NCBI GenBank assembly: GCA_949752745.1
Contig: OX457031.1
Location: 55,108,803-55,172,802, forward strand
Reading direction: 5' to 3'
Length of the DNA: 64,000 nucleotides
DNA from: Protula sp. h YS-2021
Lineage: Eukaryota; Annelida; Polychaeta; Sabellida; Serpulidae
Below, in pieces: positions 1 through 64,000 of the stretch (position 1 is its first letter; every line of letters begins with the position of its first letter). The translations under genes were made by a program, and so were the position numbers. The notes below the pieces were generated by a model, which saw nothing but the letters and a program-made list of their open reading frames with translations, ran no database searches and was not told the origin of the DNA.

Positions 1-3
1 TTA

Positions 4-165
4 AAGCGATGTCAAGTACACACTTTCAGCAGTGCGTAGCGTGACGTTTTCGATACTGAAACAGCGGTAAGTACGGCTGTGCGTACCTACCTACCTACCT
101 ACCTACCGGGCGTAACTACCATTCAAAATACTACTGTTTCCTTTGTACGCGTTCTAACAATCGTG
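4..165 (+). repeat. Intronic segment duplicated at 3056-3190
   Basis: The stretch from GCGATGTCAAGTA to the ACTGTTTCCTTTGT motif reappears at 3056-3190 with scattered differences, in the same orientation. A short CTAC microsatellite sits inside this copy. Seen directly by comparing the two stretches. Confidence 0.6.
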
Positions 166-185
166 ACATCAACACACAAACCCAC

Positions 186-284
186 CGAAGGAAAGATGTG
201 ACTCATGATGGCCTCGTGCCACGAGTTGCGCTGCTCTTGTGACTCAAACTGCAGCAGAAACTCGGTGTCATTCGCCGTCGTTAA
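186..284 (-). CDS. ARHGAP-like exon 12: end of PH domain
   Basis: 33 codons, phase 0. [19 protein letters not shown] is the last strand and C-terminal helix of the PH domain with its invariant Trp. Acceptor TTATCTCACAG, donor TCG|GTGGGT. The RhoGAP domain should follow in exons left of this window. Confidence 0.88.
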
Positions 285-2220
285 CTGTGAGATAAACAAA
301 CATACAAACAGATGCTGTACGTAGAGCCACGGGCATATCTGTAGGATCAACAAACGCTTCATGGGAGTTGTAAGTTAGCATGTGTAAATGAAATCACTGT
401 ACTGAGTGGTAATTCAATTCCAATAGAGAATGTACTTAAATGAGTACGTTGTGATCAAAGGATCGCCCGAAAATCACTGCGGTCGAATTACTGATAGATA
501 CTGAATTACTGAAAAATACTGAATTACTGAAAAACTGGACGACGTGAATTAGTCACTTGTTCAACAACGAGAATAAACCACTCTTCTTATCAAACGGCGA
601 ATCACTCATTTTCCAACTTCTGAGCCTGAATAAATAAGTGACTGAGTGACATCGGAGAATTAAAAAGTGTTCGACTCCTACGACAGCTTGTTCTCTAATG
701 ACGCGTTCACGGACGGATTCTAGACTGTTCTTACGTTGTCATGCTCACGACACGTGTTCTTAACGACACGTGTTTTTTTGCACTTACCGACAATATGGGC
801 TTTTTGCTTTTTTCTTTCTTGTCCCGCGCAGCAGTTTCCAGCGTTGCCCCAGCCAGGAGTAATTCACTCTCTGGTTTAGCAGCTCCGGATTTCTAAAATA
901 TAACGGAACATTAATAGAGGACTGGTGCTCAAAACTCTGAAGTATTTGTGGTTTAAGAATTAAGAGAAGCATCGGCCGACAAGAATACGTAGCTTGAAAG
1001 TCCCGTAACACTCGCAAAAGTCTCCCAATTAACTCAACAATACGTACCAACAAGTCACGTGACACTCGAAAAGGTCTCCCAAAAAACTCAGCAATACGTA
1101 TCCAGTACGTCACGTGACACTCCTCGCAAAAGTATCCCAATGAAAAACCTGTGTCAGTCTGGTGCCTAATTATCTTCACGTCATCGAGGTAAACCAGGTT
1201 TGGACTGGGATCGAGATAAACCAGGTCTATACTGGGATCAAGGTAAACCAGGTCTAGACTGGAATCGAGGTAAACCAGGTTTAAACTTAGGCTGTCAAAT
1301 TCAATCAAATTACACTTAACACCTCTGGCGAAAAATTCACGCTCATTTTTTGTAGAATATGTTAAGAGCAGAAACAATCAAAACATGCATCTTGATTATT
1401 GATCTCGAATCGCTGGCTGGGTTAGCAAAGCAGGACAGAACAGCATACTCACCGGATTCGCTGCCTTTTGATTTTTGAAGAGACTTAGTTTTCCTTCACC
1501 GAGAATTGCAAAAGTATCTCCCCAGCTTTTGCTGCAACAAACAAGACATTTTTTGAACACAATGAATATCCCGAACATTTACGGCCTACTGAATAAATAC
1601 TAGCAGGTCAAAATAGTGATACGCTTGCTTTCAAGGTTTGTACGACTGTCTCCTAGGTAGTGCGCTCTTGAAAAAAGACTATTTTTGGGGCGATCCGCTA
1701 ATAATTTTCAAAGTGCTTTAAAATGCTTTCGGCGTGATCAGACTGTTTTCACACTCCGCATGAATATTCTCAAGGAAGTTGTCTAAATTACTGGCCAAGC
1801 AGCGGCATTTGTGGCAGCAAAGTTCTAAAATACTTCCACTGGCCACAATGGCACTGGACGTTCTTGCTGGAAGAGAATGTGTACTGAACAACTCGATGGG
1901 GGTGATTCTGAATGCAGTGAAAGATGTCTAACAGACTTATTCTTTTAGTCAAAAGGGCAATGTGTTTACTACCCCGCGCTGGATTTGAGTCCTTGACCTT
2001 GGGATTTCCCAACCTACGCTCTGACCAATACAGCTAACCCTTAGTTAAGTACGTTGCCTCCCCCCCTACCTCCTCCACACGACTTTATTTACCAACCATA
2101 AAGTTATTTACCTTGTTTTCTTTCCGTTCTCCGATACTTTACACCGTTTCAATGGTCCTGCTTTTCCTTTCCCCTAAAAAAGACATGTCATTTGTTTTTA
2201 TGAGCAGGATTTTAAGCGGA

Positions 2221-2300
<80 letters not shown>

Positions 2301-5300
2301 CTCTCTCTCTCTCTCTCTCTCTCGATCGACCTCGACATCGATTAATTTTATTCTTTTAGCATATACTCTGAAAGTAAGATTTTAATAGTTCTCCTATAAT
2401 CAAACAATTCTGATAAGATGTTAAATGCAGGGTTGAGACTTCGTAAAATTTTCTGGTCGCCCTGCGGGCGAACAACTTTAAAAAGTTAGTCGTCCGGCAC
2501 AAAAGTTAGTCGCCGGCCGCAATCTTTGCAAAATTTACCTGAAAATACTCAGAAAAAGTTGGTCGCCCGAGCCAAAAGTTGGTCGCCACGGGCGACCGCG
2601 AAATCTCAACCCTGTAAATGGCGTGGTACATTCATCCTACACGTAACTACTGCACATGGAAAGGCCAGAAGCTCACAGCCAAACCATGTAAAGCTAAACG
2701 CCAAACAGAAAGACACAGTGCAGTGAAGCCCCCACTACGCAAGCACTAGCTACTTTGACGAGATTGAGTGTCTGGTTGACCGCGTATCAACCGCTGAGAG
2801 CATACTGCCGACAGTCACACGAACAGACCCACGAGCTGGTAGACTGATCCGACAAACTCTCCTGCTGACTACAGAACTGGTAGTACGAGTCGTAAAGGCG
2901 AGTGAGAACAGTGTGTAAGCTGAGGGAGGGTTTTCGGATCAGTCCAAACACGAGTGTGATTTTATTTTTATCTCATGATTTTATATATTCTATTATAAAT
3001 TAGATATTTTTTGAGCTCCTTTGCAATGCTTTCGGTGGCGTAATGGCGTTGTTATAGCAATGTCAAGTAGGCACTTTCTGTAGTGCGTAGTGTGACGTTT
3101 TCGATACCGAAAAAAAACGGTAAGCACAGCTGTACGTATTTACCGGGCGGTCAGTCAAAAAAAAACTGTTTCCTTTGTGCTCGTACTGGCCCTCGTGAAA
3201 TAAATACAACAAACAAATATTTTACGGCGCATACTTCCTTCCTACAACTCGGCAAAACCAGGATCCTTTCTAAAACCTGCCAATTGAAAGCTGCAAGCCC
3301 TTGTCACCTTTTCTGATAAAGCAAGGGCCTGAGTTCACGTCTTAGGGACTTCTTATGTGTAAGTAAATAAACAGCATCTCGTTTACCACAGTCACATTCA
3401 CTCTCTGAACGAGGACATCAAAATTAACTTGTGATATCAAGGAGACGGGTATCGTTATCAATTACTTTTGATAAAAAAAAACCCCTGTGCAATTTTACAG
3501 GGTCATGAGGCGTGTGGCCTTGAATACTACAACAGTGGTTAACATTCATTTATGTTCTTATTATTAAATGCATACTATTGAACCGAGGTCGGTAAAAAGG
3601 GAAAAATTTGCTGCTTCCTGCACTGAAAAGTAATCGCTGAAAAATTATGATAAATGTTATAAGCTGGAAAATGAAAGATCTCTGTCAAAAGCGGGAAAGC
3701 TTGAAGTAAATTTCCACCTGAAAACACAGAATTAGGCCAATGAAAAGAGAATGTTTACAAGCTGAAGAAAACGACGCGTGGCGGTCAAAGTGTTCTTCCT
3801 TGTCATAGCAAAACGGACGCTGATCATCTCACCTATTTTTGGCTCAAAATGTTTCCCTCGTGGGCGCAGTTTTTTTAGGGAAGAGGGAGGGGGGGGGGGG
3901 GGTAAACGTTTTCTCTCGGAGGGTGCCCTTTTTTTCTTTTGTTGATTGAACGGTTACCCTCATGGGGTGTGTTTTTTGGCTGAACGGTTTCCCCCATAGG
4001 GTGCGTTTTTTTCCTTTTGTTGGTTGAGAGGTTTCCCTCGTAGGGTGCGTGTTTCGGCTGAACGGCTTCCTCTGTTGTGCGTTTTTTTGTTTTGTTTTGT
4101 GGACATTTTTCCATCTCCTTCCTCGTTAAATACTGTTTCTATCGACCGGCCAGAGCAGATCTAACCGAAAAATAATTTTCCTTACATCGAGATTGAAAAC
4201 AGTCACCTCACTGAGTTTTTTTCTCAAAATTAAAACGCCACTACACTTTTGCAACTCGTGCAGAAAAGAACTGAATGTGTTGACTTGAAACCCCGCTAAC
4301 TGACCAGGGCAGCAAGCGAAAGTGGTTGTGATTCACAGAGGGGGATTTCATACACTGAGTAAGCTCTTAAAGAAAGAAAGAAAATCTTAATAACACTTAA
4401 ATATAAAGCCTGCCCAGTCTAAAATCCACACAGCTGGAATCGCAATCAAGCAGCGAAAAGGCAAAGTGCACATGTACTATTGCTAGAGGGCACGTGTACG
4501 AGGCTATGATACGACCTTTGAATACTCGGGAAGCAAACTCTGGCTGCGTGATCTCTGATGCTGTTTAATAAATTCCCTGTGCGCGACCTCGTTGGGAAAC
4601 AAAGCTGGCACCGTCGCTACACGCTAAAATGGTCACACATTGACATTATTTCTCTTTCTCACCCACACTGCGAGTTTTAAACATATGCATTATGTGTCAA
4701 CACACTTATCAACATTTACATTTATAGTGCAACAATTCAAAATCTCCTGTTGTATTTACTGGGATTAATGGTTAGGGGTTTATATGATTTCCTGTTTTCA
4801 AACCTGGGGAAACGGTAGCCACACGCTCTCCGCCAAATTTAAGGCACCATATAACGACATCACGATTAAAAAAGACACATCAAGATCCTAAAAATAAAAC
4901 GGTTACACTATATTGGGGGGGGGGGGGTTGGGTGTGGGGGGAGGAGGGGGGTATGGGGTAGGTGATGCCCTTATGATTAGGTGACACTGTATGCACACTG
5001 TTATCCTCCTCCATTATGACGTAACACATGGCTACAGACCTTGGTCCTGGGGCGTAGCATGGTCGCCGTGTCCTCCTGCTGTAAATCCCCCACTATGTCC
5101 GCGTCTTCCGCTTCCGGTGGAGCCAGCTACGAACGACAACATGTGACGTACTAATGCAACTCATCGCTTTCTTTCATTTACTTAGTTGAAAAAAAAATAA
5201 ATAAAATAAAACAAAACAAAACAAACCAACAAGACAAAAAAAAACAGGTGACGTCAAAGCAACTGACTTTCAACCACATCAAGGCGATTAAAAATGTTTG

Positions 5301-8300
5301 AAAAATATAGTCTTGTTGTGCAATATTTTCGCTAATATTTTTCACCAGATGAAATTTTGAAACTTTAGGCAATGACTTTTAAGAAATATTTTTGGCCATC
5401 GTATAAAGCATAATATTTACATTTTTATTATTTAACTCAATTCACTAGAAGAAAAGTGAAGGGAGACCAGAAACAAACTGAATGGAGAGAAATTTCTGAA
5501 AGAAAATGTACGACAGCAGCTTGTCTATTTTATACAGAGCACAATGCAGGACAGAAGCGTACAATAGGGTTGTAGAGGAGAGTGAAAGAGCTGCTACTAG
5601 AGAAAATCCAACCTTCCCACACGAGTGGAAAAATCAGATTTCTGCATATTACACGGTGCAAAAAAACATAATAATGTTGTTATAATAAAGCGTAAAATAA
5701 ACAATGAAAACAAAGACTGTATTCTATATTCATACGTAATATAAAATGGTCAGAACGACCCAGGAATAAATATTGTTGTGGTAAAATTAACAAACAAGTT
5801 ACCTCGAAATAAACGAAATGCCTCACGATTGGCTATTACTCGATAGGACTTGGCACTTACGGTTAATCAACTAAAACATGGGCTTCGACAGCCACAGCCC
5901 TTGTTAGACTAAATTTAATGTTGTTAGTAGCATAAAGTTAGTAGTACCCTAGGGAACGCAGGATTTCTTATTGCCAATGATCGCTGTGTATCGCCGGGTG
6001 CCCACGATGCGCGCGATGACTGGACATTTTTGAAAATCTGTTTAGGTTTCAGTCCACTTCCGGTTACGAGCGCTGATGCAGGCCGTTTGGACTGTACCTG
6101 AAATGACGCCACGACGCCGCTGCAGGCTGCTTCCAGAAACCCTGGGAAAGTCGGCCGGAAGTCCTTGAAAGGGCAACGAGATGTGGGAGGGAAAAGGAAT
6201 CCAGGAGAAGCTATGATTCCGACGGTCGTCATGGCGACAGACTCTTCTCCAAACTGCCATCCATTCCTACCTTCTTGTCTCATGTTGAGAAGAATTGGAC
6301 GCGGGCGGGAAGGGGGGAGGGGGGAGGACTTCCTATAAAATCCCAAATCGGATTAACAGGTTCAGAAATGCGTGAGTCAACGGTCAATAATTCCTTGTGC
6401 GTTCTATTAAGAACAAAAGCGGCCAGTGCACATCAACACCAGAGCACCCGACCATGTGAAACACCTCTGTTAGCCAGCCAGTGCTGTTTTGATTTGTAAA
6501 CAACAACAAAATTCCCCCCTCCCCACCCTCCCCCACACCCACAACCATCCTTTTCCACCGCTTGCCCCGCCTTCGGTTTACAAAGTTTTATTTTGACAAT
6601 TTTGTGCTATTTCAGAATTATAAGAATTTTTACCTTGCATAAATATAAATAATATACATATATATATGATGTGCCCAAAAGTCGGGTTACGGAACACCTT
6701 TACCCCATTCCTGAAGGGGGAAAGCTACGTAACTTGACTTGTGGGTATCTTAATCCTTAAATTCTACATCTACAAGTTAAACAATGTAGAATGTAGTCGC
6801 TTGAAACTGGGATTATACTCTGCTCTATTTCGAACTGATCTGACTTTTCGTTAGAGAGTTATCCTGTTGACAAAGTATACTGCCCAAAACACGTCATTAC
6901 GTCGTAGGACGTCATACGTTGCTCTTTACATATACGAAATACATTATGAACCGTAGTACCCACCCAAGGCATGATCCTATCAAATTTGAAGTTAATCCGA
7001 CCGTCCGTTCTGCACTTACAGCAATGACGCAACTGTTACGTCACATTGGCGTCACCAGTACCCAGATAAATGTGGTCTTGGGTCAAGTCAACCCTCGACC
7101 AACTCAACCCATACCAACTCAACCAAACCTGAAAGTCAAATCAACCCAGTTTGTCATACCAACTCAACCAGCCCTGAAAGTCAACTCAACCCACCTTGTT
7201 TTATTCATTGTTTAGTGACTTTATTATTAATTACTCTTATTTTGGAGGGAAATGAAAGCAATGGCGTTTATTTTCAACCCAAATTTATGTCTTTTTACGG
7301 CAATACGCATCATATTTTACACACCAAGCTGTGTATGGTCAATAACACTGCGAGCAGTTGCATGATGATTCAGAAATTTATTTTAAAATAACTAACCAAT
7401 CTTATCACACATTATTAAACAATTTAAATACGAGTGTTGCACAACAAATATATACCACAGACACGAACTACATTACGCTTAAGTTATTTGTCTGACTTGA
7501 AAAAATGAGTTTATATATCACGTTTTACACACCACAAACTGTTTCTGGTCTGGTCAAATTTAAAGTCTGCGCACTACCCTCTGTTTTCAACAATGTGGAA
7601 GCTGAACGCATTCCGTTTTTGCATTACACATTATACATTAAAGAGGTGATCCCATGTCGGTTGAAACCCCGAGAACACCCTCTCCGCCTCAGATAATTTA
7701 TGTGATTGTAAAAAGACAATACATAAAAAAGCTAATTCCAATCAGTTGAAATACTCTATTAACCCAAATGCAATTCACTGTGACATTGTTAACTCCAGTC
7801 CCCGATTGCAGAGTTCATACTCCATACAAGCCTTTAAGCATACTTGCAATTCAATATCTGTGTCGTCTTCAGGAAATATTTCGAATTACATGCTATGAAA
7901 ATATCCCGTCTCAGATGGTTTCTGTGATTGTATAAAGACAATACATTAAAGAGAAGATCACATATTTGGTTAAGTTTCTTTCATCTGAAACAAGTAACTC
8001 ATCTTAGAAACTGATTATTTCGTTTTTCATTAATATATTTTGTCCTTGGAATGATTTCATTTAGGTGGGTTGAATTGACTTTCAGGGTGGGTTGAGTTGA
8101 TATTAAGGGTGCGTTGAGTTGACCAAACATAGGTGGGTTGACTTGACTAAAATGGGTTGAGTTGGCAGAGGGTTGAGTTGGTCGAGGGTTGAGTTGACCA
8201 AACCCCATAAATGTCACATGCAATCCCAACTGGCGGACCAACCCAAAGTATAATCCCACCAAGTTTGAAGTTGATTCGACGTTAAGTTCGAGAGTAATCG

Positions 8301-11300
8301 TGTTAACAAAATCAATTGTCTACAACAGACGCGCAAACTACATACACATACATACACAGGAAGTACAAAAACAAAATGTCTCCCCCCCCCCCCCAAAGGA
8401 AAACATAAAATTTGGATACTAAGGCAAGATTTCCAAATCCTACTCAGGGTTCGACCGAGGGCGCCATTGCGCGTTATTTTTTCACACCGAAAATCAGAAA
8501 TACGCACGAAAATCGAGGCCGCGCATGTGGAAAACGCACGTAGGAAAGAAAAAACGCGGGAAAATCTTTTTTTTTTTAAGTTGATTTTTTTCCTACAGAT
8601 TTTAAAGAGAACCATTAACTCATTGATTCGGCTGCTCCACTGTTGAGAAAATGGTGCAAGAAATTAAGACGGCATTTGTAGAGTATTTTCTGTAAATTAC
8701 ATTCATTTCGTTTTGTTTGTGTTTTCACACGTGCTTCGTAGCATCGAAGGTAATGAGAAGAAACTCTACATACACTCAGTTGTCCATCTTCGTGTAACAA
8801 TGACAAAACATACATACAAACGCGCATTTGAGAGAAAAAATACGCATAAAAAATGAGGGCGCGTTTCAAAAGCGCCGCCAAGCGGCCCGAGGACGAACCC
8901 TGCTACTCTAGGTCGTTTTCCGTGAACCGAGAAATTCAGTCCCAGAACCCCCGGTACACTTGCTCTTATTAACTTCATAAAAAGGGAGAAAAGAGATCTG
9001 AAGTTGAACTACTTCTCTTGGTAATTATAGTTACGCAGTTAGGAATACCCCTACGTACTACATATTGTATTAATATTAATATTATACAGAAAATAAAAAC
9101 TGTTAAATAACTAAACTGAAAACAGAGTACAAACTACTTTTAAACGAAAAGACGTTAATAAATTCAGATAACTAGGCTCCAGTGTTCAAATTATAAATAT
9201 ATAATGAGTAGTTCCGCTTGCTTTTCTCAATTCACAATTGTAGAAATTCTTCGAAAATGAAAGTGAAACTACTTCAATTCTAACAAGAGAAAAATTAGAA
9301 AGCTGTTTCCGAAGTAAATTCCTCGAGGCACAACAGGAAAGCTTTACATCCGGGAAGTGGCACTTCAGTATGCCACAATTCACTCGTTAAAATCGACCCG
9401 CCCCCCCCCTCCCCCCTCCTCTTCCTCTTCCCTCCAGTTAGTTGAAGGATCTGTACATATAATGGTGCCGTGGAAGTCGATACACCACACTGATGTTTCT
9501 TTTTTTTTCACTTATTTAACTGCCCTGCAATTGTAACGACATTTGGTTATTTTATTCTCAGTGTCACCTCGTCATATTTATAATGATCACTGAGGCTTGA
9601 TGGCAAAACTCGTGTCTTTCGTTTTGTAGCCAGAAATATGACAACATTTATACAATTCCCCTGTGCGTTACCTATAAATTTGTATTTTTTCATCATTCAA
9701 AGCTCAAAAATTAACCTTTGCCATGTTTATAAGCAATCGATTTCAGCTAAATTTTATTGAAAATTCAAAAGGCACAGCAAATACAGTCCATTATGAGCGA
9801 TACGTACACCTTGTCGACCTTAAAGCCATGCAGCTCGCAAAAAGCTCGGACTACTTGGGTACTGTAGAAGTTGCACGATTACAGCCAGCAAGCAAACATC
9901 TCCTCGCCCTCCCTCCTATACCACCCCGCCCCCCGCCCCCCGCCCCCCCCCCCACACTCCCTATATACGGTATACTTCGAATGCACCCAGTCCTTATTTA
10001 ATTACACATTGCAAATAAACGTTTCTTAATGCTCCAAGTTCAAGGCACAGCTAATAAAATACTAAATGGTAAATAACAAAAGCTGATTATCACTATGACG
10101 TAGCTGCCTCATCTTTAAAGTAAACGCCAGTAGCGAGCTAACGCAAGGTCTATAGAATGCAGGCATGTCAGGTTATTGGCAGTTCCTCCTACGAAGTTAA
10201 GAAAAAAAAGCATACCTCGGGTAGTTCCCACAGCGACTCGCCTGACACCTCATTGTAGAAGTAAGTCTTGCCGGTCGGACTGACCGAGCTACGCCACTGT
10301 GAAACACAGAAACAAGACACACACCGTGAGAGCAGGCTAACTAGTCCATGACAGCATGCTGACTAGTCCATGACAACAGGCTGACTAGTCCATGACAGCA
10401 GGCTGACCAGTCCATGACCGCAGGCTGACTAGTCCATGACAGCAGGCTGACTAGTCCATGACAGCAGGCTGACTAGTCCATGACAGCAGGCTGACCAGTC
10501 CATGACAGCAGGCTGACTAGTCCATGCTAGCAGGCTGACTAGTCCATGACAGCATGCTGACTAGTCTATGGCAGCAGGCTGACTAGTCTATGACAGCAGG
10601 CTGACTAGTCCATGGACTAGTCAGCCTCCGGAAAATTCCCCCTCGTGAATTTTAGTAAATTTCGTCACTCTTCTTATTTTGGTTGAAAGCAATTCATTAA
10701 AAGCCTCCAAGTCTCAGCATATTGAAGACCAGGATATAAAAGTCTCTATATTAATATTTTTGAAGTTTCAAATTTACTCAAAAAATTATTGCGTATTGCC
10801 AAAACAGTACTAGCGTCGTTGAGGGCCACCCAAAAAATATACCAGGTTTAATGTGAAAACCATTTGTTTTATCATCATGTTTACTTCACCAAAGTACAAC
10901 TTATTATTTGCTAAAACGACATCAAGTCCTCTTTTAGAAACCACAGCTATATTTTCATCTCCGACATCTAATTTATCTGGGCAACCTAAAATGAGAATTG
11001 CAGAAGAGACACTCAGCACAAGCTGAACGGAATAAGAACGGAGCCCAGCACAAGCTAGACGGAGTAAGAACGGAGCCCAGCCCAGCACAAGCTGAACGGA
11101 ACAAGAACGACACAGAAATAATTCAACTATTCAGAGAAATTCACTCAATGCGGAAACCTGAGACTACTTACTTTTTCTTGCGTTTGTTCATTGACATAAA
11201 ACAGGGTGCCTTCATCCGTTTTTTCCTCTGTCCATCCCCGCGGGAGATTGACAACAGGCACGGGGGCGGGGGTAGTGGAAACGCTGTTCTCTTCCTGTCA

Positions 11301-14300
11301 TTAGCGCAAAGACAAACAGTTTTAATATTTAAAGTACCCGGAAAAAAAATTTATAAAGAGCCAGAAAAATGTTAACAGACATACGGAAGAGTTCATTCAG
11401 TAAGACACTGCGGTCCATGAAAATGTAAGCTCTATGCATATTGGAAACAATATTTATTTCCTCTGATTTTGTTAGAATTATAAAGACCTAACCTTTTCCC
11501 TTAAATTAAAACATAGCGTTAATTTCTACCTCTGCATTTTTAATTTTTGCAAATTGTTATACAGTTAAATAAATCTGTTACTTGTGATAGTAATACTAAT
11601 GTGCCATTATGTATCAGTTAGTAAACTAAGAAGCATACGGAAGCATTAGTTATATACAGATCTCTGCCAAGCCACGTCAAAGGACGCCCGCCCAGCTGCC
11701 GCCAAAGTACGCCACGCACTTGCACGTCAAATGACAGGGAAGCATTTAACGATAATAAAACACGTCGACCATAATGCGTGTAGATAATATTTAAACATGT
11801 ACAAATACGGCTCTTGTGGGAAGCACACGGCACCTTATGCTTAAAATAATCAATCTGTCCACTCCATGACGAATGTGACCCTGGTCTTACGTCACCGGAA
11901 GTGAAGGACACGCCCATGTCTGCCAGAGCTGTGTCGTCATGGTAATCGGGGTAAATATCAATCGGCACGCCAAATGTGTTAGTAGCGACAACACGTCGGT
12001 TTACTGCCTGAGAAATATTAAGAGAAAATAAACACTTTGATCCACCATACAGCAAGCGAGTGTCGTTACAAGTTGTTTACAAGACATCACAACAATCAAG
12101 ACATTTACACACACACACACGTTTATCCCAGTGCACTGGCTGATCTACAATTCACTTCATTAACAAAGAACCATTGGTGGTATCAGGACGAATTGCCCCC
12201 CAAAACCATATTGCCCCAATTCAAAATGGACTAGACTGCCCCAAGTATTTTCCATATTGTCCCAATTTTTTAGGCCAATCTCACAGGTCCACATACGAAC
12301 ACAATTTTCCATTTTCTTTATACAATCTGAGTTTTTAAAGGTTTTACTGTTTATTATTTTGATCATATTTACTCGACATAAATTGGGGGTAAGTAAGTCA
12401 CACTGAGTGTGTACACACCATTTTTTCGTTTACTGGGGGTATTCCATATATATTGAGTTTTATACATGCCGTAATGTTTATTTTTCTTATACGTTTTATT
12501 TTTCTTGTTTTGACCGATGTATTTACACACCATTTTTCACATTTTTTGGGGAAATGTTAGGCTATGTTGCATACTTGCAACAAAAAATCATAAGTGTTAC
12601 AAATGCGCCTTGTGACAAAACAAATGCCTTCCCGCCACCAGAGAAAGAAATACAAGAGTTTACAAGGGTTGGTTTTCCAAAACTGGGACAGGTTTAACAC
12701 GACAGAGTTATCTGGAAACAAACTTTTGCGTACATGTGCAGAAATGACCCCACGGCCTCGTGACCAATGAACTGTGTCTAACTGTAGAGAAAGAACATTG
12801 GAACGATTGTTTCAAGTTTAACTGCATTTAATTAAATTTATCTTTAGATTGTACACTTACTGGAGTTTAAGCTGGATTGCAATTAACTCGTTCTGATTTG
12901 GAATGTGATTTAATTCACTTGTAAGTTAGATACTGTGGAAGTGTGCAGCATATTTCAGCTTGTAATTTGTAGAGGGACAGTTGTTTAGAGTAGTTAATAA
13001 CACACATATCTGTGTAAGTAATTACTGAATGTTATGATCTAGAATAAGTAGAATATAAGTAGAAGTCAGAATGACATGCCATTCATTTACAGGGAAAATA
13101 AATAATTTTATAAGTTCTTTTATAATTGTGGTTTCAAATTTAAAATTTTAAGAAAGTGATATATCGATAAATTTGCTGTGTGTTGCTGGGATATCGTCTA
13201 TAGTGTTGTACAGAATTTGTAAAAGTTCGAATCAAAATAGTAAAATTTGTATGCACTTGCAGAAAATTAATTAAAAAAAGAGTGAAAACCCCCGTTTCTG
13301 ATGCCCTTTACCGCTAATCAGTTTCACTTTAGTCTGGCAATAAACCCACGATTACAGTCCATTTGTTTTAAGACCCAGTTCTCTTACGGCCCGATTCTAC
13401 TACGAATTAATTTTGATATTTTTTTTTACCCATGTGTCCTACCGCCCAATTCTCCTACGACTTCTTCCACTCGAAGATTGAATGCAAGCTTTTCATTAAC
13501 GAAATGCCATTCACTTGTACCATTTATTTTGCTGATTGTAAAGAACACTTACATTATGAACTGTAATTTCCTGATTTACAGCGTTCAGATAAAAAAAATA
13601 TTGGTTTGAATAGATGCCGTGCAAAGTGGTTTAGGTGAACACTGCCAATGAATCTTGGCTTTTGTTGAACGATTTCTGTTGTATTTGTAATCGTTGAAGA
13701 TCAGAGGCTTACTGCCTTTCTGCTTTCCATTTACAACGTAAGCAATATCGCTGTGGTTTGATAACCAGTGTAAAAACATGGTGAATTTTTTTACCAAATT
13801 TTGGCAATTCGAAGATTATCTCATAAATCCGCACTCCGGAAATTTTAGCCATATTCCATCAACTCCGGATTATTTGATAATACACTAATACACAATATTA
13901 TTATTTTAAAATAAATAGCTTCAAAATGAAGAGTTATTTCTCCTAAGTTTAATTCGAGAAGCATGCGAACTTCCAATCGTAGGAGAACTGGGCCGTAGGA
14001 CATTTGGGTAAAAAAAGTTATGGAAATTAAATCGTAGGAGAACTGGGCCGTAGGAGAAATGGATAAAAGAATCGTAGGAGAATTGGGCCATAGGACAACT
14101 GGGCCGTACGACAAATGGGCAATTACCAAACCCAGTACAGTATTCCAAGCGACTCACTCACACTATTTTCTGTTAGAATGCCACCCACTTATAAAAATGC
14201 ACTCCAGTAATTTTTTTATTCATAATGAAGGCAATCTGTTTGAGAACATTGCGGTTTTGAGAACAATCCAGCTGGACAGCAATATGGCAAAAGAGTGGGG

Positions 14301-17300
14301 AAATATTGTCTTAAGGACAATTCGTCTAGAAACGCCAAGGTAACACCAGGTAAACTTAGTTATATTCGATATTTCGAGTTATCGAATATCTGCTGTAACG
14401 ACTGTACACAATAAAACTACACTGAACAAAAAACACTAACAGGATGGTTTTCAGTAAGGATAGGTTTCGATTTCAAATAATCTATACCCGGAATTCACAA
14501 GCACCTCTTTCAGGTGACCCCACACACAAGCACCTCTCAATAGTAAAATGCATCGCTGACCTAACTACCCTCTTCACATAACAGCAACACCTTTTTTTCA
14601 TGCACACCACTTCATTGTCGCACCTCCCACTCTGTTGCATTGTCACTCAAGTGTGCGGAAAATGTGTACAATTTTGGCTTTCGGGCATTCTTTTAATGTC
14701 ACGAAAAAAGCAACACTTGCCATTCGCCAATAACTTATGTGAACTTTTCAAATTTGAACATATTTTCACAAAATCACACGACAAAATCACACGACAAAAT
14801 CCTGAACCTCTGTGGCGCTTCGGGGGTTAATATGCTCAAAAAAGACCTTGAAGGTGATAAAAGAAATTTCTACTATAATATGACAGAAAGTGACGTAAAA
14901 GGTCACGTGAGTACACAGACCACACACAATATTAACAGACCTGGACTCAGGCTTGAAATTCTCACAAACGGCAAAATACGGCTTGTGTGTCTTGTTGAAT
15001 TGCTGACAAAAGTCAAGCCCCCTACGTTTTCAACCAAATCGATCGTACTTTGAACACGCATGTTATTGGCTGCTGTTCGTAGACAAGGGCGGGGGGGAGG
15101 GGGGGAGGGGGGAGAGTGGCGGTAACCTCTCGACGTGCAATAAAATCACGGACTCAAATGAGTATGGAGGTAATCTATGAAATATGAATACGCCATCCGT
15201 AACATGCTACAACGCTTCGATTCATTCGGGCATATCCGGCATGTCCGAAGAGACACGAAGTGACAGCGGGTCATGTCAAAAATCAGATAAAAAGCCCTGA
15301 CATGTCTGTCTCAATTTACCCGTAATTTGTGGGGAATTCACGACATGTCAGCTAGGCGGAGGAAGATATACTAGAGAGGAAAACAAATTTTTAGGGAGTT
15401 AAGTTGTGCCCATAATTAATTCTTAACCGTGATTGACTCAAAAAAAAAATGGGTGCACAACGAAATTGAAGTCGTGCAAAAGATACAGACAGTAGCGACA
15501 AGAAAAATGCGACATAATTGTACGACCTCTTTTCCACATATGATGATATAATGTTTTAAGCTATAGGCAGAAAAGAGATCAAAGCCACAAGATATTGCAC
15601 CAACCAGTATCCCTTATCTTTTTATATGGTTTCTTACCGTATTTATGGCAATATCCTCAATATGACTTACTACGAGGGTAAGGTGAATTAAAATGCCCAA
15701 AACCCTTATTAAAGCCATGTTTTACGAAACATTATCTGAGTGAGGGTAAGGTAAAATTAAGATAGCATGCACTTTTTTATGGCAATGTCCAATCAGCCCC
15801 ATCTACTTTAAGCACACACACCTAATGCTAATCATAAATAACTGATAAGGTCTAATTATAATAATTTTTATCATCATCATTCTTGTTTTTTGTTTTTTTT
15901 GTTTTTTTTTTTTTGGCTTCGGATGCTGCATGCATCAAGAATGTGAACAAAACTCACTTGCGAATGAGGAACGCTCTCGCGTTTCTTCGAGAAACAAGAT
16001 GGCGGGTGCCACGTGGAATCCCGTGCCACCTTATTGAAATAATAACTCCTCCCCGTGGCAATATCCTTGTGCTCTTCCCATTCGTCGATGGAGCGTACCG
16101 GCGGGGCCCCGGGAGGGGGCTCGGATGGGGGAGAGTCAGCGAAAATTTTGGCCTGAATATCCGACAAATTTGCATAATCTGGCAGATCATCCAAGCTGTC
16201 CTCTTGTTTTGATTTCTAAAAACCGAAATATCAAAATCTAATATTCAAAAAATGTACTGCAATATTTCGTGCTTTTAATTTAAAATAATACAATTTTTTT
16301 ACTGCATGCTTGTCCTCAGCACAAAAACGTGACACACAGAATAAGCACAACACCATGTTATTAGCTCTCTTACCCTCTGCATCGTTTCTTGCACATAGGT
16401 AAAATTTTCGTATTCGGGCTGTTCATCTTCTGTGTAAGATTTCTCATCCAATGGAATGTCCTGCTCTAAGGCGTCACGTGACTCTTGGCTCTTCTCATTT
16501 GCATCGGTCTTCTTATCTAAACACTCAGTACTCCCTTCAGATATCCCAGAATCCACCGCGTGGTCTGACGACTGCGACACAGGAGACTGCAAGCCATTTG
16601 ATTGGTCGTTGGTTTGTGAGGGGGAGGTGCTAATGTCATAATCCGGCTCTGGCTCGACAAGGGCGGGGCTAGTACGCAAATTGGTCGTATCATCGCTCGT
16701 ATCATCCGTTGACTCTTTTATTTTATTGTCATTAGAATCTTTCTGCTCATTCAATGCGGTAAACACGTCTCCGTTCCGTTGTAGGGAATTTGTCCGACTT
16801 GAATGGTTCGAGTCACGCTTTTGGCTTGAGTCTTTCGTTTCTTTGTCCCCAACCAATGGCTGTTCCGGCCCGCTCTCCTCAGCGATTGGTTCGCCATCAA
16901 AGGCATGTTCAAGGATGTTATCTAACTGCTTTAACACTTCATCTTCGTCTGAAGGTTTGCGTATTAATTTTGCTGGTTTCGGAGGGGCCTTTGGAGGGAC
17001 TTTCTTCTTTTTGGGAACCTCCGGGGCAGGACGTTTGGTCTTGGGCTGGCCTCCTTCGCTGCTATCTGCCACACTAATCACTGTCTTGTGAAATTCCTCG
17101 ACATAGTTTGACGGTACCTGACAACAAGAACGTCCAGGGACATTATGACCAGCTGAGACGTAAATTATTAAGTATCAAAAGGCTTTTTAGGATCACCAAA
17201 AGTGTTTTTTTTTCTGAGAGGACAACCTGGGGATGATTCATTCAAGTCTGACATTGGATAAAACCATGGTACAAGCATTCTGAAAGCTGGTTACTGAAAC

Positions 17301-20300
17301 TTTTTCAAATGCCGGCATTTTGCAAACATTTGGGGGTTCCCCCCGAAAATTGATTTTCAGCAGAGGCCTAACCTTGGACCACTCGTAAAATTTCAAATTA
17401 ATTCGTTTAAAACTGTAGGGGAAGAATCATTTTGAAAAAAACTTGAACTATGACAACGAATTGCCGGCATGTGGTCAATTTTTGGCGGATCGCAAAACGT
17501 GATTTTTAAAGAAAAGATCATCAGTAAAACAGTCTTCTAAAATTTAAAAGCAATCTAATTAAGACTGTAGGGGCAACGTATTTCGTAAAATGGCTCCGAA
17601 AAGTTTCAAATGCCCCCACTTGCTCAATTTTTGGGGAGGATCGTCAAAAAATTAAAAGATCCCGAGAAGAAGCATGGTGAAACTGGATCCCAAAATAATT
17701 TTTAAAAAAATGTTGCCATTTAACCAATTTTTACAGATCGTTACAAAAGGTACAAAACCAACCTGTGAAATATTCATACAAAATTTGAAAGCACTCTCAG
17801 CAAACCTATGGGAGAAGAAACATTCTGAAAATTGGATCCCCAAAATATCCGAAATAACAGTCGTCAAGAAAAGGTAACTTTGGGAGACAGACTCGTCTGA
17901 AAAATATTCATACAGAATTTCAAACCAATTCACTGAGAACTGTGGGAGGAGAAGATTCTCAAAATTGGCTCATGACAAAACTAAAAAATGCCGCGGCTGA
18001 CGTCACTAGACCGGCCCCATTGACGGACTACACCACTTAGATTAGACGAACCAGACTAACGTGAATAGACCACCAGGACTGACGTTACTAGACCACCCAG
18101 ACTGACGTGACTAGACCAGCCAGACTGACGTGACTAGACCAGCCGGACTGACGTGACTACTACACAGACTGACGTGACTACACCACATAGACTAATCTGA
18201 CTAGACCACCCAGAGTGACGTGACTAGACCACCCAGACTGACGTGACTAGACCAGCCAGACTGACGTGACTACACCAGCCCGACCGGCGTGACCAGACCA
18301 TCCATACTGACGCGACTAGACCAGTCCGCTGGTTTAAAAACATATCAATTTAGCCACATCTTCTCGTTAAAAAAACAGCACCGTAGGCCATGAATTTTCG
18401 AGCCAGAGAATATCCTGCATTCTTTTAACTTGGCCATATTCTGCTATCTCGGGGATAGAGAGGGGTTAAGTTCTGTGAGAACAAGGGAAGGATGGTAGAG
18501 GACGTGAGCGTGAGATACGCACGTAGATTGGTTTGCGGTCGCCTTGCTTGAGGACATACCACCACTCTGCTGTCGTTCTCTTCAGCAACAGGCACTCCTC
18601 GCCACAGTGGATCTCGATATCCGCACCTGTCCGGGACAACAGTCAAACCCCGCATGCAGACGGTACTACAAATTCAAACACTGCATGCAGACTGTACTGC
18701 ACATTCAAACCCTGCACGCAGATTGTACTGCACATTCAAACCCTGAACGCAGATTGCACTGCACATTCAAATCCTGCACGCAGACTGTACTGCACATTCA
18801 AACCCTGCACGCAGACTGTACTGCACATTCAAACCCTGCACGCAGACTGTACTACACATTCAAGCCCTGCATGCAGACTGTACTGCATATTCAAACCCTG
18901 AACGCAGATTGTACCGCACATTCAAACCCTGCACGCAGACTGTACTGCACATTCAAACACTGCATGCAGACTGTACTGCTCATTCAAACACTGCATGCAG
19001 ACTGTACTGCTCATTCAAACCCTGAACGCAAATTGTACTGCACATTCAGACCCTGAACGCAAATTGTACTGCACATTCAAACTCTGCATGCAGACTGTAC
19101 TGCACACTCAAACCCTGCATGCAGACTGTACTGCACATTCAAACCCTGCACGCAGACTGTGCTGCACATTCAAACCCTGCACGCAGACTGTGCTGCATGG
19201 AGTGCTAATTACATACCCATACAAAGTTCAATAGCTTATGCTCCATGCTTAAGGTTTACTGCCTGTAGATCATGTTTAAGACTTTACCAGCAGAATTTTG
19301 AAAGTTTCTAGTAACTATCACTGTTCTTCACTGTTTATATAGAGCAGAAAATACCGCGCGAGCTCAGGCAAAAAACGCACACAACAAATTATTCAAATGG
19401 TAACAACGCATTGAAACAAGTTACAGTTTGTGAAACGATTTAGTGCAATTTTCAAGCAATTTAACCATTCCAGCACAGTATTTCTTAGCCAGTTCTTGGT
19501 CGATTTAAAAACATCCGCAATAAACTTTGAAACCGCAATTAGTAAACACCTTTATTTTCTTTAACTTTCTAAGTTTCAGCATTTCTTTGATGAACATCTC
19601 TACATAATGAACGGGTCTAGGCCAATTCCCCCAAAACTACTGCACCCCCCCCCCCCCCCGCCCCCCGACAAACACCTCCCGTAGGGTCATTCCCCCCGCG
19701 GACTACTGCCCCCGGGACGATTGCCCCTGACCTTTTTACAACTTCTCATAAATTCAATTTTCGCCCATACCTTTTCGTCAAATGGCTATCACTTTATTTT
19801 ACTAAAATTATTCATGAACGAGAACAAGCATTTTCACACCAGTATCCTTTTTCAGTTTTTTTTTTCAGGAACAATTGCGTTTCTGATGTTTTAAATGCAG
19901 CGGTGTTTTTATTCGACGAACTATCACTTGTGATCAATTTTACCAACAAAAAACTGCGTTTCTAGTGTTTTATTGCAATTTTATAGCATTTATGTTGTAA
20001 TTTATAATAGGCCCCTGCTATCAATGCGTGATGGCGCAGGCACCCAGCCGAAGAATTTTGAAAAAACGGCTATCGAAAATTAAAAACAAAACCGCGATTT
20101 TGCCAGTTTGTAGCGGTCTGCCCAACACAGCAACTTTTCAAGAGAGACTGTTTAAGGAATATTCGTACAGGACTTGAAAGCAATCCGATCAAACTGAGTT
20201 GAAGCAGCATTTTAATTAAAATTACTGCGCATGAACAGAGGACCGACGACTCGCCCCCCCCCCCGCCACCCCACCATCCGCACTTATGTGACTCGACCGA

Positions 20301-21059
20301 CACGTCGAAGTTGCCTGGTGTAAAAAAAAAAGTTCATTAAAATAGTCAGGGGGGAATCATCCCGGAGGCAACAATGCTACGGGGCCAGCTGTCCCGGCGG
20401 CGATTGTTTTTTTTTTTTTTTTTTTTGGGTTTTTTATTTATTTATTTTTTTTTTTTTTACAAATAAAACAGGTAAACGCACACAAATATCTCTGGACAAC
20501 AGAAAACGCCACATAATGAGCAACACAGCACTTATTCTTACCCAAATATAGTACAGTCTCATTTATGCCATCATTTACAGAAATCACAAACCACGTAAAA
20601 CATTTAAAAACGTCAGTAACAACATTTCCTCAAGTCTGAGTTAAGACGGCAATTGTTGGGGTGGGGGGAGTAGCCCGTGGGAAGCTCTCCCGGACTGATA
20701 CAGTTTCGGCGAACTTGCTTGCACAAAACGCAAACCAAAAAAAATATATTTCGCCGCTTCACCTATTTTACAAATTTCTCAGCCAGTTTTGGTTAGTTTC
20801 GACAATACACAGCAGTTCAGATCCAAATATTTATTATGTAACAAATCAAAACCGAAGACATTCTGTCTGAGAATTTGCACGTACAAAATCTAGTAATGAG
20901 AATGGGAAGACACGGGCTAAAACTAGATCCCCATAGCGCAGGAGGGGAGGGGGGGGGGGGGTAAAAAGATGACGCACTGTACTCACCATCGTGCCCCTTG
21001 TACTTGTAATCGTATAGTACGCGTAGATATGTCCCTAAGTTTCCTGCATACTGGGCCAT
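186..21059 (-). CDS. Rho GTPase-activating protein, ARHGAP27/12/15-like (twelve exons, 3' end beyond window)
   Basis: Twelve exons, found by splice sites and phase, join into 644 uninterrupted codons. In order they encode an SH3 domain (residues about 12-68, ending in the classic PSNYVEE), a proline/lysine-rich then Ser/Thr/Asp-rich linker (60-307), a WW domain (W353...W376-xPP), a second WW region (W453, W474, W496) and a PH domain (about 530-640, ending in the conserved C-terminal helix with Trp). SH3-WW-PH followed by RhoGAP is the layout of the ARHGAP27/ARHGAP12/ARHGAP15 family, which inactivate Rac/Cdc42-type GTPases at membranes and, for ARHGAP27, in endocytosis. The catalytic RhoGAP domain is not in the window and should lie to the left of position 186. 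All introns end in GT-AG on the minus strand. The start is the ATG at 21059. An upstream coding exon cannot be excluded because a splice acceptor lies just before it. Which paralogue this is cannot be settled without the GAP domain. Confidence 0.88.
788..892 (-). CDS. ARHGAP-like exon 11: PH domain middle
   Basis: 35 codons, phase 0. It includes [20 protein letters not shown], corresponding to the DLRGA...K-S-x-K segment of ARHGAP PH domains. Acceptor ATTTTAG, donor TCG|GTAAGT. Confidence 0.86.
1000..1290 (+). repeat. Two short tandem arrays in an intron
   Basis: From 1000 to 1140 a ~68 bp unit containing CACGTGACACTC and CAATACGTA repeats three times with variation. From about 1178 to 1290 a 27 bp unit (AGGTAAACCAGGTCTAGACT) repeats four times. 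The array produces a long open frame on the minus strand that is not a gene. Confidence 0.7.
1453..1531 (-). CDS. ARHGAP-like exon 10: PH domain strands 2-3
   Basis: 79 bases, phase 2 to 0. [20 protein letters not shown] matches the conserved W-x-x-x-F/W-x-x-L ... L-x-x-F-K pattern of this PH family. Acceptor TTTGTTGCAG and donor CCG|GTGAGT are both strong. Confidence 0.88.
2112..2173 (-). CDS. ARHGAP-like exon 9: first strand of PH domain
   Basis: 62 bases, phase 0 to 2. It encodes [16 protein letters not shown], the start of an ARHGAP-type PH domain (strand 1 and basic loop). Acceptor TTTTTTAG, donor AG|GTAAAT. The two leftover bases AG plus C of exon 10 form a Ser codon. Confidence 0.82.
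2224..2324 (+). repeat. CT microsatellite
   Basis: About 45 CT dinucleotides with two GAT interruptions, immediately downstream on the plus strand of PH exon 9. Confidence 0.95.
2428..2614. mobile_element. hAT-like MITE, CAGGGTTGAGA ends
   Basis: 187 bp. It starts CAGGGTTGAGACTTCG and ends with the reverse complement of CAGGGTTGAGATTTCGCG. The flanks carry the same TAAATG on both sides (2422-2427, 2615-2620), a candidate target-site duplication. The interior repeats AAAAGTTAGTCGCC-type segments in both orientations. No coding capacity. hAT ends are commonly CAGGG; the 6 bp duplication is shorter than the usual 8. Confidence 0.65.
2625..5039 (-). other. Intron between exons 8 and 9: no gene seen
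   Basis: Apart from the duplicated segment at 3056-3190, a degenerate tandem array at about 3850-4095 (GGTTTCCCTCGTAGGGTGCG-like units), and G-runs near 3890 and 4914, I see only unique non-coding sequence. Confidence 0.6.
3056..3190 (+). repeat. Second copy of the segment at 4-165
   Basis: Shares GTGACGTTTTCGATAC, the CGGTAAG segment and ACTGTTTCCTTTGT with 4-165 but lacks the CTAC repeat. Likely a local duplication inside the host gene. Confidence 0.6.
5040..5126 (-). CDS. ARHGAP-like exon 8: acidic linker before PH domain
   Basis: 29 codons, phase 0. Acceptor TTCGTAG; the donor AAG|GTCTGT is weak. It encodes an acidic segment ending [10 protein letters not shown] that would lead into the PH domain. 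It is placed by reading frame and position between exons 7 and 9. It is the least certain exon besides exon 5. Confidence 0.65.
5127..7070 (-). other. Intron between exons 7 and 8, distal part: no gene seen
   Basis: Short open frames at 5924-6346 on both strands show no domain, no splice pattern and ordinary intron composition. C-rich tracts occur near 6515-6540. Confidence 0.5.
7080..8205. repeat. Fold-back element with AACTCAACCC-type arms
   Basis: 7080-7200 contains repeated AACTCAACCC units. 8060-8205 contains the reverse-complement GGGTTGAGTT units, including the CAACCCTCGACCAACTCAAC segment at both outer ends. The ~850 bp between the arms is AT-rich with no gene. This is a non-autonomous fold-back or MITE-like structure. 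Confidence 0.6.
8445..8902. mobile_element. hAT-like MITE, CAGGGTTCG ends
   Basis: 458 bp. Starts CAGGGTTCGACCGAGGGCG and ends with the reverse complement of CAGGGTTCGTCCTCGGGC. A CTACT direct repeat flanks it (8440-8444, 8903-8907). The interior has inverted GCGCG-rich segments (AATACGCACGAAAAT and its complement). No transposase coding. Confidence 0.65.
8903..10215 (-). other. Intron, proximal to exon 7: no gene seen
   Basis: AT-rich with C-runs near 9402-9420 and 9928-9952. No coding exon or RNA gene recognised. Confidence 0.5.
10216..10296 (-). CDS. ARHGAP-like exon 7: WW domain
   Basis: 27 codons, phase 0, acceptor CACAG and donor GAG|GTATGC. It begins with Trp and contains [18 protein letters not shown], a nearly complete WW domain on its own. 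Its first Trp also closes the WW begun in exon 6. A 22 bp tandem repeat starts just upstream in the intron. Confidence 0.87.
10333..10625 (+). repeat. 22 bp minisatellite, GCAGGCTGACTAGTCCATGACA
   Basis: About 13 head-to-tail copies in the intron upstream of WW exon 7. The array ends in a perfect palindrome (about 10597-10624) in which a GGCTGACTAGTCCA half meets its own reverse complement, so the last unit is inverted. Confidence 0.92.
10982..11105 (+). repeat. Short tandem repeat AGCACAAGCTGAACGGA
   Basis: A ~33 bp unit with AGCACAAGCTGAACGGAATA and AGAACGGAGCCC repeats about three times just 3' (minus strand) of exon 6. Non-coding. Confidence 0.6.
11172..11294 (-). CDS. ARHGAP-like exon 6: first part of second WW domain
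   Basis: 41 codons, phase 0. A Pro/Val linker leads to LPRGW, then [12 protein letters not shown], the first two strands of a WW domain. The exon ends QEK|GTAAGT, so the second signature Trp is the first residue of exon 7. Confidence 0.85.
11891..12007 (-). CDS. ARHGAP-like exon 5: linker
   Basis: 39 codons, phase 0. Acceptor ATTTCTCAG and donor GAC|GTAAGA. It carries no recognised domain; the sequence includes [16 protein letters not shown]. It is included because both splice sites are good and its phases match the neighbouring exons. It could be a cassette exon. Confidence 0.68.
12008..13365 (-). other. Intron between exons 4 and 5, first part: no gene seen
   Basis: Contains an AC run near 12107-12120 and a decayed repeat at 12190-12260 with TTGCCCCAATT units, related to that near 19620-20400. 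Otherwise AT-rich. Confidence 0.5.
13370..14130. repeat. Fold-back element with TCTCCTACGG-type arms
   Basis: 13370-13465 reads CCCAGTTCTCTTACGGCCC...CAATTCTCCTACGA. 13978-14130 carries the reverse complement in several tandem copies (CGTAGGAGAACTGGGCCGTA). The arms flank ~500 bp of AT-rich sequence. A non-autonomous inverted-repeat element. Confidence 0.65.
14131..15957 (-). other. Intron between exons 4 and 5, second part: no gene seen
   Basis: AT-rich intron sequence with a G-rich stretch near 15088-15115 and a poly-T run near 15890-15914 just downstream of exon 4. No exon or RNA gene recognised. Confidence 0.5.
15958..16215 (-). CDS. ARHGAP-like exon 4: first WW domain
   Basis: 86 codons, phase 0. 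[13 protein letters not shown] and a proline-rich stretch precede a WW domain: W353, the GRSYYFN core with the Tyr-Tyr pair and Asn, W376 and the following Pro-Pro. Acceptor TTTTTAG, donor CAA|GTGAGT. WW domains of this kind bind proline-rich ligands such as PPxY. Confidence 0.9.
16374..17117 (-). CDS. ARHGAP-like exon 3: end of SH3 and disordered linker
   Basis: 744 bases, 248 codons, phase 0 at both ends. It opens with VPSNYVEEF, the SH3 C-terminal strand. A Lys/Pro tract follows ([17 protein letters not shown]) that resembles an SH3 ligand or basic membrane-binding segment. After it comes a long Ser/Thr/Asp/Glu-rich stretch with no predicted fold. The end, [15 protein letters not shown], has Tyr residues in acidic context that could be phosphorylation sites. 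The acceptor is TTGTTGTCAG and the donor AGG|GTAAGA. Confidence 0.88.
17118..17990 (-). other. Intron between exons 2 and 3, degenerate ~150 bp repeats
   Basis: Several related segments carry a GAAACATTCTGAAAAT- or AATTTCAAACCAAT-like core (for example near 17390, 17545, 17785 and 17915). They resemble the dispersed repeats at 22.5-23.4 kb. No gene. Confidence 0.45.
18000..18330 (+). repeat. ~22 bp minisatellite, GACTGACGTGACTAGACCA
   Basis: About 13 imperfect copies in the intron between exons 2 and 3. Confidence 0.88.
18523..18626 (-). CDS. ARHGAP-like exon 2: core of SH3 domain
   Basis: 104 bases, phase 1 to 0. It encodes the SH3 n-Src loop and the WWYVLKQG strand with the conserved double Trp. 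Acceptor ACAG|GT and donor TAC|GTGCGT. It joins exon 1 (GHDG|AD) and exon 3 (KPIY|VPSNYV) to complete a canonical SH3 fold. It lies directly next to a 31 bp minisatellite in the intron on its 5' side. Confidence 0.88.
18640..19200 (+). repeat. 31 bp minisatellite beside SH3 exon 2
   Basis: About 18 copies of a unit with CTGCACGCAGACTGTACTGC and ACATTCAAAC. It starts about 15 bases from the acceptor of exon 2 on the minus strand, so it occupies the place of the polypyrimidine tract and branch point region. It opens long frames in several phases that are not genes. Confidence 0.93.
19201..20986 (-). other. Intron between exons 1 and 2: no gene seen
   Basis: Homopolymer-rich: C-run 19645-19670, long T-tracts 20408-20458, G-run 20949-20961. 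Sequences with TTGCCCC/GGGGCAA motifs near 19620-19740 and 20345-20405 appear in opposite orientations and may be the ends of a decayed inverted-repeat element. Confidence 0.5.
20987..21059 (-). CDS. ARHGAP-like exon 1: start of SH3 domain
   Basis: 24 codons plus one base. The sequence includes [14 protein letters not shown], a typical SH3 first strand with the ALYDY-like motif. The donor GATG|GTGAGT is strong, and its single leftover base joins the next exon to give Gly. The chosen ATG (21057-21059) follows a polypyrimidine-AG sequence, so a non-coding 5' exon probably lies upstream of the minisatellite array. Confidence 0.82.
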
Positions 21060-21104
21060 CACCGCATCTGAATAATAAAAAATTTACAAAATGAATTGTT
21101 GGAA

Positions 21105-22135
21105 ACGGAGGCAATCCAGCACCCGAACTGTGACATGGAAAAACCACCCCAAAACCTGAACTGTGGCATGGAAAAACCACCCCAAAACCTGAACTGTGAC
21201 ATGGAAAAACCACCCCAACACCTGAACTGTGACATGGATAAACCACCCCAACACCTGAACTGTGACATGGGAAAACCGCCCCAACACTTGAACTGTGACA
21301 TGGAAAAACCACCTCAACACCTGAACTATGACATGGAAAAAAAACCCGACACCTGAACTGTGACATGGAAAAACCACCCCAACACCTGAACTGTGACACG
21401 GAAAGACTACCCCAGCACCTGAACTGTGGCATGGAAAAACCACCCCAACACCTGTTCTGTAACATGGAAAAACCACCCCAACACCTGAACTGTGACATGG
21501 AAAGACTACCCCAGCACCTGAACTGTGGCATGGAAAAACCACCCCAACACCTGAACTGTAAACATGGAAAAAACCGCCCCAAAACCTGAACTGTGGCATG
21601 GAAAAACCACCTCAAACATCTGAACTGTGACATGGAAAAACCACCCCAAACACCTGAACTGTGGCATGGAAAAACAATCCCAACACTTGAACTGTGACAT
21701 GGAAAAACCACTTCAAAACCTGAACTGTGACATGGAAAGACTACCCCAGCACCTGAACTGTCCCATGGAAAAACCACCCCAACACCTGAACTGTGACATG
21801 GAAAAACCACCCCAACACTAGAACTGTGACATGGAAAAACCACCCCAACCACCTGAACTGTGACATGGAAAGACTACCCCAGCACCAGAACTGTGACATG
21901 GAAAAACCACCCGAAAAACCTGAACTGACATGGAAAAACCATCCCAAACACCTGAACTGTGACATGGAAAGACTACCCCAACACTTGAACTGTGACAAGG
22001 AAAAACCACCTCAACACCTGAACTGTGACATGGAAAAACCACCCAACACCTGAACTATGACATGGAAAAAAACCCCGACACCTGAACTATGACATGAGAA
22101 AACCACCCCAGCACTTGAACTGTGACATGGAAAAA
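21105..22135 (+). repeat. ~33 bp minisatellite upstream of SH3 exon 1
   Basis: About 31 copies of a unit with CCTGAACTGTGACATGGAAA and AACCACCCCAACA. It lies directly 5' of the first recognised coding exon on the minus strand, in the 5' UTR intron or promoter-proximal region. Variant units (AGACTACCCCAGCACC) recur at intervals, suggesting higher-order duplication. The long open frames across it are artefacts of a repeat length divisible by three. Confidence 0.95.
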
Positions 22136-22170
22136 CTGCACTTTGCCTGACAATGCACCAGGCTAAACTA

Positions 22171-22460
22171 GAGCAGTGTGCATAGCCCACATATTCCCGA
22201 CAGGCCCCCCATCAGTTAAACACGGCCATCAATATTCAAGGGCTGAAATTTTCTAAGTCCAGCTTCTGCATTTTCCTTGGACGAACCTGGCCCATTTACC
22301 ATACCGATCTGTGTTTGCTCCCATAGAAGCCACATACCAAGTTTCATTAAAATCCTTGCAGCAGTTTTTAAGTTATCGTGTTAACAAGCTCTTGATGACA
22401 GACCGACAGACCGACACGCGGTCGATCGCATATATTCCCCCTGTGGGGAATAAATCATGA
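22171..22460 (+). repeat. Dispersed repeat with GGGGAATA end, copy A
   Basis: About 290 bp with CCCATAGAAGCCACATACCA, AGTTTCATTAAAATCCTTGC and a GACAGACCGACAGACCGACA tract, ending TATTCCCCCTGTGGGGAATA. Copy B at 23442-23730 is about 90% alike. No coding. Confidence 0.75.
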
Positions 22461-22505
22461 TCTGGCCTGTATAACGCACCAGGCTAAACTTTGACTACGT
22501 CTATC

Positions 22506-23375
22506 CCCCGTGGGGGATATGGTTTGTGTAAGGCTGTTGCGTGTTGACTACGCAAAAATTAAAAGTGGAAGCTGGACGGATAGGTAGACGTAGTGTCTAA
22601 CATTTAGACGAATCAATCCATTAACCAGTAGGTACTAAGGACTGTCGTAGGTACGCTAAGTACAGCGCCGATTTCGAAAAATCCGCCATTTTGTCAAGTC
22701 CCATCCGGAAAATTCTTGATCACTGCACTGCGGAAGGACCCAGGGAACCCGTGTGCAGAATTTGAAACGAATCCATCCATTTTTGTGGCCTGTAGGCGCG
22801 TGAGACTGCCGTATATACGCTAAGTCCAGTGCCAATTTTCAAAAGTCCGCCTTTTCGTCAATTTTTGCCCGATCCGGAAAATTCTTGATCACTGCACTGT
22901 GGAAGGTTCCAGAGAAGCCGTGTACAAAATTTGAAACGAATCTGTCTATTAATGTTCCCTGTAGGCGCGTGAGACTGCCGTATATACGCTCAGTGCATTG
23001 CCAATTTTCAAAAGTCCGCCATTTTGTCAACTTTTTCCGATCCGGAAAATTTTTGGCCACTGCGGAAGGGTCCAGAGAAGCCGTGTACAAAATTTGAAAC
23101 GAATCCATGTATTAGTGTGGCCTGTAGACGCGTGAGACTGCCGTATATACGCTAGGTCCAGTGCCAATTTTGACAAGTCCGCCATTTTGTCAATTTTTGC
23201 CCGATCCGGAAAATTTTTGTCACTGCACTGCGGAAGATTCCAGAGAAGCCGTGTACAAAATTTGAAACGAATCCATGTATTAATGTGGCCTGAAGACGCA
23301 TGAGACTGAAGCGTGACAGACGGACAGAGGGACGGACAGACCAAAAACTATATCCCTCCATTTAACGGGGGATAA
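22506..23375 (+). repeat. Inverted-end repeat (GGGGGATA) with ~150-170 bp internal tandem units
   Basis: Begins TATCCCCCGTGGGGGATA and ends AACGGGGGATA after a GACGGACAGAGGGACGGAC tract. Inside, about four tandem units carry GAAGCCGTGTACAAAATTTG and CGTGAGACTGCCGTATATAC. Same style as the neighbouring families but a different sequence. Confidence 0.7.
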
Positions 23376-23441
23376 TCATGAAAAACCATCACTGCACCTG
23401 GCCTTTAAAACGCACCAGACAAAATCATAAAATAACAAGAG

Positions 23442-23730
23442 CAGTGTGCAAGCCCACATATTCCCCACAGGCCCCCATCAGTTAAACACGGCCATCAATA
23501 GTCAATCAAGAGCTGAAATTTTCCAAGTCCAGCTGGTCCATTTTCCTTGGACGAACCTAGCCCATTTACAATACCGATCTATGTTTGTTCCCATAGAAGC
23601 TACATACCAAGTTTCATTAAAATCCTTGCAGCCTTTTTTAAGTAATCGTGTTAACAAGCTCTTGATGACAGACCGACGGACACACCGACAGACACGCGGT
23701 CGATCGCATATTCCCTGAGGGGAATAAATT
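23442..23730 (+). repeat. Dispersed repeat with GGGGAATA end, copy B
   Basis: Same family and orientation as 22171-22460, sharing AAGAGCAGTGTGC at the start and the palindromic GGGGAATA end. Confidence 0.75.
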
Positions 23731-24509
23731 ATAACTGGCACGACAAAACAGCTTGCAAACCTTCAGTAGCGTTTGCAAATGCCGTGAAAGTAATGAGACA
23801 ATTACAAACACTCTTGTGTTGTGCTTTCTTTTAAAGAAATAATATGGAAATCTCCCGTAATAACTGACCTTTGTTTAGATACAGGGAACACCCTTTATAG
23901 ATTTTTATAAACTCTTATAAAAAAGATTTTTGCACGTATACCCCAATAAATAAATACCACGGTAAAAAACTACAGGAGACATGATACACTTATACGTATT
24001 TCTGCATCTGATAGTTTATCCAGTGTACTTTTACGTCGACTTTTCAAACCCGGAACATGAACAAACATTTGACAGTTTAGTGCGGAAGTTTATTCTCCTC
24101 ACTTTAACGAAGAAAAAAAAAAGAAACACTTTACCAAACTGCGCGTATTTTGCAACAAGAATGTCTGTGGACATTGTGCCCAACCGTAAAAGCGAAGACA
24201 TTACAAAAATGAAAAAATAATTGGACGAATTTTGGCAAAATATATTCTTGGTAGAAGGCCTCAAGCGTAACACTGCTATCAAAAGTAAAAGGACAGGATC
24301 TGTGAGACGAACAGCAATTTTTGTGTTTCTTTTAAGGTTATCAGTTTATTTGACTAGTTAAGCGATACCGATAACAAAAATACAACAACCCCATTATAGT
24401 AATACAATGTATTGAATATTAATAAAAAAAGTGTTGAGCATTATTACGCAATACTAAAGAAACAGGCAAGCAAAACACACACACACACAAATAAATTGAC
24501 TGCTGACTG

Positions 24510-24705
24510 AGGATTGAACTCGCAGCCTCTTGATTTGCTGGGTGATAACGTAAACCACTGCTACGGGAGTCACAATTTTAAATATTACCCATAAAACCGA
24601 TAAAGGAAGACAATTAAAAAATTCGTTTTCTGTGGGGCTTGAACCCATGACCTCGTGATTATCAGTTCAATACCTTACCGAGTGAGCTCAGCAGGGAAAT
24701 GGCCA
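24510..24705 (-). repeat. Two tRNA-like segments, probable SINE heads or tRNA pseudogenes
   Basis: On the minus strand one segment (about 24625-24700) reads TGAGCTCACTCGGTAAGG ... GGGTTCAAGCCCC, with box A- and box B-like sequences and a GAT anticodon-like loop. A second segment (about 24512-24575) has GTAGCAGTGGTTTA ... GAGTTCAATCC. Arm pairing is poor in both, so neither looks like a functional tRNA gene. Confidence 0.4.
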
Positions 24706-24796
24706 GGCGACTGAGAAAGGCACATCAAGGAGCAGACTGGATTTGTAGGAAGTGTAGAACTTTTTTCCCAAATTTGACTAATATTTTGTTCAAATG

Positions 24797-24797
24797 G

Positions 24798-24832
<35 letters not shown>
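24797..24832 (+). repeat. TA microsatellite
   Basis: About 18 uninterrupted TA units. Confidence 0.95.
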
Positions 24833-24836
<4 letters not shown>

Positions 24837-25646
24837 CTAAAAGGAGGATTACCCAGGACACATTTCTGCCAAATTTAAAAAAAAAAACAATCGGACCAGG
24901 ACTGCAGGAAAATTTATTTACACACACACCCCGAATACACTTAATGGACAGAAAATTCCCCACAGGTGATGAATATAACCCAGCGACGATAATCGGCTGG
25001 GTTAAAAAGGCATACTGCACAGGGACTTTCAGTATATGCTTGTATAACTGGGACTTCAAGCATCAGAACATAGGAAGTGGATTGAAAAGGGCTAACACTG
25101 GAACACGCCGTAGCTCTGAGAGAGATACACAGGTATAGAGTAAAGTATAAGTTGTTGACTTGGAGCTAAAAAGGCTACACTTATATCTTGCAACTAAACG
25201 CTATTCTGTACATTTCAAATATGTTTTAAATGATAAAAAATCCCGTTCCACTTAAGTTTACACTAGAATTCCCAGGATGCGCTGCAACCTAATTTTTACT
25301 GAACTTCATGTAACATAAGGCAATTCACATAAGGAGTTCCGAATAAATTTTGCGATACTTCGGCGTTCTGGGTGCGTTTCTACTGCAAAGCCTGAGGCAG
25401 TCTAATAGGATATAGGAAGGCCGCACGAGTCATCCAGGACTAAACCTGAAAGTAAACTTTTAAAGAAATTATGGGTTATTTTCAGGAAAATGCTGGATAT
25501 CTTATTTGGGTATTGTCAAACAGATATGGACATAGGCCTAATAACACTCGGTGGTCCCGAATAAAATGCGCAATAATTTGCATTTCGGATGCAACCGAAC
25601 GGGGTAAAAAATGAAAGAAACAAGAAAGTATTTGTGAAACACGAGC

Positions 25647-26035
25647 AGGCCCCAACCGCCCCCAAATTCAAAGGGGTATAAAGTCAATTTCTGACCACTT
25701 CCGGATGACTAAATCTGACCAGAGGTACCAAAAGACACATCTACAGGTCGAGACCTTTCATTTGAGCCTATTCTCAATGTTCTACGATTAATAGAACTAA
25801 ATATATAGCGTGTACACGCTTATTTCCCTAAACCCCAATCATCGCCCTTTTTGGTCAATTTGACCACTTGCGGATGATCGAATCTGACCAAAAGTACCAA
25901 AAGACCTTTCATTTAAGCTAACTATCAATGCTATACGACCAATAGAACCAAAGATATGGCGTGTACAAAAAAGCGATGACGGACAGGCGGACGGACACCC
26001 CAAACCTATGGGCTCCAATCCGAAGGGTTGGGGCC
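25647..26035 (+). repeat. Dispersed repeat with GGCCCCAACC inverted ends
   Basis: 389 bp bounded by AGGCCCCAACC and its complement GGTTGGGGCCT. It holds two tandem units with ACCTTTCATTTGAG-like and GGTCAATTTGACCACTT segments, and a GATGACGGACAGGCGGACGG tract near the right end. The same right end follows the 158 bp array at 27.7 kb, so the two are one family. Confidence 0.7.
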
Positions 26036-26159
26036 TAAAAGCCCGATATTTACGGAATGCTTAATTTTGTTTGGGTGAACTGGAATTTCCCTTAATGCCT
26101 TGCAGCTGGAACAAATCTTAATCGGAAAAAACGAGGTTGCCACTCACGAGTGGAGAGGA

Positions 26160-26365
26160 GCGATGTAGTCCCAGTAGACCCTTTTTGTCTTCCTAGGTCA
26201 AATAACAATTTTTTACTGAGAAAAATATGTGTGTTCTTGAGATCAAGATACCGAATCCCTCATTATCGCCGATAACAAAAACAAATCCACAGTTGCAAAA
26301 TCACGCTTTACTCTGGTTTGGGAGTTTCGCTGAGGTCGAAAATAATGCGCCAGGGTACTTCTCAG
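26160..26365 (+). repeat. Dispersed repeat, inverted partner near 59.5-59.7 kb
   Basis: CAAATAACAATTTTTTACTG, CCTCATTATCGCC, CACAGTTGCAAAATCACGCT and GGTCGAAAATAATGCGCCAG all recur in reverse complement between 59530 and 59700. Non-coding mobile repeat, family not recognised. Confidence 0.6.
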
Positions 26366-26389
26366 TGTGCTTTCAAAGAACAAGTGGAT

Positions 26390-27712
26390 TTCTGGCCAAT
26401 TTGGCCAAGATCACGTGACCGAATTTGGCCAAAATGGCCAAAAGGCACATCTACAAGTCGAGACCTTTCAAATGAGCCTAACATCAAGTCTCTAGGCCTA
26501 TGCGTTGTCGAGATATCGCCCGTACAAACACACATCGATTTTTTGCGTTTTTTGGCTAATTTGACCAAGATCACGTGACCGATTTTGGCCAAAATGGCCT
26601 AAAGGCACATCTATAAGTCGAGACCTTTAAAATGAGCCCAACATCAAGTCTCTATGCCTCTGCGTTCTCGAGATATCGCCTGTACAAACTCAAGTCGATT
26701 TTTGCGGTTTTGGCCAATTTGGCCAAGATCACGTGGCCGAATTTGGCCAAAATAGCCAAAAGGCACATCTACAACACGAGATCTTTCAAATGAGCCCAAC
26801 ATCAAGTCTGTAGGCCTCTGCGTTCTCGAGATATCGCCTGTACAAATACAAGTCAATTTTTTGCGTTTTTGGCCAATTTGGCCAAGATCACGTGATCGAT
26901 TTTGGCCAAAATGGCCAAAAGGCACATCTACAAGTTGAGACCTTTCAAGTGAGCCCAACATCAAGTCTCTAGGCCTCTGCGTTCTCGAGATATCGCCTGT
27001 ACAAACTCAAGTCGATTTTTGCGGTTTTGGCCAAGATCACGTGACCGAATTTGGCCAAAATAGCCAAAAAGCACATCTACAACACGAGATCTTTCAAATG
27101 AGCCCAACATCAAGTCTGTAGGCCTCTGCGTTCTCGAGATATCGCCTGTACAAACACAAGTCGATTTTTGCGTTTTTTGGCCAATTTGGCCAAGATCACG
27201 TGACTGAATTCGGCCAAAATAGCCAAAAGGCACATCTACAACACGAGATCTTTCAAATGAGCCTAACATCAAGTCTCTGGGCCTCTGCGTTCTCGAGATA
27301 TCGCCTGTACAAATACAAGTCAATTTTTTGCGTTTTTGGCCAATTTGGCCAAGATCACGTGATCGAATTCGGCCAAAATGGCCAAAAGGCACATCTACAA
27401 GTCGAGACCTTTCAAGTGAGCCCAACATCAAGTCTCTAGGCCTCTGCGTTCTCGAGATATCGCCTGTACAAACACAAGTCGATTGTTTGCGTTTTTGGCC
27501 AATTTGGCCAAGATCACGTGATCGAATTTGGCCAAAATGGCCAAAAGGCACATCTACAAGTCGAGACCTTTTAAATGAGCCTAACATCAAGTCTCTAGGC
27601 CTCTGCGTTCTCGAGATATCACTTGTACAAAAAAGCGATGACGGACAGACAGACGGACGAACAGACAGACACCCCAAGTCTATAGGCCCCAACCCTATAG
27701 GGTTGGGGCCTA
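26390..27712 (+). repeat. ~158 bp tandem array, about 8 copies
   Basis: Each unit carries GGCCAATTTGGCCAAGATCA, CACGTG, GGCACATCTACAAGTCGAGA, GCCTCTGCGTTCTCGAGATA and TCGCCTGTACAAACACAAGT. One unit near 27020 is shorter by about 10 bp. The array ends in the GACGGACAGACAGACGGACG tract and a 26 bp palindrome at 27685-27710 built on GGCCCCAACCC. Long frames on both strands are repeat artefacts. Confidence 0.9.
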
Positions 27713-29218
27713 ATAATAGAAGAAATAGATCAAAAATAGCTCATACTGAAATCTCTACTCTACTCATATACCTAAAAAGTGTCGAATATTATCCAACAAC
27801 AGAACTGTTTACTTTCGCTCCGCATCACTAAGCAGGCACACAGAGCAGAAATCATGAGGTTCTTTTTTACGAAAAGTTGTTAGCATTTTCGTAAAAATTT
27901 GCATATGTATTGAAACAAGAGGACAAGATGCGGCAATTTATATTCAGTATGTTTTAAAATAGTTTTGATATTGGGCGTGACTTCCTTTTTACTTATAAAT
28001 AATCAATGGAAGTTTCCGTGAAATTGCCCGATTTTCGCTTAAAATCTACGAGGGACAGGAGATAAAATTGGTTAGAGTTACAGCGCAAAATTTAAATAAG
28101 TTTTGTGTGTCAGCTAACCTTGAGTAGCCTATGATATTTTTTCAGTAGTTCGCAGCATTGTTGCAGTCCGTTAAATTTTATACTTTTCTAAAAACTCATA
28201 AAGCAGATTATAATCATGTTCTCGATCCCGTTTCGGCAGACGAAAATGGTTGTTTACCTACTAAATGTGGTTTTTCCAAGATGGCAGCGATCCTCTTTCT
28301 AGGTGTACTCCAAGAAGACAAGTTAGAGGAGTAAAACTGAATTTTGTCCAGTTTTCAACTGGCCTGAAACCTGATTTTTTAATTAAATTTTTTAATAAAT
28401 CTTTAAAATAGCATGCGGTTTATTAGAAAAAAAACACGATTGCTCTTTGATGCAGAAAAATTTGGCATCTCTCCATAACTTTTTCATTTTTACCCGGCTA
28501 TTTTGTATTCAAAACGCACAACGCGGAAACACCCAAGGCGTGATTTGGCTTACACAGAGAAAAAGTACGGAAGAGTTGACTCGGAGCTAGGAGATGCCTG
28601 ATCCGACAACGCTCAAACTACCTATTGCACACATAAGCACACTTCAACAGCCTTAAAACATCTTCAGTTAAATAAATATGTTAGTATCATTAACCTTCAC
28701 AAAAATAGGTAAAAATATACTTTTAAACTTTACTTCCTACTTGTGACCTGACTTCCTAATATGTTCTCTGCTTTCTTCAACAGGGCAATTTGTTGCGGTA
28801 GACGCTTTTCTCAACTTTTGAATCATACCGGACCAACACGGACAAAGGTGTTCTTATAAAATAACTGACCTCTGATGCTGTCTATCTGTTATGTCTAAAC
28901 ACAGAAAGGATGAATAATTTAAAAAGTAGTTAGCATTGTATCATTTTGACAGACACAGCCCGAAACAATTTCCCTAGTATAAAAGCTGTTTTAACAGGTA
29001 GCTGCATTAATCAGTAAAACTAGCTATCTCTTCTTTAAATTTCCTGACTGGCTGTAATGCAATAAAAATGTACTGAATTTTGGTTTAGTTCTCTTATTTA
29101 TTTGTTTTTTCTATTTTTTAAAGTAATTCAATTTCTAATATAAAAACCTTTGAATAAAATTTTTATGTGAAAAGAAACATTTCACTTGGGATGGAGAATA
29201 TCAGTCTGGTACTTCGAC
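27713..29218. other. Gene-free AT-rich stretch
   Basis: No exon, RNA gene or repeat recognised between the tandem array and the 29.2 kb element. Confidence 0.5.
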
Positions 29219-29224
29219 AAAACT
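29219..29224 (+). repeat. Left target-site duplication AAAACT
   Basis: Identical to 36810-36815. It directly abuts the AG start of the element. Confidence 0.88.
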
Positions 29225-29241
29225 AGTAGTGTGAAAACGGG

Positions 29242-29335
29242 GGTTCTAAAACAGGAAGTGACGTCATAGTGACGTCACATGGTGTTTTAGAACCCCCACG
29301 GGGGTTCTAAAACAGTGACGTCATAATGACGTCAC
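29242..29335 (+). promoter_or_regulatory. Terminal module A: palindrome between paired CRE sites
   Basis: GGGGGTTCTAAAACA, two TGACGTCA sites, then an inverted-plus-direct copy of the same GGGGGTTCTAAAAC (hairpin about 29284-29312), then two more TGACGTCA sites. TGACGTCA is the consensus bound by CREB/ATF bZIP proteins. Role in transcription, replication or packaging is inferred only from position at the element end. Confidence 0.65.
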
Positions 29336-29490
29336 TGTGGGGAAAACCCGATCGATAAATTTCAGAGTGCACTCGTACAGAGTGTGGGGGAAAACCCGAT
29401 CGATAAATTTTAGAGTGCACTCGTTCAGAGCGTGGGAACGATCAATAAATTTGAGAAGGAATGGGATTTTCAGCAGGATAAAAGTGTGGC

Positions 29491-29570
29491 TCCGAAAACA
29501 GGAAGTGACGTCATAATGACGTCACGAGGTGTTTTCGGAGCCCCATGGGGCTCCGAAAACAGTGACGTGA
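29491..29570 (+). promoter_or_regulatory. Terminal module B: variant palindrome between CRE sites
   Basis: Same plan as module A, but the flanking word is GGCTCCGAAAACA and the palindrome is built on GTTTTCGGAGCCCC. All copies of the word inside module B carry the same changes relative to module A. Confidence 0.62.
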
Positions 29571-29629
29571 TTGTTTTCGAATTCGCATGGGTATTTTGAA
29601 ACAGGTAATCGAAAGAGCGCGCGCCCGTT

Positions 29630-29850
29630 CACTGACGTCATGATGACGTCATCATGACGTTATAATGACGTCATCATGATGACGTTATAATGACGTCATC
29701 ATGGCGTTATAATGACGTCATCATCATGACGTTATAATGACGTCATAATGACGTCATCATGACGTTATAATGACGTCATCATCATGACGTTATAATGACG
29801 TCATCATGACGTTATCATGACGTTATCATGACGTCATCATGATGTTATGG
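29630..29850 (+). promoter_or_regulatory. CRE-type TGACGTCA array, left arm
   Basis: About ten TGACGTCA sites and several TGACGTTA variants repeat at ~20-25 bp intervals with ATCATGACGTTATAA spacers. Two further site pairs in each terminal module and one near 29908 give about 17 per arm. Such arrays act as enhancers when bound by CREB/ATF. Confidence 0.75.
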
Positions 29851-30016
29851 CATATTAAGACAGTTCTAAGCAGGATAACCCTAAGTCGCCTGTCAATCAT
29901 CATGACGTCATTAGTCACGTGACCTGTCAATCATCATTGGTCACATGACCTGTCAATCATGTGTGATGTGATTCCAACCGCATATGAGGAATATTTTCCT
30001 GCTGATTAACCTTCTG

Positions 30017-30101
30017 GCCTGAATGGCTCAGTTGGTAGAGCAGGGGACCCGTAAGCGGACCCATGATCTGAAGGTCGGTGGATCGAACCCGCCCTCGGGC
30101 A
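30017..30101 (+). tRNA. tRNA-like gene 1 (Met-CAT-like) with 12-base insertion, left arm
   Basis: Acceptor GCCTGAA pairs with CTCGGGC at six of seven positions. The D arm GCTCAGTTGGTAGAGC is canonical. The T arm GGTGG-ATCGAAC-CCGCC pairs fully with one G-T. The anticodon region has an imperfect 12-base tandem duplication (GGGGACCCGTAA then GCGGACCCATGA). Without the first copy, the arm folds with a CAT anticodon. Box A and box B are good, so Pol III transcription is plausible. Whether it yields a usable tRNA is doubtful. Confidence 0.6.
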
Positions 30102-30135
30102 TCACTTTCATATCATGGGTCCTCAATCTTAGAAG

Positions 30136-30247
30136 ACCCCCCCCCCCCCAGGATCAAGACATGACATGAATCGGACCCCCCCCCCAGGACCAAGACATGA
30201 CATGTATCGGACCCCCCCCCCCCGGACCAAGACATGGCATGTATCGG
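30136..30247 (+). repeat. Three ~40 bp C-run repeats after tRNA-like gene 1
   Basis: The unit GACCAAGACATGACATG with a run of C repeats three times. The mirror copies lie at 35782-35897 with longer runs. A 28 bp perfect palindrome centred on CATATAGCTATATG follows at 30248-30275. Confidence 0.8.
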
Positions 30248-30339
30248 ACATAGTCATATAGCTATATGACTATGTAATTGCTATGTGAACATAATTAGTT
30301 TCAAGTATGTATGTCATTATCAGATCGTTTAATAGTCAA

Positions 30340-30412
30340 GCCGCGATAGCTCACTTGGCAGAGCAAACGGCTAGCAACCTGAGAGTCCCGGGATCGATAC
30401 CACATCGGGGCA
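30340..30412 (+). tRNA. tRNA-like gene 2 (Ala-AGC-like), left arm
   Basis: 73 bases. Acceptor GCCGCGA/TCGGGGC pairs at six of seven positions. The D arm is canonical except for one base, and the anticodon loop is CTAGCAA. Box A (TAGCTCACTTGG) and box B (GGATCGATACC) match Pol III promoters, and a T-run follows at 30416. The anticodon and T stems pair poorly, so it may be a tRNA-derived Pol III transcript and not a working tRNA. Confidence 0.55.
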
Positions 30413-30482
30413 AACTTTTTTTTGGTTTTTTGTTCACTTTTATGACTCTGTGACATTATGTGACAACATGTGACTCTGTGAC

Positions 30483-30500
30483 ATTATGTGACTGTGACTG

Positions 30501-30530
<30 letters not shown>
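30483..30530 (+). repeat. Poly-T tract in arm
   Basis: A T-run of about 28 follows a short TGTGACTCTGTGACATTATG repeat. Mirror poly-A is at 35500-35524. Confidence 0.85.
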
Positions 30531-30534
<4 letters not shown>

Positions 30535-30644
30535 AATGGCTATATTTCTATGTCTATTTTCACTATTATTATGATAATATTTAATTAGTCATATTTCAAT
30601 GGTTCTAACCACACAGCATAGGAATAAGTACATGTGTACAGAGT

Positions 30645-30895
30645 GTGGGGAAACCGATCAATAAATTTTAGAGTGCACTCGTTCAGAGTGTGGAGGAAAC
30701 CGATCGATAAAATTTCAGAGTGCACTCGTTCAGACCGTGGGAACGATCGATAAATTGGAAAACATCAAAGGCCTAGACCGTGGGAACGATCGATAAATTT
30801 GAAAACATCAAAGGCCTAGACCGTGGGAACGATCAATAAATTTCAGAGTGCACTAATTCAGAGCGTGGGAACGATCAATAAATTTGAGAAGGAAT
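30645..30895 (+). repeat. GATCGATAAATTT / AGAGTGCACTCGTTCAGA repeats
   Basis: About six copies, and two to three more near the terminus at 29346-29455. The unit contains the ClaI-like GATCGAT and the palindrome AGTGCACT, and is often followed by GCGTGGGAACG. Mirror copies are at 35145-35390 and 36580-36690. Confidence 0.8.
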
Positions 30896-30984
30896 GGGAT
30901 TTTCCACAACTCTATGTTTTATGTTATAGTAGTTGGAAAATGACACTTCTAAAGCACATTTAACAAATGTAGGTTTTTATAACA

Positions 30985-31515
30985 TATAATATATAAAATA
31001 AGTTTGAACATTTTAGCATGCTACTTATTTGAATATTCTAAAGTCATAGTAGTGGAAAAATGATGGTTCTAGACCAACTTTAACAAATTTTGTTTTTTGA
31101 CAAAATATGATGTATAAAATAAGTTTGAACATTTTACCATGGTGTAGTAGGGTAAAAATTAGGGTTCTAGACCAACTTTAACAAATTTAGTTTTGAACAC
31201 CATATGATATATAAAATAAGTTTGAACATTTTAGCATGCTAGTTATTTGAATATTCTAAAGTCATAGTAGTGGAAAAATGGTGGTTCTAGACCAATTTTA
31301 ACAAATTTTGTTTTTTGACAAAATATGATGTATAAAATAAGTTTGAACATTTTACCATGGTGTAGTAGGGTAAAAATAAGGGTTCTAGACCAACTTGAAC
31401 AAATTTTTGTTTTTTTGACAACATATGATGTATAAAATAAGTTTGAACATTTTACCATGGTGTAGTAAGGTCAAAATCAGGGTTCTAGACCAACTTTAAC
31501 AAATTTAGTTTTTTA
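30985..31515 (+). repeat. ~110-125 bp tandem repeats in left arm
   Basis: About five units with GGTTCTAGACCAACTTTAAC, AAATAAGTTTGAACATTTTA and TAGTAGGGTAAAAAT. The mirror array lies at about 34510-35045. Non-coding. Confidence 0.85.
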
Positions 31516-31607
31516 CACGTTTCAGACGATTCTACCACTTGGTTGGTTGGTTGATTGTTGGAAAATGGGAAGTGAAAATGTGGATAGTTATGTAGGAAAA
31601 CTGCGCC

Positions 31608-31690
31608 CATTCAAAAGACGTGTTCGAATGGCAAGCCCATTTTAAAGACGTGTTCGAATGGCAAGCCCATTTTAAAGACGTGTTCGAATA
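31608..31690 (+). repeat. Subterminal ~30 bp repeat shared with the 37.7 kb element
   Basis: Three tandem copies of a unit with AAGACGTGTTCGAATGGCAA and GCCCATT. The same unit (AAAGATGTGTTCGAATG...AGCCC) occurs in both ends of the Polinton-like element (37799-37858 and 49171-49210). Confidence 0.78.
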
Positions 31691-31714
31691 ATTTTTGAAA
31701 GATATTACGTCGTG

Positions 31715-31865
31715 GTATTGTTCAACAAATTGTTCAACATGTTCAACACGTTCAACATGTTCAACATGTTCAACATGTTCAACAAGTTCAACATGTTCAA
31801 CATGTTCAACAAGTTGTTCAACATGTTCAACATGTTCAACAAGTTCAACATGTTCAACATGTTGT
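31715..31865 (+). repeat. GTTCAACAT 9 bp array, left arm
   Basis: About 16 units of the 9-mer (some GTTCAACAA or GTTCAACAC), ending just before the TATA box. The right arm holds about 25 units. Confidence 0.92.
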
Positions 31866-31873
31866 ATATAAAG
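31865..31873 (+). promoter_or_regulatory. TATA box for the zinc-finger gene
   Basis: TATATAAAG, 53 bases before the ATG at 31926. The mirror copy in the right arm reads TATATAGAG. Confidence 0.65.
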
Positions 31874-31925
31874 CTATGTTTAAAGACTTTCTCATCATTT
31901 GAATAGTGTAGGTTGAACCGAAAGG

Positions 31926-32657
31926 ATGTATACATGCAACATTTGTTCGAAATCTTACAATTGGCCGCAAAGTCTTAAAAGACACTTAAAGGTTGCTCAC
32001 GCTTCAGAAGTGGATGAAGAATCGGATATGGAAAACCCTGTAAAACTACCTTTCATGGAAACTTTAGATGAGTCTTCTATGGAAAGTCAAAGCGTCAACA
32101 TAGCTGAAAAGAATGCACATGCTTGTACAGAATGTGGTGCATTGTACAACAGCGAAGAAGCTTTGCTCAAACATATGGAGCAGTGTGGTGCGGATGCTGA
32201 TGACAGGAGTTCTGAAAGTGAGTCAGAAACAGACTCTGAAAGTGAGTCAGAAATAGACTCTGTTTGGCATGATATGGTTCAAGACGTCTACGATGACTAT
32301 GATAACATATTTCAAGAAAAGGTTTCAGAATATGAAGAACAAGGACTTGAAGATGCGCGTGAAATAGCAAGTTATGACCTTCGACCCATTTATAAGCATG
32401 GACTAAAACAACTGTTTATGAGACTGTTCAACTATACCCAGCGTCTACAACAAAGCAAACATTATCAAAAGATTTTAGAGGACTTTAATTACTTTGTTGA
32501 TGAAAAACATTATAAGTATTCAAAGGCATTAAAGGCGGCTATAAGGAAAAACAATGCATTCTTTGAAGAGCTACTAGATATGGAGGAGGAGGATGGTAGC
32601 AGTGACAACAAAAGTGGCATGGACAGTGAACAGAGTGAAACAGATGCAGAAAAATAG
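31926..32657 (+). CDS. C2H2 zinc-finger / acidic protein of the 29.2 kb element
   Basis: 243 residues, intact. A canonical C2H2 finger sits at residues 4-25 (C4, C7, H20, H25). A second, C2HC-like finger (CTECGALYNSEEALLKHMEQC) follows near residues 65-85. Then come a Ser/Glu/Asp repeat (SESESETDSESESEIDS), a helical, charged region with KHYQKILEDFNYFVDEKHYK, and an acidic tail. The first 16 codons belong to the left inverted repeat; the rest is unique. A TATA box lies upstream in the arm, and an AATAAA at 32679 follows the stop. The fold suggests a DNA-binding regulator; the function is not recognised. The helper-like element next door also has a small zinc-finger ORF (38906) at the equivalent place. 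Confidence 0.8.
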   Translation: MYTCNICSKSYNWPQSLKRHLKVAHASEVDEESDMENPVKLPFMETLDESSMESQSVNIAEKNAHACTECGALYNSEEALLKHMEQCGADADDRSSESESETDSESESEIDSVWHDMVQDVYDDYDNIFQEKVSEYEEQGLEDAREIASYDLRPIYKHGLKQLFMRLFNYTQRLQQSKHYQKILEDFNYFVDEKHYKYSKALKAAIRKNNAFFEELLDMEEEDGSSDNKSGMDSEQSETDAEK

Positions 32658-32678
32658 ACTTATTTGACTAAACTTTAT

Positions 32679-32684
32679 AATAAA
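32679..32684 (+). terminator. Polyadenylation signal of the zinc-finger gene
   Basis: AATAAA 22 bases after the stop codon. Another AATAAA lies at 32954. Confidence 0.55.
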
Positions 32685-32799
32685 GACTTTATAAATGTTG
32701 TAATATTTTATTAACTTAAGCGTTGTGTAATATATGTCTTGCTTTACAACATATAAAGTCGTAAGGTTCCTGACACGGTTTTAATTGACCCGTAAACCA

Positions 32800-32950
32800 T
32801 ATATCATATATTGGGTATTATAGTTAATTTTGTATTATTATGTATTATATTCAAGAATTGTATTATTATGTATTATATTCAAGTATTGTTTTATTATGTA
32901 TTATATCCAAGTATTGTTTTATAATGTATTATATCCAAGTATTATATGAG
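32800..32950 (+). repeat. ~27 bp AT-rich repeats between convergent genes
   Basis: ATTATGTATTATATTCAAGT-type units repeat about five times between the two 3' ends. Confidence 0.7.
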
Positions 32951-32983
32951 AAAAATAAAAAGTTGAAAAGCATCATATGTGTT

Positions 32984-32989
32984 TTTATT
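32984..32989 (-). terminator. Polyadenylation signal of the PC4-domain gene
   Basis: AATAAA on the minus strand about 320 bases beyond the stop codon at 33307. Confidence 0.4.
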
Positions 32990-33306
32990 GAACATTACAA
33001 ATATGTACAATTATGATAAAAACAAAACTATTTCAAATACATATTATGTTAATACATGTGCAGAAGAACTAAACTTAAAATTTTATAACAACTGACTTCA
33101 CATGAACATAGATAAAGTTAATTTCATAGTCTACATATGAAGACAATTTAATTTGAACTACATATCAAATGTACATGTCCATATGAGTCAAAGCTAAGGT
33201 CTTGTCAAGCTTCAAAACCGTCGGTCCAATCTTCTGCACTGTGATGAAATCACAGCATCCACTAAGCTCGTCATGCTGTTAAAACTGTATACAGTCATCT
33301 CGCTGT

Positions 33307-33849
33307 CTACTCAACCATCTTCTGACAGTCACTGCATTTATACAGATCCATTTTCTGGAGCATGAGATCCACTGACGTCATTTGCTTCTTCAACATGTGC
33401 CAGTCTTTCAATGACAACAAAATTCCCTTCTTGGTAGGATATAACCTCCCAGATGCATGATTCGTAATATATTTACGAATGTTAACCATCACTTTCTGTT
33501 GATAATTCACCAATTTAATATATGTTTCTCCATTAATGGGTATCATAACCGGTGAATCGTCTACACGCATCTTCTTCATAGTGGTATCAGCTTTACGCTC
33601 CGGTTCTCGCTTCACATTAGGCTCTGTCGTATTTTTTCGCATTTTACACGGCGGCGTCATAGCTGGTAACTCATCTCTTTTTATCTTTCTAAGATGTGGT
33701 CGCTTTTGACGCTGCTGACGTGACTTCGCCTTAGACTTTACAATGGGCATTGCCTTAGACTTTGCTGTAGGTATTGTCTCAGGCTTTGCTATAAAATTTT
33801 CTGCAGGCATTGCCATAGATGGTAGTTCACTCACTGCAGACATGTTCAC
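33307..33849 (-). CDS. PC4 (p15/Sub1) domain protein of the 29.2 kb element
   Basis: 180 residues, intact. The N-terminal half is basic and Lys/Arg/Pro-rich (AKSKAKSRQQRQKRPHLRKI). Residues about 108-165 match the PC4/Sub1 single-strand DNA-binding fold: YIKLVNYQQKVMVNIRKY, then PTKKGILLSLKDWHMLKKQ, which fit the conserved K-V-x-V-x-I-R-x-Y and K-K-G-I-x-L-x-x-x-x-W-x-x-L-K pattern. The C-terminus has a CSDC pair. PC4 proteins bind single-stranded and unwound DNA and act in transcription and replication. The gene starts 132 bases inside the right inverted repeat and reads towards the zinc-finger gene. A related protein is encoded at 42138-42506. Confidence 0.85.
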   Translation of the reverse strand: MNMSAVSELPSMAMPAENFIAKPETIPTAKSKAMPIVKSKAKSRQQRQKRPHLRKIKRDELPAMTPPCKMRKNTTEPNVKREPERKADTTMKKMRVDDSPVMIPINGETYIKLVNYQQKVMVNIRKYITNHASGRLYPTKKGILLSLKDWHMLKKQMTSVDLMLQKMDLYKCSDCQKMVE

Positions 33850-33896
33850 TCTTCAGTATCTTGATACAGAATGTGCGTTATGTCTGAGGGTAGGTA

Positions 33897-33905
33897 CCTT
33901 TTATG
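33897..33905 (-). promoter_or_regulatory. TATA-like box for the PC4-domain gene
   Basis: CATAAAAGG, 48 bases upstream of the ATG, in unique sequence just inside the right arm. Confidence 0.5.
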
Positions 33906-33969
33906 CTCTATAGGGAGCTGCCACACTCGAGGTTGGACACACTATGTCCTAAAATGTTTAGAAATAATT

Positions 33970-34029
33970 TTACCATATGCGACTTTGCAGCCAATTGTAA
34001 GATTTCGAACAAATGTTGCATGTATACAT
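33970..34029 (-). pseudogene. Truncated start of the zinc-finger ORF in the right arm
   Basis: The right inverted repeat contains the same ATG and the first 16 codons as the zinc-finger gene (one amino acid differs, P to L). The frame then enters unique DNA and stops after 19 codons. It includes both Cys of the finger but no His, so it cannot bind zinc as a C2H2 finger. It could act as a short upstream ORF on transcripts of the PC4-domain gene. Confidence 0.75.
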
Positions 34030-34084
34030 TCTTTCGGTTCAGCCTACACTATTCAAATGATGAGAAAGTCTTTAAACATAGCTC

Positions 34085-34318
34085 TATATACAACTTGTTG
34101 AACAACATGTTGAACAACAACATGTTGAACATGTTGAACAACTTGTTGAACATGTTGAACAAGTTGAACATGTTGAACTTGTTGAACTTGTTGAACATGT
34201 TGAACATGTTGAACAACTTGTTGAACATGTTGAACATGTTGAACTTGTTGAACATGTTGAACATGTTGAACATGTTGAACGTGTTGAACATGTTGAACAA
34301 TTTGTTGAACAATACCAC
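34085..34318 (-). repeat. GTTCAACAT 9 bp array, right arm (expanded)
   Basis: Mirror of 31715-31865 but about 80 bp longer. Open frames across it (Leu/Asn or Phe/Asn repeats) are artefacts. Confidence 0.92.
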
Positions 34319-35612
34319 GACGTAATATCTTTCAAAAATTATTCGAACACGTCTTTAAAATGGGCTTGCCATTCGAACACGTCTTTAAAATGGGCTTGCC
34401 ATTCGAACACGTCTTTTGAATGGGCGCAGTTTTCCTACATAACTATCCACATTTTCACTTCCCATTTTCCAACAATCAACCAACCAACCAAGTGGTAGAA
34501 TCGTCTGAAACGTGTAAAAAACTAAATTTGTTAAAGTTGGTCTAGAACCCTGATTTTGACCTTACTACACCATGGTAAAATGTTCAAACTTATTTTATAC
34601 ATCATATGTTGTCAAAAAAACAAAAATTTGTTCAAGTTGGTCTAGAACCCTTATTTTTACCCTACTACACCATGGTAAAATGTTCAAACTTATTTTATAC
34701 ATCATATTTTGTCAAAAAACAAAATTTGTTAAAATTGGTCTAGAACCACCATTTTTCCACTACTATGACTTTAGAATATTCAAATAACTAGCATGCTAAA
34801 ATGTTCAAACTTATTTTATATATCATATGGTGTTCAAAACTAAATTTGTTAAAGTTGGTCTAGAACCCTAATTTTTACCCTACTACACCATGGTAAAATG
34901 TTCAAACTTATTTTATACATCATATTTTGTCAAAAAACAAAATTTGTTAAAGTTGGTCTAGAACCATCATTTTTCCACTACTATGACTTTAGAATATTCA
35001 AATAAGTAGCATGCTAAAATGTTCAAACTTATTTTATATATTATATGTTATAAAAACCTACATTTGTTAAATGTGCTTTAGAAGTGTCATTTTCCAACTA
35101 CTATAACATAAAACATAGAGTTGTGGAAAATCCCATTCCTTCTCAAATTTATTGATCGTTCCCACGCTCTGAATTAGTGCACTCTGAAATTTATTGATCG
35201 TTCCCACGGTCTAGGCCTTTGATGTTTTCAAATTTATCGATCGTTCCCACGGTCTAGGCCTTTGATGTTTTCAAATTTATCGATCGTTCCCACGGTCTGA
35301 ACGAGTGCACTCTGAAATTTTATCGATCGGTTTCCTCCACACTCTGAACGAGTGCACTCTAAAATTTATTGATCGGTTTCCCCACACTCTGTACACATGT
35401 ACTTATTCCTATGCTGTGTGGTTAGAACCATTGAAATATGACTAATTAAATATTATCATAATAATAGTGAAAATAGACATAGAAATATAGCCATTATGTT
35501 AAAAAAAAAAAAAAAAAAAAAAAACAGTCACAGTCACATAATGTCACAGAGTCACATGTTGTCACATAATGTCACAGAGTCATAAAAGTGAACAAAAAAC
35601 CAAAAAAAAGTT

Positions 35613-35685
35613 TGCCCCGATGTGGTATCGATCCCGGGACTCTCAGGTTGCTAGCCGTTTGCTCTACCAAGTGAGCTATCGCGGC
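35613..35685 (-). tRNA. tRNA-like gene 2, right-arm copy
   Basis: Copy of 30340-30412 with one difference in the D loop (GGTAGAGC instead of GGCAGAGC), which restores the usual D-arm sequence. Confidence 0.55.
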
Positions 35686-35932
35686 TTGACTATTAAACGA
35701 TCTGATAATGACATACATACTTGAAACTAATTATGTTCACATAGCAATTACATAGTCATATAGCTATATGACTATGTCCGATACATGCCATGTCTTGGTC
35801 CGGGGGGGGGGGTCCGATACATGTCATGTCTTGGTCCTGGGGGGGGGGGGGGGGGGTCCGATTCATGTCATGTCTTGATCCTGGGGGGGGGGGGGGGTCT
35901 TCTAAGATTGAGGACCCATGATATGAAAGTGA

Positions 35933-36017
35933 TGCCCGAGGGCGGGTTCGATCCACCGACCTTCAGATCATGGGTCCGCTTACGGGTCCCCTGCTCTACC
36001 AACTGAGCCATTCAGGC
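35933..36017 (-). tRNA. tRNA-like gene 1, right-arm copy
   Basis: Inverted-repeat copy of 30017-30101 with the same 12-base duplication. Confidence 0.6.
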
Positions 36018-36189
36018 CAGAAGGTTAATCAGCAGGAAAATATTCCTCATATGCGGTTGGAATCACATCACACATGATTGACAGGTCATGTGACCAATGA
36101 TGATTGACAGGTCACGTGACTAATGACGTCATGATGATTGACAGGCGACTTAGGGTTATCCTGCTTAGAACTGTCTTAATATGCCATAA

Positions 36190-36405
36190 CATCATGATAA
36201 CGTCATGATAACGTCATGATAACGTCATGATGACGTCATTATAACGTCATGATGATGACGTCATTATAACGTCATGATGACGTCATTATGACGTCATTAT
36301 AACGTCATGATGATGACGTCATTATAACGCCATGATGACGTCATTATAACGTCATCATGATGACGTCATTATAACGTCATGATGACGTCATCATGACGTC
36401 ATTGA
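36190..36405 (-). promoter_or_regulatory. CRE-type TGACGTCA array, right arm
   Basis: Mirror copy of 29630-29850 in the right inverted repeat. Confidence 0.75.
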
Positions 36406-36809
36406 ACGGGCGCGCGCTCTTTCGATTACCTGTTTCAAAATACCCATGCGAATTCGAAAACAATCACGTCACTGTTTTCGGAGCCCCATGGGGCTCCGAA
36501 AACACCTCGTGACGTCATTATGACGTCACTTCCTGTTTTCGGAGCCACACTTTTATCCTGCTGAAAATCCCATTCCTTCTCAAATTTATTGATCGTTCCC
36601 ACGCTCTGAACGAGTGCACTCTAAAATTTATCGATCGGGTTTTCCCCCACACTCTGTACGAGTGCACTCTGAAATTTATCGATCGGGTTTTCCCCACAGT
36701 GACGTCATTATGACGTCACTGTTTTAGAACCCCCGTGGGGGTTCTAAAACACCATGTGACGTCACTATGACGTCACTTCCTGTTTTAGAACCCCCGTTTT
36801 CACACTACT

Positions 36810-36815
36810 AAAACT
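36810..36815 (+). repeat. Right target-site duplication AAAACT
   Basis: Identical to 29219-29224. It directly abuts the terminal CT. Confidence 0.88.
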
Positions 36816-37707
36816 GTTGAAACCTAACTTCAAGTTATTGAAAAGTCATTTATAAAGCGTTAACTATTGAGTTCTTCTTTCATCTATATAGCATCGCACT
36901 TCTTTCATCTCTATAGTATCACATTGTATTATCATTTTCTATAAAAAAAGTAAGAACTCGAATATTTATTTCTGTCTGTGAATAGGCAACAAATTTAATC
37001 GGGTTCAAGAACAATGTTCTATTTTAACACAAAAATACAAAAGCAAGAAATGATATCATTATTTTCCTAATAAGAAATTCCATGAAGCAGTTTTCTGTGC
37101 CATAAGATTTATTAAAAAAGCTTTCAGTTAGAAAACTCTATATTTCTGTACATGCAGTGACATTTTCTTATATACTAACATTATTTTCGCCGTTTATAAT
37201 TTTCTTTTAAAACTAAGTTTTTAGAAAAATGAGCAATTTTTCCATCTATTTTCTTTTTCAAGCATTGCCTAATTCAATCATTCCTAAACTGCTATTTATT
37301 AAAATTGTTCATGCACTAAAGCGAAAAAAAACTTGTAAGATTGTTTCGTCATGATACAATCACCAAACATAAGAAACGGAACAAGACACACTTCACACAA
37401 AATAGCAAATAAAGAAAAACAAGACCGTTAAGTGCTAGTACTTAGAGTAACAAGACATTAACTTGTCATTGCAATCCTATCAAAATGCTTTAGGCAACTG
37501 GTGAAAATTTAATTCTGTTATTAAATATTTAATGTAACCTCTACATTAATTTGGTTTCAGGCTGACAATTCTATCATATGCTAATAGCAAAAACGACAGC
37601 ATTGCTAACTAAGCTCCCTTCATTATGTTTTTGTGACGTGAATTTGCAAAATCTACAATATTTATTATTGCAGAAAAAAAACACTACAACGCAAATAGCG
37701 GGAAACG
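36816..37707. other. AT-rich spacer between the two elements: no gene seen
   Basis: 892 bp with no coding or repeat structure recognised; host sequence separating two insertions. Confidence 0.5.
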
Positions 37708-37842
37708 AGTCTTCTACCACAAGATTCTACCACAGAATTCTACCACAGCCCCCCCCCCCCCCCCCCCCGGCATCGAGCTCTCAGCGAAGTTGAGCGAGCC
37801 ATTCAAAGATATGTTCGAATGACAAGCCCATTCAAAGATGTG
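37708..37842 (+). repeat. Left terminal inverted repeat of the Polinton-like element
   Basis: AGTCTTCTACCACA, GATTCTACCACAG, a C-run, GAGCTCTCAGCGAAGTTGAG and the ATGTTCGAATGACAAGCCCA repeat, matching 49171-49288 inverted. Confidence 0.8.
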
Positions 37843-38111
37843 TTCGAATGGTCAGCCCTTTCAAACACGTGAATAGCCCATACATTTTATTCACACACAC
37901 ATACAAACACTCAAACAGTCATACATAGTAACATTAGCTTATTTTGGAGCAAAAGGAGCCCTTAGAAGGACTTTAATTTTAGTTTTGGATGAACTGTTAC
38001 TAAAAACACCCAAAAAGCTTGTTCTCTTCTATCCAATCTTCTTTTGCATCCACCGCCATTTCAATGTTAAAAATATCAGCCTTAGATCTGCACCATTCTC
38101 GTCTGGCCATT

Positions 38112-38143
38112 CCAAGACACATTGCAAAAACAATGTGTCTTGG
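38112..38143. other. Perfect hairpin, 13 bp stem
   Basis: CCAAGACACATTG, six-base loop CAAAAA, CAATGTGTCTTGG, in the left subterminal region. Confidence 0.85.
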
Positions 38144-38324
38144 ACACCAACCAATGCAAATATATGGTACAGACCTACTCTATCCAAGCGGTAAGGCATG
38201 ACCGATGCTTCGTTTTCTTTTTTCCCTGCGAATGAGTGTCAGGAGCTCTAATCTGAGCTGTTTATATATGCGCGACCTGAATTCTAGATCAATCGATCAA
38301 AGACTCACAGCGTGGGAAAAAATA

Positions 38325-38450
38325 CAAACCATTTGAGAAGGAATTACATTTCCCACGCCGATTACCGACATTTCCCACGCCAAGTACCGAAACATCAGAG
38401 CCAGAGAAATCAACATACTTCTCATTAGCAGCAACAACAAACGTGATGGT
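38325..38450 (+). pseudogene. Deleted second copy of a PolB segment in the left subterminal region
   Basis: ACCATTTGAGAAGGAATTAC, CATTTCCCACGCCGATTACC and AGAAATCAACATACTTCTCA parallel the PolB region at 39672-39870 (AGCCATTTGAGAAGGAATTA ... GGGAAATCAACTTACTTCTG) with about 70 bases missing. A captured gene fragment. Confidence 0.6.
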
Positions 38451-38559
38451 ATGTGGCCAACAAATTATAGCAAAATTAAGTTTTGGAAAACATATTAAAT
38501 CTTGGCATATACATATTACGTGATTGTATGTGAGACCCCCCCCCCCCCCCCCCACAGTG

Positions 38560-38795
38560 GAAACTTTTGTGATTTTTGTATATTTATCCGTTTCAGACGA
38601 TTCTTAACATTTTTTTAGCTTTTTTACCCCCCCCCCCCCGTGGGAAAATTTTGTGATTTTTGCATATTTATCTGTTTCAGATGATTCTGAACATTTTTGG
38701 TTTTTTACCTCTCCCCCGTGGGAAAATTTTGTGATTTTTGCATATTTATCTGTTTCAGACGATTCTGACCATTTTTGGTTTTTTTACCCCCTTTT
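38560..38795 (+). repeat. Tandem ~85 bp repeats with TTTCAGACGATTCT
   Basis: Three units with TGTGATTTTTGCATATTTAT, CTGTTTCAGACGATTCTGA and ACATTTTTGGTTTTTT and a C-run. An inverted counterpart is at 47985-48070. The TTTCAGACGATTCT core also occurs in both arms of the 29.2 kb element (31518-31535 and its mirror). Confidence 0.75.
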
Positions 38796-38844
38796 CTATT
38801 TTTAGACATCTCCCTACGAAATTGGGAACTTGTCAACATGGGTG

Positions 38845-38853
38845 TATAAAAGG
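38845..38853 (+). promoter_or_regulatory. TATA box, left gene block
   Basis: TATAAAAGG 53 bases before the ATG at 38906, the same spacing as in the 29.2 kb element. Confidence 0.55.
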
Positions 38854-38905
38854 ACGTCTGAGAACACATTTCAGCATATCAGTTCCAGCAATTGATGCGG
38901 CAACA

Positions 38906-39193
38906 ATGGCAGCCAATTCGGACACACCAGTCCTCTGCCTTGAATGCAAAGAGGAATTTGCTTCTATGGAATTGTTTGATACACATACATGCACACAAGC
39001 TGAGATGAAAACTGCAGTGAAACAAGCTCGTGACGAGTTCGCTAGCGCAGGTACGGGAGCGGAACTTATATCTGCATTGAAAGGTGCTCATGAAGAGCTT
39101 GATGAGGAGACACCTGCAAAGAGACAAAGATGGGGCAAGTGGGGAGAGGCAGAAGGCTTAGTCTTGGCAAAATCGGGCAGGCAAAACGGGTAG
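38906..39193 (+). CDS. Small zinc-finger-like ORF of the Polinton-like element
   Basis: 95 residues from the TATA-proximal ATG. A C2HC-like finger (CLECKEEFASMELFDTHTC) is at residues about 11-29. Then a charged helical part with ALKGAHEELDEETPAKRQR. It ends at a stop before the recognisable PolB region. It may be the N-terminus of a larger decayed gene or the counterpart of the zinc-finger gene at 31926. Confidence 0.5.
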   Translation: MAANSDTPVLCLECKEEFASMELFDTHTCTQAEMKTAVKQARDEFASAGTGAELISALKGAHEELDEETPAKRQRWGKWGEAEGLVLAKSGRQNG

Positions 39194-39389
39194 AGTCCAA
39201 AAATGGAATTGCTGCATGAAATGCGACAGCAACAGAACCGCATAAAGAAACATTTGCTGGAGACCTTAGACCGTGGAATGAAATGATGGTGTATGCACGT
39301 TTCAAGAAAATGATGACGAATGCACAGGGTGTCATGACAAAACAAGTGGACAATACCTATACAAACAGCGTACAATCAGGCGTATATTG

Positions 39390-42110
39390 AAAAGAACTTG
39401 CCGGAAGCCTCTAAAGAATTGCTTACCAAGTTTGATCAACATGAACGACAAGGCTCTGGCTGGGTGCTAGACGAAATACTGTACATTGAATTGCATACAG
39501 CTATGTTTGCGCCTCTGGAAGCAAGCAGTTTTATCCCGCTGCCGACGAAAGTGGAGAATGCGAAGGGTGTGTTAAACATTCAGAATAAAGACAACAAGTG
39601 TTTCTTATGGTCAGTATTGGCCCACCTTCATCCTTTAACAAACAACAACACACAGCGTGTAAATCAATAGAAGCCATTTGAGAAGGAATTAAAGGTAGAG
39701 GGTATGACATTTCCCGCGGTGATTATTGACATTCCGAAGTTTGAAAAGGAAAATGATGTGTCCATCAACGTGTTTGGATATGAACAAAATATGCTTGTTC
39801 CGATACAACTCAACCGAAACGTCAGTGCGAGGGAAATCAACTTACTTCTGATTAGCAGTGACAACAAAAGGCATTGCTGCTTGATCCAGAATTTCAGCTG
39901 ACCTATGCCTTATCTATCAAAGCATAAGGGTACAACTTTTTATTGTTTCAAATGTCTTCACGGGTTTATATAAGATCTTTTAGATAAGCATCGTCAAGTG
40001 TACGGAAAACATGGAGCGCAACGTTTATCATTCCCCAAAGAACCTATCATCAAGTTCAATAATGTAGACAAACAACAGTAAGCACCTTTTGTGATTTATA
40101 CCGACTTTGAATGTTTCACGCAAAAGCATGAAGGGGAGAGGTATCAGCATCATCGTCCAAACAGCTTTGTCTATGTGGTTGTCAGCCAGTGCGACAAAAG
40201 TTCGCCAGTTGTGTATCGAGGAGACAATGCTGTGAAGGTCTTTTTAGACCATATGGTGAATGAACGTATTGTGCATTGTTTAGAGCAGCCAAAGGACATG
40301 GTGATGACCCGTGAGGACCGAGAGAATTTCAAGAACGCTACATTTTCCATGAGCCTCTATTAGCGGATCGTGTGAGAGATCATGACCACACAAATAGCAA
40401 ATGAATGCAACTTGCAATTTCGACTTAGAAAGGATCGAAAGGTTGATAAAGATTCTTTTATCATTCCTGTGTTTTTCCACAATTTGCGAGGCTATGACAG
40501 TCATCTGATCATGGCGAAAATTGGGAAATTCAAAAATGAAACACTTGCAGTCATTCCCAACACCATTGAAAAATATATTGCTGTATTGCAGACAGCTTTC
40601 AGTTTATGAGTACCTCTCTACAGAAGTTGGTATCCAACCTCGCGGCTGAAGGGAAAGATAACTTCTACAACATGACTTCTCACATCCACGATAGCGACCA
40701 ACAAGATTTGCTGCTGGGAAACTGAGTGTACCCCTATGATTACATGGACGAACAATCCAAGTTTGCTGAAAAGCAGCTACCGTCAATGGACAACTTTTAC
40801 AATCAGCTCAGCGAAGAGGACATTTGCGATGAGGATTATGCTCACGCGCAGAAAGTGTGGGATACATTCAACTGTACCACATTCGTTAAATACTACATGG
40901 CTGTGCATGTCGCAAAGGATGCCACGAAGTGGATTTATGTGGGTGAGTGAGTCAAAATCCCATAGATGTGGCTGAAGGTGACGACATTGGATATATTTTG
41001 GAAGTGGATTTAGAATACCCACAGTAAATCCATGATCGTCATAATCACTATCCAGTGGCTTCAGACTGGAAATGTGTCAAAGTTGGAGAGTACAGTCAGA
41101 AGCTGCGGAAAGATCTGAACATGAAAGGCAAACCTAGTGAAATACTCATTCCTAACCTATGCAACAAGAAGAAATATGTGCTTAATTACAGGAATTTATA
41201 GCAGTATAGTCTCACTGGGGCTGAAAGTCAACAAAGTGCACCGTGAAATCATGCTTGAATAGAGTAAATGGTTGGCAAAATACATTACCTTGAGCACGGA
41301 ACAGAGAAAATTGGCCAAGAACTCGTTTGAGAAAGACTTCTTCAAACTGATGAATAACTGTGTTTGGCATAACCATGGAAAATGTGAGAAAGCGAATCAA
41401 TGTTGAACTTGTTCACAAGGAAAAGCGGTTCAAGAAAGTCGTGGCCAAGCCTTCTGCCTACAAATTCAGTATTTTCAACGACGATTAACCACCGCACGTT
41501 TTCGCAAAGTGGATTTGCTTCTGAATAAACCCATTCAAGTCTTCTTCCCCATTCTCGACCTCAGCAAAGTGCTTATGTTTGATGTTCATTACAATTACAT
41601 CATGGCCAAGTATCCCAATGCCAAGTTGTTGTTCAGCGACACCAACAGTCTATGTTATGACATAGAAACGGAAGATATCTACAAGACATGCAGCAACATA
41701 CTGAGTTGTACGACACAAGTGACTATCCTTCAGATCATTTCCTGCATTCCAACGCAAACAAAAAAGTGCTTGGGAAAATGAAGGATGAGATGGCAGGCAT
41801 CCCCTGTGAAGAGTTTGTTGAACTCAGACCGAAAACGTATAGTTTAATGTATGATGGGAAAAAAACATACGGATAAACGCATCACTCGAGCTTGTCAAAG
41901 ACCCATTAAATATGTGCAGTATAGAGACAGTTTGTTCAACCAAACTCAAACGATGGCTACAGCACATATTATTCGAAGTCATGACCACTAGCTTTTCTCG
42001 GAGAAATTGAGGAAAGTAGTCCTCTCCCCATATGACGACAAGTGGCACGTATTGAATGATGGCTATTCCAACTTGCGTATGGACATTACAAGACGACACC
42101 ATAAAGTTAT
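39390..42110 (+). pseudogene. Protein-primed-type DNA polymerase B, broken
   Basis: Family B polymerase of Polintons/adintoviruses, recognised from motifs spread over several frames. An N-terminal GSGWVLDEIL...PLEASSFIPLP segment is followed by KDNKCFLWSV. Exonuclease motif I is YTDFECF near 40099, and exonuclease motif II is FFHNLRGYDSHL near 40475. YPYDYMDEQSKF is near 40735, motif A-like DLSKVLMFDVHYNYI near 41560, and motif C FSDTNSLCYD near 41635. In motif C the second catalytic Asp reads Asn. There are in-frame stops (for example TAG at 39668) and several frame changes, so no polymerase can be made. The family replicates element DNA from a terminal protein primer. Confidence 0.82.
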
Positions 42111-42137
42111 TTGATGTGTGAATACTGAAGAGTTAAC

Positions 42138-42506
42138 ATGGAAGTGAAATCAAGCCGTAAGAGATCTGCAACTTATATGGACACTCTTGCTGATACAATA
42201 AAGGACTTAAAAGTCAGAAATCCCACCATCACCACCATCAAGAAATTGAAAGTGGAGACGCAACCAGCACCACCACCACAGTTGTGGGAGGGATTGCTTT
42301 CTCTGGGAAATGGAAAGTACATTAAAATTATGAAGCAAAGCAATGAAGCAGTGGTAAACATTCGCATGTGCCTCAGAGATGAGGGGTCTGGAAGAAACAG
42401 TCCTACGAAAAAAGTATTTCGCTTGACACTGTCTGAATGGAAAATGCTGAAGAAGCACCCGAAAGAAGTGAATAAAAGGCTTCGCAGACAAGGAGAGAGC
42501 TCATAG
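42138..42506 (+). CDS. PC4 (p15/Sub1) domain protein of the Polinton-like element
   Basis: 122 residues, intact although its neighbours are broken. The N-terminus is basic (EVKSSRKRSATYMD). Residues about 50-118 are PC4-like: LGNGKYIKIMKQSNEAVVNI, then SPTKKVFRLTLSEWKMLKKH, with the conserved K-K, L-x-x-x-x-W-x-x-L-K pattern. The usual GI after KK is VF. It is the clearest protein link to the 29.2 kb element (33307-33849), whose PC4 protein has a longer basic N-terminus and an extra CxxC tail. It lies 28 bases after the PolB remnant. Confidence 0.78.
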   Translation: MEVKSSRKRSATYMDTLADTIKDLKVRNPTITTIKKLKVETQPAPPPQLWEGLLSLGNGKYIKIMKQSNEAVVNIRMCLRDEGSGRNSPTKKVFRLTLSEWKMLKKHPKEVNKRLRRQGESS

Positions 42507-42716
42507 TTGAAGCGACTGTTGAACGAGATGAAAGACTTTTTATCGGATTATGAACTCATTACAGATCACTTCTCATATCTAAGAAACGCATATGATGACA
42601 TTGTACTGAGACATTTTGGAACGTATATCATACTATCGCCTGAAGCGCAGTCTTTGTTGAAGGACAATCTACGGGAGTTGAGGATATCATGGCTTTCTCC
42701 TTATACTCTCAGATGA
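42507..42716 (+). CDS. Unidentified 69-residue ORF after PC4
   Basis: Helical, Leu-rich sequence (FSYLRNAYDDIVLRHFGTYI). It starts directly after the PC4 stop codon in a different reading context. It may be a remnant of a larger gene; no family recognised. Confidence 0.35.
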   Translation: MKRLLNEMKDFLSDYELITDHFSYLRNAYDDIVLRHFGTYIILSPEAQSLLKDNLRELRISWLSPYTLR

Positions 42717-42772
42717 TTTAGAAGTGCGTGTGACTGCAAACTGCCTAGACGTGTTTGTACGATTCCGACAGT

Positions 42773-43000
42773 ATGGCGAGCTTACAGACTACTACGACTA
42801 CATCACCCTCAACACAGTGGATGGTGATGGACAATATCTTACACATGAATGAACATGGATATGAACTGAAACTGTCTGAACATGATAATGCTAAAATAAT
42901 AAAGTTTGGTAATGGACAGTGTTATGTGAGTTTTCATAGTATTTACAAACGTGGGTATAATGTCTATGACACATACATTAATTTAGATTGTAATGAATGA
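42773..43000 (+). CDS. Unidentified ~75-residue ORF
   Basis: Starting at an internal Met, the protein has a Thr/Ser-rich N-terminus then HGYELKLSEHDNAKIIKFGN and FHSIYKRGYNVYDTYINLD. The second half could be a small beta fold, loosely PC4-like in spacing, but I do not recognise it. AATAAA signals follow at about 43092 and 43146. Confidence 0.4.
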   Translation: MASLQTTTTTSPSTQWMVMDNILHMNEHGYELKLSEHDNAKIIKFGNGQCYVSFHSIYKRGYNVYDTYINLDCNE

Positions 43001-43257
43001 CATTCGTTTATCAATGCATTGAATGTTATTTGCTTGTAAAAAATATGTGTAGAAAAAAGTTTAATGTAAATAATTGTTTTTTTTTGTAACACAATAAAAA
43101 GAAAGATTTTTTGTTAAAATGTAAATAATTGTTTTTTCTAACAAAATAAAAAAGAAAGTTGTATAAAACTGTCTTGTTTTATTTCTGATATTTATAATAA
43201 ATGACATTGACAATTACCCAATCAGCTTAACTAATAAAACTCTATATACTAACAACA

Positions 43258-43708
43258 TCAATAAAATAATGGTTTATAATGTCTACATACAAATTCCTTT
43301 ACCACAAAATCACCATCAATTCTTCTCAATACATCAATGATTTCATTGATGTATTGAGAAGAATTGATGGTGATTTTCTCTTTGAATAATATATTACACA
43401 CAATAAAATCCACATGTAGATGAAATCGGTGCTTGTAATGTAACTGAATTATAAATGAAATGAAAATTTAAAAACTTATTCAAACGACTATCTATAGGTA
43501 AAAGTCCATAAGAGTCAAAATATTCTCCTGGGTCTTTGTCAAAACACACTTCCACCCAGTGCTCTCCTGGTTCATCATGGCCGTCTGTATTGATGAAATA
43601 GGCACCACGTTGTAAAGATGGTAACTGGTCCATGGAAAACACACCTGGAAACAAGTCTTTTGTCATTCTATCATTGGATAGTATGGCATCTATATGTTTC
43701 GTATTCAT
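43258..43708 (-). pseudogene. Adenain-like cysteine protease, disrupted by an inverted duplication
   Basis: Polinton/adenovirus-type protease (Ulp1-like fold) that matures capsid proteins. The visible frame (43394-43708) has the catalytic His in GEHWVEVCFD, an acidic residue in EYFDSYG, and Cys in STCGFYCV. It stops right after the Cys motif. The expected C-terminal part lies beyond a 35 bp inverted duplication: frame 43258-43342 encodes DVLRRIDGDFVVKEF and ends with TGA at 43258. The gene is therefore broken by the hairpin insertion and a stop. Confidence 0.8.
43306..43377. repeat. Perfect 35 bp inverted repeat with 2-base loop
   Basis: Arms 43306-43340 and 43343-43377 are exact complements (AAAATCACCATCAATTCTTC ... 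GAAGAATTGATGGTGATTTT). The lower-coordinate arm, read on the minus strand, continues the protease gene. The other arm is an inverted extra copy of it. Confidence 0.93.
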
Positions 43709-43744
43709 GACTGGTAGTCGAATTGAATACTGCGATTTGCACTT

Positions 43745-44640
43745 ATTTAAATGATGTTGTTAAATTCAGCATAGACATGACATTGACTGTATTTTGCAAG
43801 GCACGGGCAAAATTCATTTCTAGCCGCAAATTCCCATGTTTAATGAGTGGATAGTGGTCATCACCACTATAATCAGGTGTTAAGTCAAATGCGAATGAAT
43901 AACCTCTAGGTCAATCTTCCCGTTTTATGATGGAACTTTTCTCACCATTCAATCTATCAAAACATTTGTAAAGAGTTTCAAAAGCGTCAAGACATTTCCC
44001 CTCATTAATTATGAGCTTGTGAGGTTTGGATAGGATTGGTTTGCCATCAGCGTAAAGTTGCTGTTAGAAATGTTAGAAATTGTATGTATTTCTCAATTTG
44101 TTCCAGCAAAGGATTCATTACGAACCATTCCAATGGCAATACGTTTTGGTAATTGACCCAAAAAGATGTTATCTTTCACAAAATATTGAAATCCAATGTG
44201 AATAGCTAAAATTTTACACTCTTTTCTGGTAATAGGAAACTTGGCAGGAGTTTTCATCATTGCATCTGTATATCCTAAGTGAATACCTAGACTAGCCCTC
44301 ACTTATGGAATGGTTGAAAACGCATCTCTCACTTCTTCCTTAAAAGTATTAGTTACAGCTATTAATACATATTCATCTTTTCGTCTATGTAAACGCGATT
44401 TCACACTGGCCATTGGGAAGATAACGATCCTGCTCAAACAAATCTACTCTTAAGGCACCTGTTAGTATAAACTAAGGCTTAGACGCGTATACAAATAACG
44501 ATTATGTAAATCATTATTTCCTGCTTCACCTATTTCACCACTTTCATTATTTACATGAAAACCTGTTATATACTTTTCTTGATTGGGTCTTTTCACCTCA
44601 TGAGTATTCATTGATTCCACCATAGGTTCCCTTGTTTTCT
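43745..44640 (-). pseudogene. Capsid-protein-like remnant (Polinton F54H12.2-like family)
   Basis: Broken frames. At 44093-44302 there is FPITRKECKILAIHIG and NIFLGQLPKRIAIGMV, and at about 43780-43905 YSFAFDLTPDYSGDD and HYPLIKHGNLRLEMNFA. From memory of the family these are conserved in the putative major capsid protein of Polintons, where they belong to a double jelly-roll protein. Stops and frameshifts occur near 43912 and 44060. Assignment to the major capsid protein is by family resemblance only. Confidence 0.62.
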
Positions 44641-44692
44641 AACAACATTTTATATTCGTATTCAAGAATGAGGACCATTTTCAAAGCATGTT

Positions 44693-44838
44693 TCATTTTA
44701 ACTGAGCTAACAAGGGTAGTGCAAATTTAGCAATGGCTCCAATGAATCGTCCTTTCTGATTGACCAACTTCTTTTTTCTTCGAAGTGATATCTCCCTATG
44801 TGTCAGTGTGCGTAGGGAACGACGCTCACGCTTGAATT
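44693..44838 (-). pseudogene. Small basic/hydrophobic virion-peptide-like remnant
   Basis: A ~48-codon frame without a start: KRERRSLRTLTHREISLRRK then NQKGRFIGAIAKFALPLLA. A basic segment followed by a short hydrophobic tail is typical of small core or membrane-lytic peptides encoded next to the capsid gene in Polintons. Weak support. Confidence 0.35.
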
Positions 44839-44901
44839 CCTAAAACCTTTTTGAGGATAAATGTCCTCGCAATATATTCAAACAAATTTCAAACAAGCTA
44901 G

Positions 44902-45444
44902 TTAATTCCCCCTTAGTAGCTTGCTGTAGCAAGGATTTACGTCGTTTAGGCCCACTGCGTGCAAGCATGTGAAAAAAGGCTGGTTAGCTCGAATACGTTT
45001 AGACATCTTGGCTGCGTATGGTTCGTGGTCTTTTTTTCGACTTGTTTCATAAAATATCTTCTGGAAGGCTTGTATGACGCTGGTATGTGATTTATTAGGG
45101 ATTGGCTGCACCCACAAATATTTGGAAAACACATCAATGACAACCAATAAGAAGCGGGTATCATCATTATAGGAGGCTATGTATCCCATGTCAGCCAAAT
45201 CAATATCCCACATATCATCAATACCACGTGTAATGACACGTTGCCTTTTAAACCTCTGTTTTCAGGTTGTAATAAACTGAATGCATCTTGATCCTGCAAT
45301 CATTTCTTCACTTTGGAATGAGTAATTGGTTGATTATGTTTTTAATATGTGATGAAGTTTGTAAGGACCAGCGAATGCTCCAGGTTGGTCAGGTTTAAAG
45401 TAAATATTGATTAAGTAGTCTTTCCAGGTCGATATGTTAACACT
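44902..45444 (-). pseudogene. RVE-type integrase, truncated and broken
   Basis: Polinton integrase (retroviral-integrase fold). The best frame (44902-45213) has MWDIDLADMG with the first catalytic Asp, then VVIDVFSKYLWVQPIPNKS and VIQAFQKIFYE. Upstream remnants in other frames include FKPDQPGAFAGPYKL near 45380-45420. The part with the second catalytic Asp and Glu is missing. The protein would insert element DNA and make a 6 bp target duplication. Confidence 0.8.
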
Positions 45445-45486
45445 AAATGAAAACCACTTGTTAACATATCTTACAGTTTATTCTTT

Positions 45487-45783
45487 TTACAAATCAAGTC
45501 TAGACACAAAGGTGTGAATAATTGGAGTCCATTGATCTTCAATGTACACTAACCAACTACTTAAAACATCAAATGTTACAGCATTTAAACTACATTTCTC
45601 ACAACGTTTATTTGCATTGTCCAAAACATTATCTGAATGAATATAATATTTAACTTCATTCCAATATGTATAGACACATGTGAAATGACGAGGGTGCAAT
45701 TTTTTACAGCTAATAACATTGCTTTGCAATATGCTTTTTGCACAATATATTGTCTCAATGTAATGTCTGCCATTATACTGCAA
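45487..45783 (-). CDS. Unidentified 98-residue ORF of the small-gene cluster
   Basis: Intact frame with paired cysteines (ANKRCEKCSLNA) and YCAKSILQSNVISCKKLHPR, possibly zinc-binding. Its ATG overlaps the 3' end of the next upstream ORF by 11 bases, the compact packing expected of virus-like elements. No family recognised. Confidence 0.5.
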   Translation of the reverse strand: MQYNGRHYIETIYCAKSILQSNVISCKKLHPRHFTCVYTYWNEVKYYIHSDNVLDNANKRCEKCSLNAVTFDVLSSWLVYIEDQWTPIIHTFVSRLDL

Positions 45784-46060
45784 TATACATTAACCACTGT
45801 CTCACTTCATCAAACAGTCTTGGATCAAACCGAGCAAAGTGAGATGCTGCTTCCACATCAAACTCCTCATCTCGGTCAATGTTTGAAAGTGCACACACAC
45901 ACACACACTCCTCACGTAAGTTTGGCAAGTTCAGCGTTGAATGAGCAAGTTCCCAATAGATATTAAAGTGTTGCAGCTGTTCTTCAATAGAACCAAACCG
46001 CACCAGTTCACTTATCATGTAGTCCACGTACTTCTCCTTGAAACACGTTTCTGCATCCAT
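45773..46060 (-). CDS. Unidentified 95-residue ORF of the small-gene cluster
   Basis: Intact. Acidic and helical, with DYMISELVRFGSIEEQLQHF and RLFDEVRQWLMY. A GT microsatellite inside codes CVCVCA. It is separated from the upstream ORF by nine bases. No family recognised. Confidence 0.5.
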   Translation of the reverse strand: MDAETCFKEKYVDYMISELVRFGSIEEQLQHFNIYWELAHSTLNLPNLREECVCVCALSNIDRDEEFDVEAASHFARFDPRLFDEVRQWLMYIAV

Positions 46061-46069
46061 CCTGCTTCA

Positions 46070-46450
46070 CTACGACGGCTGATGAGCAAATGGTTTTTCA
46101 AAAGGTCTGAGGTGACTCTCCAGATACTTTAGCGAGCCACACTTGCTGCAGAAGTTGTCTGGTTTACTCATCTTGAAATTGTATTTGTGATAGTGACAAT
46201 CATAATCACTGGCATATTCGTAAGCATCACAATATTCACAGGTAAGTCCAAGCTGATTTTGCACGTTCATATTCTCCAATTGAACGTCAGCCAGTCTTTT
46301 CTTAGATAGTTTTGACAGCTTCATCCGATTATCCTTTTGCAGTTTGATGACAGTTTTCACACCATGACATTCCGTACATGGTTCAGGTTTGGCGAATAAT
46401 ACTGAGTTATCCATCTCCTGAAGCATTGTCTCCCATTCACCGTCATTCAT
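46070..46450 (-). CDS. Unidentified 126-residue Cys-rich ORF
   Basis: Intact. Three CxxC units (CTECHG, CEYCDAYEYA, CSKCGSL) and a DCHYHKY segment suggest a zinc-ribbon protein with two metal sites. A TATA-like TATTTAAAG lies about 26 bases upstream of the ATG. It heads the three-gene run 46450 to 45487. Function unknown. Confidence 0.55.
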   Translation of the reverse strand: MNDGEWETMLQEMDNSVLFAKPEPCTECHGVKTVIKLQKDNRMKLSKLSKKRLADVQLENMNVQNQLGLTCEYCDAYEYASDYDCHYHKYNFKMSKPDNFCSKCGSLKYLESHLRPFEKPFAHQPS

Positions 46451-46475
46451 GTTGATTTAATACTTGTATACTGTC

Positions 46476-46484
46476 CCTTTAAAT
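46476..46484 (-). promoter_or_regulatory. TATA-like box before the Cys-rich ORF
   Basis: TATTTAAAG on the minus strand about 26 bases upstream of the ATG at 46450. Confidence 0.45.
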
Positions 46485-46590
46485 AGCGACGTACGCAAAA
46501 AAAATTCACATAGCGTATGTCTAGGTATGAAATGACTTCAATCCACTTCGCTTTTGTTAAGTACAGTTTGAAGCCAATGTAGCGTAAAGT

Positions 46591-46740
46591 TCACAAGTTC
46601 TGGCGCACAATCTTCCACAAGGATGGCACTAAAGCAAGCCATTTCTCTCCACGTTTGATTCGAAGAAATGGCCCAAATTCTCTATGCTCCACAGTAATGT
46701 TTAAGTTCACACTAATTTTAAAGCCACTTTTCTTCTCCAT
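46591..46740 (-). CDS. Unidentified 49-residue ORF
   Basis: Starts at ATG 46740 (context GCCATGG, a good Kozak match) and reads MEKKSGFKISVNLNITVEHR, then EFGPFLRIKRGEKWLALVPS. A clear TATA box (TATATAAAAGG) lies about 41 bases upstream. The strand pattern and Trp position are loosely PC4-like, but the family is not secure. The good promoter and start support a real small gene. Confidence 0.5.
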   Translation of the reverse strand: MEKKSGFKISVNLNITVEHREFGPFLRIKRGEKWLALVPSLWKIVRQNL

Positions 46741-46780
46741 GGCTACACATTAAATGCTGACCTGGTCCTCTTCGCCCGTT

Positions 46781-46791
46781 CCTTTTATATA
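46781..46791 (-). promoter_or_regulatory. TATA box before the 49-residue ORF
   Basis: TATATAAAAGG on the minus strand. Confidence 0.55.
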
Positions 46792-46809
46792 GTATGACGT
46801 ATTACATCA

Positions 46810-47456
46810 CATGTATGTTTTCACGAGATGGTTGTAAAATCGTGGAGTCAGCTCGTTGAAAGCATCACGAAAGGCTGTTGGCAGAACGACTGTTAGAGAT
46901 TATCTCATGACGATTACTAAAAAGTCTCCTCGTTTGCCACTGCTCATTAGCCATGCAAAGAGCATTGGCATGGTGAAATGCCCTTTTTCATAGAGGCAGG
47001 CTATCATATCATCCACTTAATGCGCTCTTAAAGGTATTGGAAACCATGTAGCATGGCCTTCGCACATTTGAAATCGTGATCCTCATCAGTACGCTTTGAC
47101 ATCGGCAGCCACCCGGTCTTAAAAAGTCCCTCATAAAGGCTTCTAAAAAGGTGAACGAGACATTTGGTATGACCTCGCAGAACTGTATCTCTGACGTGTG
47201 ATTATGCTGTGTTTTTCCTTCTAGCATGCGGATGAGCCGAATGGTGTCACTCATTTCTTCAATGAGGTATATGTACGTGTCTTTGTTGAAAGAGCCTTCT
47301 TCGCATAAGCACCATAAAATGTCAGTATAGGCTAGAGGAAGCATTGCCTGAAAGTTCCGTTTCAACAGCGTAACATCTTAGTCCCTAACAGGTATGGTCT
47401 AGATTCAAATTTAGACTTGACCCTCGTGAGATGCTCGTCTTCACTGTTTCCTTCGC

Positions 47457-47491
<35 letters not shown>

Positions 47492-47730
47492 ATCATCATC
47501 ATCATCGCTTGACATTGCTTCATATGTGCTTCTAACTTTTCGCTGGGTTGCTTGGTGTTACCATTTACAAGTGCATTTGCAACCCAGAAGGGGCAGTCAA
47601 ATTCCTCAGGATCTGGCATTCTTTGATGCACTGCAGGAACGTCTGCTGGAGCGCCTAACGCTTCACCCAAGACTTTTTTAGCGTCTGTCATTGCAGCCAA
47701 AAACGCATCATTCTCTTCCATAGTTAGCAA
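46810..47730 (-). pseudogene. Broken gene with poly-Asp tract
   Basis: Two frames overlap by four bases at 47362-47365 (47362-47730, 122 codons; 47009-47365, 118 codons). A third frame continues to about 46895 (ACLYEKGHFTMPMLFAWLMS). Together they look like one ~300-residue gene split by frameshifts. The first part is acidic with an 11-Asp run coded by a CAT/ATC microsatellite, and MPDPEEFDCPFWVANALVNG. No family recognised. Confidence 0.5.
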
Positions 47731-48189
47731 TGTGTCATAAAAAACAACCGTTTCGTTAGCAGTGAAGCGAAACAGATCATCAATGTCTATGTTGATAGCT
47801 GGAGGTTATTCAGCGGTGTTTCCATGATGTCTTGACAACGTAATTGCCTTTTCAGGGATGAAATGACACTTTTATAAGCATTTTTGGAGATGGGAGATGT
47901 CCCACATAACATCACAAAATATGTATAGACCAAGACGTAATATGCGTTTCAAAACTAAATTTTGCTAAAAGTTGCTGGCCGAAGGGGGGGGGGGGGGGTC
48001 AAAAACCAAATATGTTCAGAATCGTCTGAAATGGATAAATATGCAAAAATCACAAAATTTTCCCACGGGGGGTCCCACATACCATCACATAATATGTATA
48101 GACACGCAATATATGTTCCAAAACTAAATTTTATTATAATTTGTTGACCGAGGTGGGGGGGGGTCCGATACACCATGAACTAGGGGGGT

Positions 48190-48213
48190 CTGACACACAT
48201 ACACACACACACA

Positions 48214-48284
<71 letters not shown>

Positions 48285-48285
48285 T
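48190..48285 (+). repeat. CA microsatellite
   Basis: About 45 CA units, partly interrupted by CATA, upstream of a TATA box. Confidence 0.95.
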
Positions 48286-48297
48286 ATGTTCTGGGGA

Positions 48298-48305
48298 TAT
48301 AAAAG
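48298..48305 (+). promoter_or_regulatory. TATA box, right subterminal gene
   Basis: TATAAAAG, 43 bases before ATG 48341. Confidence 0.5.
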
Positions 48306-48340
48306 CCTCCCCTTTACACGTTTTTTTTTCACTTGTCAAA

Positions 48341-48620
48341 ATGCAGTTTTACAATGACATCAACAATTATGGAAATGGATGTTACGGTCCATGCACCGAC
48401 AGGCACACAATACAGACAGTACTACCTTCAACTGCTACCGGATCCGGCACGTGCTGCGGTAGTTTGCCTATCAGTTTTCATGAACCCGACCATTACTATC
48501 GGAAAACGGCTGCAGAACATTGAAGAAGGCGATTACATGGCGGCCTACCAAAGGATGTTGATGCTTTGGGAGGACGTACCGACCGCTCTCGAAGAACATG
48601 AATATCCAGTATGGGCCTGA
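48341..48620 (+). pseudogene. Unidentified small gene, probably frameshifted
   Basis: The ATG-proximal frame (MQFYNDINNYGNGCYGPCTD) is open for 60 codons. A second frame is open to 48620 with IEEGDYMAAYQRMLMLWEDV. Either or both may be real; a frameshift near 48430 would join them in sense. No family recognised. Confidence 0.35.
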
Positions 48621-48965
48621 TATTTGTTGGTTAACGACATTGAACATGTTTTGGATGCGGCTGCTTCCTAGGAAACTATACAGCGATCTCGTCCATTTGC
48701 AGGCATCAAGCATGCATTTACTGTGCCTGCATCCACACATACCTGGCGGCCCTGTGCCATGAGTACGGCCTAGAATGTATGACCTGCGGAGCCGGAACGG
48801 TCTACTTCGTCTTCAACGGCCAGCAAATGACGCAGCAGATAAGATACGTTCAAGACAGTTAGACCATTGTCAACTAACACCCAGTGAGAAGATTTAAAAT
48901 CCTCCTGGCTGCCCTTTTCAGGGCGGCCGCCCAAAAATCCGAAATACGCTAGTGTCATTGTGTAT

Positions 48966-49155
<190 letters not shown>

Positions 49156-49170
49156 AATATATGAGCTGGT

Positions 49171-49288
49171 CACATCTTTGAATGGGCTTGTCATTCGAAC
49201 ACATCTTTGCTCAACTTCTCTGAGAGCTCGTTGCCGTGGGGGGGGGACTGTGGTAAAACTCTGTGGTAGAATCCTGCGGTAGAAGACT
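49171..49288 (-). repeat. Right terminal inverted repeat of the Polinton-like element
   Basis: Complement of the left end, with GAGCTCTCAGAGAAGTTGAG and a TGTTCGAATGACAAGCCCAT unit. It is about 85-90% alike. Confidence 0.8.
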
Positions 49289-50245
49289 GTTCTAGACAGG
49301 CTACAAGATGGAACATGCGATGGTATTTATTGACGTCATTACTGTTCTAATGCCATCGCCATTCTTTTTGTGTTTAATCACTACACAACACTGATTAAAG
49401 CATTTTTACTATGCTGGCTATAATAGACCACACATGTTAAATTAAGAAGTTGGAAAAAGAACGAAGAATGAATAAATAGTAAAAGAAGGGCTTGATTCAA
49501 AAAGACAGTATGATCAGTCACTTTATACGACATGCACGGAACGTCAACCAACAGGTCTATTCTTCAGATTACCTTACTGGTGAAGGCAAAGTGTGCAATT
49601 TTTTTCAATTTCAAAGTTTCCAAACATCAATTTATGTCAGATTTTGATCTGTTGATATTGAGCAGTACGGCCGAAATATACTGTATTAATGTGTAAACGG
49701 TGCTATTATTACCAATGCAATAAGACGTTATTTTGCAACCGCTTTATTAATACAAACACACAACCACATTATTAATAAAAATAAGTAATTTATGATCTGT
49801 GTTGCATTAAAACTTATGATGTTTGGCGTTATAGTAACCAACAAAATAGGTATAAAAACTTTTATAAGCCACTGCTCCAAGTACTAATTTCTACCTATGA
49901 TTATTATATAAAAGCCAGATTCACTCATGCAGTCAGTAACTCTTAGGAAACCTTTCATCGATAATAGAACTCCAATTACGATTAAGGAAGCTTATCAAAG
50001 AGGCACTAGTACTTGTGATCATGGAATTGTTTATTGTTAATTTGATAAAAAGTTGAGTTATTGTGCCATTATATCGTGAACTGACAAACGATCGGAGCAC
50101 AAAATTAAGCCAATGTAAATAAAGGGCACCAAAACAACAACCAACAGATGATAAAAAATTATACAAACGTTGTATTATTGGGCATTTCCGGAGTCTTGAC
50201 ATATACTATATAGAACCCGAAGCAGATCGAATTAAGTGTATTTAT
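49289..50245. other. AT-rich flank: no gene seen
   Basis: No coding, RNA or repeat structure recognised. Confidence 0.5.
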
Positions 50246-50620
50246 CAGGGTTCATAGCGAAAACCAGACGTCAAATTCGAGGATTTTCAAGGACATTTGG
50301 AGGTGAAATTCCAGTATTTTCAAGGATATATTTAAATGAAATTCCAGGATTCCAGAACTTTAAAAACATTTTAAATTCAAGAATGTCGTTTATTTGTACT
50401 TCTAAACCAAAAAGTTTGATTATCTATGTGTGCATTATATTTTTAAATCGTACATACAGGCAAAATAGGTATATTTCATAAAATAAAAAAAAATAATTAC
50501 GAATTCCGTATTCCAGGATTTTCAAGGATTTTTGCCAAATTCCAGGATTTTACATGATCCTTGAATGATTTTGCCGCATTCCAGGATTTTCCAGGATTTC
50601 AAGGATCGCTATGAACCCTG
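50246..50620. mobile_element. hAT-like MITE, CAGGGTTCATAGCG ends
   Basis: 375 bp starting CAGGGTTCATAGCGA and ending with its complement. ATTTAT flanks both sides (50240-50245, 50621-50626). The interior has multiple CCAGGATTTTCAAGGA segments. No coding. Confidence 0.72.
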
Positions 50621-50849
50621 ATTTATGTTCATTGCATTGTTAAATTGCAATTACTTTTCAGCAAATACAACTCCAATAGAATCATAGTATGAAGATCACA
50701 AGTTATGAAGCTTGCAATTAAAGTTCTATGATCTACGATCATGGAAAGTAACACTAGCACTGAAGTGCAATCAATGCGCTTCAAATGGCATTTCAATAAA
50801 AACAATGTCTTTTATTATGGGCTATGATAATACTCAATATCAACAGATC

Positions 50850-51110
<261 letters not shown>

Positions 51111-52537
51111 AAGTCTTTAAAGGCTGGGTGTTACACTTCCTGAACATTTATCTAGACGTAAATTCACATTCATGTTTACAAATAGCAGATCCTTTAATTT
51201 TTTGTCTTATTTCTGAAATAACACGATTTTCCACAACTGCAATGCCTATGTTTTATCCTGGAAAATCTCAAAAAGCTATGCAAAGGTTCAGATTCATCCA
51301 TTTTACGTTTTTAAAATATAGTGAGACTTTGCTCGCCTGCAATGTAGGTATTGACTCACTATGTGCAGATTCAAAAGACAGGGTCTCAAATTTTTTTATA
51401 AACGACGAAGTGTTAATGTATGAATATTTTATCCAATTCAAGTTTAAACGACGCTCCAATCTGTAACATACGTAAATATGCATATTTCCCTTTCTAAATT
51501 TATGAACACTGGATAAACATTCCCGGAACTTGTCTGGACAAAATAAAAGTGTCGATAGAAAATATGAAATATCATATCCAATTTTGACAACTGCCAATGG
51601 GTCAATTTGTTTATTTATTTATTATTATTATTTTTTTAGTTGTATTACATTTGCTTTTGTTTTTATTGTTCTTGGTATTTGTAATAAATTTGGTGACTTA
51701 TACTTTTTTAAAATTTGCACCATCTCAAAGGAATGTACATGTTACAGGGCATTTGAGTAATCAAAGAATGCACTCATTTACTAAAATGTTTGTTAATATT
51801 CACGTTTTCGCTGCGATAGACACGGAAAACGTATATTCGCTAAAACTTGTACGCAATACGCGAATTCTCCGAAGTTCAGAGTACTTCACTTTGTGAATTC
51901 AATGAACCTTCGGGAAATTTCTGTTGCAAGGAAAACTAAGCAAATATTGTCAATTAACTAAAATGTTGTGTAATAAACTACAAGCCTACAGACCAGCAAT
52001 GATATTTTATATGGAGTGTAACGCCTTCAGATTCACAGAATGTTCGTTCTAATTAGAAACGAATAGTATTTTCCAAATTCAGAGAGAAGTCAGATGACCG
52101 TATATCAGAAATTGCTATAAGTGCTGGCTGAGGTTTATGGTAAAATCATACTGATGTCAAATTGTGCCTTAAATTCTTAGAGACGTTGCAGCCATCCGTA
52201 GACAATTCGTACCCAAAGAAATATTATAATGTATCGCAATTGACAATATTTAAGTAGATTTCTGTACTTAACTCAGATGGATCAATTTTTGTGTGGTGAC
52301 TGGATACCCAGGATTTAATCTTCCTATAACATGCTCTGTGGGTACAGCATGGTTGCAATGTCTTAATTATCTACTCTGGAGTTTGAGCCCTGAGATACTT
52401 CCTATCTGAGCTCTCAATGCCAGACGCTAGGTTGCACGGCTATGACCTTTGATCTTATACTCCAGAAGTAATCTACTAAATGGCAAATTACATACTCAGG
52501 CGTCTTTGCTCTGTGATTTGAATATTAACGCGTGTTA

Positions 52538-52581
<44 letters not shown>

Positions 52582-54400
52582 TATTGGAAGGGGGTTAAAT
52601 ATGAAAATAGTTATGACTTAACCATTCCTGCTGTTTAACCGGTTTAACCGCTGGTACGCACCAATGAAATGTCATACCTAAAAGACCTCCAAAAAATAAT
52701 TACGACACTCCATCGGTTAATTGTCACTCCTAAGCTTGTAAGGGTAAGATCTTGCGAGCTATATTTAATTTAAACAATACACGTCTGATAGATAGTTTGT
52801 AACAATGTAGAAAATGACTTTTATCTAAGAGTCGTGTTTTATAATTACAGGAGACACATGACACTTACAAGAATAAGCCTATCGGTAGAAGTTTTGGGGA
52901 ATAAACGTATTTTCTTGAGGTGCAGCGAATACGTGAATTTCCTGAACATTTAATAGAATACGCGTATTCCCTGTTTACAAGAATTACCCATGTATCTCTT
53001 GAAGCTATTATCATACATCAAATCCATCAAAAATGCAAAAAAGAAGGCAGTGCAAAAACAAAAGCCACCAAACGACAAAATATGGTGCAAAGGCGGAAAA
53101 AAGAAAAGAACCGATTAAGACATACTGGGACACTGGTGTTGAAAATTTGAGAGATAACAGAAAGAAATGGGGAAAAAATTGGCGAAAATTTTGCGAACTT
53201 TGGAATTTGCATAATTCGTCAAATTGGGGGGAAATACCTGACCAATTTCAATTCTTTTTACCTCTGTTCTAAAATACCTTCGTGCTAATTTTCATTGGAA
53301 TTTAACTTCACTTTTAGGAGATGTCTTTTTTGCAATTTGGGATTGGTTCGCTGAATTAACGAAAGTTTGCGAAATAAAATAAGGAATTTCTGCATCTTAA
53401 ATCTGCTATATTTCTATAAATATTTTACTGTGGTCCGATGAATAACTGAACAATAGCTAAAAAAACGTCTTAATCGAATAAATTTAGAGTTCAATGGTTT
53501 TTGGATACTCTCTTGAGTTTTGCAGTCCTAGAAAGTACATGCGTGTGGTTGAATGTGCCTTCATGTTTATTCATTGCAGGAGCATGTTCCTGCTCACTAG
53601 ATGGCAAAGATAATATGTTATCACCCTACTGATACCGCACAAACATTTTCATTTATAAATATTTTGAATAAGTATTAAAGGGTTTTCAGAATACAAGCCC
53701 ATAAGGCTAGGTATTTTGACCTGGCCTCCGAAAAAATATAAACACAGTAACATAAAAAATAAAGATCCCCTGCTGTCCCTACTGCCAGATCCCTACCCGA
53801 GATCTGTTTCTTTTTAGGTACTTGTTTGAATATTTTCTTATTACTTCTTTATAATCTGTTTGCAATAATGTCGTGTCCTAAGTTCTCCACTTCGAGTTTA
53901 GTTTGTTACTAGCTGGCTGGTATACCACCTCTGGATAGCCGGGGCATAAAACCCACGAGAGGACAGACTTATGCACACATATACAGATTCGTGGAAACTT
54001 TACAGCCTCCAGAAGACAACAGCGATTAACAGACCTAGATAATATTAGAAGAAAGTAACTGTGCAAAATTTGTTGAAGAAAAATTATCGAATAAATTAAA
54101 AATTCAGATAAATTTCAGCTTTTTATAAAAATTTTCTGAAAGAAACAGCCCAGAAGAGTCACACTTTTTAACCTGACAAAAAGTTCAATTTTTCCCACTC
54201 TTCTGCATTTGAGTCGCACTTCTCATCAGCTGAAAAACGCACTTTGATACTCTTCAAAAAGAGTTTCGTGTTGCTAATTTGGATAGTAACTCATAGGTAA
54301 CGAAACCATACGACGCCCCAGGCGGCACCGCCTTCTGAATGTCTGTTCTCTCATCGACAGTACTACGAAGGTGACGACAAATATGTGACTAATCTGCTCT
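51111..54400. other. Gene-free stretch
   Basis: AT-rich, with an ATT microsatellite at about 52537-52581. Short open frames (for example 51128-51466 and 52920-53272) show no domain or splice context. Confidence 0.5.
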
Positions 54401-54417
54401 CCAATGTTCATGTTTGG

Positions 54418-54638
<221 letters not shown>

Positions 54639-55194
54639 GTTTTTGCAAGCCAGCTGGATTTGATAAAGAAGTCTACAAGTCAACTAGCAGATCGTTTGAG
54701 CTTTCTTACATGAAAATAACTAAATATGAAGAACCGGGATAACAAACGATGACGATAATAGACATAACTTTCAATCGTGTGTACAAAATGGTAGAAACTG
54801 AAGGGAAAAGTGAGATGTTTCACGCATTTCTTCCTTTACCATAAAAAAGAAAAAAGAAATATGCCACGATTTCTAGTAAGAAAAAATGTTTTTTTTTTTA
54901 TTTGTAGTATTTCAAGATTGCATTCAAAAAGATCTCTGGTTACTATTTTTTACCATTATTATGAAAGTTTTGCGAGGCTCGAGCGATTTCGACTGATATT
55001 CGCACTCGCAGTGAAACAAAATATAGCGCTTGCTGTTGTAAACAAGTTCAACAATAATTGAAGTTTCGAATAAAATTTTAAGTTTTTTTTGTTTTGTTTT
55101 GAAAAGAAATTGGCAAAACATGAAAGTGAGTGATCTGTGGGTTACATGGGCGATAATATGAGTACGCAGTGTTGAATGTTTTGTAATTGAGGCC

Positions 55195-56050
55195 GTTGAC
55201 AGAACTCATATTCTCCTTCAAGTTAATAACTGAGAAAGCGATAACTAGTGAAGATTACAATATACACCTACTCATGCTAGATATGAGTAAAGCTTTTGAC
55301 ACTATTAAATGTGATATACTCATAGATGAAAACTGAAAAGGGTATCAAATTTTCAAGTAATTTATCAAGGTAAAACCATATCTAGCTCACTGTCTGTTAA
55401 GTACCTGGGTGTAACATTAGACCAAGATCTCTCTGGAGAGTCAATGGCCATGCGAACCATAGCTAAAACTACATGCAGACTCAAATTTCTCTGTAGACAA
55501 CAAAGCTTTCTATCCCGAAAAATACGTCATAAATTGAGTTCTGCCCTCCTTTTATGCCATTTAGACTATTGCATTATCGCATGGTATCCATAAGCACCCC
55601 AAACCTTACACTCAAAGCCAAACTTAAACTCCAAACAACTCAAAATAAAATAGTTCGATTTATCCTTCAACTTCCAGCGCGATGTCATGTTGGTCAACCA
55701 CAACGAAATTCTTTGAGTTTACTAAATGTCACAGACAGAGTATGCCAACTTAGTCTTAATCATGTATTCAAAATAAGTCGTGGCCTGTCCCCTACCTACT
55801 TAACTGAGAAATTTGTTAAAACGTCGCATACACACGCCCATGTAACGAGCTAACGAACACAACTTTTATGTACCTCGTCTCCAAGGCATTGCTAAACAGT
55901 CGTTCTATTATCAGGGTGTTTTTCATTGGAACAATTTGCCAAATAATGTGAAAAGCCAGTCGAGTCTCCAGTCTTTTAAAAAAAAACTAAAAGTATTTTT
56001 AGCTAATAGAAGTCTTAGTCGCGAAAACAATGCTTTTGTGGTCTAGATCA
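55195..56050 (+). mobile_element. Decayed LINE reverse transcriptase fragment
   Basis: Over several frames: ITSEDYNIHLLMLDMSKAFD (RT palm block with the catalytic Asp), then a large deletion, VKYLGVTLDQDLS, FLSRKIRHKLSSALLL, and a C-terminal WNNLPNNVKSQSSLQSFKKK. This order fits Jockey/CR1/RTEX-type non-LTR elements. The YxDD block is missing and stops break the frame (for example TGA near 55336 and TAA near 55590). A dead 5'-truncated copy. Confidence 0.75.
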
Positions 56051-56379
56051 TGTTTCTTTTAGCATATATTTCATATCCTACAGTATTATTATCACAAAGT
56101 ATTTCTTACTATTTCTAGTCAATTTGTTTAATACTTATGCGTTCACAAATACTAGTTGTACTTGAAAGGACCGCATTGGAAATAAAAGCCTGACGCTTTA
56201 ATGGGTTATCCTTGGTTCGTTCAACATTATTATGTGCTCACATTGTATTAACATGTTATGGTATGCACTTATTCCCACTTGGCATTGAAAATGCCAAATG
56301 GGGATGGATTGCCTCGAAATCTTCACCTATTTTTTTTTCTCGCTTTTTTAAAATTTTTTTTCTTCTTCCGCCGAATCGG

Positions 56380-56730
56380 TTTCCAGACATCTCCTCCAAG
56401 ACCGGTGAAGCTAGACCAACCAAACTTGGAACATATATGGAGGGTCATCTGAAGTGGTGCACCTGATAAAAATTTTTGACCTTGACCTTACTGGTCAAAT
56501 CGCGAAAAAGGTCAGAAGGTTTTCAGGCAATTACTGCAAGGCCGTTGAAGCTAGAACAGCCAAACTTGGCACATATATAAAGGGCAATGTGATCTGAAGC
56601 AAAAGATAAAAAATTTTGACCTTGACCATGACCTTGAAATCGCGAGAAACGATGAGTTATCTCGAAAACGGCAAGAGATAGAGCAATTTTGACCTCATTT
56701 TCGACCTCCACCCCCTATACGACTATAGGT
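56380..56730 (+). repeat. Dispersed repeat interrupted by the hAT element (left part)
   Basis: CAGACATCTCCTCCAAGACC, AGCCAAACTTGGCACATATA and TGACCTTGACC units. It continues at 57576-57780 after the hAT insertion, where the first two units recur. Confidence 0.65.
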
Positions 56731-57575
56731 CAGGGTTGGCAAGTTTCTACCGAAGTGGGTAAATACCATGGTAATTACCGGGTAAAAACCCGGACGGTAA
56801 AAAAGGTTTTTACCATGGGGTTTCTACCATGGAGTTGGCGGCGCTTATTTCTCAGATCTTTGCACACAAACTTGTGTACTGTTGGTAATTATCTTTCATG
56901 CAATTCATATCCACCACCACTGTTTACTTTACTCACGTGAAGCCACATCCCTTTGTCAAATATTTCTTCTTATGTATGCTGTGCAGTTGCTCTTATGCAA
57001 TGGTCTTGTGATATTAACGAACAGACTATTTATGTAAGAAGTAATACCTGACAAAGGGATGTGTTTTCCCTGGAGTAATCGGTAAACATCAGCGCGATAC
57101 TACTTTGATGTTAGAAATGGTCACATCCGTTTGTTAGTTAAACATCTTAAGAGGGTCTATATAATACATGATTTTTGTGAAATCAAAAGTATTGTATTTT
57201 GAGGCTTCTAAACACAGTTAAGCTTTTGAATGTATTTAGTGGAAATTAAATAAATTTAGAAAACGTTAAAAATAAATTTCAACATGAATAACGGTGGCAG
57301 ACCAAGGGATTCAGTATGGCAACATTTTACTCAATTCACAAAGGATACCAAAGTCTATGCTAAATGTCACAGGTGTGGAAATACACAATTAGCAAAGGCC
57401 GGTCGCTTAAAGCTCCATCATAGTAAATGCGCCGCAGCTCATATGGATATTAAGGGGGTTTCTACCCTATTTCTACCATTTCTACCGGGTAAAAACCCTT
57501 TTTCCCGGGTTATTACCCTAGTTTTTACCCACGGTAGGGGAAAAAGGGTTTCTACCTGGTAGAAACCCAACCCTG
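56731..57575. mobile_element. hAT element, internally deleted, with 8 bp target duplication
   Basis: 845 bp. It begins CAGGGTTGGCAAGTTTCTAC and ends with the complement of CAGGGTTGGGTTTCTACC. The flanking CTATAGGT (56723-56730 and 57576-57583) is a perfect 8 bp duplication, the hAT hallmark. The inner ends have repeated GGTAAAAACCC/GGGTTTTTACC motifs. It encodes only a BED finger, with no hAT catalytic or dimerisation domain, so it is non-autonomous. Confidence 0.88.
57284..57562 (+). CDS. BED-type zinc-finger ORF inside the hAT element
   Basis: 92 codons. Residues 6-51 form a BED finger: DSVWQHF aromatic pair, AKCHRC (C-x2-C), then LKLHHSKC (H-x3/4-C). BED fingers are the N-terminal DNA-binding domain of hAT transposases. 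After residue ~60 the frame runs into terminal-repeat sequence, so the protein is a stand-alone BED domain. It may bind hAT ends without catalysis, acting as a repressor or titrating factor, but that is inference. Confidence 0.7.
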   Translation: MNNGGRPRDSVWQHFTQFTKDTKVYAKCHRCGNTQLAKAGRLKLHHSKCAAAHMDIKGVSTLFLPFLPGKNPFSRVITLVFTHGRGKRVSTW

Positions 57576-57790
57576 CTATAGGTAAGGTATAACTTCCGGT
57601 GTCCTTGCCCTCCAGGCCACTTTCGAGCCCCAAACCGGAAGTTGGCCCTTATCTCGAAAACGGTAAGAGATAGAGCAATCAGTTTCCAGACATCTCCTCC
57701 AAGACCGTTGAAGCTAGACCAGCCAAACTTGGCACATGAATAGAGGTCATCTGAAGTGGTACACCTATAAAAATTTTTTACCTTGACATT
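57576..57790 (+). repeat. Dispersed repeat interrupted by the hAT element (right part)
   Basis: Continues the unit of 56380-56730 with CTCGAAAACGGTAAGAGATA and CCAGCCAAACTTGGCACATG. Confidence 0.6.
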
Positions 57791-58039
57791 ACCGGTATAG
57801 TTGGTAGTATTTAGGAGGATATTCTACATTCAGACATGTGAAAATTGCTAACAACTAGCAATATCATCTACGTTCCGTTTTAATTTATCATTCCTATTGG
57901 GTCTAATTCGCTGTGCGAATTTCGGTCTAGTTTTATGTTGAATTTACTGAATAAACAACAACAACATGATCTCAAAGAAGTATTATAATTAGATGAACTT
58001 TACCTGCTCAGTATTCTGCTAAGTAATATACAACTTAGC

Positions 58040-58960
58040 ATAAAAATCGGAAAAGTATATGGAACATTCTTTCAAGCACAATTGGCTCACCACAAGGAGA
58101 TGGAGCTTCAGCTATACTCTTCTTGACATACCTAGCCAATTCCATGAAAAGGCAACCTGGTTTTGTGTTCGACAATTACAGCAATCTTTATTTCCTGCCA
58201 GATCAACAATTTGCTGATGACATAAGTTACGGATCTACGCTTAAAAATGAAATAAATAGAATCGAAAACGAAACAACAAAATCACTCAAAGACAGAAATC
58301 TACAAATAAATGACAGCAAAACAGAAAAATACACTGTTTGCAACGGCGGTAGTATTGAGTGGAAAAGCTGTAAACTAGTAGGCAGTTTACTTGGAAAAGA
58401 AGAAGACATCAACAGAAGAAAAACACTAGCGAATAATGCTTTTAATAAACTAAAAACTGTATTAATCTCGAAACAACTAAATCTTCATGTAAGGATCCGC
58501 GCTTCAACGCATTAATCGAATCAATTTTCCTATACAACAGTGAAGTGTGGGGTCGCACTAAATGCCAAGAACATGAAATAGACATTTTTCACCGCAAACT
58601 CCTAAGAACTGTGTTATCCATCAGATATAGTGCTGGAAACTGGATAAGTAACGAAGAACTGTATAAAAAGACAAACCAAATACCGTGGCCAATTCTAATC
58701 AGAAAACGTCGCTGGAGTTTCTTTGGACACGCCTGCAGATTACCTGAAACTACACGTAGAGGTCTTAAAGAAGCAACTGAAAAGGTAAAAAGACCTCCAG
58801 AAAGACAAAAAAAACTACGTACCTGTCTACGATAAAACGTGATCTACAAAATAAAGGCATCTACTCAATCTCACAAGCCATTAACACAAAACCGAACTAA
58901 GTGGAGAGACTCTGTATAGAAACGCATAGAGCTTTGCTCTGTAAGCGTATCCCGACGACG
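58040..58960 (+). mobile_element. Second decayed LINE reverse transcriptase fragment
   Basis: GSPQGDGASAILFLTYLANS (RT block with S-P-Q-G), then QQFADDISYGSTLK (the FADD active site), then KLVGSLLGKEEDINRRK, ESIFLYNSEVWG and PWPILIRKRRWSFFGHACRL. The order and the FFGHACR segment fit RTE-like or craniofacial-development-protein-like reverse transcriptases. Frames change near 58515 and 58835. It is 5'-truncated and inactive. Confidence 0.78.
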
Positions 58961-60996
58961 ACGTTGTAATTGAGGTTAATCTATTCCATCATAATCTAGC
59001 TTCCTGGGTGCGCCTCCTTGTGGGTAAATCAGCAGAATGAGCACTATGTTATGAAACGTGTGGTGTAGCAGACAAAGATGTGTGCCTTATTAGGAAATCC
59101 CTTATATCGATTATCGTTCGTTCTTAAAAACGAGATTTCTTCTGTTTATTTGTAATACTCGTAAATAATACATATAGGAATGGATAATCAGCTCATTGAT
59201 TGTTCCAGTCTGGGTGAAGGTACTCATGCAGTCGTTTATGTTCTCCTGGTTACTATATTAATTTGAAGAAAACATGAGAACTATTTGTTTATATGCGTGA
59301 AATCAATGCAAAAAAGGGAAAATGGGTCAAATTCATTGAGTGGGTAGTAAGATGTTGCCATCAGTTTAGTCCCACTGGACCCTTTCTGTCTTCCTAGGCC
59401 AGAAAGGGTCACAGTTCCTGTAATAGAGATCGCCATTGATCTCAAATTTTGAAGCTCTGAATCTTTCGGTGCACGTTCCAGAACACCGAGGTTCGGACTA
59501 GCAAGCTTTTTCTTAAAAAGCACACTAAGAAATATCCTGGCGCATTATTTTCGACCTTGGCCAAACTACCAAATTTGAGTAAAGAGTGGTTTTGCAACTG
59601 TAGATTCATTGTTGTTGTGGGCGATAATGGGGGACTCTATATCCTGATCTAAAGAAAACATCCATTTTTCTCATTACAAAATTGTTATTTGACCATAAAG
59701 ATTATTTTATAAAATAACGCCATTGGCCCCAGTCGTGCGCCGAGATTGGCAAAATTGAGATCAATGACATGTTATATTGTACAAACTATGACTCTTGCTG
59801 GGGAGGAAGCAAGAGTCATCTAGGACTACCATCAGTTCGAAGGAATTAAAGCATTTTTCTCTCCGGAAATGTCAAGCATGAAGTATTGCTTCAAACCAAG
59901 CGCTCCTAGTTTCGGCGCAGTTACAAGTAGACGATTCATTGCTAAATTCTAGTTAATCTAACTATATCTCAATGGAGTAATATTATGCTTACATTCAAAA
60001 CCATATTTCCGGGGCTTACTGTCCAAACTGTACATCCGGAGTAGTCCTTCATGGCGCTTACCTCATGTTCTAAAGAGTTCGTAAATTTGTTTTGAACGGG
60101 CCTCAAGTTAATTCATGGCAAAGGTATTGATACTGAAGTTTATACCAGAGCAGGGGTTATTTCAAAGTCTGCCACATCATGACAGATAATGTCAGATATT
60201 TCCACTGATGTGGCAGAATCTTAACAATGCTACCATTGTTCCAAACCTCACAAGAATATTGCACGAATCTGCCGCCAGTCGTTTTCATGGCAGTTGTTTT
60301 TATAAGAAGTATACACGACTCATCGTATTCCGAAAGAAATATTTCTTGTGTTATTTCTTTTTGGTGATATGTTTTTAATGATATAATATTAGAAACATAT
60401 AACCAAAAAGAAACATCGCCATTTTGTCAACACAAACCGTAAAACAGTTGACCCATGTAACTATTTTTAATCCTTCAGGGTGACTTTAGCGGGCGATAGA
60501 AGTCAGTGCCGATGACAAGACCTTCCATGGTAATTCAAATACAACCGATTTGAGTCTGGGAAACACAGTATGGCGGGTACGACAACTTGTAATCGAATTT
60601 TGTGTTTTTTAAAGGATAACTTTTGATATAAAAGACTCCGAGTGCACACAAAGCAATGTCTTTTCCAAGACGTTTTATTCTTGTAATTCTGTCTTGTGAC
60701 ATAAGTATTCAAAGCATATTTCTTAAAATTTGCGCTGTTTTAGAAACGTATATAGTAATCAAAAGTGGTGCACAATTTTTAAATCCTTTTCCGTGTTTTA
60801 CCTTAAAGGTGTAATTGTGTGGCTTGTCCCATTCATATCACCGTGTGACTGTTATCGGTATTAATAATTTACATGTGATTACTACCAGCAACATTCCCTT
60901 CAATGCCGCCTTTTCGAATGAAAATATTACGTCTTTTGTATGGTATTTGGTACAGCATTGAAAAGCCCAATTAAAATATCGGTTCTTTGTTTCCAG
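58961..60996. other. Intergenic or upstream intron: no exon recognised
   Basis: Contains the inverted partner (59530-59700) of the repeat at 26160-26365, with a same-orientation piece (CTTTCTGTCTTCCTAGG) near 59380. There is also a hairpin-forming pair at 60354-60412 (TTTCTTTTTGGT ... ACCAAAAAGAAA). The promoter and 5' exons of the next gene were not found. Confidence 0.45.
59360..59705 (-). repeat. Dispersed repeat, inverted copy of 26160-26365
   Basis: TGGCGCATTATTTTCGACC, GTGGTTTTGCAACTGTAGAT, GGCGATAATGGGGGAC and AAATTGTTATTTGACC mirror the earlier copy. Both carry a stretch near CCAGTAGACCCTTTTTGTCTTCCTAGG. Confidence 0.6.
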
Positions 60997-63533
60997 GCCA
61001 GTTTCGCTATGGAGAAAACCAGAGGGGAGTACCCGGCATGCGCATGAGGCCCCCTCTGTTAGCAAATCCCCGGCCAGTGAGGCCGCGTGGGTTGGGTGGA
61101 AATAGACGGTTTCAGGGGCGGATTTTGCGTGTTCCGCGGCCTGAGCGTATTCCGAGAAGCAGCGATAGCTTAGAGCACGTAGACTGGGATGGAAACAATC
61201 CGACGCATCCCAATTCCCATGCGAATGTGCATGGATGTGAGCGTGGGTTGATACCGCCAGGCCGTACTGACCTACGAAGACCGTCTCCGGGCTTTCCCGA
61301 ACGCGAGGAACGACGGGAGCAAGATTCTAACCATGGATTTTCTTCGCATGAGGATATGAGCATGCGCAGACCGTCACGCGAGCAGTTACGCATGCGTGGA
61401 CGCGGGCGCCTTGTCCCGCCACGCGGATTGCTGCAGGGCCGTGGTCAAAGCCAAGGATTCCATCCAAACAGGGGGCCTCGCATGCCTGGGCCAGGGCGTG
61501 ATTTTCATTCCCGTGGCGAGTTACCAGAACCGGAACACGACTTCATCCAGCATGAGGATGCAGAAATGGGTGGACCGTATCGTGATTTCCCTTCTCAAAG
61601 ATTTCCCTCACCACAACAGCACGATGTGTCTGAACTTGACCACGACCTCTCTTCACGCGGTGAGTTACCTATGCGGCAAGACTTCAATGAAGACTTACGT
61701 GTGCCTGGACATAGACGGGTTATCCCTGCCCGTGGTGCCTTAAATATGCGTGGACCTCATGACCTTCATCCACACCAAGTACCACACATGCGTAGACCTC
61801 GGTACGGCTTGGGTTCGCGTGACGAACAGCATACGCGTGAACCTGGGGATAACTTTTCTCAACAGGAGGGACCGCATCTGCTCGAATCTGAATCTGAATT
61901 TCATCCACTTGAAAAACTGCAGAGATTTGACGCCGAGCACGACTTTTCACAAGACGAGGAACCACATATACGTGGACCGGAACACGACTTTGCTCTGCAT
62001 GAGGAACCACATATACGTGGACCAGACCACGAGTTTGAGCCACAGGAGGAACAACATATGCGCGGACCGGCGCGCGACTTTGCTCTGCTTGAGGAACAAC
62101 ATATGCGTGGACCGGAACACGACTCTGCTCCACATGGGGAACAACATATGGTTGGATCGGAGCACGACTTTAGCCCACACGAGGAAGCACATATGCGTGA
62201 GCCTAGGCGCCGCTTTGTTCCACATGAGGAACAACGTATGCGTGGACCAAGGAACGACTTTCATCGACACGAGGAACCACATATGCGCAGGCAAGGGCAA
62301 GGCCTTGGTCCAGGTGAGGAATCACATTTGAATGAACCTGACCACGACTTCGGTCAAGGTGAGGAACCACATATGTGTGGACCTGGGCACGGCTTTGGCC
62401 CACATGAGGAAACCAATATGCGTGGACCAAGGCGTAATTTTCGCCCAAATCAAAGAGCACATGCGCGTGGACTTGGGCGCGGCTTTGGTCCGTCTGATGG
62501 GCCACATATGCATGGACCTGGTTCGTTTGGCGGACCACATATGGGTGGACCTGAACAAAGCTTTGGACCGCCTGATGGGTCGCATATGCATGGATCTGGG
62601 TCGTCTGATGGACCATATCTGCATGAACCTGAGCACGAGTTTGATCCAGATGACGGGCCGGATGTATGTGACATTCCACCAGATGAAGATCCACATGAGG
62701 AAGCAAACATGGCTCAGGGTGAGGATGATTTCCCCATATTTAGACAACCATTGCTCGGACGGAAACCGGACTTTTTCCAACGAGCCACGCCCTTGCAGCA
62801 CGCTCGCGGGCGCATTTCCCGCCCAGGCGGGGCACCGCGAGTAAGTGAAGAACGACACGTTTTCCCTCCAGGCGATGAATCAGGTACAAGTGGAGACCAA
62901 GATGGTTTCCAACCAAGCGAAGAGTTACGTGATGAGGGAAACCAGGATTTATCACCAGGTGGTGGATGGCGTGGACGTAGAGACCAGGGAGTTTTTCCTG
63001 CACGCGGCTTGTCGCGTGGACGCGGAAATCAAGAGGTTTTCCCTCCACGCGGGATGTCACGTGGACGCGGAGGCCAGGACGTTTTCCCTCCACGCGGGAT
63101 GTCACGTGGACGGGGAGATCAGGGTGCTTTCCCTCCGCGCGGGATGTCACGTGGACGCGGAGACCAGGACGTTTTCGCTCCACGCGGGATGTCACGTGGA
63201 CGCGGAGACCGGGACGTTTTCCCTCCACGCGGGATGTCACGTGGACGCGGAGACCGGGACGTTTTCCCTCCCCGCGGGATATCACGTGGACGCGGAGACC
63301 GGGACGTTTTCCCTCCACGCGGGATGTCACGTGGACGCGGAGACCGGGGCGTGTTCACCCCACACAGTGTGTGGCAAGGGCGTGGAGATCTGGGCGTTTT
63401 GCCCCCAGGCGGAGGTTTAGGGGAACAGGATGGTGATCCGGATGCCCAGGACGCTGGGGATGAAGCTACCATGGATCGTGACGGAATCATGACAGTCGGC
63501 ATGAGAAGACACCCATTCATGGAATACTGCCAG
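60997..63533 (+). CDS. Large internal exon of an unidentified Arg/Gly/Pro/His-rich repeat protein
   Basis: 2537 bases, 845 codons plus two bases, open throughout. It has acceptor TTTGTTTCCAG at 60996 and donor CAG|GTACTT at 63533. An Arg/Gly/Pro-rich N-terminal part (RPVRPRGLGG) precedes array 1, about 61900-62680: ~17 units of 15 residues resembling HEEQHMRGPEHDFAP. A short acidic bridge follows. Array 2, about 62965-63400, has nine or ten nearly identical 15-residue units RGMSRGRGDRDVFPP. The RG/RGG content suggests an RNA-binding, low-complexity protein; GRGD repeats would suggest cell adhesion only if it were secreted, and no signal peptide is visible here. Frames on the other strand and phases are by-products of 45 bp repeats. 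I do not recognise the gene. Confidence 0.75.
62965..63400 (+). repeat. 45 bp coding minisatellite
   Basis: Nine to ten units with GCGGGATGTCACGTGGACGC and GGAGACCGGGACGTTTTCCC, the last few almost identical, pointing to recent expansion in the reading frame. Confidence 0.93.
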
Positions 63534-63944
63534 GTACTTCAATGTGCTTGTCATATAATTTTTATTGCTGAGTAAGTTATGTTTGATTGGCAGATTTCAA
63601 ATGTGTAAAGTGCACAATTGAGATTGTAATTTTCCTGAATGGTTGTTTTAATAGAAAATAAGAAGGTAAAGACTTAAAATCAGTGTTCTTAGATGGTGAT
63701 GTTGAGCATCCTTCCATCTGTGCAGTATGATAGCTCAATATTATACTCAGTATATTAAGAGCTCTATTTCGGCTTTTCGAAAATTGAAACAAAAAATTTA
63801 GAACCCTCTTTATCACCCTGTAGTTGTTTGTCGACTTGTTTCACTTGGCTGTGAGTACCATTTTAAAAAAAAAAAGCAAGAAAACTAAAACAACAACGTG
63901 GAAAATACACGGCGTCATCGTTTGACATTTGTTTCGGTTTCTAG
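63534..63944 (+). other. Intron of the repeat-protein gene
   Basis: 411 bases from GTACTT to TTTCTAG. AT-rich; nothing else seen. Confidence 0.55.
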
Positions 63945-64000
63945 ACGCAACCCCATAAATGTCGACTGCCCATTCCTGCCAACCCCCACACCCCTGCCAG
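63945..64000 (+). CDS. Probable next exon of the repeat-protein gene (cut by window end)
   Basis: Acceptor GGTTTCTAG at 63944 and an open phase-0 frame TQPHKCRLPIPANPHTPA to the window edge. The phase matches the donor at 63533. Pro-rich like the preceding exon. Confidence 0.5.

Follow-up and report, generated by a model that had tools for sequence, protein, structure and literature searches.

The element at positions 29,225 to 36,809 of the window, by which we mean the whole 64,000-nucleotide stretch of DNA analysed, is best explained as a short non-autonomous Polinton/Maverick with coding capacity, recently inserted, whose copying and insertion would have been the work of a full-length relative (probability about 0.7). 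It has what defines a non-autonomous Polinton, namely Polinton ends and a duplication in the absence of the enzymes. Such elements are already known at least by name, and this one is a further variant. Given Polinton ends but no recognisable gene for copying, inserting or a shell, dependence on a full-length relative is most likely, and the element may be a satellite of that relative.

The boundaries of the element and of its arms are as follows.
29225..36809, no strand: whole element, 7,585 bp, AGTAGT...ACTACT
29219..29224, no strand: left target site duplication, 6 bp, AAAACT
36810..36815, no strand: right target site duplication, 6 bp, AAAACT
29225..31974, + strand: left inverted arm, 2,750 bp
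33981..36809, - strand: right inverted arm, 2,829 bp, the extra length being mainly additional 9-mer units

The AAAACT copies directly abut the outer termini AGTAGTGTGAAA...TTTCACACTACT. The AG...CT ends and the 6-bp duplication described in an earlier note on this DNA were borne out, as were its inverted arms of about 2.75 kb covering three quarters of the length (73.6% of 7,585 bp). AAAACT on one side only, which that note had named as evidence against an insertion, is not the case, since the duplication flanks both arm ends. An ungapped extension of the arm pairing by 12 bases past the ends (to 29213 and 36821) paired 7 of 12 positions, which was taken as chance. Over 2,744 aligned positions the arms show 9 substitutions, five of which lie within the innermost 115 bp; further differences are indels located in the 9-mer array and in poly-C/poly-T runs. 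No second copy of the element is present within the window. On sequence grounds, the near-identical arms together with the intact genes point to a recent insertion.

The gene content consists of two intact convergent genes, and a gene fragment lies in the right arm.
31926..32657, + strand: zinc-finger protein, 243 aa, intact
33307..33843, - strand: PC4-domain protein, 178 aa, intact, domain at residues 106-153
33841..33856, - strand: PC4 start context CTGAAGAGTNAACATG, also in the neighbouring Polinton described below (42125-42140)
33970..34029, - strand: truncated zinc-finger gene start within the right arm, an upstream ORF ahead of PC4

Both genes have a Pfam match, in agreement with the earlier reading of what remains in the element. 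The zinc-finger protein comprises two C2H2-type fingers, the second of which ends in Cys and is therefore C2HC-like, an acidic linker and a helical C-terminal domain. It belongs to an unnamed family of 24 related protein clusters with 204 member sequences, carried on contigs no longer than 3,022 bases; 18 of the 24 clusters cover at least 88% of the window protein and the other six 52-63%. Its structure model consists of fingers and helices, with a low pTM of 0.41 that limits fold comparison, and among the matches listed none of 119 in BFVD and none of 85 in the PDB had an E-value of 0.001 or lower. No nuclease or polymerase family was detected by Pfam in this protein or its 24 relatives, and the fingers and acidic linker look regulatory. 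The PC4 domain was identified by Pfam (PF02229, E 3.7e-10), and the protein matches three PDB PC4 sequences (E 3.3e-6 to 5.9e-6). A protein search with it gave no match at E 0.01 or lower among 28 candidates, and a structure prediction for PC4 on its own was of poor quality, at pLDDT 57.7, and left unused.

The truncated start reproduces 16 codons from the beginning of the zinc-finger gene with one residue changed, and then diverges to a stop. Because the right arm holds the zinc-finger promoter and these codons and ceases to match beyond them, it can be read as a copy of the left end, which would have been copied onto the right end.

The earlier statement that integrase, polymerase, ATPase, protease and capsid genes are absent stands insofar as none was recognised by Pfam or by comparison with the neighbouring Polinton's ORFs. 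Eight of the nine ATG ORFs of at least 60 aa in the element were scanned against Pfam, the ninth having the same translation as one of these, and only the zinc-finger and PC4 ORFs had matches at E 0.01 or better. No Pfam match to a protein-primed DNA polymerase B, a retroviral-type integrase, an ATPase, protease or capsid gene, or a helicase as found in transpovirons was obtained for the element ORFs. Of 65 stop-to-stop ORFs of at least 60 aa from the neighbouring Polinton, three match the element. All three fall within PC4 and use different frames, and none matches outside it; 64 of the 65 find the neighbouring Polinton itself. In IMG/VR, no relative of the element proteins, the element DNA patterns or the neighbouring Polinton's proteins was found, and a scan of prokaryote genomes yielded no relative. 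A WW-domain exon is also present in the window.

The arms are densely filled with repeats, palindromes and promoter-like motifs.
29225..29324, + strand: terminal module; mirror copy 36710-36809
29349..29469, + strand: module B repeats CGATCRATAAATTT / GCGTGGGAACGATCAATAAATTTGAGAAGGAAT; more units 30655-30906; mirrored in the right arm
29472..29571, + strand: terminal module, second copy with 79% identity; mirror 36463-36562
29633..29910, + strand: TGACGTCA array; mirror 36124-36401
30017..30101, + strand: tRNA-like unit 1, Rfam RF00005, 31.8 bits against a cut-off of 29, A and B box
35933..36017, - strand: right-arm copy of tRNA-like unit 1, Rfam RF00005, A and B box
30340..30415, + strand: tRNA-like unit 2, A box 30347, B box 30391, then T8; right-arm copy about 35610-35685 (-)
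30921..31518, + strand: 100/118-bp repeats with GGTTCTAGACCAA; mirror 34512-35109
31605..31694, + strand: three 30-bp repeats, common to the neighbouring Polinton's terminal regions; mirror 34341-34430
31736..31855, + strand: AACATGTTC 9-mer array, upstream of TATA; mirror 34127-34294
31865..31872, + strand: TATATAAA box of the zinc-finger gene; right-arm counterpart TATATAGA at 34083-34090

The stem of the terminal module is a 15-bp palindrome (29239-29253/29283-29297) enclosing paired TGACGTCA sites, and its strand recurs in a third copy at 29300. Compared with shuffles, folding of 29225-29345 gave a z of -9.35 and the second module copy a z of -6.97; three of the four stem differences in that copy are compensated base-pair changes. 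The motif TGACGTCA, which we take to be a CRE-type palindrome, occurs 37 times in the window against 0.72 expected, a count reached by none of 100 shuffles. The arrays previously assigned to the inverted repeat were confirmed, with 34 of the 37 copies falling inside the element. The 9-mer AACATGTTC occurs 21 times in the window against 1.21 expected. Matches to microRNA families in the CRE and 9-mer arrays were under the cut-offs and reflect simple repeats.

The tRNA-like genes proposed for the arms were retained in part. One unit per arm passes the Rfam cut-off and could be a possible Pol III promoter; the second is without an Rfam match at the gathering threshold and is based on its A-box and B-box motifs. 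ARAGORN predicted no tRNA in the window and none in the arms at the normal threshold with introns allowed, and the many doubtful tRNAs from loosened runs were disregarded. Shuffled sequence folds as well as the two units do (z 0.09 and -1.24).

A further Polinton-type sequence lies 0.9 kb from the element.
37708..49288, no strand: decayed neighbouring Polinton, separate from the element, AG...CT, inverted ends

This 11.6 kb stretch reads as a decayed Polinton, judging by pieces of an integrase (Pfam E 4.6e-4), an adenain-like protease and a PC4, each under the Pfam curated cut-off, with the PC4 directly after a region read as polymerase. ATPase and capsid genes were not identified in it, nor was an intact 6-bp duplication. 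It resembles the element in its AG...CT ends, the PC4 start context, the 30-bp terminal repeat and TTTCAGAYGATTCT. The PC4 proteins are homologous, with 34% identity over 86 aa (E 9e-14), and the score of the 61 bp shared around the PC4 start was reached in none of 300 shuffles. This also applies to the 30-bp repeat (84% over 76 bp, E 8e-15; 0 of 300), and the stretch with the common TTTCAGAYGATTCT motif was reached once in 300. Module B is probably shared as well, as two stretches match the neighbour's subterminal region (E 6e-5 and 7e-6; 0 of 300 shuffles for each, by a narrow margin). That region holds a diverged copy of part of the neighbour's own polymerase region (E 1e-14), whereas against the polymerase gene proper, module B scores no better than E 0.02 and 0.05; a derivation of module B from the polymerase gene may be taken as a lead only. 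The neighbour differs from the element in having pieces that read as polymerase, integrase and protease, in its other terminal sequence and in having no ORF that matches the zinc-finger gene. The terminal 121 bp and the 100/118-bp repeats are not shared (260 and 51 of 300 shuffles, respectively, score as high). For this reason the neighbour is not shown to be the helper, and the differing terminal 121 bp led us to drop it as a direct one.

A non-autonomous element that borrows the machinery of a Polinton, as had been suggested, is favoured rather than established by the Polinton ends and duplication, the missing enzymes, the kinship with the neighbouring Polinton and the signs of a recent insertion. 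A full-length relative would supply a protein-primed polymerase and an integrase. Copying of the linear DNA with its matching ends would proceed by strand displacement, a mode that would also maintain the identity of the arms, and the helper's integrase would insert the copy. Each arm may act as a regulatory block in which terminal palindromes and CRE-type arrays are combined with possible Pol III units and a TATA promoter directed inward. The PC4 protein could serve as a single-strand DNA-binding and transcription factor while the DNA is copied, and the zinc-finger protein could be a regulator that binds the arms.

The claim that no element with this layout has been described needs to be narrowed. 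A zebrafish Polinton with a non-autonomous name, Polinton-1N1_DR, is already recorded; its N presumably stands for non-autonomous, and the likeness to our element, both being Polinton-type, is drawn from the name. Nevertheless, no recognisable description of a coding non-autonomous Polinton with long arms, or of satellites living off animal Polintons, was found in the open-licence literature searched. A MITE is short and non-coding, in contrast to this 7.6 kb element with two intact genes. The (AGT)2//(ACT)2 ends, inverted terminal repeats and perfect 6-bp duplication are shared with autonomous elements, for which the available text on vertebrate Mavericks gives lengths of 12.7-24.6 kb and inverted terminal repeats of 46-1,447 bp (PMC8097293). 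However, the element has only 7.6 kb, arms of 2.75-2.83 kb and no recognised core gene. The transpovirons of mimiviruses, as excerpted in PMC8877843, are similar in being linear DNA of about 7 kb with terminal inverted repeats and a core zinc-finger protein, and a dependence on another virus has been suggested for them. They differ in their giant-virus host and in gene content, one having six ORFs including a helicase and terminal repeats of 77 nt (others more than 300 nt), and Polinton ends are unmentioned in the text available from that source. Among Polinton-side animal viruses, a zinc-finger regulator class, Ziftr, is described for an adomavirus and some adintoviruses in the accessible part of PMC11071296; the likeness is one of description, and the genomes of these viruses carry virion genes.

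The preferred reading has a narrower form, to which we assign a substantial minority share of it: the central part of a full-length Polinton from the same family would have been lost, either while it replicated or once it had inserted, leaving a one-off dead end whose genes are leftovers. A right arm copied from the left end is what a defective-genome event would give, a non-autonomous Polinton exists by name, and both genes could be ordinary Polinton genes, given the PC4 of the neighbour and the Ziftr class as excerpted for adomavirus and adintoviruses. However, the two intact genes converge in a symmetric arrangement on the arm promoters, the zinc-finger family is kept over nearly the whole length in 18 of 24 clusters, and the arms exceed the vertebrate Maverick range stated in the available text (46-1,447 bp; PMC8097293).

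Alternatively, the element could be a small virus or linear plasmid in its own right, which borrows the integrase alone and whose replication protein, unrecognised as such, would be the zinc-finger protein. The missing close matches to its model in BFVD and the PDB among those listed would fit this, but the protein and its relatives lack a Pfam nuclease or polymerase and its fingers, helices (at pTM 0.41) and acidic linker look regulatory, which makes this option improbable. Even less credence is given to a scenario free of transposition, in which host or Polinton DNA was duplicated locally in inverted orientation or the structure is an assembly artefact. Although only a single copy is known and long inverted repeats misassemble readily, an exact 6-bp duplication abuts both arm ends, the ends carry the Maverick motif, two different genes lie between the arms, and the 9 substitutions and several indels are unexpected from a folded duplicate of one read.

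Within the preferred reading of a helper-dependent Polinton, a more far-reaching and tentative idea, which we consider rather doubtful, is a dedicated satellite lineage of animal Polintons. By analogy with transpovirons and virophages of giant viruses, such a lineage would bring only its own single-strand-binding PC4 protein and zinc-finger regulator, devote three quarters of its length to duplicated control DNA made up of terminal palindromes, CRE arrays and Pol III units, and compete with its helper for the polymerase, the integrase and perhaps capsids.

Polintons are regarded as virus-transposons. If the interpretation is correct, a recent, intact, coding Polinton without enzymes would offer a direct test of trans-mobilisation. 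According to the available text of a capsid survey, Polinton-like elements below 10 kb were excluded as incomplete (PMC4028283), a filter by which an element of 7.6 kb would have been missed. Elements of this type would also test whether foreign DNA is copied and packed by Polintons under natural conditions.

Directly outside the element (29225-36809), AAAACT stands on both sides; six given flanking bases would agree by chance in 1 of 4,096 cases. The outermost sequences of the element are AGTAGTGTGAAA at one end and TTTCACACTACT at the other. The Polinton-type ends and the perfect 6 bp duplication AAAACT claimed in the earlier note were thus recovered, and the element carries exactly the second of the end motifs given for vertebrate Mavericks in PMC8097293. 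In one listing, the inverted match runs on past the arm ends for 12 more bases per side, with 7 of 12 positions pairing, and this extension was treated as chance.

The intact Mavericks of that paper are 12,723 to 24,620 bp long, and their terminal repeats span 46 to 1,447 bp; the element lies below this length range, whereas its arms are longer than those repeats. Since no enzyme gene was recognised in the element, consistent with the previously noted absence of integrase, polymerase, ATPase, protease and capsid genes, it is not, as judged from its sequence, an autonomous Polinton. The N in the name Polinton-1N1_DR stands for non-autonomous, a hint that Polintons of this kind have already been named as such. 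This name is borne by a zebrafish element in PMC9341505, and one survey set aside Polinton-like elements of less than 10 kb as incomplete (PMC4028283).

The two arms, of 2,750 and 2,829 bp, make up 73.6% of the element. They differ by 9 substitutions in 2,744 aligned positions, of which four fall in the outer 2.6 kb and five in the innermost 115 bp, and otherwise by insertions or deletions within homopolymer (poly-C, poly-T) runs and within the 9-mer array. These five substitutions lie within 31860-31966. It looks as if the outer 2.6 kb was made identical more recently than the innermost 115 bp. The inner border of the right arm is not at a gene border: this arm repeats the left promoter together with the beginning of the zinc-finger gene (start codon and first 16 codons, one residue changed) and diverges beyond (31974/33981). 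Because the complete gene is present on the left side only, the direction of copying is, on this reading, from the left end to the right. Such a pattern would fit a linear genome in which one end was replaced by the other during replication. The copied gene start in the right arm is now a small upstream ORF in front of the PC4 gene (33970-34029).

Going from its outer end towards the centre, each arm comprises a terminal module, module B repeats, another copy of the terminal module, a TGACGTCA array and two tRNA-like units. Inward of these come further module B repeats, the 100/118-bp repeats, a set of three 30-bp repeats, a AACATGTTC array and a TATA box. In the terminal module, of about 100 bp, paired TGACGTCA sites are enclosed by a 15-bp palindromic stem, and its second copy lies 247 bp inward of the first.

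Two terminal palindromes (29239-29297 and 29488-29542) that differ in a concerted way

The stems differ at 4 of 15 positions; three of these are changed on both sides with pairing kept, and the fourth breaks a pair. As the paired changes keep the base pairs, the dyad itself seems to be maintained, as a candidate DNA hairpin or protein site. In each terminal module, its version of the stem recurs once more (at 29300 and 29549, respectively).

The tRNA-like genes proposed for the arms were upheld in part. Unit 1 exceeds the Rfam tRNA cut-off (31.8 bits against 29), and within the 64 kb the A-box and B-box motifs used are confined to these units, two per arm. However, ARAGORN at its normal threshold called neither unit, and their folding was no better than that of their own shuffles (z 0.09 and -1.24). 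A tRNA-like Pol III promoter is therefore a fair but unproven description of these putative units.

That the two genes encode a zinc-finger and a PC4-domain protein agrees with the Pfam matches. In the zinc-finger protein (243 AA) there are two fingers of the C2H2 type, the second ending in a cysteine. Among 5.8 billion proteins searched, one relative was found at E ≤0.01 (34% identity over 99%). The profile of both sequences retrieved 24 related clusters, P0001 included, with 204 member sequences in all; 18 cover at least 88% of the window protein and six cover 52-63%. The longest contig listed for these relatives has 3,022 bases. At least 90% of the alignment rows keep, among other positions, the second-finger residues C67, C70, H83 and C87 and a C-terminal stretch whose consensus is IKKSEHYKKLMEDI. 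The AlphaFold model shows fingers and helices (pLDDT 71, pTM 0.41) and, at E 0.001, matched neither viral models nor solved structures. Zinc-finger 'Ziftr' genes occur in an adomavirus and some adintoviruses according to PMC11071296, and are likened to this gene by description, not by sequence.

The PC4-domain protein (178 AA) has a Pfam PC4 match (E 3.7e-10) and also matches PC4 entries in the PDB (E 3.3e-6 to 5.9e-6). PC4 is a transcription coactivator and a binder of single-stranded DNA, activities that would suit strand-displacement copying.

Against the other 56 kb of the window (blastn, E 0.01, low complexity masked), the element matched nothing beyond its 30-bp repeats, at both ends of a neighbour 0.9 kb away. 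This neighbour and the further features of the window are as follows.

37708-49288: neighbour, by this reading a decayed Polinton, 11,581 bp, AG...CT, inverted ends of 81% identity over 135 columns
58039-58515: reverse transcriptase remnant (RVT_1, E 3.4e-6, just below the Pfam cut-off)
15877-16215, minus strand: WW-domain exon (E 7.6e-9), which we take to read like an animal RhoGAP gene and which is the sole clue to the host

The neighbour retains pieces of an integrase (rve, E 4.6e-4), an adenain-like protease (E 0.0069) and PC4 (E 0.0032), none of them reaching the curated cut-off of Pfam, and polymerase pieces read by eye without a Pfam match. Its PC4 gene comes after the region read as polymerase. 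Part of this polymerase region (39648-39868) recurs inside the neighbour's left subterminal region (38303-38441) as a diverged copy that has lost some sequence; the matching pieces are 86% identical (E 1e-14) and 84% identical (E 3e-9).

The PC4 proteins of element and neighbour are homologous (34% over 86 AA, E 9e-14). For shared DNA, scores were compared with 300 dinucleotide shuffles. None of the 300 reached the 30-bp repeat (73 bits; best shuffle 29), the PC4 start region of 61 bp (31; best shuffle 28) or, by a narrow margin, the two stretches of module B (33.7 and 30.1; best shuffles 32.8 and 29.2, respectively). The stretch with TTTCAGACGATTCT was reached by one shuffle and the zinc-finger gene DNA by two, and no clear excess was seen for the 100/118-bp repeats (51/300), the terminal 121 bp (260/300) or the PC4-gene DNA (43/300). 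Given the shared repeat, start region and module B and the homologous PC4, the two elements are, on this comparison, kin with common internal control DNA.

The comparison does not support the neighbour as the direct helper of the element, as the terminal 121 bp lack a clear excess. The neighbour's flanking 6-bp sites disagree (GAAACG and GTTCTA), so its own duplication is not intact. IMG/VR matched no relatives, with records near the window's own genome possibly omitted; this says little, since IMG/VR probably holds few animal Polintons. Within trans-mobilisation, a one-off deletion product is possible but less likely than not, and a lasting satellite lineage is about as likely, if anything slightly less so. 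For the class as a whole, with a probability of roughly 0.7, the element was moved by a full-length relative, which would mobilise it in trans.
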